Shown here in pieces: positions 1 through 64,000 of a stretch of 64,000 nt of DNA (position 1 is the first letter of the stretch; the number at the start of each line of letters is the position of its first letter). The position numbers and the translations under genes were made by a program. The DNA comes from Pyropia haitanensis. Taxonomy: Eukaryota; Rhodophyta; Bangiophyceae; Bangiales; Bangiaceae. The notes under the pieces were generated by a model, which searched no databases, was not told the origin of the DNA, and saw nothing but the letters and a program-made list of their open reading frames with translations. The stretch covers positions 3,127,874 through 3,191,873 of the forward strand of contig SDUX01000002.1 in NCBI GenBank assembly GCA_008729055.1. Direction: 5' to 3'.

Positions 1-693
1 CGTCGCGAGCGATGCACAGAGGAGACAGTCGGTCGGTCGATGGGTGCGGTGGGGACGGCGGCAAACGCAGGTTGCGAGGGCGGAGCAGGTCGACGCGTCG
101 CCAGTGACTCGAGCGCGCGGTTGGGGAAGAAGGGGGACGACGGCGGCGGCCGTATGTGTGCGGTGCGGAAGGGGGGCGCGTGGGAGCAAGAGATGGGGGC
201 GCCCAGATATAAACCACAGGCCAGGGGATGACACCAGCGGCCGTAGAGCCGACCGGCCACCACACACGGCCGCACGCCGGCGTGACCGCGGGAGATGCAC
301 GTCCGCCCGCTGGGGAATTTCTGGCTCTACACGCCGCCGGGGGGCGGGATGGCACGATGTCCGGACCGGCCGCTGTCCACGCTTGGAGGCTGTCGGCGCA
401 TGTGGCCGTGGAAGGCAAACTGTCGAGGTCCAATCACGCGAAAGACAGGGGCTACTTTCTTCAACGGAGTACTCTGTACAATTCTGCAGTCCCCTCGTGT
501 CAATACGCACATCGTTCGCAATTGTGGTCCGCTTGAGCCACGTGGTCGCGCTCGGCCTTGATCGGCGCCGCGCCGTGCCGGTCCCACCTCGTCCGCGTGT
601 CCGTCCTCGCTCGCGCCCGACACCAGCCGTCGCCCCGCCTTTGTCCCCGGCTGCCAGACCCTTTCACCACCCGGTGCGCCACCGTCGTCGACG
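1..693. other. Upstream region of PRP3, no gene seen
   Basis: No open frame here shows a recognisable domain. A TATAAA hexamer lies at 208-213 on the plus strand. It is about 480 bases before the PRP3 start codon, which is far for a core promoter without a 5' intron, so its role is open. The sequence from 420 to 540 is less GC-rich than its surroundings and could be promoter or leader. Confidence 0.4.
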
Positions 694-977
694 ATGGACC
701 CCCCCGCGGCCAAGCGCAAGCGCCGCTCCCGTTTTTCCAACACCCCCACCGAGGCGGCCGACGCGTCGACGGCCGCCGCCACCACCCCCGCCACCGCCGC
801 CGCCGCCGCCGGCAATGGCAACGTCCCCACCCCCCCCCCGACCGCCGCCCCCGACGCTGCCGCGCCCACCGCCGCCGCCTTTCCCGCCGGTCGGCTGACG
901 GCCATCACCCCCACCGTCGCATTTCACGCCCGCCTCAACGCCAAGCGCCGGCGGACGTCGTGGGACGCCCCGCCGCC

Positions 978-1026
<49 letters not shown>

Positions 1027-3342
1027 ACGTCGGCGGCCGAGCCCGCGGCGACCGTGGCGGCGGCGCCGGCCACCACCGCCGCTGCTGCCGCGGTCACCCC
1101 TTCCACCGCCCTCCCCGCGGGGGTGGCCCGCCCATCCCGTCCCGCCGCGTCGGCGGCGCCGGCCGCGCCCGCCGCGCCGGCCGCGGCTGTCGCGGCCGCG
1201 GCACCTACCACGCCCGCCGTCGCCCCCCCCCCCCCCCGCTCTCGTGGCCCGCGGTCACTCTCCTCCTTTTCCGCCCCCGACCTCGCCGACATCCCCCGCC
1301 CGCGGGGGCGCCCGCGTGGCCGCCTGCCGGCACGCCCGCCGCCGACGGCGGCGGCAGCACCGGCGGGCGGCGCGCCCGCCGCCGGCGCGGCGGCCGCCGC
1401 CGCCCCCGCCGTGCCCCCCCCCGCCACCGCCGCGGCGCCCGCCACCACCCCTGCTGCCGCCGCGGTTGCTGCGGCGGCCGCCCACCCCCCACCGCGGCCG
1501 CAGGCGGTCCTCGCGGTCAACCGGGCGGCGGCGGCGCGCGCGGCGGCGCGGGCGGCGATGCGGCTGACGCCCGCGGACCTGCTGTCGGCCGAGCCGGACG
1601 TCAACCCCTACTACGATGCGAGCATTGGCGGCGGCCGCCGCGGCGGCCGCGGCGGTGGCGCCGTCGCCGGCGGTGGGGCGGCGGGTGTGGGCGGCGGCGG
1701 TGGGGAGCGGCCGCCGCCGCGGGCGCTGTCCTTCCTCGCCCCCGGCGCGGTGACGGCCGCCGCGGAGCGCGGCCGCGCCGACGCGGCGGCCGCCGCCGCC
1801 GCGGCGGCGTACCGTGAGCGCGTGGCGGCGCGGGCGGTGGCGGGCGCGCGGGTGCCCGTCGTGCCGCCCGTCGTGGCCGCCGCGGGCGGCGGGAGTGTCA
1901 GCGGGGCGGCCGTGCCGCCGCCGCCGGGGGGGGTTGAGTGGTGGGACGCGCCGTTCCTGGTGGGGGGGGGTACGCCGACGCGATTGCGGGGGGGGAGGCG
2001 GCGGTGGCGGCGGCGCTCGGGGGGGGGGGGGGAGTGGGGGGGGGGATGCCGGCGGTGGAGCAGTAACTGGCGCCGGTGGCGGTGGTGGTGGCGGTGGCGG
2101 TGGCGGTGGCGGTGGCGGTGGCGGGGGTGCGCCCGCCGCTGGCGCCGCGAGTGGCATCGCGCCTGGCGCGGGGCGGGGCGCCGCCGCGGGGGCGGCGGCC
2201 GGCGACGGCGGCGGCGGCCATGCCGTCGCCGCCAGTGGGGTGGCGGCTGCCGCCGGGGCGGATGCCCCCGCAGAGCCGGCGGCAGCGGCGCGCGGCGCCG
2301 ACCGCGACGCCGCCACAGCTGACGCGGCCGCCCCCGCCGCGGCACCCACCGCGGGTGGGGGCGGCGGCGGCGGGGCCGCGGGCGCGTTGCCCCCCCCCCC
2401 CCGCCCCCGCCCGCCGCCGGCCTGCGCCTGCACCGGCTTACCGCGTACATCCACCACCCCCCCCCCCTGCGGTCGGCGGTCCCCCCCCCCCCACCACCCC
2501 CCCCCCCTGCTGCTCACCCCCGCCGAGCGGCGCAAGCTCCGCCACCGCCGCCGTGCGGCGGCGGCGGCCGAAAAGCAGCTGCGCATCCAGACCGGCCTGG
2601 ACCCCCCCCCCCCCCCAAGGTCACCCTCCGCAGCCTCCCGCGCGTCGTTGGCGCCGCCGCCACCGCCGCGCCGACGGTCACCGAGGCGGCGGTCGTCGCG
2701 GCGGCGGCGGCGCGGCGGCAGGGTCACCTCGACGCCAACGCGGCGCGGGCGTTGACAAAGGAGGAGCGGCACGCCAAGGCGGCGCGCCGCGCCGCGCGCC
2801 GCGCCGCGCGTGACGGCGGCGTGCCGGCGGTGGCGGTGGTGCGGCTGCCGCCGCTCGGGGAGGGCGGCTGCCCGCTGGGCGTGCGGCTAAAGGTGGAGGC
2901 CAACGCCAAGCAGCTGGGCGTGGGGGGGGTGCTCGCCGTCGCGGGGCCGGTGGGCGTCCTCGTCGCCGAGGGGGGGGGCGCGGAGGTGGCCAAGATGGAG
3001 GCGCTGCTGCTCCGCCGCATCCGCTGGGCAGACGCGCTCGCGGGGCCGCCCGCCGAGGGGGGGGCGGAAGGGGGTGGCCCGGCGGCGGCGGCGGCGGCGG
3101 CGGCGGCTGCGCCTGCCGCCACGGCCGCCGCCGCCGCGGCGGCCGACACCGCCCCCCGCGCGGTGCGCGTGTGGGGCGGCCGCGTCGCGGCGCCCGCCTG
3201 GCCCGGCCCGTTTGCGTACAAGGCGTACGGGACAGAGGAGCGGGCGCGGGCGGACTTTCGCCGCCGCGGCGTGGAGATGTACTGGGACACGGCGTACGGG
3301 TTTCCCATGGGCGACGCGACGCTGGGCAAGCGGCACATGTGA
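694..3342 (+). CDS. PRP3: U4/U6 small nuclear ribonucleoprotein Prp3 (frame broken at C-homopolymers)
   Basis: Prp3 is a scaffold of the U4/U6 di-snRNP in the spliceosome and acts in the nucleus. From ATG 694 the protein begins with a basic, NLS-like stretch (KRKRRSRF). Family landmarks follow in order: NPYYDASI near 1605, RALSFLAPG near 1725, EWWDAPFL near 1935, LTAYIHHP near 2437, a basic TPAERRKLRHRRR block near 2520, KVTLRSLPRVVG near 2617, NAARALTKEERHAKAARRAA near 2740, and the C-terminal domain with LKVEANAKQLGV (2887) and RRRGVEMYWDTAYGF (3261) before TGA 3340. The landmarks fall in frame 1, then frame 2 (2525-2600), then frame 1 again. Both switches lie in runs of C (2452-2516 and 2602-2616). 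I read these as homopolymer length errors rather than true mutations, because the domain is otherwise complete. A G-rich segment at 1960-2400 is low complexity. It converges with the ammonium transporter gene. Confidence 0.9.
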
Positions 3343-3821
3343 GGGGTGGGAGGGGGGGGGGTGGGGGGTGGGGGGAGGGGGGGAGGGGGTTTGCTGGCCG
3401 CCGGGGACCCGGCTTTTTTGAGGCAATGACCGCGTTGGGGGGGGGGGGAGAGGCGGAGGATGGGGCGCCTGCGAGCTCAGCGCCGCCGTCGCCAGCCGTG
3501 CCGGGGGGTACTCCGCACTTTGCGACGCGGCGGTTGCTCTGTTGGGAGAGGCGGGGCGGCCGCGCCGGCGGGCAGCCGCCTCTGCACGCCCTCGGCCAAA
3601 CGCCGCCATCACGTCCGTTCCCTACATACGTCCACGCGCTGTTTATGGTCATTCGTACGGCTCCGACGCAATGGCCTTTGTGCGGCCGTGGCGTCGGGTG
3701 GCACAGCGGGGGGCAACACAACCCCGCGCGCCCGCCGCCCCGTTCACCCGCCCCCCCCGCTCCCCCGCTCTCCCCCCCCCCCGCTCCTCATGCGCGCCCC
3801 GCCCGTCCCCCGCCGCCCCAG
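3343..3821. other. Intergenic spacer between convergent PRP3 and AMT genes
   Basis: This spacer is made of G runs (3347-3395, 3437-3448) and C-rich sequence (3740-3790). It must hold the 3' UTRs and polyadenylation signals of both flanking genes. I see no AATAAA. Confidence 0.5.
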
Positions 3822-6780
3822 TCAGCGAGAGCGCGGGCTCCAGCCGCGGATCCCCCCCACCCACCCGCCCCCCCTGCCCCCCGCCGCGTGCGACATCTCG
3901 TCCATGATGGCCCGCGACGGGTCTGCCAGCACCGGCGACGGCGGGCGGCCGCTGCCGCCCACGGCGGGCGCCGCGGCCGCGTCGGCAGCAGCGGCGGCGG
4001 CGGCGGCCGACGGCGACGACGACGGGGGCCCACACGAGGCGGGCCCCGACGACGTGTGCCCCGACGACGCGGGCCCCGTCGACGACGGCCCACCGCTGCT
4101 CATGACCGCCTCGAGGGTGGCCGCCGCCGCGGCGGGCGCGGCGGCGGGCGGCACGACCGCGAGGACCCCCCCCCCCCCGCCTCCGGCTTCGCCCTTGAGC
4201 GGGCTGTGCCACGGCGACGCGGCCGCGTCGGCCGGGTAGGCGCTGCCGCCGTGGGTGACCTCGTCAATCCCCTCGGCCTCCTCGTCGCGTGACACGCGCA
4301 GCAGCCCCGCCGCGCGGAGGCCCCACCACAGCGGCACCGTCATGGCGGTCGTCCAGCCAATGACAAACGCGGCGGCGACCGCCTGGCAGCCGAGCAGCCG
4401 CCAGCCGCCGCCAAAGGCGGCGCCGTAGTGGGCGGCGCGGAAGCCGGCGGCCGCCTGCGGGCGCGCGGCGGAGAAGAGGCCGACGGCGGCGAGGCCCCAC
4501 AGGCCCCCCGCGCCGTGGATGGCGACCGCGTCGAGCGGGTCGTCGATGCGGAGGGCGCGCATGCCGCGGGAGGCAGCCATGTAGACCGCCGCGCCGGCCA
4601 TGCCTACCAGCAGCGAGACGTAGGGCAGGAAGGTGGCGCAGCCGGCGGTGATGCTGACGAGGCCCGCCAGCAGGCAATTGACAATGATGCCCAGGTCAAT
4701 GACGTGGTCGGCGAGGATGTAGCAGAGGGCGACGCCGACGAGCGCGCCGCCGCACGCGCCGAGCATTGTCGACGCGAGCGTTTGTTGGACGGTGAGGAGG
4801 CCACTCTGCGCCACCACTGACCCGTCGCCGAGCGTTTGCGTGCTGCCGCCAAAGAGGCCGCTGGCCGTCTCGTAGGGCACCAGCGAGAGGCCAGACCCGG
4901 CGTTCTGCACGCATCCGCGACCAGCAGTAGTGGGCACCTCGCCCGGCGACGAGGAGGGAAGGCCATCCAAATCCGAGACACGTCAAGTCAGTTGTCTGCC
5001 GGTCAACCTCCACCGGGGACCTCTTCGTCGCAACGCATCCCTCCCCCTCGTTGCTGCAGCGCACGGGAGGACAACCACTCGATAAAAAGGACCCCCACCA
5101 GTCCGAGTGGTGACCATGACACGGATACGTACAAAGCCAAACCATCCCGTCCACAGGATGAATCTGCGCACCCACACACACCAGGAAACAGTACGATGCC
5201 GCACCCCCGAGCCACATCCCGTAGAGATGGCGCCAAGCCAAGAGGCACAGCCCATCGCACTCCATACCAAAACAGCAAGGTCAGTTCATGCCCAGCGCGC
5301 CCGCCACACCCCTCCCGAGACCCACCCTGCCCCGCACGCGAATCCACCGACCGCAAGGTCACACGCGGGCCATCCTCGTCCCACGCCCCCCCCCCCACCT
5401 TCGGCACCCCCCGACACCCTTGCGCCCCCCCCACCCGCCGTCCCGCCCGCCTGCCCAACGCACCCGCCCAGGAGGATCAGTGGCGCGCTGTGCCCCGGGA
5501 TGGGCCGCGGCGTGCCGTCGACGGCAAACCGCCCCAGCCGTGGCCCCGTCGCGATGGCGCCCCACAGGCCCGTGACGGCGCCGACGAGGTGCACCACCCC
5601 GCAGCCAGCGTGGTCGATCGCGCCCACACCGAGCAGCGGCGTCGGGGACAGCGCCGACAGCCAGCCGCTGGGGTCCCACACCTACACCCCCCACGCAACC
5701 CAGCAAAGCGGACAAGAGGGGAAAAGTGCAGACGGCAAAGGAGACACTGGCCGGGGAGGGCGTGAGTGGGGCCCGCAGCTGAGTAACGAGAGAAACAACG
5801 GACCACAGGTGTCTTGCGCTCAGGCGCGCCGAGGCCGCCGCCGCGCCGCATCCCCTCGTCCACGCAAAGTCGGCTGTCTCATCACGACGCCCCACAGGCG
5901 GTGGTCCCGCCACCTCCACCTCCCTCTCACTGACAGCGACAATAAAAGACACCAGAAAAAACATCCAGCGAAAAACAGCGGGGGCCGGACGTACCCCGTG
6001 CGCGACGACCGGGTAGACAAACGACGACAGCCAGAGGGTGGCGCCGAGGTAGGCATAAAACGACGCCCGCTCCGCCACCGCCCCCGACACGATCGTCGCC
6101 GCGGTGGCCGACAGCGTCCACCGGAAGAAGAAGACGGCCAGGTCGGCCGTGTCGCCGCCGGCCAGCGCGAAGCCCGAGTGCCCAATAAAGGAGCTCGCCG
6201 ACTCCCCGTGTGCAAACGCGTTGCTGTGGGTGCCGTTTTGGGAGGACGGCACACAGCACCCGGCGGGGGGTGCGGTCGGAGAGGTAGGCCAGAGGGGCTT
6301 GGCTCAAGGGACACGCAATCCAACAGCGGGTCAGTCAGTCCTTGCGCGGTCCAGAAAAAAATCATGGACTCCCAAGCCACCCCCTCCCCTCATGGAAAGC
6401 GCTCGGTCCCCTCCGCATCAACTCCCCACCCTCCATCCCTCGCCGCCTTCCCACCTCACCCCTTCTCGTCCTCACCCCGCCTGCACGTACCCAAACAGCA
6501 TCCACGCGACCCCCCCCAAGCACGTGTCCATCAAGACTTTCATTAGCACGCTCTTGACATTCTTGGCCCGCACGCTCCCCGCCGTCAGCATCGCAAAGCC
6601 CGTCTGCATAGTCAGTACGAGGACGCCGGTGAGGGCGAGGAAGCCCCCGTCAACAGCCGCGCCCAGCAGCCGCAGTTGCGTCACGACGGGCGTGACGCCG
6701 GCGTCGGCCTGCCGTGCCGCCGCGTCGGCCGCCGCGGTGGCGGCGGCCGCCGCCACCGCCGCTAGGGGAGGAGGGTCCAT
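3822..6780 (-). CDS. AMT1: Ammonium transporter (AMT/MEP/Rh family), five exons
   Basis: This is a multi-pass membrane channel for ammonium uptake. The exons I infer, minus strand, are 6780-6491, 6223-5995, 5681-5464, 5163-5133 and 4904-3822. They give 616 codons plus stop with every junction in frame. Donors are GTACGT (three) or GTGCGT (one), and acceptors end in AG. Landmarks: GFAMLTAGSVRAKN and LMDTCLGGVAWMLFG in exon 1; AFAHGES, SFIGHSGFALAGG, FFFRW and SGAVAERASFYAYL in exon 2; VWDPSGWL, AIDHAGCGVVHLVGAV and GPRLGRF in exon 3; FILWTGWFGF in the 31-base exon 4, continuing into NAGSGL of exon 5; then DDPLDAVAIHGAGGLWG and the typical cytosolic tail GIDEVTHGGSAY. An Ala/Ser-rich extension of about 110 residues follows that tail and is unusual for the family. 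ATG 6780 gives a short Ala-rich extracellular N-terminus. An amino-acid-level match to plant-type AMT1 rather than MEP is my impression only. Confidence 0.93.
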
Positions 6781-9700
6781 GCTGGTCAGGTGGACGAGGA
6801 GAGGGTGGGGGGATGGACGCACCGGGGTGGAGGGGGGGGGAAGGGAAGGGGTGGAGAGGGGACCTGTTCACGGTGGCGAACCGCCAGCCGTGCCGCACGC
6901 CACCCCCGCCACTCTGGTACAGTTGCAGTGGGGTGGCACGGTGGTGCAGGCGGCGGGTGCGGGCCTCCCGCAAGAGTGCTCCTGCGCTGGCGCCGTCGCC
7001 ACTCTGTGCTTGTTGCTTTGCGTGCGTCAGCGGCTTCACTCCGGTGCGGAGTCAGCAGCACCCACCGCAGCCGCAGGGGAGAGGGCGGCCGAGGGACCGG
7101 TTCGTCAGGTGGCGCAGCCCCCCCCACCGCCCTTCCGCCCCTGCACACCGGCCACACGCAACGGCTGCCATGGCTCGTACCGACCCACCCCCTCCCCCCC
7201 CCTTCCGCTCCCCGCCCTCCTGCCCTCTTCCTGCGAGAGGTCAACGGCCGCCGCGGCGGGCGTCTACAACGGCCGGACAGCGGCGCCGCCCAAACGGCCA
7301 CCGCCGTTTGTGGGTATGCGGGAATGCGGTGTATGGATGGAAAGCACACACCCGCTGTGCCCTGGACGGCGGCCGGCGGTCGCGCCACCGCCCGTCCCCT
7401 GCGCGCGTCCCGCGCGGGGCTGGCTGGGGGGGAGCGCGTCCCGCGCAAGCGGGCGGCCGTGGCTGCCGGATCGGGGAGGGGAGGGGCGGCGACGAGGAGC
7501 GGTCGGTCAGGCGGCGCGCGCACCACCACACACCCCGCCCGGACCGCCGCCGCCGCGCGCCGCGCCGACCAGTCGGCGGGCCGCTACCGCCCAGTCCCGC
7601 CCGTGGCGGCCACTGGGGAGCCCGCCCCACCAGGCGACGCCAGCCGCGGGGCCACGCCGCGCGCGCAGGCGGGTCTACGTGACGCGGCAGGCGCCGCCGC
7701 CGCCGGCTCCCAACGCACCGCCACGACGGCGCGCGCGCACCCCCTTGACAATGGTAGGAGAGCGGGCGGTGGGAGGGGGATCTCGCGCGCCCGCACGCCC
7801 GCGGTGGCGCTGGTGCCAACGGGCTGGCCACCCCCCGGGCCTGGCACTGCGATAGTGTCAGCATGGGGGGGGCTCCGTCAGACCGGATCGTGCGGGACCC
7901 GCCAAATCCTGACAATGCGAGTTGCTGCCGTCGTGAAAGGTCAGGCCGTCCGTCGTCGCCGCCCGTCGTCGCCGCCGCGCCTGCGGGGCTCCTGGACCCG
8001 TCGGGGGCGGTCAATGCACGTGCCATCTCGCGGGACGGGGTTGGGCCGCCGCCGCCGCCGCCAGGAGTGGTCATGGCGCTGGCTACCTCGGTTGGTCTTC
8101 CCACACAGCAACCGCAAAGACAGCCGGACCGGAGGGGGGTGCCGGGCGGTAGATAACGAGCGGAGCAGCGGCGACTGGCCACGGGGTAGCGCTCCGTTGC
8201 TGTCACCGCCGCCGCCGCCGCGGCCGCCAGTACTGTACCCCCGCCATACTGTCTCTGCCTTCTCGTTGGCGGCCAGCGGCGTTCCAAACTGCCGCACGTT
8301 GCTCTCCTGTTGGCCACAATGGCGGTAGCACCACCGGCGGTCCAGTGGCCGGCATACGGCGGCCGCCGCCGCTGCTCAAGCCAAACGGCGCCTCTGCTCA
8401 AATCAAACGCACCCGAGGCACCAGCCGCGGAAAAAAAAAAAAAAATCGCACGACCGCAGCCGCTGCCCCTTGGAGCGACGGCGGCCGCGCCGCGGTCGGA
8501 CCACGTCAGCCGGCGGCCACACTTGCCGGTGCGCCGCGAGCCGGCGGCGCAAACGGCCGCCGCGCAGCCACCCGTTGCCATGACCGGTGCGCACCACCAC
8601 CCCCTGAGGACGGGACACCGCAACGGCGGCACCTACAACTGGCGTGGCACCCACCGACTGTGGCTCGGGCGGCCGCGGCGGCGGCGGTGCCTCTGGCGGT
8701 CGGCGCGTCGGCGGCGGCCGCGTGGCGACCGTGCGTCTCGCCCATGCCGCCGTGGCACGAGCGGCCGTGCGGCCGCCCACCAGCCCCGCGTGCCGCCCCG
8801 CCGTCGGCACGTGAGGGACGGGTCGCGACGCGGGCGCAGCGTTACCCTTGCCGCCCCCCTTGCCCTCATCGCACCCGTGCTGCCCCCTCGGTGCGGGCAG
8901 CTAGCCGCTGCCGCCGGCAGCGGGCACACGAGGCGGAGCGCCCCGCGCGGCCGGCGCCGCTGCGCGGTTGGCGGGGCGGGGCGGGGCGGCTGGGAGGGGC
9001 GGCCGTGCCGCCAGCAAGCGCCGCGCAGCCGCACGGGATGGCGTGTCAACGACGCCCAGACGGTAGCGGCGCGGCCACCCCGCCGTCGCCGTGCCCCCCC
9101 CAGCCCGCTGCGGGTCGTTCACAGCAGCCTTTGACGGCAGCCAGCACAGCTCCCCCCTCGCTCCTCCTTCACCTGCCATCCCCCTCCCTGTCCCCCATCC
9201 CGAGCGTCCAGCATGCTACTCGCCACGACCAACGTCAACGCCCTCTGGCGAGGAGGCCCTCCCCCTTGACCACCGGCGTCGCCGGTGCATAGAGGTGCGC
9301 GGCGCCCTTTGGCGTAAAAAAGCAGCCGCCAGAAAGGAGGCCGGTATAGCGGCGGCAGGTCACGGCCCGCCACTGGCACGGCGTCACAGAGGCCATGAAA
9401 GGCCCACTGGCATCGGCATTGCCAACGGTACGACCGCTGCCGACAGTCACCAGACGCAGCAGCGCATCGACCCGTCCGAGCCTGGACGACACGCGGCCAG
9501 CCAGTCTGCTGGCGGTGCGCCGCCGCGGCACCCCGCGCCGCCGAGCCGTGCTCCACCCACCCGCTGTCCGCGCCGGTGGCGGGTCCCCCGTGGCCCGCTT
9601 CCGCCGTGCCCGGCGTCCCCGGCTTGCTTGGCGGACCCCCATGATGGCGGCCACGGCAGAGACAGGGAGCTCACGAAAAAAAAAAAAAAAAAAGGACAGC

Positions 9701-10004
9701 AGCCCCACCATCACGTGGTCCACAGACCTATTCGCGGGGAGGAGGAGCGGTGGGAGACGACCGGGCTGACGAGCGTGCCACGGGTGACTGCCGCCGCCGC
9801 CACCACCACGGCCGTCGCGCCGCGCCGCTGCCAGTGAACCCAGCCACACGCGGGGGGGGAGCGCGTGCGGCTCGGCCGCTGAGAGGGAACCGCATGATGG
9901 AGACGCGACGGACGAGGGGAGCAGGACCGTCGACGGACGGACAGCACCCAAACGCGCGGCGGCGGCGGGGCGGAGGAGCCGACGCGCCACGCACAGACAC
10001 CGCG
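6781..10004. other. Gene-poor GC-rich stretch
   Basis: Open frames exist in all six frames because stop codons are rare at this base composition. None shows a recognisable domain, consistent codon bias or a convincing start. Poly-A runs at about 8431-8446 and 9675-9692 stand out on the plus strand. The first part probably holds the ammonium transporter promoter. Confidence 0.45.
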
Positions 10005-10549
10005 TCAGGCCGCCCCGCGTGGTCTGCGCGGCCGCTTGCGCGGCCGCTCCCCCCCGTCCGTCCCTCGCGCGTCGGCCGCCGCCGCGTCGGCCGCCGCCGC
10101 GTCGGCGGCGGCCGCGTCGGCAGCGGCCGCGTCGGCGACTGCCGCGGCAGCGGCGGCCGCGCCAGTGGCGGCCACGTCGGCCGCCGCCCCCCCCCCCCCC
10201 CCCCCCCACCCCCCGGCGATGCCGGCACGCCAGCCGCGGGCACCCCCCCCCCCCCCCCCCCCCCCAGCCGCCCACCACCCCGCGTACGGCGTGTTCCACA
10301 CCATGCAGCGGTTCCAGTCGGGCCCCCCCCCCCACCACGGGGGCCCCCGCTCGCCGAGCCCCCGCTTGGCCGCGTCCACCCGCCGCCGCGCGGCGGCAAC
10401 GGCGGCCGCGTCGGCCGCCGCCGCCGCCGCCCGCACCGCCGCCCGCGCCCGCCCGAGCGCCCGCCGCAGCGCCGCGGCGCGGTCGGGGGGGAGGCGGGGG
10501 TCCGCCGCCCGCCATAGGCGGCCGCGGATGACAAGGTAGCGCGCGTCGG
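10005..10549 (-). CDS. Conserved bacterial-type protein of unknown function (5' end not resolved)
   Basis: The minus strand from about 10549 encodes a compact domain: RYLVIRGRLWRAADPRLP, an Ala/Arg-rich helical segment (ALRRALGRARAAVRAA), RRRVDAAKRGLGERGPPWW, then PDWNRCMVWNTPYAGWW. I know this arrangement (VRGRLWR / VDAAK..LGERGP.WW / NTPYA.W) from small uncharacterised proteins common in bacteria, so the family is recognised but the function is not. A Gly- and Ala-rich tail with a basic KRPRRPRGAA end runs to the stop at 10005. Upstream the frame stays open for over 2.5 kb through triplet repeats without an in-frame ATG, so the start may lie across a frame error in a G run or behind an intron. 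The encoded tail contains tandem AAAAD units that reflect (GCGGCCGCC)-type repeats. Confidence 0.6.
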
Positions 10550-10555
10550 GCGTGC

Positions 10556-10700
10556 GGGGGGGGGGGAGGGGGTCCCCGCCGCCGCCGCAGGGACCGCCGC
10601 CGCCGCCGCCGCAGGGACCGCCGCCGCCGCCGCAGGGACCCCCGCCGCCGCCGCAGGGACCGCCGCCGCCACCGCAGGGACCGCCGCCGCCGCCGCCGCC
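10556..10700 (+). repeat. GC-rich minisatellite
   Basis: Units of 15-18 bases made of CCG triplets ending in CAGGGA are repeated about seven times. It sits directly upstream of the conserved domain at 10005-10549 and blurs that gene's 5' end. Confidence 0.8.
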
Positions 10701-10913
10701 GCCGCCACCGGCAGCGGCGCGGCCCGCGCAGCGGCGGCCGCCGCGGGTGCCGCCGCCGCCGCCGCCGCCACTGCCGGCACCGCCGCCGCCACTGCGGCCG
10801 CCGCCACTGCCGGCACCGCCGCCGCCGGTGCGGCGGCGGCCGCCGCGGCGGCAGCGGCAGCCGCCGCCGCCGCCGCCGACCGTGTCACCACCCGCGGGCG
10901 GGCGGTGGCGGCC

Positions 10914-10947
<34 letters not shown>

Positions 10948-12836
10948 GGCGGCTGCCACGGCCGGCGGCGCGCATGGCGGCGGCGCACCGCAAAAAGGGT
11001 GGGGGGGTGGGGGTGGGGGGGGGTTGGGGGTGCGCGTTGGCGGTGGAGGGTGGAGGGTAGAGAGGGTGGAGGGTGGGGGGTGGAGGGGGGGGGGGGGGGG
11101 GGGGGGGTGCCGCCGCGCACCCGCGCCGCCGCCGCCGCTGCGAATCGCGGCGGCACGGGTGAGGGAGGGGCGGCGGCGGCGAGTGGCGGGGACGGGCGGG
11201 GGAGGGCGGCAGCGGCGGCCGGCCGCCCGCGGCGGCCGCCGCCGCCGCCGCGCGCCGGGGGGGTGTGCACGGCCGCCGCGGCGGTCGCCGCGGCGTGGCG
11301 GGCGGCGCGGCGGGCGGCGCGGCGGGGGGTGGGGGTGCCACCGCCCGCGGCGCGGGGGGGGGGGGGGTGGGCCGCGCTCGGCGGCCGCCGCCGCGCCCAC
11401 CCCGGCGGTTCTTTGCTTTCTTTTTTTTTGTTTTTTTTTTTGCACCGCCGCCGTCGCGGCGCGCCCACCGGTCGCCGCGGCGGCGACCGCGCGCACTCCC
11501 CCCCCCCCCCCACCCCCCCCCCCCCGCCACCCCCCCCCCCCCCCCAGGCACGACCGCCGCGCCGTACCGCCGCGGCGCGGCCGACGGCCAGCGTCTCCCC
11601 CCCCCCCCCCCCCCCCGCGGCACGCGCACCCCCCCCCCACCCCGCCGCCGCGGCGGCCGCCGCCGCCGCCACCGCCGCCGCCGCCGGTCGTGGCGGCGTC
11701 GCGTGCCGCGGCGGCGGCGGCGGGGGGGGAAGCGCACGCGGCGGGCGGCGCTCCCCCCCCCCCCCCCCCTCCCCCCCACCCCCCCCTGCTGCCCGCACCA
11801 CTGGCGGTGGTGGTGGTGGGGGTGGTGGCGGCGGCGGCCAAAGGCGGCGGCGGTGGGGACTGCGTCGCGGTGGGCGGGCGGGGGTGGTGGTGGTGGTGGC
11901 GGCGGTCGTGATGGGGGGGGTGGGGGGGGGGGGGGTGGGGTGACGGCGGTGGTGGTGGGGTGGGGTGACCGCGGTGGTGGTGGTGGTGGTGGTGGAGGGG
12001 GTGTGGTGGTGTGGTGGGGGTGGTGGTGGCCTGCCGGCAGGGGGCGTGGCGCCCCCCCCCCCCCCCCCCCCCGCGCCACCACCACCACCACCCCTTCGCG
12101 CGGGTACGCCCCGCCGACCGCCGCCGCGGCGGCGGCGGCGGCGGCGCCCCCCTCCCGACCCGCCACGGCGGCCGCGCGGCGACGACGCGGCGGCCGCCGC
12201 CGCCCGTTCCACCCGCCAACCGCAGCGGCCGGCGGCGTTGGCGGCGGCCGCCACGCCGTCGCCGCCGGCTGGGGGTGACGGCCACCGCCGCGGCGGCGGC
12301 GGCGGTGGGCGTGCCGGTGGGCGTGCCGGTGGGCGTGCCGGTGGTGGGGGGGGGGGGGGGGGGGGGCGCGGACGCCGCGGCCGGCGCGCGGCGCGTGGAA
12401 GCAGGCGCCCCCCCCCCCCCTCCCCCCCCCCCCCCCCCCTCTCCCCCCCCCGCCGCCACCGCCGACACCGCGGGCCGCCGCCGCCGGCGGCGCGACTGCC
12501 GACGCCGCCACGGCGGCGGCCACGCCCGGCGTGGCCGGCGTGGCCCGCCGCCGCCGCCGCGGTCTGCACACCCCCCGCTACGCGTCCCCATCCGCCACGC
12601 CGGCGGTGGGCGGCGGCCGCCGCGGCGGCACGGGTGACGGCGAGGGAGGGGGGGGGGGGGGGGGGGGGAAGGGGCGGACGCGCGGCGCTCCCCCCCCCCC
12701 CCCGCGCCCCCCCAGTGGTGGCTTTCCCCCATCCGCGTCTCCCCCCCAGTGTCGCCGCCCACTGCCAGCCGCGACGCGGCCGCCCGTGCCGCCAAGCCGC
12801 CGCCGCCCGCCGCCGGCCGCCGCACGTGGCAGGCCA

Positions 12837-12877
<41 letters not shown>

Positions 12878-12885
12878 GCCACGGG

Positions 12886-12917
<32 letters not shown>

Positions 12918-13510
12918 GCGCCACCGCCACCGCCGCCGCCGCCGCTGTCGCTGCGGCGGGCCGCAAACGCGGCGGCGGGTCGGCCGGTGGCGGCCGCGGC
13001 GGCGGGGCGGGGAGCCCGGCGCGCGCCCGCCCGGCGGCGCGCCGCGGCGCGCCGCACCACCCCCGCCCCGCGTCCCCGCGTCGCGGCGGCAACGCTGCCG
13101 GCGCGGCGGGGCGCGGCGGCTCCCCCCCCCCCCCCACCGGCCGCGGCGGCCGCGGCGGCGCCGCGGTGCCGCCACCGCCGCCGCCGCGGAGCCGCCACCG
13201 CCGTGACGCCACCGCCGGCCGGCGCGGGTCGCTCCGCCGCCCGGGCGGCGGCGGCCGCCGCCGCCGCCGCCGCCGCGGGCGCGGCGCGACTGGGAGGGGC
13301 GCCGCGCCGCGGTATGGTCCCGACCGTCGCCGTCGCCGCCGCCGCCGTCACCGCCGCCGCCGCCGTCGCCGTTGCCGCTGCCGTTGCCGCTGCCGCCGCC
13401 GCCACCACCGCTGCCGTCCCCGCGGCCGCCGCGGGCCGTAGTAGGGGGTGGCGGGAGCGGTGGACGCGCGCGTGCGCGGTCGATGGCCAGCGGGCCACAG
13501 CCGGGAGTTG
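10700..13510. repeat. Low-complexity block of triplet repeats and C/G homopolymers
   Basis: The stretch consists of (CCG)n/(GGC)n tracts, long G runs (for example about 11087-11107) and C runs (for example around 11497-11545, 12050-12072 and 12409-12452). It also holds (GGT)n tracts near 11805-12030 and a 12-base unit repeated three times at about 12303-12340. Very long open frames occur on both strands but encode only mono- or tripeptide repeats. I see no domain and do not call a gene. Confidence 0.6.
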
Positions 13511-13822
13511 CAACTAGTTGACAGGCGCGGCGATTAAGTAGGCCGCTCTCACGTGCGGAGGGCCGGGCCGCCGCTCCCGCTGGCTGCTGCCGTTGATTTC
13601 TCGACGGGATCTCGAGGTGAGCACGTACCTATCTCGTATATCTCGGTGGAACGCCTGTGCGCGCGGCGCCGTCGCCACGCGCCCACAGACAACAGCCGAC
13701 ACCCCTCCAGCGCGGCCGCGTCGTTTCTACATAGTTTTGTTCTTCTCCCTCCGGTGCACACAGGGAATAAGTTGTCAGTCGTTCAGAAAGGTCGACGAGA
13801 GGCATTAAACGATGAGTATGCA
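13511..13822. other. Spacer downstream of the nuclease gene
   Basis: Base composition drops here compared with the repeat block to the left. No coding signal is recognised. If the nuclease gene belongs to a transposon, its left boundary should lie in or near this stretch, but I found no inverted terminal repeat matching the other side (25,400-26,050). Confidence 0.3.
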
Positions 13823-13883
13823 CGTGGGGGGACCGGCCCCCGGGGAGAAACTCTGCGATAGCAGAGTAACCCCCCTCACACGC
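13823..13883 (-). ncRNA. Candidate guide-RNA scaffold: nested hairpins 3' of the Fanzor-like gene
   Basis: A 7-bp perfect hairpin (13850-13856 with 13861-13867, loop 13857-13860) and a second hairpin (CCGG-CCC-CCGG, about 13833-13844) are enclosed by an outer stem: a GTG plus G-run at 13823-13831 pairs with the C-run plus TCACACG at 13871-13883. The segment lies about 120-180 bases beyond the nuclease stop codon, in the orientation expected for a 3' UTR-encoded RNA. TnpB and Fanzor systems carry their guide RNA in this position. The folding is seen by eye; the guide role is inference. Confidence 0.35.
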
Positions 13884-14000
13884 AATCTGAACATCCGACG
13901 AAAACCCGCACGCGGCTCGTCGGAGAGAGGGGTGAACCGAGCTCGTGGCACTCGGCGGCCGGTGGCTATCGTGCCGTGAGTACCGCGGTGTGGAACCGAC

Positions 14001-15739
14001 TCACGCCACGGAAGTTGCCCGGCCGCCGCCCGCCACCGCTGGCGCACCGTCTCCCGTCTCTGCCGCTCTGGCGAGCTCCGTGGTTGCCACCGTGTGCGTG
14101 TCCGCCACCACCGCCGTCCGCGCCCCGCCGTCGCCATCCGGTCCGACAGCCGCCTCCCCGCCCGCGTCGCCCGTGGCGACCGCCACCACTGCGGCGCCTG
14201 GGGGACGGCCGCAGGCGCCGTCGCCAGCTCGGTCTGCGGCGGCGGCGCCCGCCGCCTCGCCGTCGTCACCGCCTCCCAGCCTCGGCCGTCGTACGCGTTG
14301 CGGGCGCATAAACGGGTGGCACGGCAGCTGCCGTATCTGCCGCAGCGCCTTCCACCCCATGTTGGCCGCCGCGTTCACGTCGCGGTTGACCAGCTGCCGC
14401 GAACACGCCCGCTCCACGCAGCGCTTGACGCCCCACACCCCCGCGGCGGCGGGGGCACGAAACACGACCCTCGCCGGGGGTGGGTGCTTGACCGCCCGCT
14501 CTGCCGCCATCTTGGCAGCCTCTGCTCGACAGGCCGCCCGTCGCGCGGCGGAGCGCACCGGCTGCGTGCGCTCCCAGCCGGCCGTCGGCGGCGCACGCGG
14601 GCGCCCCTGCCGGCCACGGCGGCCCCGCCGCCGCCCACAGATCAGGGTGCCGCGGGGTACGGGCGGCGGCGCCGCTGCCGACGCGTACACGACCGCCAGC
14701 TGCTGGCGGCAGCCGGCGCACGCCTGACTCGAGTTGTGCTCGTCTGCGTCCACCATCCAGCACAGCCGGCGGAGGTGGCGGCGGAGCCACGTGGCGCCCC
14801 CTCGGGTGGCCGCCTGCCCGACCACCACCACCACCGCCGAGCGGTTGACGACGCGGCGGAGGCGGCCACCCGTGAGCTCCCGCGCCACGGCCTCGCCCAG
14901 CCGCCGCCGTCGGATGACTTGATGCACCCGCGCCTTGCGCTGGCCGGCCGTCGCCGCGGCGCCCCACACCGCCCTGTACTGCGGCTGGCGGCGTGACTCC
15001 ATCCACTGGCGGCTGGCCGCCAGCACCGCCGCCGCGTCGCCCGTCCGCACCGTGTCGTGCGCGGCCACCACCTCGGGGGTCGTCGCCGGCGGCAGCTGGA
15101 GCGCGGCCAGCCGCTGCGCCGCCTCCCGCCGGTGCGCCGCCGCCGCCCGCGCCGTCATGCCGTTGCCTGCAGCTTCGGTGTAGCGGCCCCTGGTCAGGGT
15201 GTACACGGCGCCCGCGGGGGGGGGCGCCCGCCACCCCCGCGTCGCCCCGACCGCGTCTGCCACGCGCGCCGTCAGGCCGTCCAAGGCGGACGCAAACGCG
15301 CCGGCGGCGGCCACGTCCTGCGCCGCCGCCGCCGTCTTGCACGCCGCGAACGCGGCGCCGTCGGGCCGCCCGTGTGCCACTCGCGGCCGGACCCAGCCGG
15401 CGGCGGCCCGGCGCAGGCAGCCGAGCGCCACGTCGACGGCCGCGTGACGCGGCACCCGCCACCGGCCATTGCCGGTGGCCACCACCAGGCGCTGCGCCAC
15501 GGCCCGCAGGCGCCGCACGGCGCCGCGCCGGAGGGAGGCTGCCGGCCCCCGCGCGGTTCTCTCCGACGGCGGGCGCACCGATGGCGCCGGCGCGGCTGTC
15601 CCGCCGGCGGCGCCGCCGCGAGGCGGTCCAGTCGTGGCCGCGTTGCCGCACGGCGGCTGCCGTTTCTCTGCGCCGCCGGGGGCGGCCTTGCGCTTTCTCC
15701 ACGCCGGAGAGGGGGTGAGGGCTCCCGGCGGGGCCCCGC

Positions 15740-15782
<43 letters not shown>

Positions 15783-16509
15783 GCCTGCCGCCGCCGCTTC
15801 GGCCGGCGCCAGGGCGGCGGCGCGCCAGACGACGGCGTCTAGCGCCAGCGCCGCGCGGGTGAGCGCGTCCGCCGCCACCAGCCGCGACCGCGCCAGCCGG
15901 CGGCGGCGCACCCACGGGCGGTCGCCCCATGCCGCTGCCGTCGGCCCAGACGAGACGGCCGTCAGGACGGTGGCCTTGCCGGGGTCTGCCGACACAACGG
16001 TGAGGGTCTTGACGGCGGCGATGGGGAAGCCCTGCTTCTCCAGCTGCGTGGTGGGGCTCCCCTGCACCCGCGACTGCACCCGGCTGCCGTTGGCCTTGCG
16101 CGTCACGGCCGCCACGTCCGCGGCCTCGGCCTCGGCGGCCGTCGCCGGCCGCGACAGCGTGAAGACCACCCCCTCCCCGTTGGAGCGGAGGTCGGCGCCG
16201 GAGGTGCACCGCGCAGTTTCCAGCCCCAGGAGTCCCGCAATGGCCGCCGCCCCCCGCCGACGGACGTCCTCGTACAGCTTGCGGTGTGCGGGCCAGGCGC
16301 GCCGGATGAGCGGGCCCAGGCGTGCCTTGGTCACCGTGCCATACCCGTGCAGGGTGGCGGCCTTGCCAGGCACCAGCGAGAAGGGCTTGTCCACCACCCC
16401 CTCCGCCTGCACGTGCAGCAGGTACGGGATGTACTCTGCCCACCGGCGCGCGACCACGTGCGCCCCGCCTGTGGGGAACAGCGGTGGGGTACCCTGCACG
16501 GGCGCCGGC
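14001..16509 (-). pseudogene. Fanzor/TnpB-like RNA-guided nuclease, 3' part (RuvC and Zn-ribbon half)
   Basis: This half of the split gene carries the nuclease core. In order it shows a RuvC-I motif VVSADPGK (Asp at 15984-15986); a long Ala/Arg-rich insert; a second RuvC strand VVVVVGQAATRGG near 14805; the segment VDADEHNSSQACAGC near 14710-14757; further Cys pairs (ERACSRQL) of a zinc ribbon; and NRDVNAAANMGWKAL near 14350-14390 as RuvC-III. The DPG start, an acidic pair next to the S-x-x-C-x-x-C ribbon, and a Gly-Gln where TnpB usually has Glu fit eukaryotic Fanzor proteins, in which the catalytic Glu is relocated. I therefore favour Fanzor over a bacterial-type TnpB. The 3' end is the stop at 14001. 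There is no ATG before the DPG motif, so this half has no obvious own start. The frame is undamaged apart from the retrotransposon insertion. Confidence 0.8.
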
Positions 16510-16514
16510 TGCGC
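16510..16514. repeat. Target-site duplication TGCGC (left copy)
   Basis: These five bases precede the TG of the left LTR and recur immediately after the CA of the right LTR. A 5-bp duplication is usual for Ty3/gypsy integrases. Confidence 0.9.
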
Positions 16515-17375
16515 TGTGAGGCACCACCCACACACGGGCAGCCCTCAACGTACTGGCGCCGGTGTCAGCAACCCGTGCACCAATGAGGATGCCGGGCGCG
16601 GGGAAGGTGACGGGTGGGATGACGGTGATGGGGGTGGGGAAGAGGATGGGCGTGACGTCGGTGAGGGTCGAGGGGGTCGAAGGTAAAGGAGGTCTTTGTG
16701 TCTCTGTCTGTGGTTGTTCCCCCGAGGTCTCTCCCGGTGGCGCCCACACTCACGCATTATATACCCCCAGGGGGGCACCCAGGGTGCCCCAAAGCATGCG
16801 ATTGCCCGTCGTGCCGGTGGACGGCACCAAAGCTCTCAAAACAAAGCATGGGCTCTCAGAACAAAGCAAGGGTGGGCGTGTGCGCCCCAAGGCGCCCCAC
16901 CAGAAAGCCCCAAACGGGGGGGCGACGGTGTGCGGCGCTCGTAGCGCCGCGCGGCTGGCCCCACGCGCCATTCGACCCGAAAAGCCTCAGAGGCGTGTAA
17001 GCAGACGCCAGTCTTCGGGTCAAATATCTCCCGTGGGTCAGCAAGTCTTGTCGCTCCCATTGGTCCACGGGGAGATTGTTCCGGCTTGCTGACGCGTCAG
17101 AGATGTGGCTCGTCTTTTGGTCCGTTAGTCCGTTGATCCGTTGGAGACTGTACCCGTCGGCAGATGAGTCAGGGTAGTGTCGGTTAGCCAATCCGCGGCT
17201 CCCGTGCTGACCGTCCGTTAGTAGTAGATTATCGGACGGACACCGCGGCATGCCCCAGATTACTTTGGAGTTGATGCGTCTTGGAAGGAGTTGGCTGAGA
17301 AGGACAGGGAAGGAGAGGCCCCAGTCCTTATCCCCTAGGCTCCAGTCTTGGGGATTTAAGGGGCATATCCTTACA
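16515..17375 (-). repeat. 3' LTR of the chromovirus
   Basis: 861 bp, with TG...CA ends on the element strand. The open frames it contains translate identically to those of the other LTR. A TATATAAT box lies at 16756-16763 (minus strand), about 250 bases before the interrupted nuclease half, and points towards it. Confidence 0.95.
16756..16763 (-). promoter_or_regulatory. TATA box of the 3' LTR
   Basis: TATATAAT on the minus strand. It places U3 at roughly 17375-16780. In this copy it would drive transcription out of the element into the 3' half of the nuclease gene. Confidence 0.6.
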
Positions 17376-17386
17376 CCTCCCCCCCC
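17376..17386 (-). promoter_or_regulatory. Polypurine tract
   Basis: GGGGGGGGAGG on the element strand, between the pol stop codon and the 3' LTR. This is the expected primer for plus-strand synthesis. Confidence 0.85.
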
Positions 17387-20300
17387 TTAGGACGCGCGGC
17401 GCAGGAAAGCGTCCAACACCTCAGGTGCGTTCGCAAGGTCTTGCTTGGTCAGCCAGGAGTTCTCGCTGACGTCACAGCCTTTCCACTTGACCAGGTACTG
17501 TAGTCGTCCACGGCGCTTTCGTGACCTTATGATGGAGTCGACTTCGTACTCGACAGAACCGTCCGGAAATGCCACCGGAGGCGGAACGGGAGGAAGTCGG
17601 CCATAAGGATCAGCGCGGTACGGCTTCAGCAAGCTCGCATGAAAGGCGTTGTGAACCTTGCGATCGAGCACCGCTTGGGGAAGATCCAGGCGGAACGTCA
17701 CATCGTTGATACTCTCAGTGACGCGGTACGGTCCTGAGTACTTGGGCATCAGCTTGCGAGCGCCTTGGAAAGCATCTGGCATAAGGTGTTTGGTACTTAG
17801 TAGCACCAGATCGTCCACGGCGATCTTGCAAGGTCGGCGATGGCGATTTGCGTACGCCGAGCGCGCCTCATTTGCACTCTTGATGGCTGAGATGGCAGTC
17901 TCTTGAGCATGTTGGAGACCGCTTAGCCAGTCAGACACTGCAGGCATGCTTGACTCTGAGTTTTCGAGGATGTCCATTGGTACCGTCTTAGGTTCGAATC
18001 CGTAGTTCAGGAAGAAAGGGGAGTACGTTGTAACAGCATTTGGCGACCGGTTGTAGGCTACTTCTGCAGCAACCAGAAAGAGGTCCCAATCGCCTTGGTG
18101 ATGGTTGACAAAGTTTCGCAGGATTTCTTCGATCTTCTTGTTCATGATCTCAGTTTGTCCGTCGGTTTGCGGGTGGTACGCTGAAGAGGCCTTGATCTTG
18201 ACCTTGAGAATCTCCGTGAGCGACTGCCAGAAGTTGGAGAAGAAAATGCGGTCCCTGTCGCAGACAACATCAGCTGGGAGTCCGTGGTGTCGATAGACGT
18301 GATCATGGTAGAGCTGAGCTGCGACTGGCGCCGTACAGTCTGGCTTCATAGGGGCGAGGCGAATCATCTTGGAGAGGCGGTCGACAACGACGTAAATCCC
18401 GTTGTGGCCTCTTGGAGTCAGAGGAAGAGGCGTGATAAAGTCCATGGAGACACTTGCCCATCGTTGGCTCGGGGGGTCCAAGGGTTTGAGGTGACCCAGA
18501 GGTGAATGGGTGCTAGCCTTGTTCCGCTGGCACAAATCACATGTTTGTACGTATCTTTGGATGTCTTTCCGCATTGTCTTCCAGTAGTACTTGGAAGAGA
18601 TAACCTTGGTTGTTTTCTTGACTCCCATGTGCCCTTGGCACGGGACATCATGGTAGTCGTGGAGTAGTCTTTGGCGTAGAGTACCGACGGGGATACACGT
18701 ACGGTCACCTCGTTTCAACAACCTCATGTGTAGCCGGTAGGGAGATACCGGGTCTTTGACTAGGTCGGCAAACTCGGGGTCCGCGTCGTACTCTTGTCTT
18801 AAGGTGGCAAGGTCTTGATCACTTTGGTTGATGGTCATGAGGTTGTTGATTTCAGTTTTCTTGGGGAATTCTTCAATGGTCTTGGTCAGCACGCGACTAA
18901 GAAGGTCTTGATTGGGGGCGTGCTTGTCGGGAGCATCTTGTGGCTGCCTGGAAAGGGCATCAGCCACGGGGTTCGAAGTGCCCTTGATTGGGACAATCTT
19001 GAACTGGAACTGGTCCAGAAACTCCAGCCACTTGACTTGGCGATCGTTCAGCTTCTCTTGGGTGCTTAGGTATCTCAGGGACTCATGGTCGGTGTGGACC
19101 TCAAAGGGTCTTCCGTAGAGGTAGCAGCGCCAATGCCGGATAGCTTGTACGACTGCAAGCAGTTCTCTTTCACGAATGCTGTAGCGCTGCTCGTGGATGT
19201 TGAGGGTTAACGAGAAGTACGCCACTGGACGCCGTCCGCGTCCATCATCTTGCTCAAGGACTGCGCCCACAGCATACCCGCTGGCATCTGTAGACACGTA
19301 GATTGGGTATCTCTTGTCGAAAGGCCTTAGCACCGGTGCGCTCGTCGTTAGGTCCTGCAGCTGCTCAAAGGCTTTCTGGGCGTCGGGTGTCCACTCGAAG
19401 TCGACATTCCCAGTCAGCCTTGTTAGCGGCGTAGCTACGGCAGCCATTCCCTTGATGAATCTACGATAGAAGTTGACCATACCGAGGAAAGATTGTACAT
19501 CCTTTTTGCTCCTTGGTGTTGCCCACGTACGGATGGCTTGGACCTTGTAGTCTTCCATAGAGAAGCCTTTCTCGGAGATGACGTGGCCAAGGTAGTCCAC
19601 AGTAGTTCGAGCGAACTGGCACTTGCTCAGCTTGGCGTAGAGCTTGTGTTCTCGTAATTTCTCGAGTGCTAATCGTAGGTGCTTGAGGTGATCGTCGTAA
19701 GTTTCGCTGTAGACTAGGATGTCGTCGAGGTAGACACAGATGAAGTCGTACAGATAGGGTCGGAAGACATCGTTCATTAGGTTCATGAAGACCGCGGGTG
19801 CATTTGTCAGACCAAAGGGTACGACGGTGAACTCATAGAATCCGTACTTGGTTCGAAACGCCGTCAAAGGTATTGTTTCTGGGTCAAGGCGAATCTGGTG
19901 ATAGCCAGAGCGGAGGTCGATCTTTGTAAAGTACTTGGCCTTTCGCAGTTGGTCAAAGATGTCGTCGATGCGTGGTAGTGGGTACGCGTTCTTGATAGTA
20001 GCCTTGTTCAGGGCCCTGTAGTCGATGCACATTCGCCAGCCACCGTCCTTCTTCGCCGCAAAGAGGACGGAAGAGCCCCACGGTGAGGTGCTTGGTTGGA
20101 TGAATCCCTTCCTTATGAGGCCGGCCAGTTGAGTCTTGAGTTCTTCGAGCTCCCATTCGGCTAGTCGGTAAATTCCGCTACGACGCGGTTGGGCGTCATC
20201 GGTCAGCTTGATGCTAAATTTGTGACTGCGCTCAGGAGGGAGTCCGTCGGGGAGCTCGTCTGGGAAGACGTCAGCGTACTCTTTGAGAATCTCTTGAACT

Positions 20301-20919
20301 TCTTTCTTGTCTTCGCCTTGTCCCATCGTAATGGCGTTAATGTCGAAGGTGCTAGAGGGATCTTCCGACTGCAGGTAGATGGCAAAAACAGGGCACCTTT
20401 GAACGAGGTCCCGAGCAAGGCGTTGCCGACTGATCAGAGCTTCGGGCTTCTTGAGGGAGGCAGTGCTAGAAATGTTCTTGTGGTTGAACTTGAAGGAGAT
20501 CTTGTTTTTCTTGTTGTTGATTTTGGCGTCCTTGTCATCGCGCCACTTCTTTCCCAGGATGAGGTCGTACGCGCTCAATTCACAAACAGCAAACCGAAGT
20601 CGCTCTTGGTACGGTCCGATGTGAATCTCAAGAGGGTCAACGGTTTCAGCGAGGACATGGGAGCGGCCATCGGGCATGCTTGCCGCGAAGTCCGTTCCTT
20701 TCGTTTTCACATGCAAGGAGGTAACGAGGCGCCTTGAGACGACGTTGATGGGAGATCCGTCGTCGAACAGCACCTTAACAACTTTTCCATTGACAGAAGC
20801 AGTAGAAAGCAGAAGCCCGAGTCGCGGGCCTTCAAATGGTGACGACATATTTTCAGGAACCGAAGGAGCGTCTTTCACAGATGTTGAGGATTGTTGCTGC
20901 TTCAGTTCCGCTGGCCTTT
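17387..20919 (-). CDS. pol: Pol polyprotein with C-terminal chromodomain
   Basis: Residues are numbered from the GTG codon at 20878. An aspartic protease is marked by DDGS (39-42; the first position of the usual DTG triad motif is followed by Asp, not Thr) and by LILGKKW. Reverse transcriptase has MCIDYRALN (283-291), [21 protein letters not shown] and the active-site YLDD (383-386). RNase H has STDASG (529-534), RERELLAV and TDHES. Integrase has an HHCC zinc domain ending CDLCQRNK, then a catalytic triad in MDFI (D813), CDRD (D874) and GQTE (E910). After the GPY-type stretch the tail holds a chromodomain ([23 protein letters not shown]). This domain order defines chromoviruses, whose chromodomain steers integration to particular chromatin. 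Pol has no ATG of its own and lies in the -1 frame relative to gag; the open frame reaches back to the slippery site at 20917-20923. The stop is at 17387. Confidence 0.96.
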
Positions 20920-21780
20920 TGGGCAGTCCTTAGCCATGTGTCCTTTCTCGCGACAGCGAAGGCAGAGACCCTCGCGCATGCAGCGCTGGCGTTCGTCTGG
21001 CGTCAGCTTTTCGATCTTGATGCTGGAAATGTCCATCGGGACAACGCCCATCGTCTGCGGCTTGCCAGAAGTGCTGTTAACATTGCTGGTGATACGGGAC
21101 ACTCCAGCCTTGGCCGCTTCCACGCGCAGGGCGTCCGTCATCAGTGATTCAAGATCGGTGTACGTCTTGAGGCACAGTGCCTGCCAGATGTCGCGCTTCA
21201 GGCCTCGGCTATAGCGGTCGATCTTTTCCGCTTCGGTGATGTCCGGGATGTCCAAGAGGACGCTCAGGAAAGTCCTGTTGAACGTCCCGACGTCCTTGAT
21301 TTGGCGCCATGAGTGCAGCTTGTCCCGCGCCGCCTGCGTCTTGTTCAGAGGGCTGAAGCGACGGATGAGCGCAGCCCGAAAGGTAGCCCAGTCGGGGACC
21401 GCCGTCGTCCGACTGTAGGTATGCCACCAGGTGAACGCTTCACCGTCCAGGTAGGTGCAGGCGATCCGACACGCTTCGTCAGGGTCAGTCAGTCGCACAT
21501 ATGAGTCCATGTGCGAGCACCATGCTTCAATTGTCCCGGGCTTGCCAGAGAACAGCGCGGGCTTATTCGGCCTCGCAGTCGTCGCGCCTCCACTCGAGGC
21601 CTTAGCCTTGGCGTCGGACAGCTGTTTCTTGGCGTCCGCCAATTCAACCTTATGAGCCTCGAGCTCGGCGCTCATCTGCGAGACGAACGCTGTAAGTTGA
21701 TTCCATGACTCCGCGGAGGGTGCGGTTGAGGCCGTTCCCGGATTAATCGGGCTTACAGTCGCAGGATTCGGGGGGTCCAT
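20902..21780 (-). CDS. gag: Gag protein with zinc knuckle
   Basis: From ATG 21780 (MDPPNPATV) this 292-residue protein forms the particle that packages element RNA. An N-terminal coiled-coil-like segment ([20 protein letters not shown], with heptad spacing) precedes the capsid domain: [41 protein letters not shown]. The C-terminus carries one CCHC knuckle, [14 protein letters not shown], for RNA binding. The frame stays open upstream of the ATG but without another good start. The stop is at 20902, just past the slippery heptamer that could extend translation into pol. Confidence 0.93.
20917..20923 (-). promoter_or_regulatory. Candidate -1 ribosomal frameshift site
   Basis: On the element strand the sequence reads C CCA AAA in gag codon phase, a canonical X XXY YYZ heptamer. 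It is four codons before the gag stop. After a -1 slip the frame is open directly into pol. Confidence 0.7.
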
Positions 21781-22144
21781 TGCGTCCTGGGTGAGGTCCG
21801 CAACAATCAAATTAACCCAACAGACCCGGTTTGACTTACTCCGGCAGAGCACGGGGCAAGTCTTACAAGATGTGCAAGTTAATTTGACCAAGCAAAATAG
21901 TGCTGCACTAGCTCTGGACAAGCGTGGCCGTCGTGGCTACCACGTTTCCAAAGATGGACAACACTATTTGATGGGTCACAAGCGATGCGATGAAGCAGAA
22001 TTCGAAGACTCAAATCACGCAATCGGATTTTCCCGCCGGCCGCCGCGCACGGGCCCGAGTCGGGTCGTGCCGGATTTCCACGCGGGGGGATCAAAGGGGG
22101 AAAATCGCGTCTCTTGCACAGATCCTGGGGGGTGTTGCGAGGTG

Positions 22145-22892
22145 TCAGTCGGTGCGGCGCGCCAGCGTGCGGTGGTGATCCTTGCCACGCTGGTGGCGTT
22201 CGAAGTGCTCGACCGTCTCAAATTCGCGATCGCACACGTCGCAACGAGGGCGGGTCGCTGGACGGTTGACCGTATTGCGGTGGCGCCGCGACCAGCGATG
22301 GTCGCGCAGCACTGTCAGGCTGTTGCAACGCACACCGCACGGCTTGCAAACGTATTTGCCCTTGGGGATGGTCTTGGCGATCCGGCGCTGCTCTCGCTGC
22401 TCTGCTGCGCGCGCGGTCGTCGGTCGGATGTGGCCGATTCGTGGGGCCGGCGGCGCGATGTAGCGCCGGGCCGGATCCTGCGCGGGCAGCAGCAGGCGCC
22501 GGTTGGCTGGGACCGCCGGTCCTGACGTGGCCGGGCCCTTACCCTTGCGCGAGAGGGGGGGCTTGGATGCGGCTGGCGCCGCCGATGCGGCCGTCGCCGC
22601 CACAGAGGATGACGTGGATGCGCCCGCCGGGGTGCCACGTGCCGCCGCGGTGTCGCGCGCCGCCACGGTGCCGCGCGCCGCCGGGGTGCCGCGCGCCGTC
22701 GGGGGGCGCGCCGTCGCCGCCGAGGAAGTCGGGGCGTCCGCCAACGCCGAGGAAGAAAATTCCGAACCTGATTTGGCACTCACTGGGTTTCGACAATCAG
22801 TCGACCAAAAGAAAAAAAACCGTGACAGGGGCCACCAGGGCAGTGTCAGGGCAGTGTTCTTTCGGTGTGATTCGTGGAACCCGCTGCGTTCG
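22145..22892 (-). CDS. Extra ORF upstream of gag: double C2H2 (U1-like) zinc-finger protein
   Basis: Between the 5' LTR and gag, in the same orientation, a frame open from 22892 to its stop at 22145 encodes an Ala/Thr/Pro-rich N-terminal half followed by a basic segment. Two zinc fingers of the CX2CX12HX5H type follow: YVCKPCGVRCNSL...H...H and PRCDVCDREFETV...H...H. This spacing is typical of U1-like/matrin-type fingers that bind RNA or double-stranded RNA. There is no in-frame ATG, so translation would need a non-AUG start (a GTG at 22783 is one option) or a spliced leader. The composition of the first half resembles host genes, not gag-pol. I infer a captured host sequence; its role in the element is unknown. 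Confidence 0.65.
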
Positions 22893-23002
22893 TATTACAA
22901 TGCCCGAGGCACGCCGAACACAGGGGGCAGCACGAGTGCACAAACACAGGGAGGGCCAAATCCAGGACGGAATCGCAACGTCACCGCCAAGAGGAAGTCA
23001 AA

Positions 23003-23018
23003 CTACCTGAAGCTACCA
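23003..23018 (-). promoter_or_regulatory. Primer-binding site
   Basis: TGGTAGCTTCAGGTAG on the element strand starts two bases after the 5' LTR, as expected for a site complementary to a tRNA 3' end. I could not assign the tRNA. Confidence 0.65.
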
Positions 23019-23020
23019 CA

Positions 23021-23881
23021 TGTGAGGCACCACCCACACACGGGCAGCCCTCAACGTACTGGCGCCGGTGTCAGCAACCCGTGCACCAATGAGGATGCCG
23101 GGCGCGGGGAAGGTGACGGGTGGGATGACGGTGATGGGGGTGGGGAAGAGGATGGGCGTGACGTCGGTGAGGGTCGAGGGGGTCGAAGGTAAAGGAGGTC
23201 TTTGTGTCTCTGTCTGTGGTTGTTCCCCCGAGGTCTCTCCCGGTGGCGCCCACACTCACGCATTATATACCCCCAGGGGGGCACCCAGGGTGCCCCAAAG
23301 CATGCGATTGCCCGTCGTGCCGGTGGACGGCACCAAAGCTCTCAAAACAAAGCATGGGCTCTCAGAACAAAGCAAGGGTGGGCGTGTGCGCCCCAAGGCG
23401 CCCCACCAGAAAGCCCCAAACGGGGGGGCGACGGTGTGCGGCGCTCGTAGCGCCGCGCGGCTGGCCCCACGCGCCATTCGACCCGAAAAGCCTCAGAGGC
23501 GTGTAAGCAGACGCCAGTCTTCGGGTCAAATATCTCCCGTGGGTCAGCAAGTCTTGTCGCTCCCATTGGTCCACGGGGAGATTGTTCCGGCTTGCTGACG
23601 CGTCAGAGATGTGGCTCGTCTTTTGGTCCGTTAGTCCGTTGATCCGTTGGAGACTGTACCCGTCGGCAGATGAGTCAGGGTAGTGTCGGTTAGCCAATCC
23701 GCGGCTCCCGTGCTGACCGTCCGTTAGTAGTAGATTATCGGACGGACACCGCGGCATGCCCCAGATTACTTTGGAGTTGATGCGTCTTGGAAGGAGTTGG
23801 CTGAGAAGGACAGGGAAGGAGAGGCCCCAGTCCTTATCCCCTAGGCTCCAGTCTTGGGGATTTAAGGGGCATATCCTTACA
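23021..23881 (-). repeat. 5' LTR of the chromovirus
   Basis: 861 bp and apparently identical to the 3' LTR at 16515-17375. Its TATA box is at 23262-23269 (minus strand). The nuclease's first half reads in frame into this LTR and stops inside it at 23362. Confidence 0.95.
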
Positions 23882-23886
23882 TGCGC
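23882..23886. repeat. Target-site duplication TGCGC (right copy)
   Basis: Matches 16510-16514 and directly follows the terminal CA of the right LTR. Confidence 0.9.
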
Positions 23887-25341
23887 CCGCACCCGCGCGT
23901 CGGCAATCTCCCTGAGCGCCGCCGCACGCACGTCGGGGGGTAGGGCGTCCAGCTTGGCCGCGTGCGCCGCGTGGGGCGCGTCGCTCCCCCGCTCCAGGCA
24001 GCTCCTTGCGGCGGCGTAGACCGCGGCGCGGCGCCGTCCGCGTTGCTCTTCGCCAGAGGCGGGGGCGTCGGCCGCATCCACCACCATTGTGGCCACCCGC
24101 CACGCCAGCCGCCGGGTGGCGACCGCCACCGTCCTCGCCGTGTGGGTGACGATGATGGTCACCACCCCTCGCCACCGCGCGTGGCTGTTGCCGTGCGGCA
24201 GGTGGTCGTGGCACGCGGCGTCAAAGGAAGACGCGAGCGCGTCCATGGCGTTACGCGTGGCGTCCATCAAGGCCGGGTAGGACACCGACAGCCGACGCGC
24301 AGCAGGCCCGCACAACGTGTTGTCCCGCGCCCGCCCGCAGCTGCCGCACTTCACGCCGGCGGGCAGGCTGCCGCCATGTGCGCCACGGCAGCAGACCGCG
24401 TACGCCACCCAGTTCCAGTACTCGCCCCAGCCGGCGGGGCCGGGCAGCGCCGCCGCCCACCCGTCCGCCTTGACGGCGCCAAAGAGGGTGTGCACGGTGT
24501 TGAGCCACACCAGCGTCAGCGTGAAGTGCAGCTGCGTGTGGTGCTCGGCGGTGGCGAGGAAGCCGCCGCGCACGACGGCGTGCGCCGTTCCGTCGGGGCT
24601 CGCGGGCAGGGTGCGCAGGACCGCCGCGACGGGCACCATCACCGACGACGTGCCCGTCGCCCGGCAGGCGTACGGGTCGGACGCGGCGGGGTCCTCCCCG
24701 CGGTCGTACGCGTGCGGGTTCTTGTCGCCGCCCACCGCCGTGGCCGGGCACGTCGCCGCCCCCGTCTTGTGAGACCGCTGGCGGCAGCGGGCGCAGGGGC
24801 GGCCGCCGGGCGCCGCCCCGCGGCGGTCCTCCACCTCTGCCACGCGCCGCGCCATGCCGCGGGAGGTGCTCCCAATCAGGGACGCCGCCCGCCGCGCCCG
24901 CTGCGCCAAAAGGCCGTCGTCGTCCAACGGGTGGTGCGCGTCCACCCACGCGGTCGCGCCCGCCACCGCCGGGGTGGTGGCCGCCTCCAGGGCGGCGCCC
25001 GACGCCGCCACCGCGCCGTCGGTGGTGGGCGAGGCTTCGTGGGGCGCCCCGGCTGCGGCGGCCGCCGCCGCCGTCATTCTGGCGAGGGCCGCGTCCAGCG
25101 CGGCGCCGTCGGGCAGCTGCGGGCGCCGCGCCCGCGCCTCGCCCATGCGGCGCAGCAGCCCGCGGAGGCGCCCCTGCTTGAGGTGCACGGCGGCCTCCAG
25201 CTCGGCCACCTCCCGCGGGTCGGCGTCGTCGCCCGACGCGGCGCCATCTCCGGGCGGGAGGGCGTCGTCGGCGTCTGCGCCGTGTCCGTGCGGTCCTTCG
25301 TCTTGAGGGCCGGCGCCCGGCTCCTCCTCGTCCGGCTCCAT
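23882..25341 (-). pseudogene. Fanzor-like nuclease, 5' part (N-terminal half)
   Basis: From ATG 25341 (MEPDEEEPG) this 486-codon stretch is the N-terminal region of the split nuclease. It begins acidic, then shows a helical Ala/Arg region, a Cys/His cluster (CARCRQRSHKTGAATC), a conserved-looking central segment (EHHTQLHFTLTLVWL, WGEYWNWVAYAVCC) with further Cys pairs (CGSCGRARDNTLC), and HARWRGVVTIIVTHTART. I assign it to the same gene as 14001-16509 on four points: same strand, frame continuity across the element once one TGCGC copy is removed (1,460 + 2,509 bases, a multiple of three), no other damage, and a single final stop. Family proteins have variable N-termini, so this half alone would not be diagnostic. 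As it stands, translation continues about 170 codons into the LTR, which would give a nuclease-dead N-terminal fragment. Confidence 0.75.
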
Positions 25342-25452
25342 TGCAAGCGCCGCGGACGTCGGGAGCCGGTGGGGGGGACGCGTGCTCCTTGGCACGGTCT
25401 GGTGCTGCCGTCCCAGTGGTGGCGGGGGGCGGGGACGGCAGGGAGCGGCCCC

Positions 25453-25462
25453 GCTTATATGG
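25453..25462 (-). promoter_or_regulatory. Candidate TATA box of the Fanzor-like gene
   Basis: CATATAAGC on the minus strand lies about 115 bases upstream of ATG 25341, in an otherwise GC-rich region. The distance suits a eukaryotic core promoter. Confidence 0.5.
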
Positions 25463-26046
25463 GGGCGCCAGGCGTCGGGGGGGAGCCCCCCGCGCGGGCT
25501 CAGCGGGCGGACTTGCTACGCGCCGGGCGCGGCAGTATCTGGGGATCTCATCCACCCCGCGGCATCCGCATTTTGCGTGGAAGGGGAGGGGGGGGGGGGG
25601 GTGGCCTGTGCGTGCGCCACGTGGACCTGAGGCGGGGGGGCCGCGGGAGGGGGGGTTGAAGAGGGGGGGGGGGGGGGGGGGGGGGTCTGGTGAGCGGCGT
25701 CACCCTGGCGACGTGCGCAACACAAGGAACACCGGCGACGTCGGGAGCTCAAGGAGATCTGTCGGCGAGGTCGTCCGTCAGATGTCCGGGCGGGGGCGGT
25801 CAACGTAATTCACGCCTTCCGACCGGCGTCTGGGTGGGGATCAGCGTCACAAATTTTACGCGAGGCTGCAAGTGCTGCCGTGCTGGCGGTCGCGGCGGCC
25901 GCCAAGAGCGGCGCCGGCGCCGGCAACGGCGGCAACGGGGTCGGCGGCGACGGCAACGGGCGCGGCGGCGGCGCCGACGGCGCCGGCGACGAATAAGGCG
26001 GCACAGCTTGTATTAAATTACGGACGACTTACTTTTGTGCGATCCA
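25463..26046. other. Spacer upstream of the Fanzor-like gene
   Basis: It contains G runs (25586-25602, 25663-25685) and GGC-rich triplets (25890-25990), then turns abruptly less GC-rich at about 26000. No gene is seen. Confidence 0.4.
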
Positions 26047-26155
26047 ATTACTCGGACTTACTTGAGTAGTACTACTCGATCTGGGCCATCGACGTCCGCG
26101 TGATTCGCAGTAGTACTACTGCGAACGTCGCACGACCCACACGATGTTGTTGATC
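26047..26155 (+). repeat. 109-bp palindrome-bearing repeat, copy A
   Basis: It holds two perfect palindromes sharing the core AGTAGTACTACT: 14 bp at 26064-26077 and 22 bp at 26104-26125. It is nearly identical to copy B, with about four substitutions. Confidence 0.9.
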
Positions 26156-26277
26156 TCAGGACGTTGCCAGCATGCGAGCACGGCCAGAAGGGCTCCCCAT
26201 GTCATATCCCGCACTGCAGTCGCTGTGTGCCGCTTTCATTCGTATAGTTACGTGGGAAGTTATTATTCTACAGCGCG

Positions 26278-26386
26278 ATTACTCGGACTTACTTGAGTAG
26301 TGCTACTCGATCTGGGCCATCGACGTCCGCGTGACTCGCAGTAGTACTACTGCGAATGTCGCACGACCCGCACGATGTTGTTGATC
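26278..26386 (+). repeat. 109-bp palindrome-bearing repeat, copy B
   Basis: Direct repeat of copy A, 231 bp downstream. The long palindrome is kept (20 bp, 26336-26355). The short one has a single change at its centre (26295-26308). Confidence 0.9.
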
Positions 26387-26760
26387 GCACATCGTTGCGC
26401 GTACGCGACCTCGCCGCCTCCGGCCGTGCCGCCACAATCGGCCGCCAGGCCGCCCTCGGCGGCCGCGGCGGCCGCGCCGTCGGCGGCGGTGGGCAACCCG
26501 GCAACGACGGCGGCTGCCGCGGTGGGCGGGGGGGGGGGAAGCCAGCTGGCGGCGGTGGCGGCTGCGGCGTGCCTGGGCTGTGAGGGCACGGGCGGGGGTT
26601 GGGGGGTGGGTGGGTAGGGACGCCGCCGATGCGACGCGGGAGGTGTGGACCGCGCGGGGTGCGCCGCCTCCCCCGCGCCGCCGCCGCGGGTGGCCAGCAT
26701 CCCCACCCTCACAGCCCCCGACGCGGGCGCTTCCCCCCCCCCCCCCTCCCCAGCTGAAAA
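26387..26760. other. GC-rich spacer between repeat families
   Basis: A host-like GC-rich, Ala/Pro-coding segment is inserted between the palindromic repeats and the 450-bp block. No recognisable gene. Confidence 0.4.
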
Positions 26761-26762
26761 CG

Positions 26763-27215
26763 CCAAAACTTGGTCAGGGCAAGTCGATGGTGCCCATCCA
26801 CTGGGGAAGCAAGAAAATCGGTGTGCAAAGGTCTGGAACGCCCGTTATGGCACCGTAAAGGCGTATACCCCCGTTTTTGGCACCTATACGGGCCTTGCGT
26901 TGCCGCATGATGTCCGATGCTGATCGGACCTGGCATGGAGGTCCGTACAGGTCACGTGCAGAGGGTACAGGCATCAGATCCGGAAACGGACACGATCCCG
27001 AGTCACTGTGGGTGGAGATATACCGCAAATGGGCCATATTGACGCTTCCACGCCAAGTACTGGACGAGGTGATAACCGTTCGACACGGGAGTGCGTGCAT
27101 CGGACGCGCCGTTGGACGAGGATAATTTGATGTCCAGAAAATTTGACTTGGGACGTGTCTTTGAGGCCTAATAGAGCGACTTTTCCTCTATTTCCCTTAA
27201 ATTAAGGGTTTTTAG
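26763..27215 (+). repeat. ~450-bp repeat block, copy 1
   Basis: This block is near-identical to 28742-29194 (offset 1,979 bp) and leads directly into a TTAGG-like array in both places. A 108-codon minus-strand frame (27098-26774) is open in both copies but differs at many residues, so I treat it as non-coding. Confidence 0.9.
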
Positions 27216-28390
27216 GGCCATTAAGGGGTCATTAGGGTGCATTAGGGCCGCATTAAGGGTGGGTTAAGGCGACTAAGGGTGGGTTAAGGGTGGGTTAGGT
27301 GAAATGAATGTGGTATGAGGAGCATTAGGGAGGATCAAGAGCCCATTAGGCCTCGTTTTAAGGGCAATTTCACGATTAAGTGCCTGTTTAGCGTCATTAA
27401 GGCCTCATTAGGGCCTCATTAGGCCACTTAGGGGAGGGTTAAGTAAAAGTTAAGGTGATTAGGGGTATATTAGGGAGATTAGGGGATGGTTAGGTGGGTT
27501 AAGGGTGGGTTAGGCGTGGGTTAAGGTCGATTAGGTGAAATGAATGTGGTATAAGGATCACTAAGGAGGATCAGAGGCCGATTAGGGCTCACTTTAAGTC
27601 CAAATACGCAACTAAGTGCGCCTTTAAGGCCATTAAGGCCCGATTAGGGCCACATTAGGCCACTTAGGGGGTGATTAGGCTTAACTTTAAGACATTAGGG
27701 GCACATTAGGGAGATTAGGGAGTGGTTAGGTGGGTTAAGGGTGGGTTAGGCGTGGGTTAAGGTCGATTAGGTGAAATGAATGGTGTATAAGGATCACTAA
27801 GGAGGATCAGAGGCCGATTAGGGCGCATTATAAGTCCAAATCCACAACTAAGTGCACGTTTAGGCTCATTAAGGCCCCATTTGGGCCACATTAGGCCACT
27901 TAGGGGGAGATTTGGTTAAAGTTAAGGTGATTAGGGGTACATTAGGGTGATTAGGGGATGGTTAGGTGGGTTAAGGGTGGGTTAGGCGTGGGTTAAGGTC
28001 GATTAGGTGAAATGAATGTGGTATAAGGATCACTAGGGAGGATCAAGAGCCCATTAAGGCTAATCTTAAGTCGTTTTCCTGGTTTAAGTGGGACTTGGAC
28101 CGTGTTAAGTCTGCATTAGGGGTCATTAGAGGTGGGTTAGGCTGAACTTAAGGTGATTAGGAAAATATTAGGCTGGGTTAAGGTGACTTAGGCCGCATTA
28201 GGCGTCATTAGGGGTGCATTAGGCGAAATAAAAAAATATGAACGTGGTATAAGGATCACTAGGGAGGATCAAGAGCCTATTAGGCCTAATATTAGGCTTA
28301 TTAGGGGGACTTAGCCGTAATATGGGCGACTTAACCCGACTTGCGCGCGTACTAAGGCCCATTCGGGGGTTTTTAGGGTAGAATTAGACG
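27190..28390 (+). repeat. Degenerate TTAGG/TTAAGG array with 236-bp higher-order unit
   Basis: Motifs TTAGG, TTAAGG, TTAGGG and ATTAGGG occur every 6-15 bases on the plus strand over 1.2 kb. A higher-order unit anchored on GAAATGAATG starts at 27301, 27537, 27773 and 28009 (exactly 236 bp apart); a fifth, diverged anchor follows at 28225. It resembles eroded telomeric or subtelomeric satellite. Confidence 0.9.
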
Positions 28391-28741
28391 TTCGAGACAC
28401 TCCTGAGGTCATTTCTCGAGCTCTACAACCTCATAGACCCCTCCCAGCACCTCCCACAGTCGTTCCCGCAGCGTGGCACTTGGCCACCTGCGCGGAAAGG
28501 CCCTCCTAGGGGGGTTCTGGAGGGGGTCCCCAGGGACCCCCAAACGACCGGGGGACCGGTCCAACCGGGGTTTCCGCCATCGTGCATCCCACTGAGGAGC
28601 CCTCCATCGATTTTGTCGAACCCGACTTGATGGGTTGTACGCATGCGCCACTTGACGCTCAGCTGTCTGCCTGTCTTCTGCAATAAGACACCACAAGGCA
28701 CCATGTCGGGGCTCAGGAGTGACCATTTTACAATATTCGAA
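28391..28741. other. Unique spacer inside the repeat block
   Basis: No gene is recognised. It contains a self-complementary stretch near 28500-28560 (runs of GGGG and CCCC). It separates the first TTAGG array from the second 450-bp block. Confidence 0.4.
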
Positions 28742-29194
28742 CCAAAACTTGGTCAGGGCAAGTCGATGGTGCGCATCCACTGGGGAAGCAAGAAAATCGG
28801 TGTGCAAAGGTCTGGAACGCCCGTTATGGCACCGTAAAGACGTGTACCCCCGATTTTGGCACTTGTACGGGCCTTACGTTGCCGCATGATGTCCGATGCT
28901 GACCGGACCTGGCATGAAGGTCCGTCAACGTCATGCGCAGAAGGTGCAGGCATCAGATCCGGAAACGGACACGATCCCGAGTCACTGTGGGTGGAGATGT
29001 CCCGCAAACGGGCCAAATCGACGCTTGCACGCCAAGTACTAGAGGTCATGATAACCGTTCGACACGGGAGTGCGTGCATCACACGCGCCGTTGAACGAGG
29101 ATAATTTGATGTGCAGAAAATTTGACTTGGAACGTGTTTTTAAGCACTTTTAGAGCGACTTTTCCGCTTTTTTCCTGAAATTAAGGGTTATTAG
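28742..29194 (+). repeat. ~450-bp repeat block, copy 2
   Basis: Diverged duplicate of 26763-27215. With the following array it forms a second composite unit of about 2 kb. Confidence 0.9.
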
Positions 29195-29690
29195 GCCGTT
29201 TAAGGGGTGGTTAATGAAACTTAGGGAGGGGTTAAGGTTGCTAAGGCCACTTAGGGCCGTTTAGGGGGTGGTTAGGGCCACTTAGGGGTGGGTTAATGAA
29301 AATTAGTGGGGGGTTAAGGTTGCTAAGGGCACTTAGGGCGAGTTAGGGCGGGTTAAGGGGTGGTTAGGGCCACTTAGGGGTGGGTTAATGAAAATTAGTG
29401 GGGGGTTAAGGTTGCTAAGGGCACTTAGGGCGAGTTAGGGCGGGTTAAGGGGTGGTTAGGGCCACTTAGGGGTGGGTTAATGAAAATTAGTGGGGGGTTA
29501 AGGTTGCTAAGGGCACTTAGGGCGAGTTAGGGGGTGGTTAAGGGCACTTAGGGGTGGTTAGGGTGAGTTAAGCGTCACTTAGGGCCCCATTAAGCGCATT
29601 AGGCGTGATTAGCAGGCGGTTAAGGCTCATTAGGGCTCTGAAGACTCGTTTTAGGCTGAAAATGTGCGTATTAAGGGTCGATTCTGAGGA
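29180..29690 (+). repeat. Second TTAGG-like array with 92-bp unit
   Basis: A unit anchored on GGTGGGTTAATGAAAATTAG begins at 29287, 29379 and 29471, 92 bp apart, with the copies nearly identical. The motifs are the same as in the first array but the higher-order unit differs. Confidence 0.9.
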
Positions 29691-29761
29691 AGTTAGGGTT
29701 GCGGAACACGGTGAAGCCATTTATGAGACGCTCAGAGGCCGCCAAGCAACGGGAATGCACA

Positions 29762-30391
29762 ATGTCGAGGGCTGTATGTATCTGTGTTAGTCCCCGTGTA
29801 CGCGCCTTAACAGCGGCGGCGCTGCTCGAGGCCACCGCCCGGTCGCTGCGGGCGGTGGATGGGGTGGCGGCGGTGGCGGCGGCGGTGGCGGCGGCGGCGG
29901 CCGCCGCCGCCGCTGCTGCCGCGCCGCCGTTGGCGGTGGGTGGAGGGGGCGGGGGGGGGGGGGAGCGTGCCGGCGCGGTCGGCTTTGTCGGCGGCGCGGG
30001 GGGGCGCGGCCGCGGCGGCGGTGTGGGTGGCGGCGGTGGGGAGGGGGGGGGGGGCGCGACCAGGGTAATGCCAGGGGTGGCGCTTGGGGACCGGGTGGCC
30101 GCGGCGGGGGGGGTGGAGGTGGGGGCGGCGGCGGTGGGGGGGGGGGGGTTGCCCCTGCTGCTGGTGGGTATGGTGGCGGCGGTGTCGGCGGTGGTGGTGG
30201 CGCCGCCGCCGCCGGCGTTGCGGCCACGTACGCCGACGCGCTGGCGGTCTTTGACGTCTACGCCGAGGCGGCGGTGGTGATCGCCCGCGCGGGCGGCGCG
30301 GCCGTCCTCGTCCGCCTCGTCGAGGCGGTCGACGTGGCCGCGCCGCCGCGGCCGATCCCGTGCGGCTGGAGGGATGGCGGCGGGGGGCGGC

Positions 30392-30423
<32 letters not shown>

Positions 30424-31192
30424 AGTGGCGGCGGGGAGTCGGCCGAGGTGGCGGCGGCGGCGGCGGCGGTGGCGGCGCCGCGGGCGGCAGCGACGTCGGT
30501 GGCTGCGTGTGGCCGCCCGCGACGGCAGACACGGCCGCTGCGCTCGCGCTCGCGGCCGGAGCGGCGCTCGCGGCGCTCGCCCCCGCCCCCCACCTCGGTC
30601 CCGCCGTCGCCGCGGCGGTCGCGCCCGCCGCGGCCGGCGGCGTCGACCTCCCGCTGCTGCTGGCGGAGCTCGCGACGGCACCGCCGTCGCGGCCGACGCG
30701 CAGCGGGGGGGGGGGGCGGCGGCGCAGCCGGCGGCGGCGGCGGCGGCGCCACTGGGGGGGGGGGGGTTGGGCGCGCTTGCTACAGCCGCGGATGGGCTTC
30801 GGCGGGTGGTCGCGACGTATGGGGGAGTGGGGGGGGACGGTGCGCGGGGTGGGGGTGGACGGGGGGGGGGGTCGGCCGTCGGGGGGGGGGCTGGGTCTCC
30901 GCTGGAGGCTTCGCGTGTCGGGGACGCGCCGCCCGCGGGGGTGGTTGCCGCCGCGGGCGGCGGCCTGCTCTTCTCCCCGGCCACTGCCGGCACGCGCGGT
31001 GCCACCGCGGCCGCCGCCGTTGACGCCTTTTCCTCTACCGTCGCCGCCGCTGCGGATGGCGGCCAGAGCGGCCGCGGCGGCCGCGGCGGTGGCTCCGACG
31101 ATGTCGCCGCCGCCGCCGCCGCTGTCGACGCGGCCGGCGGCGGCGGCGGCGACGCGGCCGGCGGCGGCGGCGGCGACGCGCGGCCGCCGCCC

Positions 31193-31224
<32 letters not shown>

Positions 31225-31333
31225 TGCGGCGGCGCTGCCGGCGCCCGTCGCGACGGCGCGCGCGCAGCTGCGCGCGCTGCGCGCGCACTGCCGGTTTGAC
31301 TCGCAGTTCTTGTTGTACGAGAGCGCGCTGTGA
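29762..31333 (+). CDS. Ala-rich protein, unrecognised, frame interrupted
   Basis: A coding stretch seems to begin at ATG 29762, right after the TTAGG array (MSRAVCICVSPRVRALTAAA, then LEATARSLRAVDGVA). It continues in different frames: TYADALAVFDVYAEAAVVIA near 30228 (frame 1), TADTAAALALAAGAALAALA near 30520 (frame 3), and LGALATAADGLRRVVATYGG near 30770 (frame 2). It ends with a convincing C-terminus, ARAQLRALRAHCRFDSQFLL, before the TGA at 31331. The non-repetitive helical pieces all read on the plus strand, and long G runs lie between them, so frame errors in homopolymers are the simplest explanation. The helical character recalls vesicle-tethering subunits such as COG proteins, but I cannot establish that. 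Treat the exact limits as approximate. Confidence 0.45.
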
Positions 31334-31706
31334 GAAGCGGGGGGGGGGGGTGGAGTGGGAATGGGGAGGGGGACAGGGCGGCAGCTGTGGGGAGTGTGGG
31401 GTGGGGGGGGGGCTGGGGATGGGGGCTGGGGGTACTGGGAGGCGAGGATGGGGAGGGTGGGGGGGACCAGTCGGGGACGTAGGGGGGCGGCGGCCATGCT
31501 CTCGTTCTACTTCTTTGCCCAAGCGGGTACCGGGGGAGAAGGGGCAGCCCACGCCTCTTGCGTCGCGGGGCGGCATCGTCCGCAGCGGCACGGGGGTGCC
31601 TAGCGGCGGGCGAGACCGTGAGGGGGTGGGGCGGGAGCGGCCGCCGGCCGCCGAGGCCGGCGCGCCCCCCCCGCGCCCCCCCGCCCCTCCCGCGCCCCCC
31701 CCCACC

Positions 31707-32917
31707 TCAGCCCGCGGCGGGCGGCGGCGACAGCGGCGACCCCGCGGCGGCGGCGGCGATAAACGCGGCGCGGACGGCGAGGAGGAAGGCGGCCACGTCC
31801 ACGTCGGTGGCGAAGCGCGCGGCGAGCGCCGGCAGCGCCGGCACCCGCGGCTCGCAGTGGGTGACTGCCGGGGGGGGGACGGGGGGAGGGTGCAGTGGGG
31901 ACGGGCAAGCGGGGGGTTCGGGGGGGGGGGGGGATGGCGCAGCGATGGACCCGGGCGGGTGTTAGGGTCGGCGAGTAGGGGTGCCGCGGCGGGGGTGGGG
32001 GGCGGGGCGGGCCCGCTCCCGCCGCCGCCGCCCGCCGCTCGAGGCGGCGGCCGCGGCGGCGGGTGGCCCCGCGGCGCGCGTACCCGACTTCGCCCCCGCG
32101 ACCCCCCGGTCGGCCACCTCTGCAGGTTTCCACCCCCCCCCCCTCGACGGTCCCCCTACCTCTTCCCTCTCCCCCCGGTGTGCGTGAGCGCACGCCCCCC
32201 CCCCCCCCCACCCCCCCCCCCCAGAACGTACCCCACAGCGCCGCGTCAAAGCCGACCGTCGCGACCGCCGCCGGCGCCCGCGGGTCCACGTACGTAAACC
32301 GAAAGACGAGCACCGCCGCAGCCGCCGCGTTGCCGACGGCCACGCCCAGCAGCGCCGCGTAGCGGTCGGCGCGGCGGGCCGCCGCGGCCGCCGCCGCCGC
32401 CGCCGCCTCCATCGCGTCGGTCTCTGGGAGGGAGGGGGCGGTTGCGGCGGGGGGGCAGCCGAGGGGGTGATGGCAGGGGGCGGCGGGAGGGGGGGGGTGC
32501 GTCAGTCGATGCGGCAACCAGGCGGAGGGGTGGGGGGCGTGGAACGGTGGCGGCCACCGGCCGCGGCGGCTGGGGCGCGGCAGTGCGCGCGCGGTGAGAC
32601 GCCCGCGCACCCAGGCCATTGCAGCCCCCAGGAGCGCCTCAACCCACGCACCAACAGAACATAAAACGGGGAGGCGCTCCCCGTCGCCCGGTCCGACAGT
32701 CCCCCCGCCCTCCCCTCACCACCTTCCCCCCCCCCCCCCCAGCCTCCCTCCAACGTACCCCGCTTGTACGCCTCGGCGTCCGCCTCGGCCGCTTCCTCCC
32801 GCAGCCGCGTCGCGGCCGTCGCGGCCGCTGCCGCCCCGGCCTTGACTGCCAACACCGCCCGCCCCTCCCGCACGGCCCGCAGCTCCTCCGCCTCCGCCGC
32901 CCGCATCGCGGCCAGCA

Positions 32918-32951
<34 letters not shown>

Positions 32952-33190
32952 GGACCGGAGGTGGCTCCCCCCGTCCGCCACCGCTGCCGCCACCGCCGCG
33001 TCCACCGCATCCCCACCAACGACGGCAGCGGCGGTGGTGGCGGCGGCGGCGGTGGTGGCGGCGGCCCAGGCGGTGGCGTCGGCGCCCACGGCGGCGGCGG
33101 GGGCGGCGGGACGGGCGGCAGCGGCGGCAGCGCAAACGCGGTGGCGTTAGCGTGCACGCCAGGTGAGGGGGCAGAGGTGGACGAGGGCAT
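31707..33190 (-). CDS. Predicted membrane protein with coiled coil, three exons, unrecognised
   Basis: The last two exons are well supported. A GTACGT donor at 32758 ends an exon coding EEAAEADAEAYKR; the next exon runs 32421-32232 (TDAMEAAAAA, RRADRYAALLGVAVGNAAAA, VLVFRFTYVDPRAP, GFDAALWG); another GTACGT donor joins to 31864-31707 (VTHCEPRVPALPALAARF, DVDVAAFLLAVRAAFIAA) and TGA. Both junctions preserve frame. Upstream, an Ala/Glu/Arg coiled-coil-like stretch (LLAAMRAAEAEELRAVREGR) precedes the first intron. The start is less clear: ATG 33190 or 33211 opens a Pro-rich N-terminus that must shift frame near 33090, through error or another intron. One hydrophobic segment (ALLGVAVGNAAAAAVLVF) suggests a single membrane span. 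The shape loosely recalls inner-mitochondrial-membrane coiled-coil proteins, but I see no diagnostic motif. Confidence 0.55.
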
Positions 33191-33211
33191 AAGAACGACT
33201 TGAGACAGCAT

Positions 33212-34636
33212 TTCCTTCAGACTTATGGGGCATGACGGCTCACGCAGTAGTACCCACTTACACAAACCTTAGTAGAGGCACTATTCAGCGTCTAATGTGT
33301 CCAATATTTCCTTAGTTGCTGGGGGGACCGCTTGGCCTGGGGGGACCGCGGCGGACCCCCCCCAGAGACGCAATTTGGGGGGGTAGATTATATCAACTGT
33401 GAAAACGATCGCTAAGTTCGTTAATTTCCATGGACAACATCTCATTCGAGTCGTTCAGTCCACCAGCTTGCACAACCATTAGCAGAGCGGCGCAATGCGA
33501 CAAATCCGTCCCTCGTGTAGCTACTGTCCAGGAATCTGGCACCGGGATTGCTCCTGTCGTACACGCGCACCAGCGACCAACTCGGCCTCCAGCGCAGGTA
33601 GCACTGCAAGAACACACAACGTGCACAGCTGCACGGTCGCAGACACAAGGTGGTCCCTCGACTGCAAAGGTTCTTTTTCTACGAGATGCTCTGCGGATGG
33701 CCGTTGCCCAGCATGCGGTGTGGTTGTCGACGACGCCGGCTCACATGACGTGTCTGCCGATTGTCAGAAGATGAGCGCATCCTCCGGGGAATCTACGATG
33801 ACCAGGTGACATTGCTGTCTATAGAATACATCACAAGTACCTTCACATGCGTCGGTAAGGTAGGTTGATAATTGTGAAACGACAATGTTCAGGTCGGTAA
33901 GCGATCGTTACATTGGGCAAGCAAGTTCTTTACAATCGTTAACTGCTCCACCCAGCCTGGCGTTTGTGGTACGTATGGACGTGGGACACGCCGGGGCCGC
34001 CGGGAGGGAGTGCGGGGGACGCGACACTTGACACACACAGTGTTGCGGGTGGGGGGCGGGCGGCGACACCCTTGCAGCGGGGGAGCCGCGGAAGGGGGTA
34101 TCTCGCTGGAGCGGCGCGGGGGAGCGCCCAGGCGCGGCGTCCAAGCCCAAGCCTGCGCGCGCTGGGAGCGTGCGCACCCGGTCGGTCGGTCCGGGCTGCT
34201 CCACCCCCCCCCCACGCGTGTGGGCAAGGGGGGTGGCTGCTTCCGCCCCCCCCGGGCGGCGCCACCGCCCCCGAGCGCCGCCGCTGCCGGCACACACGGC
34301 TACCCGCCTCGCGCGGGTACACGCCCCCTGCGAACTGGCGGCGTGGGGGCGAGGACACGCGTTTCGCACCCCCTTTTGCACCCGCCCAGCGCGGCCAGCG
34401 GCTCGCCTTTGTCCAGACCACCACCCTCTGGGCGACACACCCCTCGCGCGCGTCAGCTTCCCGCCGCGGCCGTCCCCGCCGGCGTCCCCTGCGCCCCTCT
34501 CCGCCCCATCCCAGGGTCGCTCATCCCACCTCCCACGGCCACCTTCCCGGCCGGCCGCGGTCCCCCCCCGCCCCCCCCGTTTCCTCACCCCCGACCTCTT
34601 GGTTTTCTGCTTTCCCCCTCCCCCCCCGCCCGCGGC
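33212..34636. other. Intergenic region, partly less GC-rich
   Basis: 33225-33960 is markedly less GC-rich. It holds only short open frames on both strands, some Cys-rich, with no recognised domain. 33330-33380 contains a GGGGACCGC repeat. 33960-34636 returns to GC-rich leader sequence of the next gene. Confidence 0.4.
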
Positions 34637-35311
34637 ATGGACCGCCTGCCGCTGCTCCGCATCGCCAGCACGTCGTGCCTCGTGTGGGCGGGCGTGTCGC
34701 TGGGCACCTCCCTCGCGGCCGCCTCCAAGCGCACCTCCCCCCTCCTCACCCCCCCCGTCGCGGTCGACATCCAGCGCCGCATCAGCGGCACGTCGCTGGC
34801 GGTGGAGGCGGCGCTCGCCGCGGCCGCCGCCGCCGCGCTCGCCGCCGCCACCCGCTCGCCGCCGCCGGTCGCGGCGGCGGCCGCCGCGGCGGGCGGCGGC
34901 CGCGTGCGGCCGGCGCTCGCCGCCGCCGCGGGGCTGCTCGTGCTGCAGGCCACCCTCGTCGGGCCCCGCGTCAACGCCGCGTCCCACGACACGCCGCCGG
35001 CCGCGGCCGCCGCCGTGTCGACGTCGACCGCCGCCGCGCCGGCGGCGGCGTCGGCCGCGGACGAGGACGCCAACGGGGTCGTCCACGCGCTGCGGCAGGC
35101 GTCGGTGGACAGCGTTTTTTACTCGCGCAAGAGCGGCGGGGGGGGGAAGGTGACCGTGGCGGCGGCGGCGCCCAAGGTGGCGGTGGCCGCGTCGTCGTCG
35201 CCGGCGACGGAGCGGGGCCCCAGCCACGCGTTTGCGCACAAGCTGTACGTGGCGGCCGAGGCGGGCAAGATGCTGTCGGCGGGCATGGCGGGCTTCTTTC
35301 TCATCCCTTGA
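34637..35311 (+). CDS. Small multi-pass membrane protein, uncharacterised
   Basis: From ATG 34637 the 224-residue protein starts MDRLPLLRIASTSCLVWAGV, a first hydrophobic segment with GTS. It continues through TSPLLTPPVAVDIQRRISGT, two Ala-rich hydrophobic segments (VEAALAAAAAAALAAATR and ALAAAAGLLVLQATLVGPRV), a variable Ser/Ala loop, then HKLYVAAEAGKMLSAGMAGF as a last membrane segment. The layout (first span, L-T-x-P-V-A-x-D-I/V, spans 2-3, then a final span starting with a Tyr-Val-Ala-x-E-x-x-K motif) is similar to short uncharacterised bacterial membrane proteins that I recognise by shape only. The frame is intact, there is no intron, and the stop is at 35309-35311. Confidence 0.7.
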   Translation: MDRLPLLRIASTSCLVWAGVSLGTSLAAASKRTSPLLTPPVAVDIQRRISGTSLAVEAALAAAAAAALAAATRSPPPVAAAAAAAGGGRVRPALAAAAGLLVLQATLVGPRVNAASHDTPPAAAAAVSTSTAAAPAAASAADEDANGVVHALRQASVDSVFYSRKSGGGGKVTVAAAAPKVAVAASSSPATERGPSHAFAHKLYVAAEAGKMLSAGMAGFFLIP

Positions 35312-36421
35312 GAGGAGGGGGCGGACTGCGAGGGCGCCCTGGGGGGCGCCGGAACCACCGCCGCCCATCATCGTGAGGTGGGCCGCGCTCCCGGTGTCGG
35401 GGGGGGGGGGGGGGGCGTCCCCCCCCGTCGCGTCGTTTGCATCGGAATACCTGTGTGCTGTGGGCTCCGCTTGTCATTTGTGCTGGTAGGGCCGGATCGT
35501 AGCAGTTTTTTCTCCCTCCCCGCCCCGTCCCCCGTGGCTCGGCCTCCGCGTCATCAGTGCTCGTGTCGCTTCAACGGAGCAGGTCGCTACATCCGTACCA
35601 GCACGCGGTGGGCGTACCAACAAAAGAGCTTTCCCCGGCCCCCCGTGCGTCCCTCGCCCTACCTGCTCCCTCTTTGACCCACCAGCAGCGGCGCACACAG
35701 AGAAAAAAGTACGAGTAAAAACAAAGGGCGCGAGCGTGAGGAGCCATGGCAACCCGCTACCCAGAACCTGCCGGCGCGGTTGCTGTCGCCGCCAACCCCA
35801 GCGATTCCCAGAGCGCTCCACCACCGCCACCGCCGCCGCCGCCGCCGGCAGCCAAGACAGCGCCGACGGCTGCGCCACGCCAGCGGACCGCCACGCCCCG
35901 CGTGCCACGGTGGCCCCCACTTGCCGCGGGGGCGGCCGCACGCACTCAGCCGCCAACCGCAGAGGCCGGCCGCCACCCCCTCACCGCACCGGCCAGCGGC
36001 CCGGCGGGCCGCTCCACAGGGCACCCCACGCGCGGGGACCCACCCGCCCGCCCACCCACACAGCAGCCGGGCGCCCACGCACACCCCCGCGTCGGCGTTG
36101 CAACGGCAGCGGCGGCGCGAGCGCCGCGCGACAGTCCGTTTGCAGCGGCTCCTCTCCCGGAAGACGCTTCAAAGCACAGCGCAAGAGGACTGGGGAGGCT
36201 GCCCGCACGATAAGCAAGCGCACGCACGCCGACCACGCCGGGTGCTCCTCTGCAGAGTGGCGGCCGAGCTTGGTCCCACCCCCCTCTTCCATCCACGCAT
36301 CTGTGCCACCTGCAGCCGCTGGGTCGGCCGCGTCGACCGCCGCGGCAGCACATACAACAGGCACCGTCTCACGCCGCACCAGCAACGCAGGTCGCCGTCG
36401 CGGCACACACAAACCCCCCCC
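35312..36421. other. Intergenic region with one doubtful ORF
   Basis: A 155-codon plus-strand frame from ATG 35746 (MATRYPEPAGAVAVAANPSD) to 36213 has a good start context (GCCATGG). However it is Pro/Ala-rich, has no domain and overlaps a longer frame in another phase. I do not call it. The remainder is spacer and the 3' side of the epimerase gene. Confidence 0.35.
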
Positions 36422-36966
36422 TCACGCTTGCTCCAGCTCCAGCAGCACCCCCCCACAATCCCCCGGGTGCAGGAACATGACGCCCTTGCCGTGGGCGCCC
36501 ACCTTGATCTCCTCTGCCAGCAGCCGCACGCCGCGGTCACGGAGGACCGACACGGCGGCGGGGAGGTCCCCCACCTCGACGCACACGTGGTGGATCCCCC
36601 CCGCCGGGCGGCGGGCCAAAAAGTTGGCAACCGGCGAGTCCGCGCCCAGCGGCGCGAGCAGCTCCAGCTGCGTGTTGCCCAGCCCGACAAAGACGGTCGT
36701 CACGCCGTGGGCGGCCTGCGCGGCGGGCGCCGACACCGCCGCGCCGAGGACGTCGCGGTAAAAGGCGGTGGCGGCGGCCAGGTCGGGCACCGCCACCGCC
36801 ACGTGGTTGAGCCGTCCCACGCCGACCGTCCGACCGGCGGCGGCGCCAGCGGCCGCCGCAGGGGCCCCCGCGCCGGGGGGGGGGGGGGGTGGGGGCGGCC
36901 GTCGCGGTCAAGGCCCGCCACGCAGCGGCCAGACGGGGGAGCACACTGCCAAGTGGGCGAGCCATG
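36422..36966 (-). CDS. MCEE: Methylmalonyl-CoA epimerase, probably mitochondrial
   Basis: The enzyme interconverts (R)- and (S)-methylmalonyl-CoA in propionate/odd-chain fatty acid and branched amino acid breakdown. The 132 residues from about 36820 span the whole glyoxalase/VOC fold: LNHVAVAVPDLAAATAFYRD, HGVTTVFVGLGNTQLELLAP, DSPVANFL, GGIHHVCVEVGDL, HGKGVMFLHPGDCGG and LLELEQA at the stop. The metal ligands expected for this family (His of LNHVA, Gln/Glu of TQLELL, His of GIHH, Glu of LLELEQ) are all present. Upstream, ATG 36966 begins an Arg-containing, acid-free stretch (MARPLGSVLPRLAAAWRALT) typical of a mitochondrial presequence, but in a different frame; the two meet in a C/G run at about 36877-36890. 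I attribute this to homopolymer miscounting. The gene is divergent from the Ycf49-like gene, 651 bp away. Confidence 0.93.
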
Positions 36967-37617
36967 CCGACGGCAACGGCGACGGAAGAAGCAGGAAGGA
37001 CTCGGCAAACGGGGGAAACGGCGCGGACGGGGAAGGGCCGCTGGTGGGTGAACGGCACTCGCGACGTGCGTACGCGTATAGCGCCTGGACTTGGTGGAAG
37101 AACACCACATCCAAACTGACAACAACTTTGAGAGAAAGTGCCCCAGCTAAAGCTCCCTGGTATCCGTTCTACTACTTGAACTCACCCAGGCGATCTCCTC
37201 AGTAAGTCGTGCGAAACCCGACAGGACTTGTACATCGATGGAGGCTACCGTGTGACGTGGAAATCCGATAGCTTATTTTGGAGTCGCGCATCTCAAGACA
37301 ATGCGATCGCCTATTCATCGGTCACTGAAACGCGAGCGATAGTACCAAACCCAACCACAATATCAGTGAGTGCCGCCACGTGGTAGGATCCGGTCCCGCC
37401 GCCCATTGCCTGCCGCCTGACCGACGAGGTCCGCCTCCACGCTCGCGCGCGTCCTGGTAGTTGAGGCGACCCCCCCCTCACCTCCACCGCCCGCCCCCCA
37501 TCCACCTGCACTTCCTCACCCCCCCCCTTCCCCTCTTTCTCCGGTGCTGCTCCACCCCCCCCCGCCCCCCCCCCCCCGCTACAACCGTGCCCCCGCCCCC
37601 TCCCTTGGGCCACCACC
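36967..37617. promoter_or_regulatory. Shared upstream region of divergent MCEE and Ycf49-like genes
   Basis: 651 bp with a less GC-rich core at 37070-37370 between two divergent genes, so it probably holds both promoters. No clear TATA box is seen. Confidence 0.45.
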
Positions 37618-38314
37618 ATGCCGCAGCTGCTGGGGGCGTTTGTCGCCCCCGCCGGCCTGCCCGCCGCCGCCACCGCCAGACGGCTGCCGGCGACCGCCGC
37701 CGGCCGGCGGGCGGCGGCGCAGTCCCCAGCAGCGGCGGCGGTGGCGCGGCGGTCAGGGAAACCGCGCCGCGGCCGTGGCGCCAGCGCGTGGCCGGCGCCG
37801 GCGCGGGGCACCCCCCCCGTGGCCGTGGCGGTGCTGCCAGCGGTGGACGTGGCGCCGCTGGTGGCCGCCGCGACGGTGTCGCCGTCGGCGGTAGCGTTTG
37901 GCGTGGCCCATCTGTCGGCCACTGCGGCCGCCGCTCCCGGCGTGGCCGCGGCGGCGCTGCACCTGGCGCTGACCGACCCGTGGTCCATCTCGGCCGCGAC
38001 CGCGGATGCGGTCGCGGCGCAGCTGTTTGCCGCGTCGCTCTTCCCCTACCTGGCCTTTCTCTACTACCTCTCCCGCCCCGAGGCGGGGTGTCCCAAGGGC
38101 GTCTTTCGGGGGTTTGCGTTCCTCCTCGTCTTTGTGTTTGCCACCATCCCGGCGGGCATCTACGCCAAGGAGGTGGTGGGGGATATTCTTGCCAATGTGG
38201 ACTGGCTGCACGGGTCGGCCGAGTCGCTGCTAACGGTTACGAACTTGCTAATTGTGGGGGGGTTCCGGGCGGCGCTCGCGGCGGCCCCGGCCGCCGCCAC
38301 CCCCTCCGCGTCGG

Positions 38315-38349
<35 letters not shown>

Positions 38350-39099
38350 GCGACGGCGTCGGCGCCGCCACCCGCGGCCGCTGCCGGCGGCGGCGGCGGC
38401 GGCGGCGGTGGGGAGGCGCTCGCCGCCGCCGTCATCACCGCCGGTGTGGTGGTCCTGGCGCTCGCGGGCGGCACGTCGGCGCACGCGGAGCCCGCCAACG
38501 CGCTGTCCCTGCCCACGTGGGCCATCCACGTCTCGTCCGTTGCCGAGTGGCTGCTCGCGATGGGCCTCGCCTGGCGCTACGCGGCGGCCAGCGGCAACGA
38601 GGCGTGGAAGGGCCTCTCGTGGGGGATGGTGCCGCTCCACGCGTCGGGCATCGCCGCGTGCGTGTTTCACGCCGCGTACAACGCGCCGGCGGTAGGGGGG
38701 CTGGTGGCGCTCCAGGCGGGCCTGACCGTCGTTGGCAACACCACCTGCGCGCTCGCGGCGGCGCGGGTGGCCCGGCGGGGGCGGGCGCTCGCCGCGGCGG
38801 CCGCCGACCCGGCCGCGGCGGCGGCGGTCGTCGGGTCGTCCTCGGCCCCTGCTGCCAGCGGCGGTGCGACGCTGGCGGGGGTGGGCGCGGCGGCGGTGGA
38901 GGCGCCGACGGCGTTTTGGGCCAAGGTGGTGGGCGGCTCCGTCGCGGGCGCGGCGGTGGTCAAGTGGGGTGAGCTGTGGCTAAACGGCGCGTTTGAGCCG
39001 ACGCTCCCCGTGGCGGTCGCGGCGGTCGTGGTGCCGACGGCGGTCAACGCCGCGTCGTGGGCGGTGCGGGGGGCACGGGAGCGGGCGGCGGCGGCGGCA

Positions 39100-39132
<33 letters not shown>

Positions 39133-39153
39133 GGAGGGAGGGGAGCGGGGTAG
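37618..39153 (+). CDS. Ycf49-like plastid membrane protein (DUF3593-DUF2499 fusion)
   Basis: 511 residues without an intron. The first ~70 are rich in Ala, Arg and Ser/Thr without acids (ATARRLPATAAGRRAAAQS), as in plastid transit peptides. Residues ~136-220 match the DUF3593 type: LFAASLFPYLAFLYYLSRPE, FLLVFVFATIPAGIYAKE, NVDWLHGSAESLLTVTNLLI. After an Ala/Gly linker, residues ~294-385 match DUF2499/Ycf49: NALSLPTWAIHVSSVAEWLL, MGLAWRYAAASGNEAWKGLS, WGMVPLHASGIAACVFH, LQAGLTVVGNTT. A third conserved piece follows at ~435-485 (FWAKVVGGSVAGAAVVKWGE, PTLPVAVA). Such proteins are known from cyanobacteria, red-algal plastid genomes and plant nuclei, and their role is unresolved. Its presence indicates a photosynthetic host. 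ATG 37618 is preceded by CACCACC. Confidence 0.88.
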
Positions 39154-41039
39154 ACGCCCCATGACCAGTGGCGGCGGCGGTGCCCTGGCGGGGGAGAGGG
39201 TGAGGTGGGGTAGGTAGGGAAGGGGGGGGGGGGGGTGGGGGTGGCGGGTGTGGTGGAAGGGAGGGGTGGCCGGGGGGTTGAAGCGGACCGCGATGGACAC
39301 TTGGAGATGCCCGTGGCCGCCGACACAGCGGCCGTGGTCGGCAACCGCCACGGCGCCCTCCCCGCGGACCGCTCCACGGGCGGGGTGCGAGGCGCCGCCA
39401 CGGCCGACCGGGGGGATGGGCGGCTGGCGCCGCCGCCGCGTCGGCGCGGGGCACGACGGTACGGGCGGCATGGCGCGAACGCTGGCGGCCGCCGTGGCGG
39501 CCGCGACGGCGCCGTCGCCGGCGCCGTCGCCGGCGGCGCGCGTTTGGCCGTGGGTGGCGGGCGGCGGGCGGCGGGCGGCGGGCGGCGGGCGGCGGCACGG
39601 CGGCGGGCGGCGGGCGCGTCGAGCGCCGCCGCCACGCGGTGGGGGGGTGGGTTCCCGCGCGGGGCGCCCGCGGCGGCACCCGCCCCGCCCATCCCCGCTG
39701 CCGCCCGTGTCGCCGGTGCCGCGGCCGCCACGGGCCACGGCGCGCTGCCCAGCGGCAGTCGCCGCGGCGGCGGCCGGCTACCCGCGACGGCGTCTCGCAG
39801 CCGCCACGCGCCCCATTGCCCCCCCCCCCCCTGTGCCGCCCCCCCCCCCCCCCCTCCCCCCTCCCTCTCCACTACGACGCGTCCCCGCCGGCCTCATCCC
39901 CCAAACGTGCTGCACCACCGCGTCGTAGCCGGGCCTGCCGACTGTGGTATCCCAAAGACACCAAGTGTCCCAATCATTGACGTGACCGGCCAGCGGGGCG
40001 GCCCGTCAGAATTAATTCCGCACAATTCCGCCTCCCCCCCCCCCCCCCCCCCGCCGCCACCTGCGCACGAGGCCAGCGTGGAACCAGCGCGGACACAGCC
40101 GGCTTGGCCGCGCTGCGCGGTCAAACCCGTGATCCCGACGAGAGCAGATTTGGGCCACTCTGAGCGAGTGCGAATCCGCGCGGGGTCGTGCGAATCGCCC
40201 CGTGAGCCCCCACGGACCGCCTTTTTTTTGTACACCGCCGCACACGCGCGTAGAGGTCAATTTGCACGGTGTGCGAAGCGCTTTTTTTGCTCATACTGAT
40301 GGAGGTGGTGGACGACGACCTGGTCGTCGAAGACGTGGTCACCGGACACAGTGCGGCTCCACATTGGGAGCTATAAGGCGCAAACACTGCACGGTTTCGT
40401 GCAGTTTGTGCAGTGGAGTCTTGCAAACAGTGCAAGTTTAGCACTCCCGGCCGCGATCGTCCCACGTCGGCACACAGCCGCGAGACGGGACTTGGGAGGA
40501 CGGACCACCACTTGGGGCTCTCGCAGCGGTATTTGAGTGCGGCCGATGCGACCTCAGTCCAACTGTCCACAGCCCCTGGCCTCCAGATCGCGCCCCCGCC
40601 GACAACAGTAGGTGACTTGAACGAAGTCATGACTAAAATTATTTGACAATTCCACGGTGAGGGCCGAGGCGTCCGACCGCTGTCGGGTGCTAGACTGCAC
40701 GGTTTCGCACAAACCGCGATCATTGGAGTGCTAAAACTGCACTCCCTGCGCGGCTGCGTGCGACACAGCACTCGCCCCACGGCCTCTCTGAGGCCCTTCA
40801 CCCGCCACGGCGGGGTCACGGATTTGACCGCGCAGCGCCGCGGCGGCCGCCGCCCGCGGCACGCCTGGTTCGCAGTCCCGCCGCGGCAGCGTCGGCGCGC
40901 CCGCCGCCCCGCGGCCGGCCGGCGGCCGCCCCACCCGGATCGTCTGCCCAGGCGGTGGGCCGCCGAGCCGTCGGCCGCCCGCGGCCGACCGCGCCGCCAC
41001 CGCTGACGAGTTGCCGCCGCGGCAGCTGCCAGGCAGCGC
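39154..41039. other. Intergenic region, no gene seen
   Basis: 39154-39900 is GC-rich, with GGCGGGC repeats at 39540-39610 and C runs near 39815-39860. 40230-40760 is less GC-rich and contains several copies of the words TGCACGGTTTCG and CAGTGCAA, suggesting decayed repeat sequence. No coding frame is convincing. Confidence 0.4.
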
Positions 41040-42640
41040 AGTGCAGCTTGAAGCTGGATCCGCCTCAAAGCCTCTTCAAGGCCTGATCCGGGCGGAAATC
41101 GGGCCCGGAGGCTTGAAGACCCCCTCATGAAAGCACCGTAGGGCACGATTCCTTGAAGTGATCTTGATAAACCTTGATATGAACGTCTTTGCGGACGTGA
41201 ACGAGGACGTGCGAGGTACCACAAGGTGCGCCAGAGACAGAGCTATACAGAGACGTGAGAAAGAGCCTGCACCGAGAAGAGTTTGGCGTTTTATCAAGGA
41301 AATTCAAGCAAAATTCAACCGATCGATTAAGGGGGTCGCGTCCTGCTCTCCGCTTGAAGAGGTCGTGATCGCGCCTCTCTTAACCCAAGTACGTCACTCG
41401 GCACGGTTTTCGACCGCTCGTGTGCCGAAGCAGTCCGGGTTTATGCCCTTGATTCTGGGCACTTGCGAAGCTCAACGGAGTTGATCTCGAGTGATACACC
41501 CTGTATCTCGCTTGTTTGATGAGTCTTTGTGGACTGCTTCCATCAAATGGACAGCGAAGTACGCGACCGTGCAGTCTCTGATGCTCCTTCCCCGACGCTG
41601 GATGGGTTCATTGATGCCGCAGCAGTCTGGCTACGGCATGCACTGCTGGCTCGGTCGGCGGAGTCACCTGAACCGACACCAGCGTGCCGAGGACTGTGTC
41701 GCGTGCAGCTTCAGTGCACACTCGCCTACGTCTCTGCTCTCCCCCCCCACACCTCCCCCCCCCCCCCCCCAGCCTTCTCCTCACGGACACCTGAGCATCT
41801 GCTCCGTAAATTGTAGGCAACTGCTTCAGCTGCCACGCACTTGCCAGCACCAACGCCTACCCATGGCGCACCTCCTCCCCTGGCGCGACCGCGAATTTTC
41901 CGCTTCAACCCCCCCCCCCCCCCCCCCTCGTCGTCCCGATGCCTTCCGGCCACGCCTCCTCCTTTATTCCCAGACACCCCCTCCTGGCCGTCACGGACGC
42001 CCCTCATCGCTCACCTCCTCCCCTGGCGCGTCCTCCTCTTCCCGCACCCACCCCCCGCCAAACTTCCCGGTCCCCATGCCTGCCTGCGGCGCCCCTTTCT
42101 CTCGCCAAACCCCCTCCCCCCCCCAATCTTTCACTCCGCCCGATGCGCGGGGAAGTGGAGGGCGTCAGCGGTGAGGGTGGCTTCCCAAAAACGGAAAGCG
42201 GTCGTTTGCCACCGGAATGAACGGGATGAGAAGTGCGGGGGGGCATACAGGACACTGGGGAATAGGCCGTGCGCGTGTGACGGACATCGTGTCGCTCGCT
42301 CTCTTGGCGATGACCGAAGCACGTGGGACAGGCCAGGGTTGTGGCCGGGGCCGTGTCGCCTTGCTCGGTTCCGTCAGACGCCTCCAACCCGGGGGTTGGG
42401 ACCTCTTGTCGGCCGCAATCGGGCAGAGGTTCTCGCGCCGATGGGGACTGACATGGAGAGTTAAGAAGAGTTGGAATGTACTGGGGCCCTCCTTAACGCA
42501 CGCCTAGCTCGACCTTAGTATCGTACTTCTTTGTATTGGCTATGCCACTAAGTGTGAAGATCGGACCTTAACTTGGCCGTGTCGCGGTGCGCGCGGCGCT
42601 TTGAAGAGGTACCTCTTCAAGGACATTCAAGGCTGCTTCA
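41040..42640. repeat. Degenerate dispersed repeat, copy 1
   Basis: Segments at 41060-41310, 41330-41530 and 42270-42640 are clearly related, in the same order, to 58830-59030, 59040-59230 and 59640-59960. Shared words include CTTGATAAACCTTGA, GAAGCTCAACG and GTTGATCTCG, AGAGTTGGAATGTA and CTACTAAGTGT or CACTAAGTGT. The ends carry an inverted motif (AGCCTCTTCAAGGCC at ~41066; GGCCTGAAGAGGCT at ~42648), which suggests a non-autonomous DNA element. The middle (41740-42200) is C-rich and differs. Confidence 0.6.
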
Positions 42641-42699
42641 ATGCCTTCCGGCCTGAAGAGGCTCCGACGTGGATCCCCGTGCAATGTGCACTGCGCAGG

Positions 42700-44095
42700 G
42701 CGGCGGGGGGGGGGGGGGGGGGAGGTGGTGGGTGTGCCGTGCTTGCGTCGGGTGGTGGGTCCCCTACTTACAGCTCCCTCGCTGCCTCGGGCCGATCGCG
42801 TGGCGTGGCGGCTGTCGCGTGACGGCGGCGGGTGGGCACGCCGCGCACTTGGCGCCGCGTCCCCCGTCAGTGTGCAAAGCCGGAAGAGGGGGGGCCGGCC
42901 GGCTGGGGGGGGCCAGCGACGGCGCTTGGCCCCCCCCCCCCCCTCCCCCCTCTGCCTTCCCCCCCCCCCGCGGAAGCACCGCCCCACCCCCCGCCGCGGC
43001 CACCCTGTCAACGTCCGTGGCGCGCCAGCGGTCCGCCGGGCGGCGGCTGATGGCAGAGCGGGATCGGGCGGGGGGGCGTCGGCGCTGCCCTCCCCCCCCA
43101 GACCCGTCGGTGCCACCCGCCCGCGGTCACCGTCGGCGGGCGCCCCCGCCGCGCCCACCGCGACCGTCGACGCGGGGCGGTGCCCCTCGGCGCAACATCC
43201 ATCCGCCGCCAGCCCCCCCACCCCCCCCCCCCCCCCCCCGCCACCATTACTACCATCCGCCACCCCCCTCCCACCCCCCCCCCCCCCCCCTCCTGCTTCC
43301 TTCCCCCCCCCCCCCATTCGTCTTCTTCCCCTTGCACTCACGGCCCCAGATTTTTTTTTTCTTCTTTCTTTTTGTTTTTTTTTCCCGCCCCGTTCCCTCC
43401 CTTTTGCACACCCCCCAGCCCACGCCGCCCCCCCACCCCACCCCGCCCTCCCCCCCGTCCCCGCCGGCCCGCCGGTACCGCCAACTGTGGCCGCCGCGTT
43501 TGCACGCCCGCCGCGCCGCGCGGCGGCGTGCGCGCGGACGCCACCCGCGCGTCGCGCGTCGCGCGGCGCGGCCGCCGCGGCCGCCGCGGCGCCGCGGCGT
43601 GGCGGGCGGCTTTCCCCCCCACCCCCCACCCCCCCCCCCCCCCCCCGGCGCACGCCCTCCCCCCCCCCCCCCGCCCCCCCCCCCCTCCCCCCCCCCGCGC
43701 CGGCCGCTCCCCCCCCTTCTCGCGTTGCGGCCTCCACGGCCGGGATCCGCCGGCGGCCGCGGGCGGCACTGGCTCGGCGGGGGCGGGGGGGGGGGGGGGT
43801 GCGGGGGGGAGGACGCCGCCGGCGATCGCGCCGTGCCGCCGCCGCCGCCGCCGCCGCTGCGGCCGCCGCGGCCGCGGCGTCTGCCGGCGGCGGCGGCGGG
43901 CGGGATCCGGCCGCCGTCGCCGCCGCCGCTCGCCATCCCCCGTCCTGTCGACCTGTTCCTGCCCCCCCCTCCTTCCCGCCGGCGCTCCCCCCCCCCCCCC
44001 ACCGGCCAATCTCGCCCCCCCCCCCCCACCTCATCTTCCGCCTCGTCCGCTCCCCTCCTTCCCCCGCCCGCCTGTCTGCCCCATCGACCGGTGGC
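42700..44095. other. Low-complexity upstream region of the giant Ala-rich gene
   Basis: Runs of C and G, CT-rich tracts and T runs (43350-43382) fill this stretch. Long frames read through it but encode only Pro/His/Arg repeats. The pyrimidine-rich part just before 44096 may be leader. Confidence 0.4.
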
Positions 44096-44940
44096 ATGGC
44101 CGGCTCGCCCCCCCCGCCGGCGGGGGGCGGGCGGCGCCAGCCGGCGGCAGCGGCGGCGGCGGCGGCAGGCGCCCCCCCCGCCTCCCCCCCGGGGTCGCCG
44201 CGGACTCCCCCCCCCTCGCCGCACCATGGCCACGCGGCGGGGCGGCCGCCGCCCCGGCGGTCCCCGCCACTGGCGTCCCCCTCCCCTCCTGCTTGCACGC
44301 CTCCCCCTTCTCCTCCTCTGCCTCCTTCTCCTCCGCCCCGCCCCCTGCGACCCGCCCTCCCCGTCGGTGCCTCCCGCAACGTGCCCGACGCGGCCGCCGC
44401 CAATGTTGGCGTCGCTGCCGGCGGGGCCGCCACCGCCGCCGCGGCCGCCGCCGACGCGGCCGCCGCCGACGCGGCCGCCACCGCCGCCGCGGCGGCGGTA
44501 CTCGCCGCCCTCTACCCGCTGCGCCCGCTGCTCGCCGCCGCCCGTGACGCCGAGGCCGCCGCCGCCGCCACCGACGGCGCCACTGGCGCCGCCGCCGCGG
44601 CGGCGGCGGCACGCCGCGTCGCCGCCTCCCGCGCGCACGTGGCGGCCGCCGCGCGGGCGGCGCGGCCCGCCGTCGCGGCGGCACGGTCGGCGGCCGCGGC
44701 GGCGGCCGCGGCGGCGGCGGGGGCGGCGGGGGTGAGCGCCGGCGGGGCGGCAGAGGACAGCGGCGCCCCCGCGGCGGTGGCCCGGCCACGCAGGGCGGGG
44801 GCGGCGGGCGGGACCGCGGGCGCCCCGCCGGCGGCGGCGCCGACGCGGGACACTGTCGGCGCGCCCGCCCCGGCCGCCGCCGCCGCCACCACCCCCCGCC
44901 GCTCCGTCACGTGGGCGCCCGGCGTCGGCCAGTCCATGGC

Positions 44941-44984
<44 letters not shown>

Positions 44985-45226
44985 GCCGCCCGCGCACCCC
45001 GCGGCGGCTGCTCGCTGCCGACGCCCGGGACGTCCGCGGCTCGGCGGCGGCGCCGTGGCCGCCGCCGCCGCCGCCGGCCGCCACGGCCGCGGCCGCCCCC
45101 ACCCCCGCCGCGCGCTCCATGGCCGACGGCACGCGGGTGGACGCGGCGGCGCTGGCCGCCGCCGCCGCCGCGACCGCCGCCGCCGCCGCCGCCGCCGCCG
45201 CGGCGGGCCCCGCCGCGGCGGCGGCT

Positions 45227-45268
<42 letters not shown>

Positions 45269-45870
45269 ACCGCCGCGTCCGCGGCGGCAACGACGACCGC
45301 GGCGACCGCGCCACCCGCCGGCGGGCGGCTGCTGCCGCTGCCGCCGCCGCCGCTGTGCCCAGCGTCGCCGCCGCCGACGCCGGCGCTGTCTGGGTGGGTG
45401 CCAGACGCGGCGGGGCGGGGGGGGGTGGGGGGGGGGCTGCTGCCGCTGCTGCGGCTGCCGTTGCTGCTGCTGCCGCTGCTGCTGGGGGGGGGGGGGGGGG
45501 GGGGGGGAAGGACCGGTTTGTGACCGCCCCGGGGGGGCGGCTGCTCGGGGGGTGGGGGGGCGCGGCGGCCTGCCCGGCCCGCCACGGCGGCTGCCGTCGG
45601 TGGCGTCCACGCCGGCCATGCCGTCGGCGGCGGCGGGGGGGCGGCTGCCGGGCGCGGCGGGCGTGGCGGACGCGGCGGGTGTGGCGACGGGCGCCACGGC
45701 GGCGGGCCCGCGGTTGCGGTTGGCGGCGGCCGTGGCGGGCGCGGCGGCGGGCGCGGCGGCCACGCCCGCGGCGGCGGCCGGGCGGCGGACCGCGGCGGCG
45801 GCGGCCGCGGCGGCGGCGGCCGGGGCGGCGGGCGTGGCGGCGGGCACGGCACTGCCGCCGCCGCCGTCAC

Positions 45871-45921
<51 letters not shown>

Positions 45922-46073
45922 TGCCGCCGCCGCCGGGGCCGCCGTCGTGGGAGCACGACCGCCTCGCGGCGCTCCTTGGCGCGCACCTGCGGGCGCTGCC
46001 GGCCGCCGCGGCGCGGCGCGGGGACCCGCCGCCCACGCCCGCCGACGCCCCTCCCCCGCTGCCCGGTGCCACA

Positions 46074-46130
<57 letters not shown>

Positions 46131-46214
46131 AGCCGGCCTCAGCCGTCGCGGGGCTCCCCGCCCAGCGCGTGGTGGTCCCCCCGCCCGGCCCGCTGCCGTC
46201 GCCGCCGGCCTCCC

Positions 46215-46258
<44 letters not shown>

Positions 46259-46837
46259 GTGGCCACCGCCGCCGCCGCTGCCGCCGCCGACGCCGACGCG
46301 GACGTTGACGGTGACGTGCGCGCGGGCGCGGGCGGTCGGGCCCCCCCGCCTCCCCTCGACGGTGCCCCCGCCGCCGCCGCCGCCGCGGCAGCGGCCGACC
46401 GCCATCGCCGCCGCTGGCGCACCGTCACCGCCGCGCAGGCGGCGGCGGTGTACGCGGCCGCCGAGGCCGCCTCCGCTGCGGTCGGTGGGGGTGGCGGCGC
46501 CGTCGGGTGGCGCCCGCACCCGCCCGGGGGGGGGGGGGAGGGGGGGGGTGGCGGCGGCTGAGGGGGGCGCCCGCCGCGGCGGCGGCGACGGCGGCGGCGG
46601 TGGCGGCGGTGGCGGCGGTGGCGGCGGCGGCGGGATGCCGCGCCGCTCGCCGCCACACTCGCCGCCGTCGTCGCCGGCGGCGGCGGCGCCACCACCAGCG
46701 GCGACGCCCGTGCCGGCGCCCGCCGCCGTTGCGCGCTTGGCCGCCGCGCGGTCGCGTGTCGTGGCGGCGGCAGCGGCCGCCGCCGCCCCCGTTGCTGCTG
46801 GCCAGCCGTGGCCGCCGCCGCCGCCGCCGCCGACGCT

Positions 46838-46870
<33 letters not shown>

Positions 46871-48296
46871 GCCACCACCACGGCACCCTTCGCCGCCGCC
46901 GCCGCCGCCGCCGCCACGGCCGACGACGCCGTGGGCCGACGCCCCCGCCGGCGGCACTGGTCACGGCGGCGGCGGCACCGCCGCTGCCGCCGCTGCCAGC
47001 GACACGGCCGCCGCGGCGGCGGCGCGGCGGCAGCGCTTCGCGGTGGTCCGCGACGCGGCCGCGGCGGGCGGCCGCCGCGCGCGGTGGGCGGCGGCCCCCC
47101 GCACTCCCCCCGTCACGCCATGGCACCCGCCAGACGCCCGTCACGGTGGCGGCCACAGCGGCGGCGGGGGTGGTGGTGGGAGCGGCGCCGCCGCTGCCGC
47201 CGCCGCCGCCGACGCTGCCGCTGCCGCGGCCGCCGCCGACGCTGCTGCTGCCGCGGCTGCGAACGACGCCGCCGCGGCGGCGGCCACCGACAATGCCGCC
47301 GCGGCGGCGGCCGCGGCGCGGCGGCGGCGGTTCGCGGCGGTGAGCGACGCGGCCGCGGCCGCCTACTACGCCGCGTCTGCCGGCGGCCGCCGCGCGCGGT
47401 GGGCGGCGGCCCCCCCCACCCCCCCCGTCACGCCTTGGCACCCGCCAGACGCCCGTCGTGGTGGCAGCCACAGCGGCGGCGGGGATGGAGGTGGCGCCGC
47501 CGCCGCTGCCGTGGCCACCGACAGTGTCGCCGCGGCGGCCGCGGCGGCGCGGCGGCGGCGGTTTGCGACGGTGAGCGACGCGGCCGCGGCCGCCTACTAC
47601 GCCGCGTCTGCCGGCGGCCGCCGCGCGCGGTGGGTGGCCCCTCCCCCCCTCCCCTCCGCCCGCCCCCCGCCCCCCCCACCCCCCTCCCCCCCCCCACCAT
47701 CCCCACCACCCCCCCCCGCCCCCCCCCGGCACCACGGTCACCCCTCCCCCCCACCCCCCCCCCCCCCGCGGCGGTCACCGCCGCCGCCGCGGCCGCGCGG
47801 GCCCGCCACGCGGGGTGGACCGCCGCCGAGGCGGCCGCCGCCTACGCCGCCGCCGCGGCGCGGCGGCCGCGGGGGGGGGGACGCCGCTGGGACCACCCGC
47901 CGCCGCTGGGGGGGGGGGGGGAGGCCGCCCGCCGTCGCCGCGTCGGCGCCGCCGCCGCGGGCCGCGTCGCTGCCGCCGCCGCCGCGGGTCGCGTCGCCGC
48001 CGCCGCCGTGGCGGCCGCTGCCAAGCGCGGCGCGGTCGCCGCCACCACCGCCACCACCACCACCACCACCGTCGCCACCACCGCCACCGCCGCTGCCGCC
48101 GCCACCACCCGCGGCGACCGTGGCGGCGGCGGGACCCGCGGCGACTCCGCCCTTGCGCGGCGCGCGCCCTCCCGCCTCTGCGGAAACCACTCCCCGCCGC
48201 CGGCGGGCGACCACGGCCGACCCGCGGCGCAACGGCCTGGTGCGGCCAGCCGCCGCGGCCGACCCGCGGCGCAATGGCCTGCTGCGGCCAGCCGAC

Positions 48297-48329
<33 letters not shown>

Positions 48330-49270
48330 TCCAAGGCCACCGCCGCGGCGGCGGCGACGGCGGCGGCGGCGGCGGCGGGCGGCGTGGCGGCGCTCCCCCC
48401 GCTTGGCTCGGCCGCGTCACGCGCGGCGGCGGCCGCCCTGCGCGCGGCGATGCACGAGCTCCCCCCCCCCACCCCGTGCGCGCCCCCATCGTGGCGGGGC
48501 GAGCCGCCCGCCGCCGCCGCCGCCGCCGCCGACGACAATGCCGCCGCCGCGGCGGCGCCCCTCTCCTACACGGGCGGCCGGCACTGGGCGGCCGCGGCGG
48601 CCGCGGCGCCGCCGCCGCGCGCGGCCGCGGCGGGTACGTTCCAGCGCTACACGCTGCACCTGCCGCCGTCGCGGCTCGCGGCGGGGCGCGCGTGGGCCGC
48701 GGCGGTTGGCGTCGAGGCGGGGGCGCTCGCCGCGGCTCCGCTGGGGGTGCCGCCCGTGGGTCCGCCGATTGGGGGTGGGCCGGGTGCCGTTGCCGCCGCC
48801 ACTGACGTGCCGCTGCCGCCCGTTGCTGCCGCGCCGCCGCCGCCGACCTATGCCGCGCCGCCGCCGCCGACCTATGCCGCGCCCCTGTCGCCGGTCAATG
48901 CCGCGCCGCCGCCGCCGGCCGCTGCCACGCTGCCGTTGCCGTCGCCCGCCCCGGTGGGGGTTCCCGCCGCCGCCACGACCACCACTCCCGCCGCCACCAC
49001 CGTTGCGGCCACCCCCATTGCCGTCACTGCCACCAGCGCGACTGCCACCGCCAGCTACGGCGAGCGCGGCGGCGTTCCCCCCCCGCCACCTGCGCCTCGC
49101 ATGACGGTGGCGCCCGCCCCCACCCCCCCCCTGCCCCCGCGGTGACGCCCCCGTTTGCTGGCTACGAGGTGCTGGATGGTGCGGCGGCCGCCGCCGCCGT
49201 CGCGCGCGGCCGCGTGTACGGCATCGCCCCCGACGGGCGGTTGCAGGCCCTGTCGGCGGGGGGGGGATGA
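44096..49270 (+). CDS. Giant Ala/Pro/Gly-rich protein with repeated Trp-punctuated modules
   Basis: ATG 44096 opens a frame (MAGSPPPPAGG) with a helical region near 44510-44720 (LYPLRPLLAAARDAEAAAAA) and a TPRRSVTWAPG motif near 44895. Coding-like sequence continues on the plus strand to 49270 through frame changes in G/C runs. Five imperfect ~40-residue modules occur at about 46395, 47025, 47315, 47545 and 47800. Each has a basic cluster and aromatic residue, (S/T)xxAAAxY or a shorter form, then R-x-RW followed by Pro-rich sequence (RRRRFAAVSDAAAAAYYAAS, then GGRRARW). The C-terminal part has TFQRYTLHLPPSRLAAGRAW near 48637. After a C-run frame change it ends FAGYEVLDGAAAAAAVARGR, VYGIAPDGRLQAL, stop 49268-49270. 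I do not recognise the family. Frame errors make the exact length (about 1,700 residues) uncertain. Confidence 0.5.
46078..46130 (+). repeat. (GGC)n microsatellite
   Basis: About 16 GGC triplets encoding poly-Gly, inside the giant Ala-rich gene. Confidence 0.85.
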
Positions 49271-49659
49271 GGTGGCGGGGGGCTTCACCGCTTTTTTCGC
49301 TTGCGCTCCCCGCCGCGCATGTCCCCCCTCCGCCTCCTTCCTCGGCTGCCGGTCTTCTTTTTTTTCTTTTTTGGTGTCGTCGGCGATAGGCCTGCCGGCG
49401 TGGGCGGCGCGGCTGCGGAGGCTGGCGGTGGCGGTTGGGGAGGGCGTGGCCTGGGCGGTGCGTGCCGTTCCGCCGTGCACCGCACCCACCTTTCTCAGCC
49501 TCCCCCCTTTCCCCCGGCCGCCCGTCTCTCCCCTCTTGGGCGTGGGGGGGAGGGGCGGGTGGAGCGCGCAGCGCGCTGGTCTCGTCTTTTTTTTTTTTTT
49601 TTTTTCCGCCTCTCCAACCCCGGCCCCCCTTCTCCCTCGACGTCCCCCCGCCCTCACCC
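49271..49659. other. Spacer between convergent genes
   Basis: It contains T-rich stretches (49355-49375, 49588-49606) that may serve 3' end formation of the plus-strand gene. No gene. Confidence 0.4.
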
Positions 49660-51110
49660 CTAATTTTTTTTTCTTTCTTGCCCCCCTCCGTAGTGTACAT
49701 ACATCCATGCCGCCGCCGCGGCCGCGGCGCGCAGTCCCCGCGCAACGGTGGCAGCACGAGTCTCCCGGGGTGGGGTGGCACGGCGCAGCCCCGCCGCCGC
49801 CGTCAAAGGCGGCCGCAGCGGCGGCGCCGCGACGGCGCGGCGCCGCGACACCACGTGCCCCGCTGCCCCGCTCGCCTCACCCGCCGCGGGTCGGCGGCGG
49901 CGGCGGCGGCGGCCGGCGGGCGCCGCGCCCCCCCGGCCGTCGCCCCTCGCCCCCGCCGCCCGCCACGCGGCCGTGCCACCCCACCGCGCCGCCGCCCGCT
50001 CTGACGCCGCGACCGCGTCGTGCCTGGCCACCGCCGCGAGCAGCGCCGTCGCCGCCCCCGTTAACACGGCCGGCATGCCGAGGCACCCCCTCCCCTCCTC
50101 GTCGTCCGTCGCCGACGCCTCGCTGCCGCCAATGCCGCCGCCGCCGCCGCCGCCGCCGTTACCATGGACGCCGTGACCGCCACCGTTGCCACCCCCCGCG
50201 GCGCGCCCGGCGCGGCGCCACCCGTTGAGCACCCCACACGCGGTGAGGTGGTGCCGCCCGTTGGGCGACCACACGTCCTCCCCACACAGGCAGCAGCGGA
50301 GGTGGCCTTTGCGGGGGGAGCGCGACAGGAGGGCCGCGAGGGCGGCCGACCGCGCCGCGCGGAGGGCACCGGGGGGGGGGGGGGGGGGCGAGGACCCGCG
50401 GGCGCCGCCGCCGCCGCCGCCCCCACCGACAACGGCACCGACTGGGGCGACGGCGGCGGCGTCGGCGTCGGCGGCATGGCGGGGGGCGGCGCAGCTGGCC
50501 GCGGCGCTGCCGCGGCAGGGGGGGTGAGGGGGGAGCCGGCGCTGCCGCGGCCACGTCCGCCGCCGACGCCGCCGCAGCCGCTGCCTCCGGCCCCCACCGT
50601 CGTGTCCGAGAGTGTAGGAGAAGCCGCAGCGGGACACCCGCCCGCGGTGGCAGCCGCCGCCCACAGCCAGAGCGGCGCGTCAATGGCACATTCAGCAGCC
50701 TGGCCGCTTCCCACCGCGCCCGTCACAGCCGGCGGACGCCCGCGCAGAGGCGTCGGCGCCGGCGCCGGCAGCGGTGGCGGCGCGGGTGGTGGCACGGCGT
50801 ATGGGGCCGGCAGCGTCGGCGCGTCGAGCAGCCAGTGCCGCGGGAGCCGGGCCACGCCCCGGCCGCGGCCGCTTCGCGCGACGCGGCCGTCGGCGACGCC
50901 GCCCGTGGCCGCGTGCCGCGGCAGCGGCGGCAGGCGCAGCGGCGGGGACGGGGAGGCCGTCACGGCCGACGCGGCGCCGAGCAGCGACGGGGGTGGGGCC
51001 GGCGGCAGCGGCGGCGCCGGCGGCAGCAAGGGGGGAAGGGGGGCAGCGGCGGAGCAGGCGGGGCGGTCCTCGACCACCCCCGCAGCGGCCGCCCAGGTAG
51101 ATCGCGCCAT
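49660..51110 (-). CDS. Zinc-finger protein with a UBZ4/C2HC-like finger, unrecognised
   Basis: ATG 51110 starts MARSTWAAAAGVVEDRPACS, followed by Ala/Pro-rich sequence and a more informative stretch (HWLLDAPTLPAPYAVPPP, then GQAAECAIDAPLWLWAAAAT). The frame then changes near 50600 and continues with LRAARSAALAALLSRSPRKG and the finger RCCLCGEDVWSPNGRHHLTA-C near 50255-50320, then SEASATDDEEGRGCLGMPAV and a basic C-terminus to the stop at 49660. The spacing CX2C-x(10-11)-HX3C resembles ubiquitin-binding UBZ4 or Rad18-type fingers found in DNA-repair proteins, but one finger is not enough to assign that role. The basic tail could be a nuclear localisation signal. The frame change lies between two GC repeats and may be an assembly error or a small intron. 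Confidence 0.5.
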
Positions 51111-54100
51111 ACGGTTTGAGATAGAGGTGTGGGAGGGTGGGTGGGGAGCGTCGGGAAGGAGGGAGGGGGGGTGGTGCTTCTTGATGGACACAGCGTCTAC
51201 AACGAGGGTGTGTGGGTCGGGCGAGGGCGGGAAGGTGGGACCTCGGGTTGGCGGCGGCCGTCGCAGGGGGGATCGGCCGGTAAGGGTGCCGGCGTTGGCT
51301 GCCGTTGAGAAGTGGCTGCCGCAGGTGTGAGGAGCTTGGCGGCGAGAGGGCGTCACGTCCTTGTCGGCGCGCGCACAGAAGAGCAGGGATGAAGGCGCGA
51401 GCGGAAGAGCGGTGAGCCCGAGCGGGGCGGTGCCTGCGGCGGCGGGCTTATGTATCGCGCGATGCCCGCCTTGCCCCCCCCGCACTACGGGGGCGCGGAC
51501 GGCGGCAAGGTCAGCGCCCCTTCGCGAGTCCCTTCCGCACACGGCAGCCGCGGCGGGTGGGGGGCGGCGCGGGCACACCCTCTCTCGCTTGGGCGCGTGG
51601 GGGGGCGCGCCTCTTCCCCCCCCCCCTCCCAAACGCCTCGAGCGGCCGCTCTTCCTGTCCCCCGGCGCGTGCTCCGTTGATGCGCTGTATGGCACCCAGG
51701 ACCGCCAACGCGGAGCGCCCCGCAGATACGGGTGGCTAGCCAGGCGCGCGCTGCCGCGCGGGGGGTGTGGCCGGCGCGGGCGCACAAAGCCTCTTCTCGG
51801 TGGCACCACTGGCGGCTGCGCCTCACGGAATGGGCGGCACGGACGGCTGCGGGTGTCGTGGTGTCGTCCCCTCTGGCGCGGGGCGGGGCCGCTCGTCCCC
51901 CCCCTCCCCTTCCCTTCGAGGCAGCGGGGGTGGCCGCCAGACCACTCGCCCAGTCGCAGCGGCCGTTGGCGCCGGGCCGCCGCGCGGGCGCAGAGGCGCG
52001 GCACGCCCGGCGGATGGCGACCTTGGTCGGCGGTGTGCACCGACGGTGGGCAGCGTGGTGCGGTGCTGGGCGAATTCATCTGCCCCGCGCACGGCCGCCG
52101 CCGCCCGCGCCGCAAGCGTGTCTGGGTTGGATGGCCGGCCTGCTGGGCGCGGAAGGCAGTGACGGGGGCGCGCGCGCTGCGCGCCGCTTCGTATTGGTTA
52201 CCGTCGCATGGAAACGGAGCCGTCGGTCCACAGGAAGGGCGGGATCGCCAAGGAGCCCACACCGACAGGCGCCGGTCGCCGCCGCGGGAATGTGGGTGGA
52301 AGCCGTCGGCGGGTGCGCGCGCGGATCGGGGGCCGGTGGGGAGATGAGGGGGGGAGCCCGCGCCGCTCTGAGGGGGAGCCCCGCCCCCGCCTCTGCCGGC
52401 GCGCTCGCCGCGCGGCCGCCGCCCGCACCGCCGCCTCGTCCCCTAGCAGCCAGCCGAGTGACAAGTGAGACAGCGTGGCCCATCCCCCCTTCCAGACGCT
52501 GATGCCCCTCCGCCTCTCGTCCTCAGGGGGAGGCCGCGGCGGAGCCCCGATGGCTCTGCGGCGCCGCCAGCTCGTCCCCGGCGCGAGATCTGTGGGCACG
52601 CAGGTCGATGTCTGCAGGTGGGGGTGCGTCTACCCCCCCACTTGTGCGCGGCGTGTGGCAGAGCGACGCGCCAGGGCGGGCCCCACCCCAACGGTCTGGT
52701 TTCAGTGCCTGGCAGCTGCAACGGGTGGGTGGGATTGGCGGGCTCGCGGGCAGGACCGGCATGGGGGCGCTTTGGGGGGGGGATTGCGGGGACTGGCCTC
52801 GGGGAAGAGCCCGTTTTCTTGTCTTCTCCCCCCGCCCCTCTCCTTCCACCCCCTTCTCGAGTGGCAATAGGAGGGGACCATCGGCCGCCATGGCTCACGG
52901 CGAGACTCGTCTCGTCTGGTCGCGATCGACGCCCGCCGCGGCAGCGACAACGATGCCAGAGCCACGGCCGCTGGCTCCCCTCGCGCTGACCCCCATCAGC
53001 CACCCCCACCGGCACGTCAAATGGCAACGGTGGGCATGACCAAGCCGTTGACAACGGCACACCACGGTCTCCCCCCCCTTTTGCTCGACTCGATGGCGAG
53101 TGGACGCCCGCACGCCCCTCCCGCAGCGTGCGTGCGCTGTCTGGTCGGGCACGGTGATAGCGGGAAGAGCCACCCCGTTCACGCCCCTACTCGGCAGAGG
53201 GGGGCGATTGAAAGGAAGGAAGCAGCGACGCGCGACCGCCGCCCCGCACACGTGGATCCCGCGGTGCGGGCTTGACCGACGGCAAGGCACCCGCTCGGTC
53301 TCTGTTGCTCCATCATGACTTGGATGTCTTCCCCTCAATTAGGGGGTGGGCGTCGCCGTCGGGCCTCGCGAGACGTGCTGGCCGCCACCCTACCGCAGGC
53401 TGCCGGTACAGAGGGGCATTCTGTGCGTTCGGAACGAACGCAGGGAGAAGGCAGAGGGGGCGCTGACCAGCAACAAAGAACAACAGACTGAGAGCTCTTT
53501 ACACTCAGCGCACCCACCGCCACACGCCAGCGGCCGTGGAAACAGAGGGCGGTGCGTCCCGAAAGGCGGTGCTCGCGAGCACCCCGGCCGTTGGCGGCTG
53601 GCTCCCGCGGCGCGCACACAGCCTGCTGTGGGGCCCCTGGCAGAGGGGGGTGGGGAACAGCGCACGAGGCGGGGAAGCGGCGCCCCCAGCGCGGCCCCCG
53701 ACGCACCCCCCCCTGAACAGCATCCTGCCCAGCGGGCCTCGACGCTCGCCGCGCAAGCAAGGTAGGCACGTGCCTTGCGCACGCCCACCGCGGGAGCGCC
53801 CCGTACAGTACCGCGACGCGCGGTGGCGGGCCCGTAGCGGGCCCGCCCGTGTCGTGCGGGGGGCGAGGTGGGCGGGGGGGCGCTGGTGGCTCGGCGACCC
53901 ACGACGCGGGCACAGCCAGGACGGACGGGCGCCAGCGAAGCGGGGGACCCGCCCAACTGACAGTGGCACGAAGCCGCGTCGGGCGGCGCCGCGGCCTGCG
54001 CGCCGCCGCGTGGCGGACGCGGCGGCCGACCCGCCGACCGGGCGGCCTCGGGCGGGGCCCGCCGGGCGCGGCGTGGGCCAGCAGGCCCGCCCGGGTGGAC

Positions 54101-56237
54101 CACCGCGGGGGGTAGCCCCCCCTTGACCCTTTGGGTTGCCAAACAGGCCTCTGGCGGTCTTGATCGCACATCTGACGTGGTGTAAATGGGACTTAGGTGT
54201 GATTGATATCGACCAAGTCTTCCGACAGACACCGTGACTGACTGAGAGCGTCGGCGAAGCGCCGCGCGGCCGCGCGCGCAGCGCCTGCGCGGCGTCCCCC
54301 CCCCTTTAGCACCGTAGCCGTTTCTTTCGGGGGGGAATAGGCGGACCCGCGGGGAGGTTCCCACGATCCACACCGTGGGCCGCCCCCCCCCCCCCCCCCC
54401 GCCGACGGTGCGTTGCCCCCCCCCCCCCCCACCCGTCCACTCCACCCACCAACCCCGCTCCTCGCCCCCTCTAGCTAGCCACTGGCAGCGGCGCCATGGC
54501 GGCGGCGCAGCGTCCACCCCCCCTGCCCGCCCTCCCCCCCGGCCGCTCTAGTGTTGGACGGCGCCGCCGGCTCCCCCACTGCTGACCGTGCCGCTCCGCC
54601 GGCGGGCGGTGCGGCGCGCTCGTCCGCCGCCACCACCCCGCTCCTCCCTCGCACCCTTCATCCCCCCGCCCCACCCCCCCCCCCCCTTTGTGCCCCTCTG
54701 CCATACCAGCGGTCGGTGGCGTCTGTGGTCGGCGGCGGCCACCCGTGCCTGCGTGCCCGCCGTGTCGCAGAGGGGCGGGGTGGGGGGTGGAGGCGTGGCG
54801 CGCCTGCCGTTGCCTGCTGGCTGCTGGCGTGCTGGAAGCGCCGCGGGGGGGTCCACCGCCGCGGCCTGCCGGCCGCCCCGCCGGCAACGCCGCCGGCCGG
54901 CTGGCCGGCCGGCCGGCCGCGCCGCGGCCGCCGGCCGGCCGGCTGGACGTGGGCCAGCTGCCGGCCGCCCCGGCGGCAGACGCGGCCGGCCGGCGGGCCG
55001 GCGGGCGGGCGGGCGACCACGGGCGGCCGCCACGTCTGCCGTGGTCTCCCCCCTCCCCCCCTCCCCGCCGCCCCCCCCGCCTCATCCACTTTCCCGCCTC
55101 CGCTGCCTGTCTCTCTAGAGAGTGCTGGCGCCGCTGTTGACGATGGGATGGGGGGGCGGGCCAGACGCCCCATTGGGCGGTGCCGCCCACCCTCACTGCC
55201 GCTGTTGCAAGGACGCCAAGGGCGGCGGGGGGGGGGAGGGGTTGCCCTCCCCCCGCGCTGTGCCCACCGCCCCCCCCCCGTCACCCCCACGCACCCCCGT
55301 CCCGCACCGCCGGCTCGCCGCGGCTTGTCGTCGGCCGCCCCCGCCGCCGTGGCAGCCGCGTCTGACAGCTCGTGGCGGGTCGCTGGCGGGGGGGGGGACG
55401 GGGTGCGCGCGCGCCGCGCCGCGGCGGGCCGCCGGCCGCGGCGGCTCGCCGCCGCGCAAACCCCCCTCCGCCGCCACCGACGGGTTGGCGGCGGCGGCGT
55501 GTGGTGGGGCGCGTGCGGCGGCGGTAGGCGGCGGCCTCCTCCCCCCGCCGGGGTGCTGCGGGCAGCTCGTCGTCTGGTCTGGATCGCCGCCGCGGGTGGC
55601 TGCGGGCGCGGCGCCGCCGCAGCGCGCGCCCACGTCCGGTCTGGCTACGCCGCCCCCCGTGACGCCCTCCCCTGTCCCCCCGCCCGCCCGTCCGCACTGT
55701 GTTCTTTGCTGTTTACCGTCGCGCTCGTGTCTCGCGCGCGCGCTCCCCGTGTCGTACGCCGCCCGCCGCCGCTGGTCACCGTTTTCCTTTCCCACCCCAC
55801 CGCCCTCCCCCCCCCTCCACCGCCGCTGCTGCCACCGCCGCTGCTGCCACTGCCGCCGCTGCCGCCGCTGCCGCCGCTGCTGCCGCCGCCGCTGCGTGCG
55901 TGCCCTTGGTTGCGTTCTTCTCTTGCCGACCCGACGCCGCAGGTCCTTCCGTTTGCCCTCCCCCCCCCCCCCCCCCCCCTCCCGTCGTACCGCGCCTGCC
56001 GGGCGCTGTCGAGGCCCCCTGCGGGAGGCGGTCGTTGGTGCACGCCGCCGCGGCGGCGCCGTCGGACAAGGCGTGGCATCGTGCAGCCGCCCTCTCCCCG
56101 CCCGCCCGCCTCTGCTCCCCCTCACCCCACGCACCCACCACCCCGTCGGACCAGTTGCCGCCCGTCTCTTTCCCCCTTTGGTGGGCGGCCATCCGGCCGT
56201 CGTGGGCATCGACGCGGTCGCCACGCCGGTGGTCGCC
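51111..56237. other. Long gene-poor stretch
   Basis: Open frames are abundant but none shows a domain, splice-consistent structure or a conserved-looking segment. 53,010-53,540 is somewhat less GC-rich. 54,370-54,440 holds long C runs. 54,890-55,015 is built of GGCC/CCGG units. 55,800-55,900 is a (CTG/CCG)n tract directly upstream of the protease gene. Non-coding RNA or unrecognised small genes cannot be excluded. Confidence 0.4.
54885..55015. repeat. (GGCC)n-rich self-complementary tract
   Basis: Repeated GGCC and CCGG tetramers make the sequence almost entirely its own reverse complement in short steps. It could form extended hairpins. Confidence 0.75.
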
Positions 56238-57862
56238 ATGGGCGCTGACGAGGGGGCGTGCCGCCGCCGGTGTCGCCGCCGGCGGGGGAGCCCGCCGCCG
56301 CGGCGGGTGTCGCAGGCGGCGGCGGCGGCGGTGGCCGCGACAGTCACGGCCGCGGCGGTCGCGGCGGTGGCGGTCGCGGCGCTGTGGGCGCCCGCCGCAG
56401 CGGCGATGGTGGCCGGCGGCGGCGGCGGCGACCGCCGCGCCGGGGGCGTCGCCGCCGCTGCTGCCGATGTGGGGTGGGGGGGGCGGAGACCCGCGGCGGT
56501 GACACCGGCGACCGACGGTGCCGGCGGCGGCGGCAGCGGCGGTGGCAGTTGGGGGCGGGTGCGCCATAGCGGCGCTATTCCGGTGGTCACCGGGCGGGCG
56601 GCGGCGGAGCCTCTCGCACCCCCCGCCCCCGTGCCGCTGGCGGCGCTGGCCTGGCAGCGCAACGCCACCGCCGGCGGCCTGCCCCCCCCCACCGCCCGCG
56701 TCGTTGGCGGCGCGGAGATGACGTGGGCCCAGCCGAGCGCCTTCCAGGCTAAGCTCTTTGTCGGCGACACGTTTGCGTGCGCGGGCACGCTCATCACGCG
56801 GCGGCACGTCCTCACCGCCGCCCACTGCCCGTCGGTGGTGGGCTCGGTGGTGCTCCTCGGCGGCCTCGGCCGCCGCGTCGGGCTGCCGCTCCTCGCCTCC
56901 GCGCTGACGCTGCACCCGGCCTACAACGCGTCGACGTCCGCGTCGGACGTGGCGGTGGTGCGGCTGGAGCGGGACCTGACTGACGCGGAGTTTGGGCGGC
57001 ACCAGCTGAGCCTGGCGCGCCTCAACCGGGAGCCCGCGACGCCCGCCGCGGGCGCGCCGGTGCTGCTGACGGGGTGGGGGTTCACGAGCGAGTACCCGGG
57101 GGGGTCACCGACCGAGACGCTCCACATTGCGCACGTCAACGTGCTGGGGACGGGCGAGTGCAACGAGATCCACCAGGCCGCGCGCGGCGGGTTTGCGATT
57201 GACTGGCAGCAGGACCTGTGCGCGTGGGCATACCGGAGGCGCAGCTGCTGGGGGGTACGTTGCTGATGAGTGGGAGGGGGGGGCGGGGGGGCGGGGGGGG
57301 CGGTGGCGCAGGTTGTCGAGGGGCTCCTACTCGTCCACTGCGGCGCAGGCGCGCACCGCCCGGTGGGCGGTGTGCTGGCGGCTGCTGTTGCGGAGGCACC
57401 TGGCGGTATGGGCCTAGGCGGCTTTTCCATCCCTGTGCGTGCAGGTAGGGTGGGGTGGTGGCCCCTTGTCGGCCATTGAGGAGCACCCTCGGGCCGTGGA
57501 CGCGGAGCGGTGCGTGTTGTGGGGTACTAACTGGACATTGTGCGCTGCTCATCCCGGTGTTACGCCGCTGTCCTCACCGCCCCGCGTGGTTGCCGGCGCT
57601 CTCGTTTGTTGGGGCCACCCTTCCCGCTCTTCGCCCCGCCCTCTTTGCCCCCGCTTCCCGTCGCCTCACACAGGACTCGGGCGGGCCGCTGTGGCAGCTG
57701 ACGCCCGGCTCGGACCCGCTCACCTTTACACAGTACGCGATTGTGTCGTCGGCGATGGGCTCCCCCAGCCGCCCGTGCGACAGCAAGTGGCCGACCGTGT
57801 TTATGCGGACGAGCTACTACTGGGACTGGATCGCGGAGGTCACGGGGGGGGGGCTGGCGTAG
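56238..57862 (+). CDS. Trypsin-like serine protease (S1A), two exons, membrane-anchored or secreted
   Basis: Exons are 56238-57254 and 57674-57862 (401 codons plus stop), with donor GTACGT and acceptor CACAG; the junction is in frame. From ATG 56238 an Arg-rich stretch precedes a long hydrophobic Ala/Val segment (AATVTAAAVAAVAVAALWAP), a signal peptide or type II anchor. A Gly-rich linker follows. The zymogen-activation site ARVVGG is at about residue 153. The catalytic triad is complete: His in LTAAHC, Asp in SDVAVVRL, Ser in DSGGPL, which is completed across the intron from SCWG. VLLTGWGFTSEYPGG and CNEIHQAARGG are family features; the C-terminus has YAIVSSAMGSPSRPC, PTVFMRTSYYWDWI. Secretory S1A proteases are uncommon in plants and algae. 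It lies upstream of another secreted-protein gene (61454). Confidence 0.93.
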
Positions 57863-58829
57863 GGCGCTCCGCGGCAGACGCTGAGCCGAGGGGGGTGTGG
57901 CAGGCGGGGGTGGGGGGGGCGTGGGGGGGGAGGTTGGGGTGGGGGGGGGGGGGTGGGTGGGAAGCATGGGAGGGAGGGCATGGCGGCCAAAACCAATGTC
58001 CCTGATTGTTGTTTTTCTGTGCTGCTTGTTGCACGGCGCCCTCGGCCGAGCCAGCTGCGGTGCTGGAAGCGGCGGCGTGGGGGAAACGGGCGGCCGCTGC
58101 GCGGGGGTGGTGGGCAACCGCAAGGCCTCCTTCCCGTCTCTCTTCACACTCCGTCAAGCGGTCCGCGCCCGACGCAGTTGGCTTTTCGCAGCACACGTCC
58201 CCTCACACCTTTTAGCAAGCACCCACGCCTCTCACCTCCCCCCCCGTCCCCCCCTCCCCACTACCGGCACTACCACCGTTGCCTGCCAACCCCGCCGCCC
58301 GCCCTCCCTGCGGAGACACGCACTCGCGTGCCCGACGGCTACCCAGTGGCGGCCGTCGCAGGCAACTGTACGCGCCCGCAGTTTTCGGCCCACCTCTACG
58401 TCGCAGCCATGAACGTGACTGTGAAGGCACAGACCAGCGACTGCCAGAGGCAAACACGACGCAATCCAACAGAAAACAGTGTCTCGGCGGCTCGTCAAGC
58501 AGCAACTGGTCGCCCACGAAACAGATGGACGCAACCGGCAAAACGACGGCACGGCTACGAAAACAAAAACCCGCGCGAGCAGCTGCAACTTGCCACCGCC
58601 AGCCGCGACAAGACGCCTCCACGCACAAAGTGGCGCCAACAGCGGCACCTCGCCACGGTCAGCGAGAGTGTCGCACCACAAAACCACGGGCGCCGCCGTC
58701 AGCGGCAACATGCTGCAGTCGATAGGGTTAGTGCGCCGCCAGCCGGCGGCCACTGCCAACGGCGACAATTTGCCGCCGTCGGGCGGATGGCGGCACCGCC
58801 GCCATCCGCCCGACGAGTAGCCTACTCGA
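57863..58829. other. Spacer with a doubtful secreted ORF
   Basis: A plus-strand frame from ATG 57996 to 58412 begins with a convincing signal peptide (MSLIVVFLCCLLHGALG) and a Cys/Gly-rich start. It then runs into Pro/Arg low-complexity sequence. A nearby segment in another frame (RVPDGYPVAAVAGN, then RPQFSAHLYVAAM, near 58325) could be a remnant of a second protease-like gene. Neither is strong enough to call. Confidence 0.3.
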
Positions 58830-59990
58830 CCCCTCCTGAAGGCCCCGTAAAGGCCGGTTTCTTGATGAGATCTTGATAAACCTTGAAAACGAGGTCGACC
58901 CACACGCCGTTTGTGCCGTACGAGGGACCTTGAGGCGCGCCAGAGAGCGGGCTATGCAGAGAGGTATGGAAGAGCCTACCGCGAGGTCGGGTGGAAATTT
59001 TATCAATATGATTTAACCAAAAATCACGAGCCCCTTCCCCGAGGTGGCGCCCCGCTAAATTCTTGATGAGCGTGATCGCGGCGCCCCATTACAAGTACAG
59101 CCCTGACAACCGTCTTCGAACGCTCCTGTGCACAAACACCTACGAGTTGATCGACCCTTGACAGGGCACTAGTAGCGAAGCTCAACGAAGTTGATCTCGC
59201 GCGACGCTTCCTGTATCTCGCAGTTCTGGCGTGTCTCACTGCACTGCTGTTGTCGATTGTAGAGGGAAGTACACAGGCCCGCTGTTTGGTGCCTGGTCCC
59301 GCAACACTCACTGGCATGTGTGGCGACGTGTGCGGCAGCAGCGCCAACTTCAATCCGCAGCGTGTGACTACGGCAGGCCCTGCCGGCCCCGTCGGCGGAA
59401 CGACCTGCATCCGGAGTCGTGCGGGGTCTCCAGAGTACCCCTGATGGGGCTGCGAACGTGGTGGCCGGGAGGAGGTGCTTGTTGGAGGGGACGGCAGCAC
59501 AACCTGAGGAGCCAGCTCGGCTCTCGCTGGTGACTGAAGGGGCCGTGGCGCCTTACGAAACTCTACATGAACAGCTATGAAGAAGCATTAATCATCTAAT
59601 CGCGGTGGTCCACGTGCCGGACAGTGCGCCCACCTCGTTGCTACCATTGGTGATGACCCGAGCACGCGACACAGGTCACGGATGCGGCCGCGTCGAGCCG
59701 TCTTTCGCGGTTCCGTCGGACGTCTCGAGCTCGGGGGTTGGGACGTGTCGATGGTCACGATCGGGCCGAGCTTCTCGGCCCCATGAGGACTCCAAGGCGG
59801 ATGTAACTAGAGTTGGAATGTAAGTAGTCGTTCCTTAACACATATGTCTTGTTCGACGTTTATTTCGTTCTTCTTTGCAGTTATTGTGCTACTAAGTGTA
59901 CAGATCGGAAGCTAACCTGGCAGTGTCGGGGCGCGCGGCGGCTTGAGGTGGACCCTCTTTAAAGAAACTCAAGCTCTCAACAAGGCGATA
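58830..59990. repeat. Degenerate dispersed repeat, copy 2
   Basis: Homologous in blocks to 41040-42640 (see that entry). Less GC-rich than the surrounding host sequence, with no coding frame. It lies between two secreted-protein genes. Confidence 0.6.
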
Positions 59991-61453
59991 GGGCTTAAAG
60001 ACCTCTTGATGTAGGTCCCGCCACAAGGACCACTGTGTTGCTGGCCACTGGCGTGCGCCGCGCAGTGGTTCTTATGGTGCGTCTCACAAAAAGCGAACGT
60101 GAGAATACTGACACATGCAGAAAACCGGCTTTTGGACCAATGGATCGCAGCATCGCAATATTGTATGTGTCGTTTTTTCTGGCACGCACAATAAGAGGAA
60201 GTTCAGGAATCGGCTCGAAACCGGGTTTGCGGATTGCGGATGCGTTTGTGGAACCCCTCTCTCGGTGCGATGCTCTCTGGCATTCTCTATTTTTTTTGCC
60301 TATCTCAGGTGGTCGTGTGGTCAGTCGACATACACCCTGCGCACGACCATTACGTGAAGCACCGTAAGCAGAGCTACAAGAGCATGTCCAACAGCAGGGT
60401 GTACGTCGCCCGACCGTCACCGCCCTGTTCACCCCACAGTAGCAGTCAAGAACACCCTGCAGAAAACTGTATATTCCACAAAAATCCTGCGGATGAGGCC
60501 TCAGAACGCGCATCCTCCCAGGAAGCCACCGGACCATTAAAGAGTACTGATTGGCTGGTGACCGCAGGCACCCCACATGCTGAGTGGTGATTGGCTGATT
60601 CCCTCGAACGCGGCAATGCGGATCAGCAAAACCCGAGAGAAAAGGCGTTTTACAGCCTGGAAACCGTCTGTGGACTGGTCTGCTGACCCCGCAACAGGTC
60701 AAGACAGGCTCTTCCTGAACCTCCCTAGGAGCACCACTGCGCCGGGCACGACGCCATCGCGGGCTTGGGGCCACGTCAGCAGCAGCCGCTCACTGGCGGG
60801 CCGCCGTTGCCGCGCCTGGGTCACCGCTGCTGCCGTGTCGCAACGCGCCCGTCCCAAACCGGACGGCCGCGAGGCGGCGCAGAGGCGCGGCGGCCCGTCG
60901 CGCCCGTCTGGCGGGCCCGGCCTCGCGGCGCTGTGCCGCGTCCCGCATGGCGGCGGCGGCCGCCGCCGGCAGTGTCGCGGCCGGCACTGTCAATCGTGCC
61001 AACGGCGCACGCGCCAGTGGCGGGTCGCCCGCCCGCGGCGGGGCGGCCGTCCCCCCGGGGCGTTGACGGCACACTGGGGCGACGGCCCGCGCGCGCGCGG
61101 TGGCGGCGGCTGCCGCCTTGAGGCGAGGCCGAACGGCGGCCGCGGCCTGTGCAGTGGGACAGCGGGGCGGCGCCGTGGAGGGCGGGATCCGGTGGTGGTA
61201 GCCGCGCTGGTGCCCACCCGGGCCGCGGGATGAGCACGTGCGCGTCCTCCGCCCGCCGCAGTCGGTCATTGATAAGCGGGGGGAGCTCCCCGCGCTTGGG
61301 GAGGCCCGTGCAAAGGTCGACAGCTATCCCGACGAGGTGTCGCCGCGGGCACGCCCGACTCGCTCCCGCAAGCCTCCCTACTCGTTCGTGGGAGGGGGGA
61401 TCCGCTCGCGGCGCGCCCGGCCCTGGTGGCCAGAAGGGAAAGGCGCGCCCGCC
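59991..61453. other. Intergenic region upstream of the Ig/PAN gene
   Basis: 60000-60720 is less GC-rich and holds two TGATTGGCTG words (about 60547 and 60588), inverted CCAAT boxes. The rest is GC-rich leader. No gene recognised. Confidence 0.4.
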
Positions 61454-62746
61454 ATGTGTTCCTTCCGGTGGATGACGACGGCCGCCGCCGCTGTTGCGGC
61501 TGGCGGCTTGGCCCTGCTGTCGCTGGTCATTCAACCCGCCGCGGCGGCGACGGCGCCAACCATTACGGTCCAGCCGCCCGCAATGCTGACTGGGGAGATC
61601 TTTGACTTTGTGAGCGTGGATGTGCAGGCCAGCGGCACGCCTCCGTTGACGTACCAGTGGCAGCAGCAGTCGGTGCGCGGTGGCCCGTGGGCGAGCAGTG
61701 AGCTCCAAACCAAAAGCACCCTCACCGTCTTTGTCACATGCCCCGAGCTCGGCGGCGACGGCGTGGAGCGGTGGCGGGTGATCGTCTCCAACGCCGCGGG
61801 GTCGGTGACTTCGCGGACGTTCGAGCTGCGGCCGGTGCTGCCACGCCCGACCGTGTCGGTCCGAGCCGACGCGACGCCTTTCAACGTCAGCACCGAGGCG
61901 CTTGTGCGCGTCTGGGCGTCCACCCGCACGCAGCTGTCTCCCGACATTCGCCTCTTCCAGGTAGCGCCGGGACGGGAAGTCGGCGCGGACGTGCTCATTT
62001 CGTGGACCCGCACGCGTCCGGGCTCGCGCAGCTCCGAATACCGGTGGGTGGCGTCTGAAGACGACGACGGGACGGCCTACTTTGCCGTCGCGACCGCTTC
62101 CTGTCCAGACGTGGCGACCCTGGAAGCGGTGCCGACCCAGTCCGACCGCGCTCGCGTCTCCGTGGCGCTCCACGGCCTGCCGTCGGTGCTGGGGCCGCCG
62201 CCGGGGTGCCCCCGCGGCTCCTACGCGCTCCGCGGAGACCTGGACGGGCGGCCGCTCAACGACGGCACGCGCACGCGCACGCCTACCTGCGCCGCGTGCC
62301 GCGCCCGGTGCCGCGCCCTGCCCGGCTGTAACACGTGGGTGTGGGGCGCCGGCGGCGGCGGGCGCGACCGGCAGTGCTGGCTCAAGGCGGCGGCGGACGG
62401 ATCTCTCCGCTTCCAGTACGCCCGCCTCAAGCGGCCGGCGACGGCGGCGTCGCCGTGGGTGTCGGGGCAGCTCCTCTTCCCCACCCGGTGCCCGGGCACG
62501 TACGACGTGGACTATGACGGGGAGGTGCTTAATGACGGGGCGGCGTTCCAGGTGGACTCCTGCATCGATTGCCAGGCCGCGTGCCGCGCGCGGCCCGGTT
62601 GCAACGTGTGGGTGTACGGGGTGGTGGGCTTCCCCAGTACCCGCCACCGGCAGTGCTGGCTGAAGCGCACGGCCGACCCGGCGCGGCCAGTGGCCAAGCC
62701 GGGGCCTCCGCTGTGGCTGTCGGGCACCCTCACCGACCGCGCGTAG
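61454..62746 (+). CDS. Secreted protein with Ig-like and two PAN/Apple-like domains
   Basis: ATG 61454 gives 430 residues with a signal peptide (MCSFRWMTTAAAAVAAGGLA, then LLSLVIQPAAA). Residues ~35-125 form an Ig-like sandwich: ITVQPPAMLTGE, LTYQWQQQS, WRVIVSNAAGSVTSRTFEL. A second beta-rich region follows (PTVSVRADATPFNVSTEA). The C-terminal third holds two tandem repeats of a PAN/Apple-like unit, each with the order CPxGxY, DLDGRPLNDG or YDGEVLNDG, C-x2-C-x3-CRA-PGCN-WV-G, RQCWLK. Such units bind proteins or sugars at the cell surface. The frame is intact and no intron is needed. I infer an extracellular matrix or adhesion role; together with the nearby protease it suggests a local cluster of exported proteins, though that could be chance. 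Confidence 0.8.
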   Translation: MCSFRWMTTAAAAVAAGGLALLSLVIQPAAAATAPTITVQPPAMLTGEIFDFVSVDVQASGTPPLTYQWQQQSVRGGPWASSELQTKSTLTVFVTCPELGGDGVERWRVIVSNAAGSVTSRTFELRPVLPRPTVSVRADATPFNVSTEALVRVWASTRTQLSPDIRLFQVAPGREVGADVLISWTRTRPGSRSSEYRWVASEDDDGTAYFAVATASCPDVATLEAVPTQSDRARVSVALHGLPSVLGPPPGCPRGSYALRGDLDGRPLNDGTRTRTPTCAACRARCRALPGCNTWVWGAGGGGRDRQCWLKAAADGSLRFQYARLKRPATAASPWVSGQLLFPTRCPGTYDVDYDGEVLNDGAAFQVDSCIDCQAACRARPGCNVWVYGVVGFPSTRHRQCWLKRTADPARPVAKPGPPLWLSGTLTDRA

Positions 62747-64000
62747 CCGCGGTGAGGAGGGGGACGGCCGCGTCCAGGATGTCGGGGGAGGGGGTCCCGC
62801 GGCTCGGTGCGGCGCTCGTCGCAGCGGCTGCGCCGCTGACGGACTGCTGCGACGGCGCACAGGTGTAACACAATGGTCGAGCGAAGCGCGGATAGTACAG
62901 TACCATGGACGGGGTCTGGAAGATCGCCGTCCCGGCGTGACACGCCCTCTTCGCCCCGCCGCCCTGCCCGGCTGTTGCTCCGCGCGGCCCCTTGCGACGC
63001 GAGCGCGCGCGCCGAGCCTCCCCTCCTGCTGGTCCAGCACCGCGGGGATACCACCAGCAATGACCGTGGCGGCGCAGGCCCCGGAGGTGGCGGCAGCGGC
63101 GGCGGCCGCCAGCAGCAGGACAGCCGCGTCCGGTGGTGCTGCCGACCCTGCAGCCGGCGGGGTGACATGCGCCACCTTGAGGGTTGCGCGCGCCACGCCG
63201 TGCCCCCTCCCCACCTGCATCCTTTTGAGCAGCCGTCCGTACCGTCCACCGCCGCGGGTGGCACAGCAACACCCCCCCCACCGACCTCCTCCGCTGCAGC
63301 AGCAACCCGTCGTCTTCCTCCCCTCGTGCGGGATTGGCTGCGGTGGGCGCAGCGCCAGCGAACCAATCCTCAGGAAGGGGGGGAGAGCGGGGGGAGGGCC
63401 CCGTGGAGGTGGTAAGTGAAGCCAGACGCGGGGGACCAATGCCAAGCCGCTGCCGCGTCGGCCCCCTCGTCGCGCCCGCTCCACCCCAGCCCGCCTTTCC
63501 CGTCCTGCCCGGCCACGTCTGTCGGGCGACAAAGTAGGCAGCGGCTGAAGGTGGGCGGGGGCGTTTTCGGCGCCGGCGCCGGCGCCGGCGTCGCCAGCAC
63601 CCGCACCCGCGTGGCGCACGTTGCGTTCCGCCCCTACCAGCGCTGGTGCGGGGAGGCGCATGCTCCCCGCCAGGGTGACGCACAAGGGCGACTGTCCACG
63701 GGGGTGGAAGAGGGGGAGGGGGGTAGCATGCGTCCACGCGATGCAGCGGAGGATGAACCCGCCCTCTCCCAGACTGCCGCTGCTCCGCCCCTGCCCCGTA
63801 CGGAGCGACCCGTTCTGCCTCCGTATCTGCTGTCTACCGCACGCGGGCGGTGGGGGATGCACGCTGCACGCCGGGGGGCCGCGCGAGGCCTCAATGTATG
63901 CCTAGCTCCATGCGGGGTCGCGCCGACTTGGGAGCGCTCCGTTTGTTCGCGCGTGCCCCCCCTTGGTTCAATCCCCCGTCGCAGGGCCCACAGCTGGGGA
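62747..64000. other. Right end, no gene recognised
   Basis: GC-rich sequence with open frames on both strands but no domain. A palindromic GGCGCCGGCGCC tract lies at about 63570-63590. A GGTTCAATCC word near 63974 resembles a tRNA T-loop but lacks a matching stem. Confidence 0.4.

What the first reader, a model, noticed from the sequence alone, without database searches (positions are those of the whole stretch)
14001..25341. Fanzor-like RNA-guided nuclease gene split by a chromovirus with the frame otherwise intact
Two minus-strand open frames flank the element. One has the N-terminal Cys/His region; the other has RuvC motifs (SADPGK, NRDVNAAAN) and a zinc ribbon. Both end exactly at the TGCGC duplication. 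Subtracting the element and one TGCGC leaves 3,969 bases, a multiple of three, with a single final stop and a TATA-like box upstream. So the gene was intact until a very recent insertion, and other copies in this genome or in sister strains may still be active. The long Ala-rich inserts inside RuvC are unusual.
Basis: partly seen in the sequence, partly recalled or inferred. Interest (0 to 1): 0.9.

Follow-up and report, generated by a model that had tools for sequence, protein, structure and literature searches.

The report
Giant Fanzor element split by retrotransposon
A retrotransposon with identical ends has cut one copy of a repeated mobile DNA element whose uninterrupted sister copies are predicted to make an unusually large RNA-guided DNA-cutting enzyme (a Fanzor), and the element ends in a conserved stretch that likely folds into that enzyme's guide RNA.

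Summary
A 7,367-bp Ty3/chromovirus element (16515-23881; LTRs 861/861 identical; TGCGC duplication) interrupts a minus-strand gene of 1,322 codons. Nine near-identical copies lie elsewhere in the genome: six uninterrupted, one frame-broken, two cut by the same retroelement. The gene belongs to a larger mobile element (13814-33390 here; about 9.7 kb in another copy) with a fixed 3' end and no transposase found.

Pfam sees the protein only below cut-off, but the published Fanzor fingerprint (DPG in RuvC-I; a glutamate six residues before the zinc-finger cysteines) is present in 6 of 6 homologues. It is about twice the usual Fanzor1 size because of inserts.

Expression, cleavage, target motif and transposition mode are untested; both structure predictions failed; one published motif spacing is exceeded. 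Verdict: a new, recently multiplied giant variant of Fanzor1-type systems.

The parts
13814..33390 (-). Whole mobile element copy (family A), 5' end TAATCTACC at 33390, 3' end ...GTGCATACTC at 13814, with two nested insertions
   Evidence: 3' end shared by 10 genomic places and 5' end shared by this and five other places; flanks differ
23887..25341 (-). Fanzor-type gene, codons 1-485 (N-terminal half)
   Evidence: 37 matches in own genome, ten of them 100%
14001..16514 (-). Fanzor-type gene, codons 486-1322 plus stop (WED-like motif, RuvC, zinc finger)
   Evidence: intact in six other copies
24748..24795 (-). N-terminal Cys/His cluster CARCRQRSHKTGAATC
   Evidence: conserved between families A and B
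16161..16184 (-). SNGEGVVF, counterpart of the Fanzor1 WED 'TDG' motif
15978..15992 (-). RuvC-I SADPG (DPG fingerprint)
15700..15812 (-). Ala-rich insert between RuvC-I and RuvC-II
   Evidence: low conservation A versus B
14709..14741 (-). Alternative RuvC-II glutamate and first zinc-finger pair, EHNSSQACAGC
14379..14420 (-). Second zinc-finger pair and RuvC-III aspartate, CVERACSRQLVNRD
13814..14012 (-). Likely omegaRNA scaffold, from nine bases before the stop codon to the element's 3' end
   Evidence: covariation; fold; covariance-model match (window is in its training set)
13794..13813 (-). Putative guide: 3' flank, unique to this copy
   Evidence: 10 of 10 family-A 3' flanks differ; guide role inferred from PMC10432273
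25453..25460 (-). TATA-like box ATATAAGC
16510..16514 (.). Target site duplication TGCGC, left
23882..23886 (.). Target site duplication TGCGC, right
16515..23881 (-). Ty3/chromovirus LTR retrotransposon (pol 17387-20878, gag 20902-21921, zinc-finger frame 22145-22783)
26766..29812 (.). Second nested insertion, absent from copies L028 and L029, carrying TTAGGG-like repeats

Best explanation
The window holds one copy of a multi-copy mobile element that encodes a predicted 1,322-residue Fanzor1-type RNA-guided nuclease and ends in a likely guide-RNA scaffold, and this copy is interrupted by a Ty3 chromovirus retrotransposon. Shown: the interruption, the duplication, ten near-identical gene copies, the fixed 3' end with differing flanks, the Fanzor residue fingerprint, and compensatory base changes in the 3' segment. 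Inferred: an RNA starting near the stop codon runs through the element's 3' end into the flank; its last helix closes within 5 bases of the element's end, so the first flank bases would serve as guide. In an intact copy the nuclease would bind this RNA and cut DNA matching the flank, that is, the unoccupied site on a sister or homologous chromosome, next to a motif on the element's left side; repair from the occupied chromosome would copy the element back. Movement to new sites would use an activity supplied elsewhere, possibly rolling-circle. The window copy cannot make the whole protein, but its RNA segment is intact and could be used by protein from other copies.
For: Gene structure and TSD; copies and intact frames; DPG and Ealt in 6 of 6, NRD and C-x4-C in 5 of 6 (P0006 ends before them); this pair of features is described as the molecular fingerprint of Fanzors (PMC10711439); 35% relative P0010 reaches PF07282 at E 7e-4; A-B divergence dN 0.46, dS 1.0 over 1,258 codons; RNA: 48 pairs in six representatives, 92.3% of cells paired, 14 pairs with changes on both sides, 0 of 500 shuffles reach this, slid controls 36-53% paired; 23 of 50 changed paired cells are G-U, which fits RNA better than DNA; family-A fold z -2.85; 10 of 10 flanks differ. 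omegaRNA with 3' flank as guide is established for SpuFz1, GtFz1 and others (PMC10432273).
Against: No PDB sequence match; PF07282 below cut-off everywhere, and no PF07282 match in the genome at E 0.001. D-to-[TS][TS] spacing (417 residues) exceeds the 125-275 of PMC3627910. AlphaFold2 failed (pLDDT 36 and 41). Exact TDG in only 2 of 6. Single-sequence folds of shorter pieces from four other representatives are weak (z -2.18, -1.33, -0.68, -1.70). Among near-identical A copies nonsynonymous codon changes equal or outnumber synonymous ones (for example 4 to 1, 6 to 2), so recent constraint is not shown. No expression data.
Confidence: 0.75

Rival explanations
1. The conserved 3' structure is a DNA hairpin or terminator needed for transposition (as in Helitron ends), not a guide RNA, although the protein is a Fanzor relative.
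For: Helitron2 elements with Fanzor1 in Chlamydomonas have 3' hairpins, 5' truncation and intact 3' ends (PMC3627910); L021 here is truncated 65 bp upstream of the ATG.
Against: The fold spans about 199 nt with several helices, starts at the stop codon, and tolerates many G-U pairs (41 of 263 paired cells).
Confidence: 0.15
2. The protein is a RuvC/zinc-ribbon protein of the wider TnpB/Cas12 superfamily but outside the Fanzor clade, convergent on DPG and the glutamate position.
For: Profile scores below cut-off; spacing outside the published range (positions).
Against: PMC10711439 reports the DPG plus Ealt combination in under 1% of TnpB homologues; here it is invariant in 6 of 6, together with a TDG/TNG/SNG site.
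Confidence: 0.08
3. A dead or dying family: the copies spread recently but the nuclease is no longer functional and frames survive by chance in GC-rich DNA.
For: Four of ten copies are broken (window, L023, L027, L028); nonsynonymous changes equal or exceed synonymous ones among A copies.
Against: Six full-length frames; dN/dS about 0.46 between A and B; catalytic positions kept in all homologues that reach them.
Confidence: 0.12
4. The split is an assembly artefact.
For: Repeats of this kind can be misassembled; no reads were available.
Against: Exact 5-bp duplication, identical LTRs and the same retroelement at two other positions in two other copies.
Confidence: 0.03

Closest known systems
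Fanzor1 of Chlamydomonas reinhardtii CRe-1, 2, 3 (Helitron2-type elements; PMC3627910)
   Same: Fanzor in a eukaryotic mobile element with an intact 3' end, 5'-truncated copies, captured or variable 5' sequence, no duplication in full-length copies
   Different: There: 5 or 10 exons, insertion after TTTT, duplications around truncated copies. Here: a single open frame, no TTTT at six 5' ends, no duplication at the truncated copy L021, no Rep/helicase found
SpuFz1, GtFz1 and PpFz1 (PMC10432273, PMC11423790)
   Same: D-E-D RuvC with zinc finger between E and the last D; omegaRNA with 3' flank as guide
   Different: Most Fz1 are 600-700 residues; here 1,322-1,393 for the intact A and B proteins. 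D to E is 410-449 residues here against 158 in SpuFz1 (D383, E541). PpFz1 has only about 100 extra residues in RuvC
Fanzor element of Auxenochlorella (PMC12636532)
   Same: Multi-copy uncharacterised element encoding a Fanzor in a unicellular alga
   Different: Only a passage was seen; no sequence comparison was possible
IS607 and IS200/IS605 TnpB
   Same: Element-end RNA scaffold with flank as guide; zinc finger and RuvC
   Different: No TnpA or serine recombinase found beside it; DPG and Ealt are Fanzor-side features

Membership tests
Fanzor (Fanzor1) | DPG in RuvC-I (PMC10711439) | tested here: met
   6 of 6 proteins
Fanzor (Fanzor1) | Alternative glutamate six residues upstream of the zinc finger (PMC10711439) | tested here: met
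   6 of 6: E-six residues-C-x2-C
Fanzor (Fanzor1) | C4 zinc finger followed by RuvC-III RD | tested here: met
   5 of 6 (P0006 ends before it); the two Cys pairs lie 96 residues apart in family A, unusually far
Fanzor (Fanzor1) | Spacing D-X(125,275)-[TS][TS] of the 2013 motif (PMC3627910) | tested here: not met
   D662 to S1080 in P0004 leaves 417 residues; DPG-to-glutamate distances of 410-449 put the other full homologues over 275 too. Order of the motif is kept; I therefore call it Fanzor1-type variant, not a canonical member
Fanzor (Fanzor1) | TDG motif in the WED domain (PMC10711439) | tested here: inconclusive
   TDG 2 of 6, TNG 3 of 6, SNG 1 of 6
Fanzor (Fanzor1) | Curated profile PF07282 over its cut-off | tested here: not met
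   best 20.2 of 26.3 bits, in P0010; 13.6 for the window half
Fanzor (Fanzor1) | RuvC/WED/REC fold | tested here: inconclusive
   pLDDT 36 and 41 with five sequences; no fold search was run on them
Fanzor (Fanzor1) | omegaRNA at the element's 3' end | tested here: met
   covariation and end position only; expression not testable
Fanzor (Fanzor1) | RNA-guided DNA cleavage | not testable with these tools
   needs bench work
Helitron2 carrier element | Intact 3' ends with 5' truncation | tested here: met
   L021 truncated, 3' end intact; 10 family-A 3' ends
Helitron2 carrier element | Hairpins at both ends | tested here: inconclusive
   5' hairpin predicted in 4 of 5 fetched 5' ends, lost in L042 and in the window copy
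Helitron2 carrier element | Insertion after TTTT | tested here: not met
   none of six 5' flanks ends in TTTT
Helitron2 carrier element | RepHel protein in the genome | not tested
   PF14214 search did not complete
Ty3 chromovirus | Identical LTRs, short TSD, gag, RT, RNase H, integrase, chromodomain | tested here: met
   (integrase core PF00665 is under its cut-off; zinc-binding H2C2 and chromodomain are over theirs)

The most novel reading that the evidence does not exclude
A giant Fanzor1 lineage that carries no transposase and keeps and spreads itself by RNA-guided cutting of unoccupied sites, each copy re-aiming the enzyme with its own 3' flank, with the large RuvC and zinc-finger insertions as new functional domains; broken copies such as this one remain as guide-RNA donors.
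Probability: 0.2. Interest if true: 0.85.

Novelty: new variant of a known kind. Interest (0 to 1): 0.6.

Why it matters
Fanzors were found recently as programmable nucleases of eukaryotes, and their role in the life of mobile elements is still open. Here one genome holds many near-identical copies with different flanks, intact and broken, plus related families with the same 3' RNA, so guide choice, homing and the need for a carrier transposase can be tested in one organism. The proteins escape the standard Pfam cut-off, so similar giants may be overlooked. It is still a variant of a described system, not a new principle.

Tried and rejected
Profile searches with Pfam and NCBIfam gave no match over a cut-off for the Fanzor halves. 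Solved-structure sequence searches gave none at E up to 10. The viral-contig scan matched 25 short patterns, none confirmed (it is limited to two peptide patterns). Rfam gave one chance match, a microRNA family on the other strand far below its gathering score. Two AlphaFold2 jobs failed in confidence and were not used for fold searches; the second model's strand-Glu / helix-Asp order resembles RuvC but at pLDDT 41 I give it no weight. Pfam scans of open frames in the 5' part of the element (7 frames, 9 frames from L022, L024, L028) found no transposase; spliced genes could be missed. Terminal inverted repeats were looked for by eye only. A 7-base match (ATCGTTT) between the window copy's 3' flank and a place 19 bases left of its 5' end may be a duplication or chance; not relied on. 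One DNA search was aimed wrongly at the flank of L037; it shows only that this flank is single-copy. A B-family syn/nonsyn count was out of frame and was replaced (27.5 synonymous, 30.5 nonsynonymous; pS 0.023, pN 0.010). Whole-genome searches with the C-terminal half never worked. Host species was not determined.
Full report
What is there. On the minus strand, codons 1-485 of a gene run from 25341 to 23887 and codons 486-1322 from 16514 to 14001. Between them sits 16515-23881, bounded by TGCGC at 16510-16514 and 23882-23886. The two LTRs are identical over 861 bp, and the joined frame has 3,969 nt with one final stop. Pfam finds reverse transcriptase, RNase H, integrase zinc-binding domain, gag and a chromodomain.

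Copies. The N-terminal half finds 37 matches in the genome: ten at 100%, the rest at 37-53%. Of the nine other family-A copies, L021, L022, L024, L025, L026 and L029 have an uninterrupted frame of 1,322 or 1,323 codons, L028 has a broken frame, and L023 and L027 are cut by the same retroelement at other positions. A second family (B; L032-L038 and L040 were compared, mostly 96-99% alike in DNA) has a 1,393-residue protein 50% identical to A. Related proteins outside this genome are few: 5 hits, one of them likely this same protein (P0009, 100%), the others 35-68% identical; two further searches added nothing new.

The element. The gene is part of a larger mobile unit. Its 3' end is the same base (window 13814) at ten places, and the ten 3' flanks all differ. 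Its 5' end was found by searching window 29813-40000: five other places begin at the same point, and reading them shows a start TAATCT(A/T)CCC at window 33390. The L028 copy spans about 9.7 kb. In the window, 26766-29812 is a second insertion relative to L028 and L029. The 5' parts vary in a modular way between copies, and L021 starts only 65 bp before its ATG. No target duplication was found in full-length copies except one doubtful 7-base match in the window copy. No transposase was recognised.

The protein. Library profiles hardly see it: PF07282 at E 0.08 for the window half, 20.2 bits (cut-off 26.3) for the relative P0010, and no PF07282 match in the genome at E 0.001. Residue-level features decide. 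PMC10711439 (sections 23, 25 and 28 read) names DPG in RuvC-I plus a glutamate six residues before the zinc finger as the fingerprint of Fanzors, found in under 1% of TnpB homologues. Here DPG (D662) and E1077-HNSSQA-C1084 are present, and in all 6 proteins tested; the NRD of RuvC-III and the second Cys pair are in 5 of 6, the sixth (P0006) having a different ending. PMC11423790 (passages) gives D383, E541 and D606 for SpuFz1 and 600-700 residues for most Fz1; here D-to-E is 410-449 and E-to-D 120-133 residues. The older motif of PMC3627910 (passages and one section) allows 125-275 residues between D and [TS][TS]; ours has 417, so that spacing is not met. Between A and B dN is 0.46 and dS 1.0 over 1,258 codons. 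Within the near-identical A copies, however, nonsynonymous codon changes equal or outnumber synonymous ones, so recent selection is not shown.

The RNA. From nine bases before the stop codon (14012) to the last base of the element (13814) the sequence is conserved across families whose proteins are only half identical. Divergent 3' ends were found at 3 further places with A, and 26 places matched the B end. An alignment of 12 gave 54 pairs, 16 with changes on both sides: 95.1% of cells paired, and 0 of 500 shuffles as high on four of five measures, 3 of 500 on the fifth. Because most of those 12 rows are close relatives, I repeated it with six representatives: 48 pairs, 14 with two-sided changes, 92.3% paired, again 0 of 500 on four measures and 3 of 500 on the fifth, against 36-53% for slid controls. 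The closing helix lies near the element's end in every representative folded: columns 130-138 with 190-197 of 202. G-U pairs make up 41 of 263 paired cells and 23 of 50 changed ones, which suits RNA. Thermodynamics alone is mixed: the window segment has z -2.85 with 3 of 200 shuffles as stable, B has -3.59, but four shorter pieces of other representatives have only -2.18 to -0.68. Rfam holds no such family.

How it likely works. In characterised Fanzors the omegaRNA is encoded at the gene's 3' side and the sequence beyond it is the guide (PMC10432273, passages); PMC10711439 adds that Fanzor1 scaffolds end in a double-stranded stem. The same layout is seen here: gene, folded segment, element end, unique flank. 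I infer that intact copies would make a nuclease aimed at their own unoccupied site, and that this favours retention and copying of the element. The fixed 3' end, the 5' truncation and the lack of duplications recall the Helitron2 carriers of Chlamydomonas Fanzor1, but insertion after TTTT is not seen and RepHel could not be searched, so I do not file the carrier as Helitron2.

The split copy. It cannot make the whole protein, yet its 3' RNA segment is untouched. Three of ten family-A copies are cut by the same retroelement inside the gene, and it also lies in or next to B copies L034 and L035. Whether this is targeting or chance is open, because the genome-wide copy number of the retroelement was not measured.

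Place among known things. Fanzors in algae are known, including Chlamydomonas and, from a passage, the most abundant repeat of Auxenochlorella (PMC12636532). In the listings of three searches of the held library (the first listed 30 of 82 papers) I saw no paper describing a Fanzor of this size, but most of those papers were seen as listings only. I rate it a new variant of a known kind.

Noticed in passing
window 16515-23881; L023, L027, L034, L035: The same chromovirus sits inside the gene in 3 of 10 family-A copies and in or beside two family-B loci, in both orientations. Could be targeting of these elements or chance; its total copy number was not measured.
   Followed up: partly
window 22145-22783 (minus): Between the 5' LTR and gag the retroelement carries an open frame with two C2H2-type zinc fingers (zf-C2H2_jaz E 1.1e-8, zf-met 2e-7), an unusual extra for a Ty3 element as far as I recall.
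   Followed up: no
window 26766-29812: Second nested insertion, about 55% GC in an otherwise GC-rich element, with 236-bp period repeats rich in TTAGGG-like motifs and 300-bp direct repeats (26763-27062, 28742-29041, 92%).
   Followed up: partly
L046, L047, L051-L062: Further divergent 3' ends with the same RNA fold, 75-86% alike in DNA; whether they belong to Fanzor genes or are stand-alone guide-RNA loci was not examined.
   Followed up: partly
L031, L039: A third protein family whose last 1.6 kb is about 85-88% identical to family B while the rest differs, suggesting exchange of the 3' end between families.
   Followed up: no
L041, L043, L044, L045 (5' ends): A 7-bp hairpin is predicted within the first 26 bases of the element's 5' end; it is missing in L042 and in the window copy through a small internal deletion.
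   Followed up: partly
window 29671-33265: The 5' part of the element has long open frames but no Pfam match; one stretch reads like a short membrane-type exon, possibly captured host sequence. This is an impression by eye.
   Followed up: no
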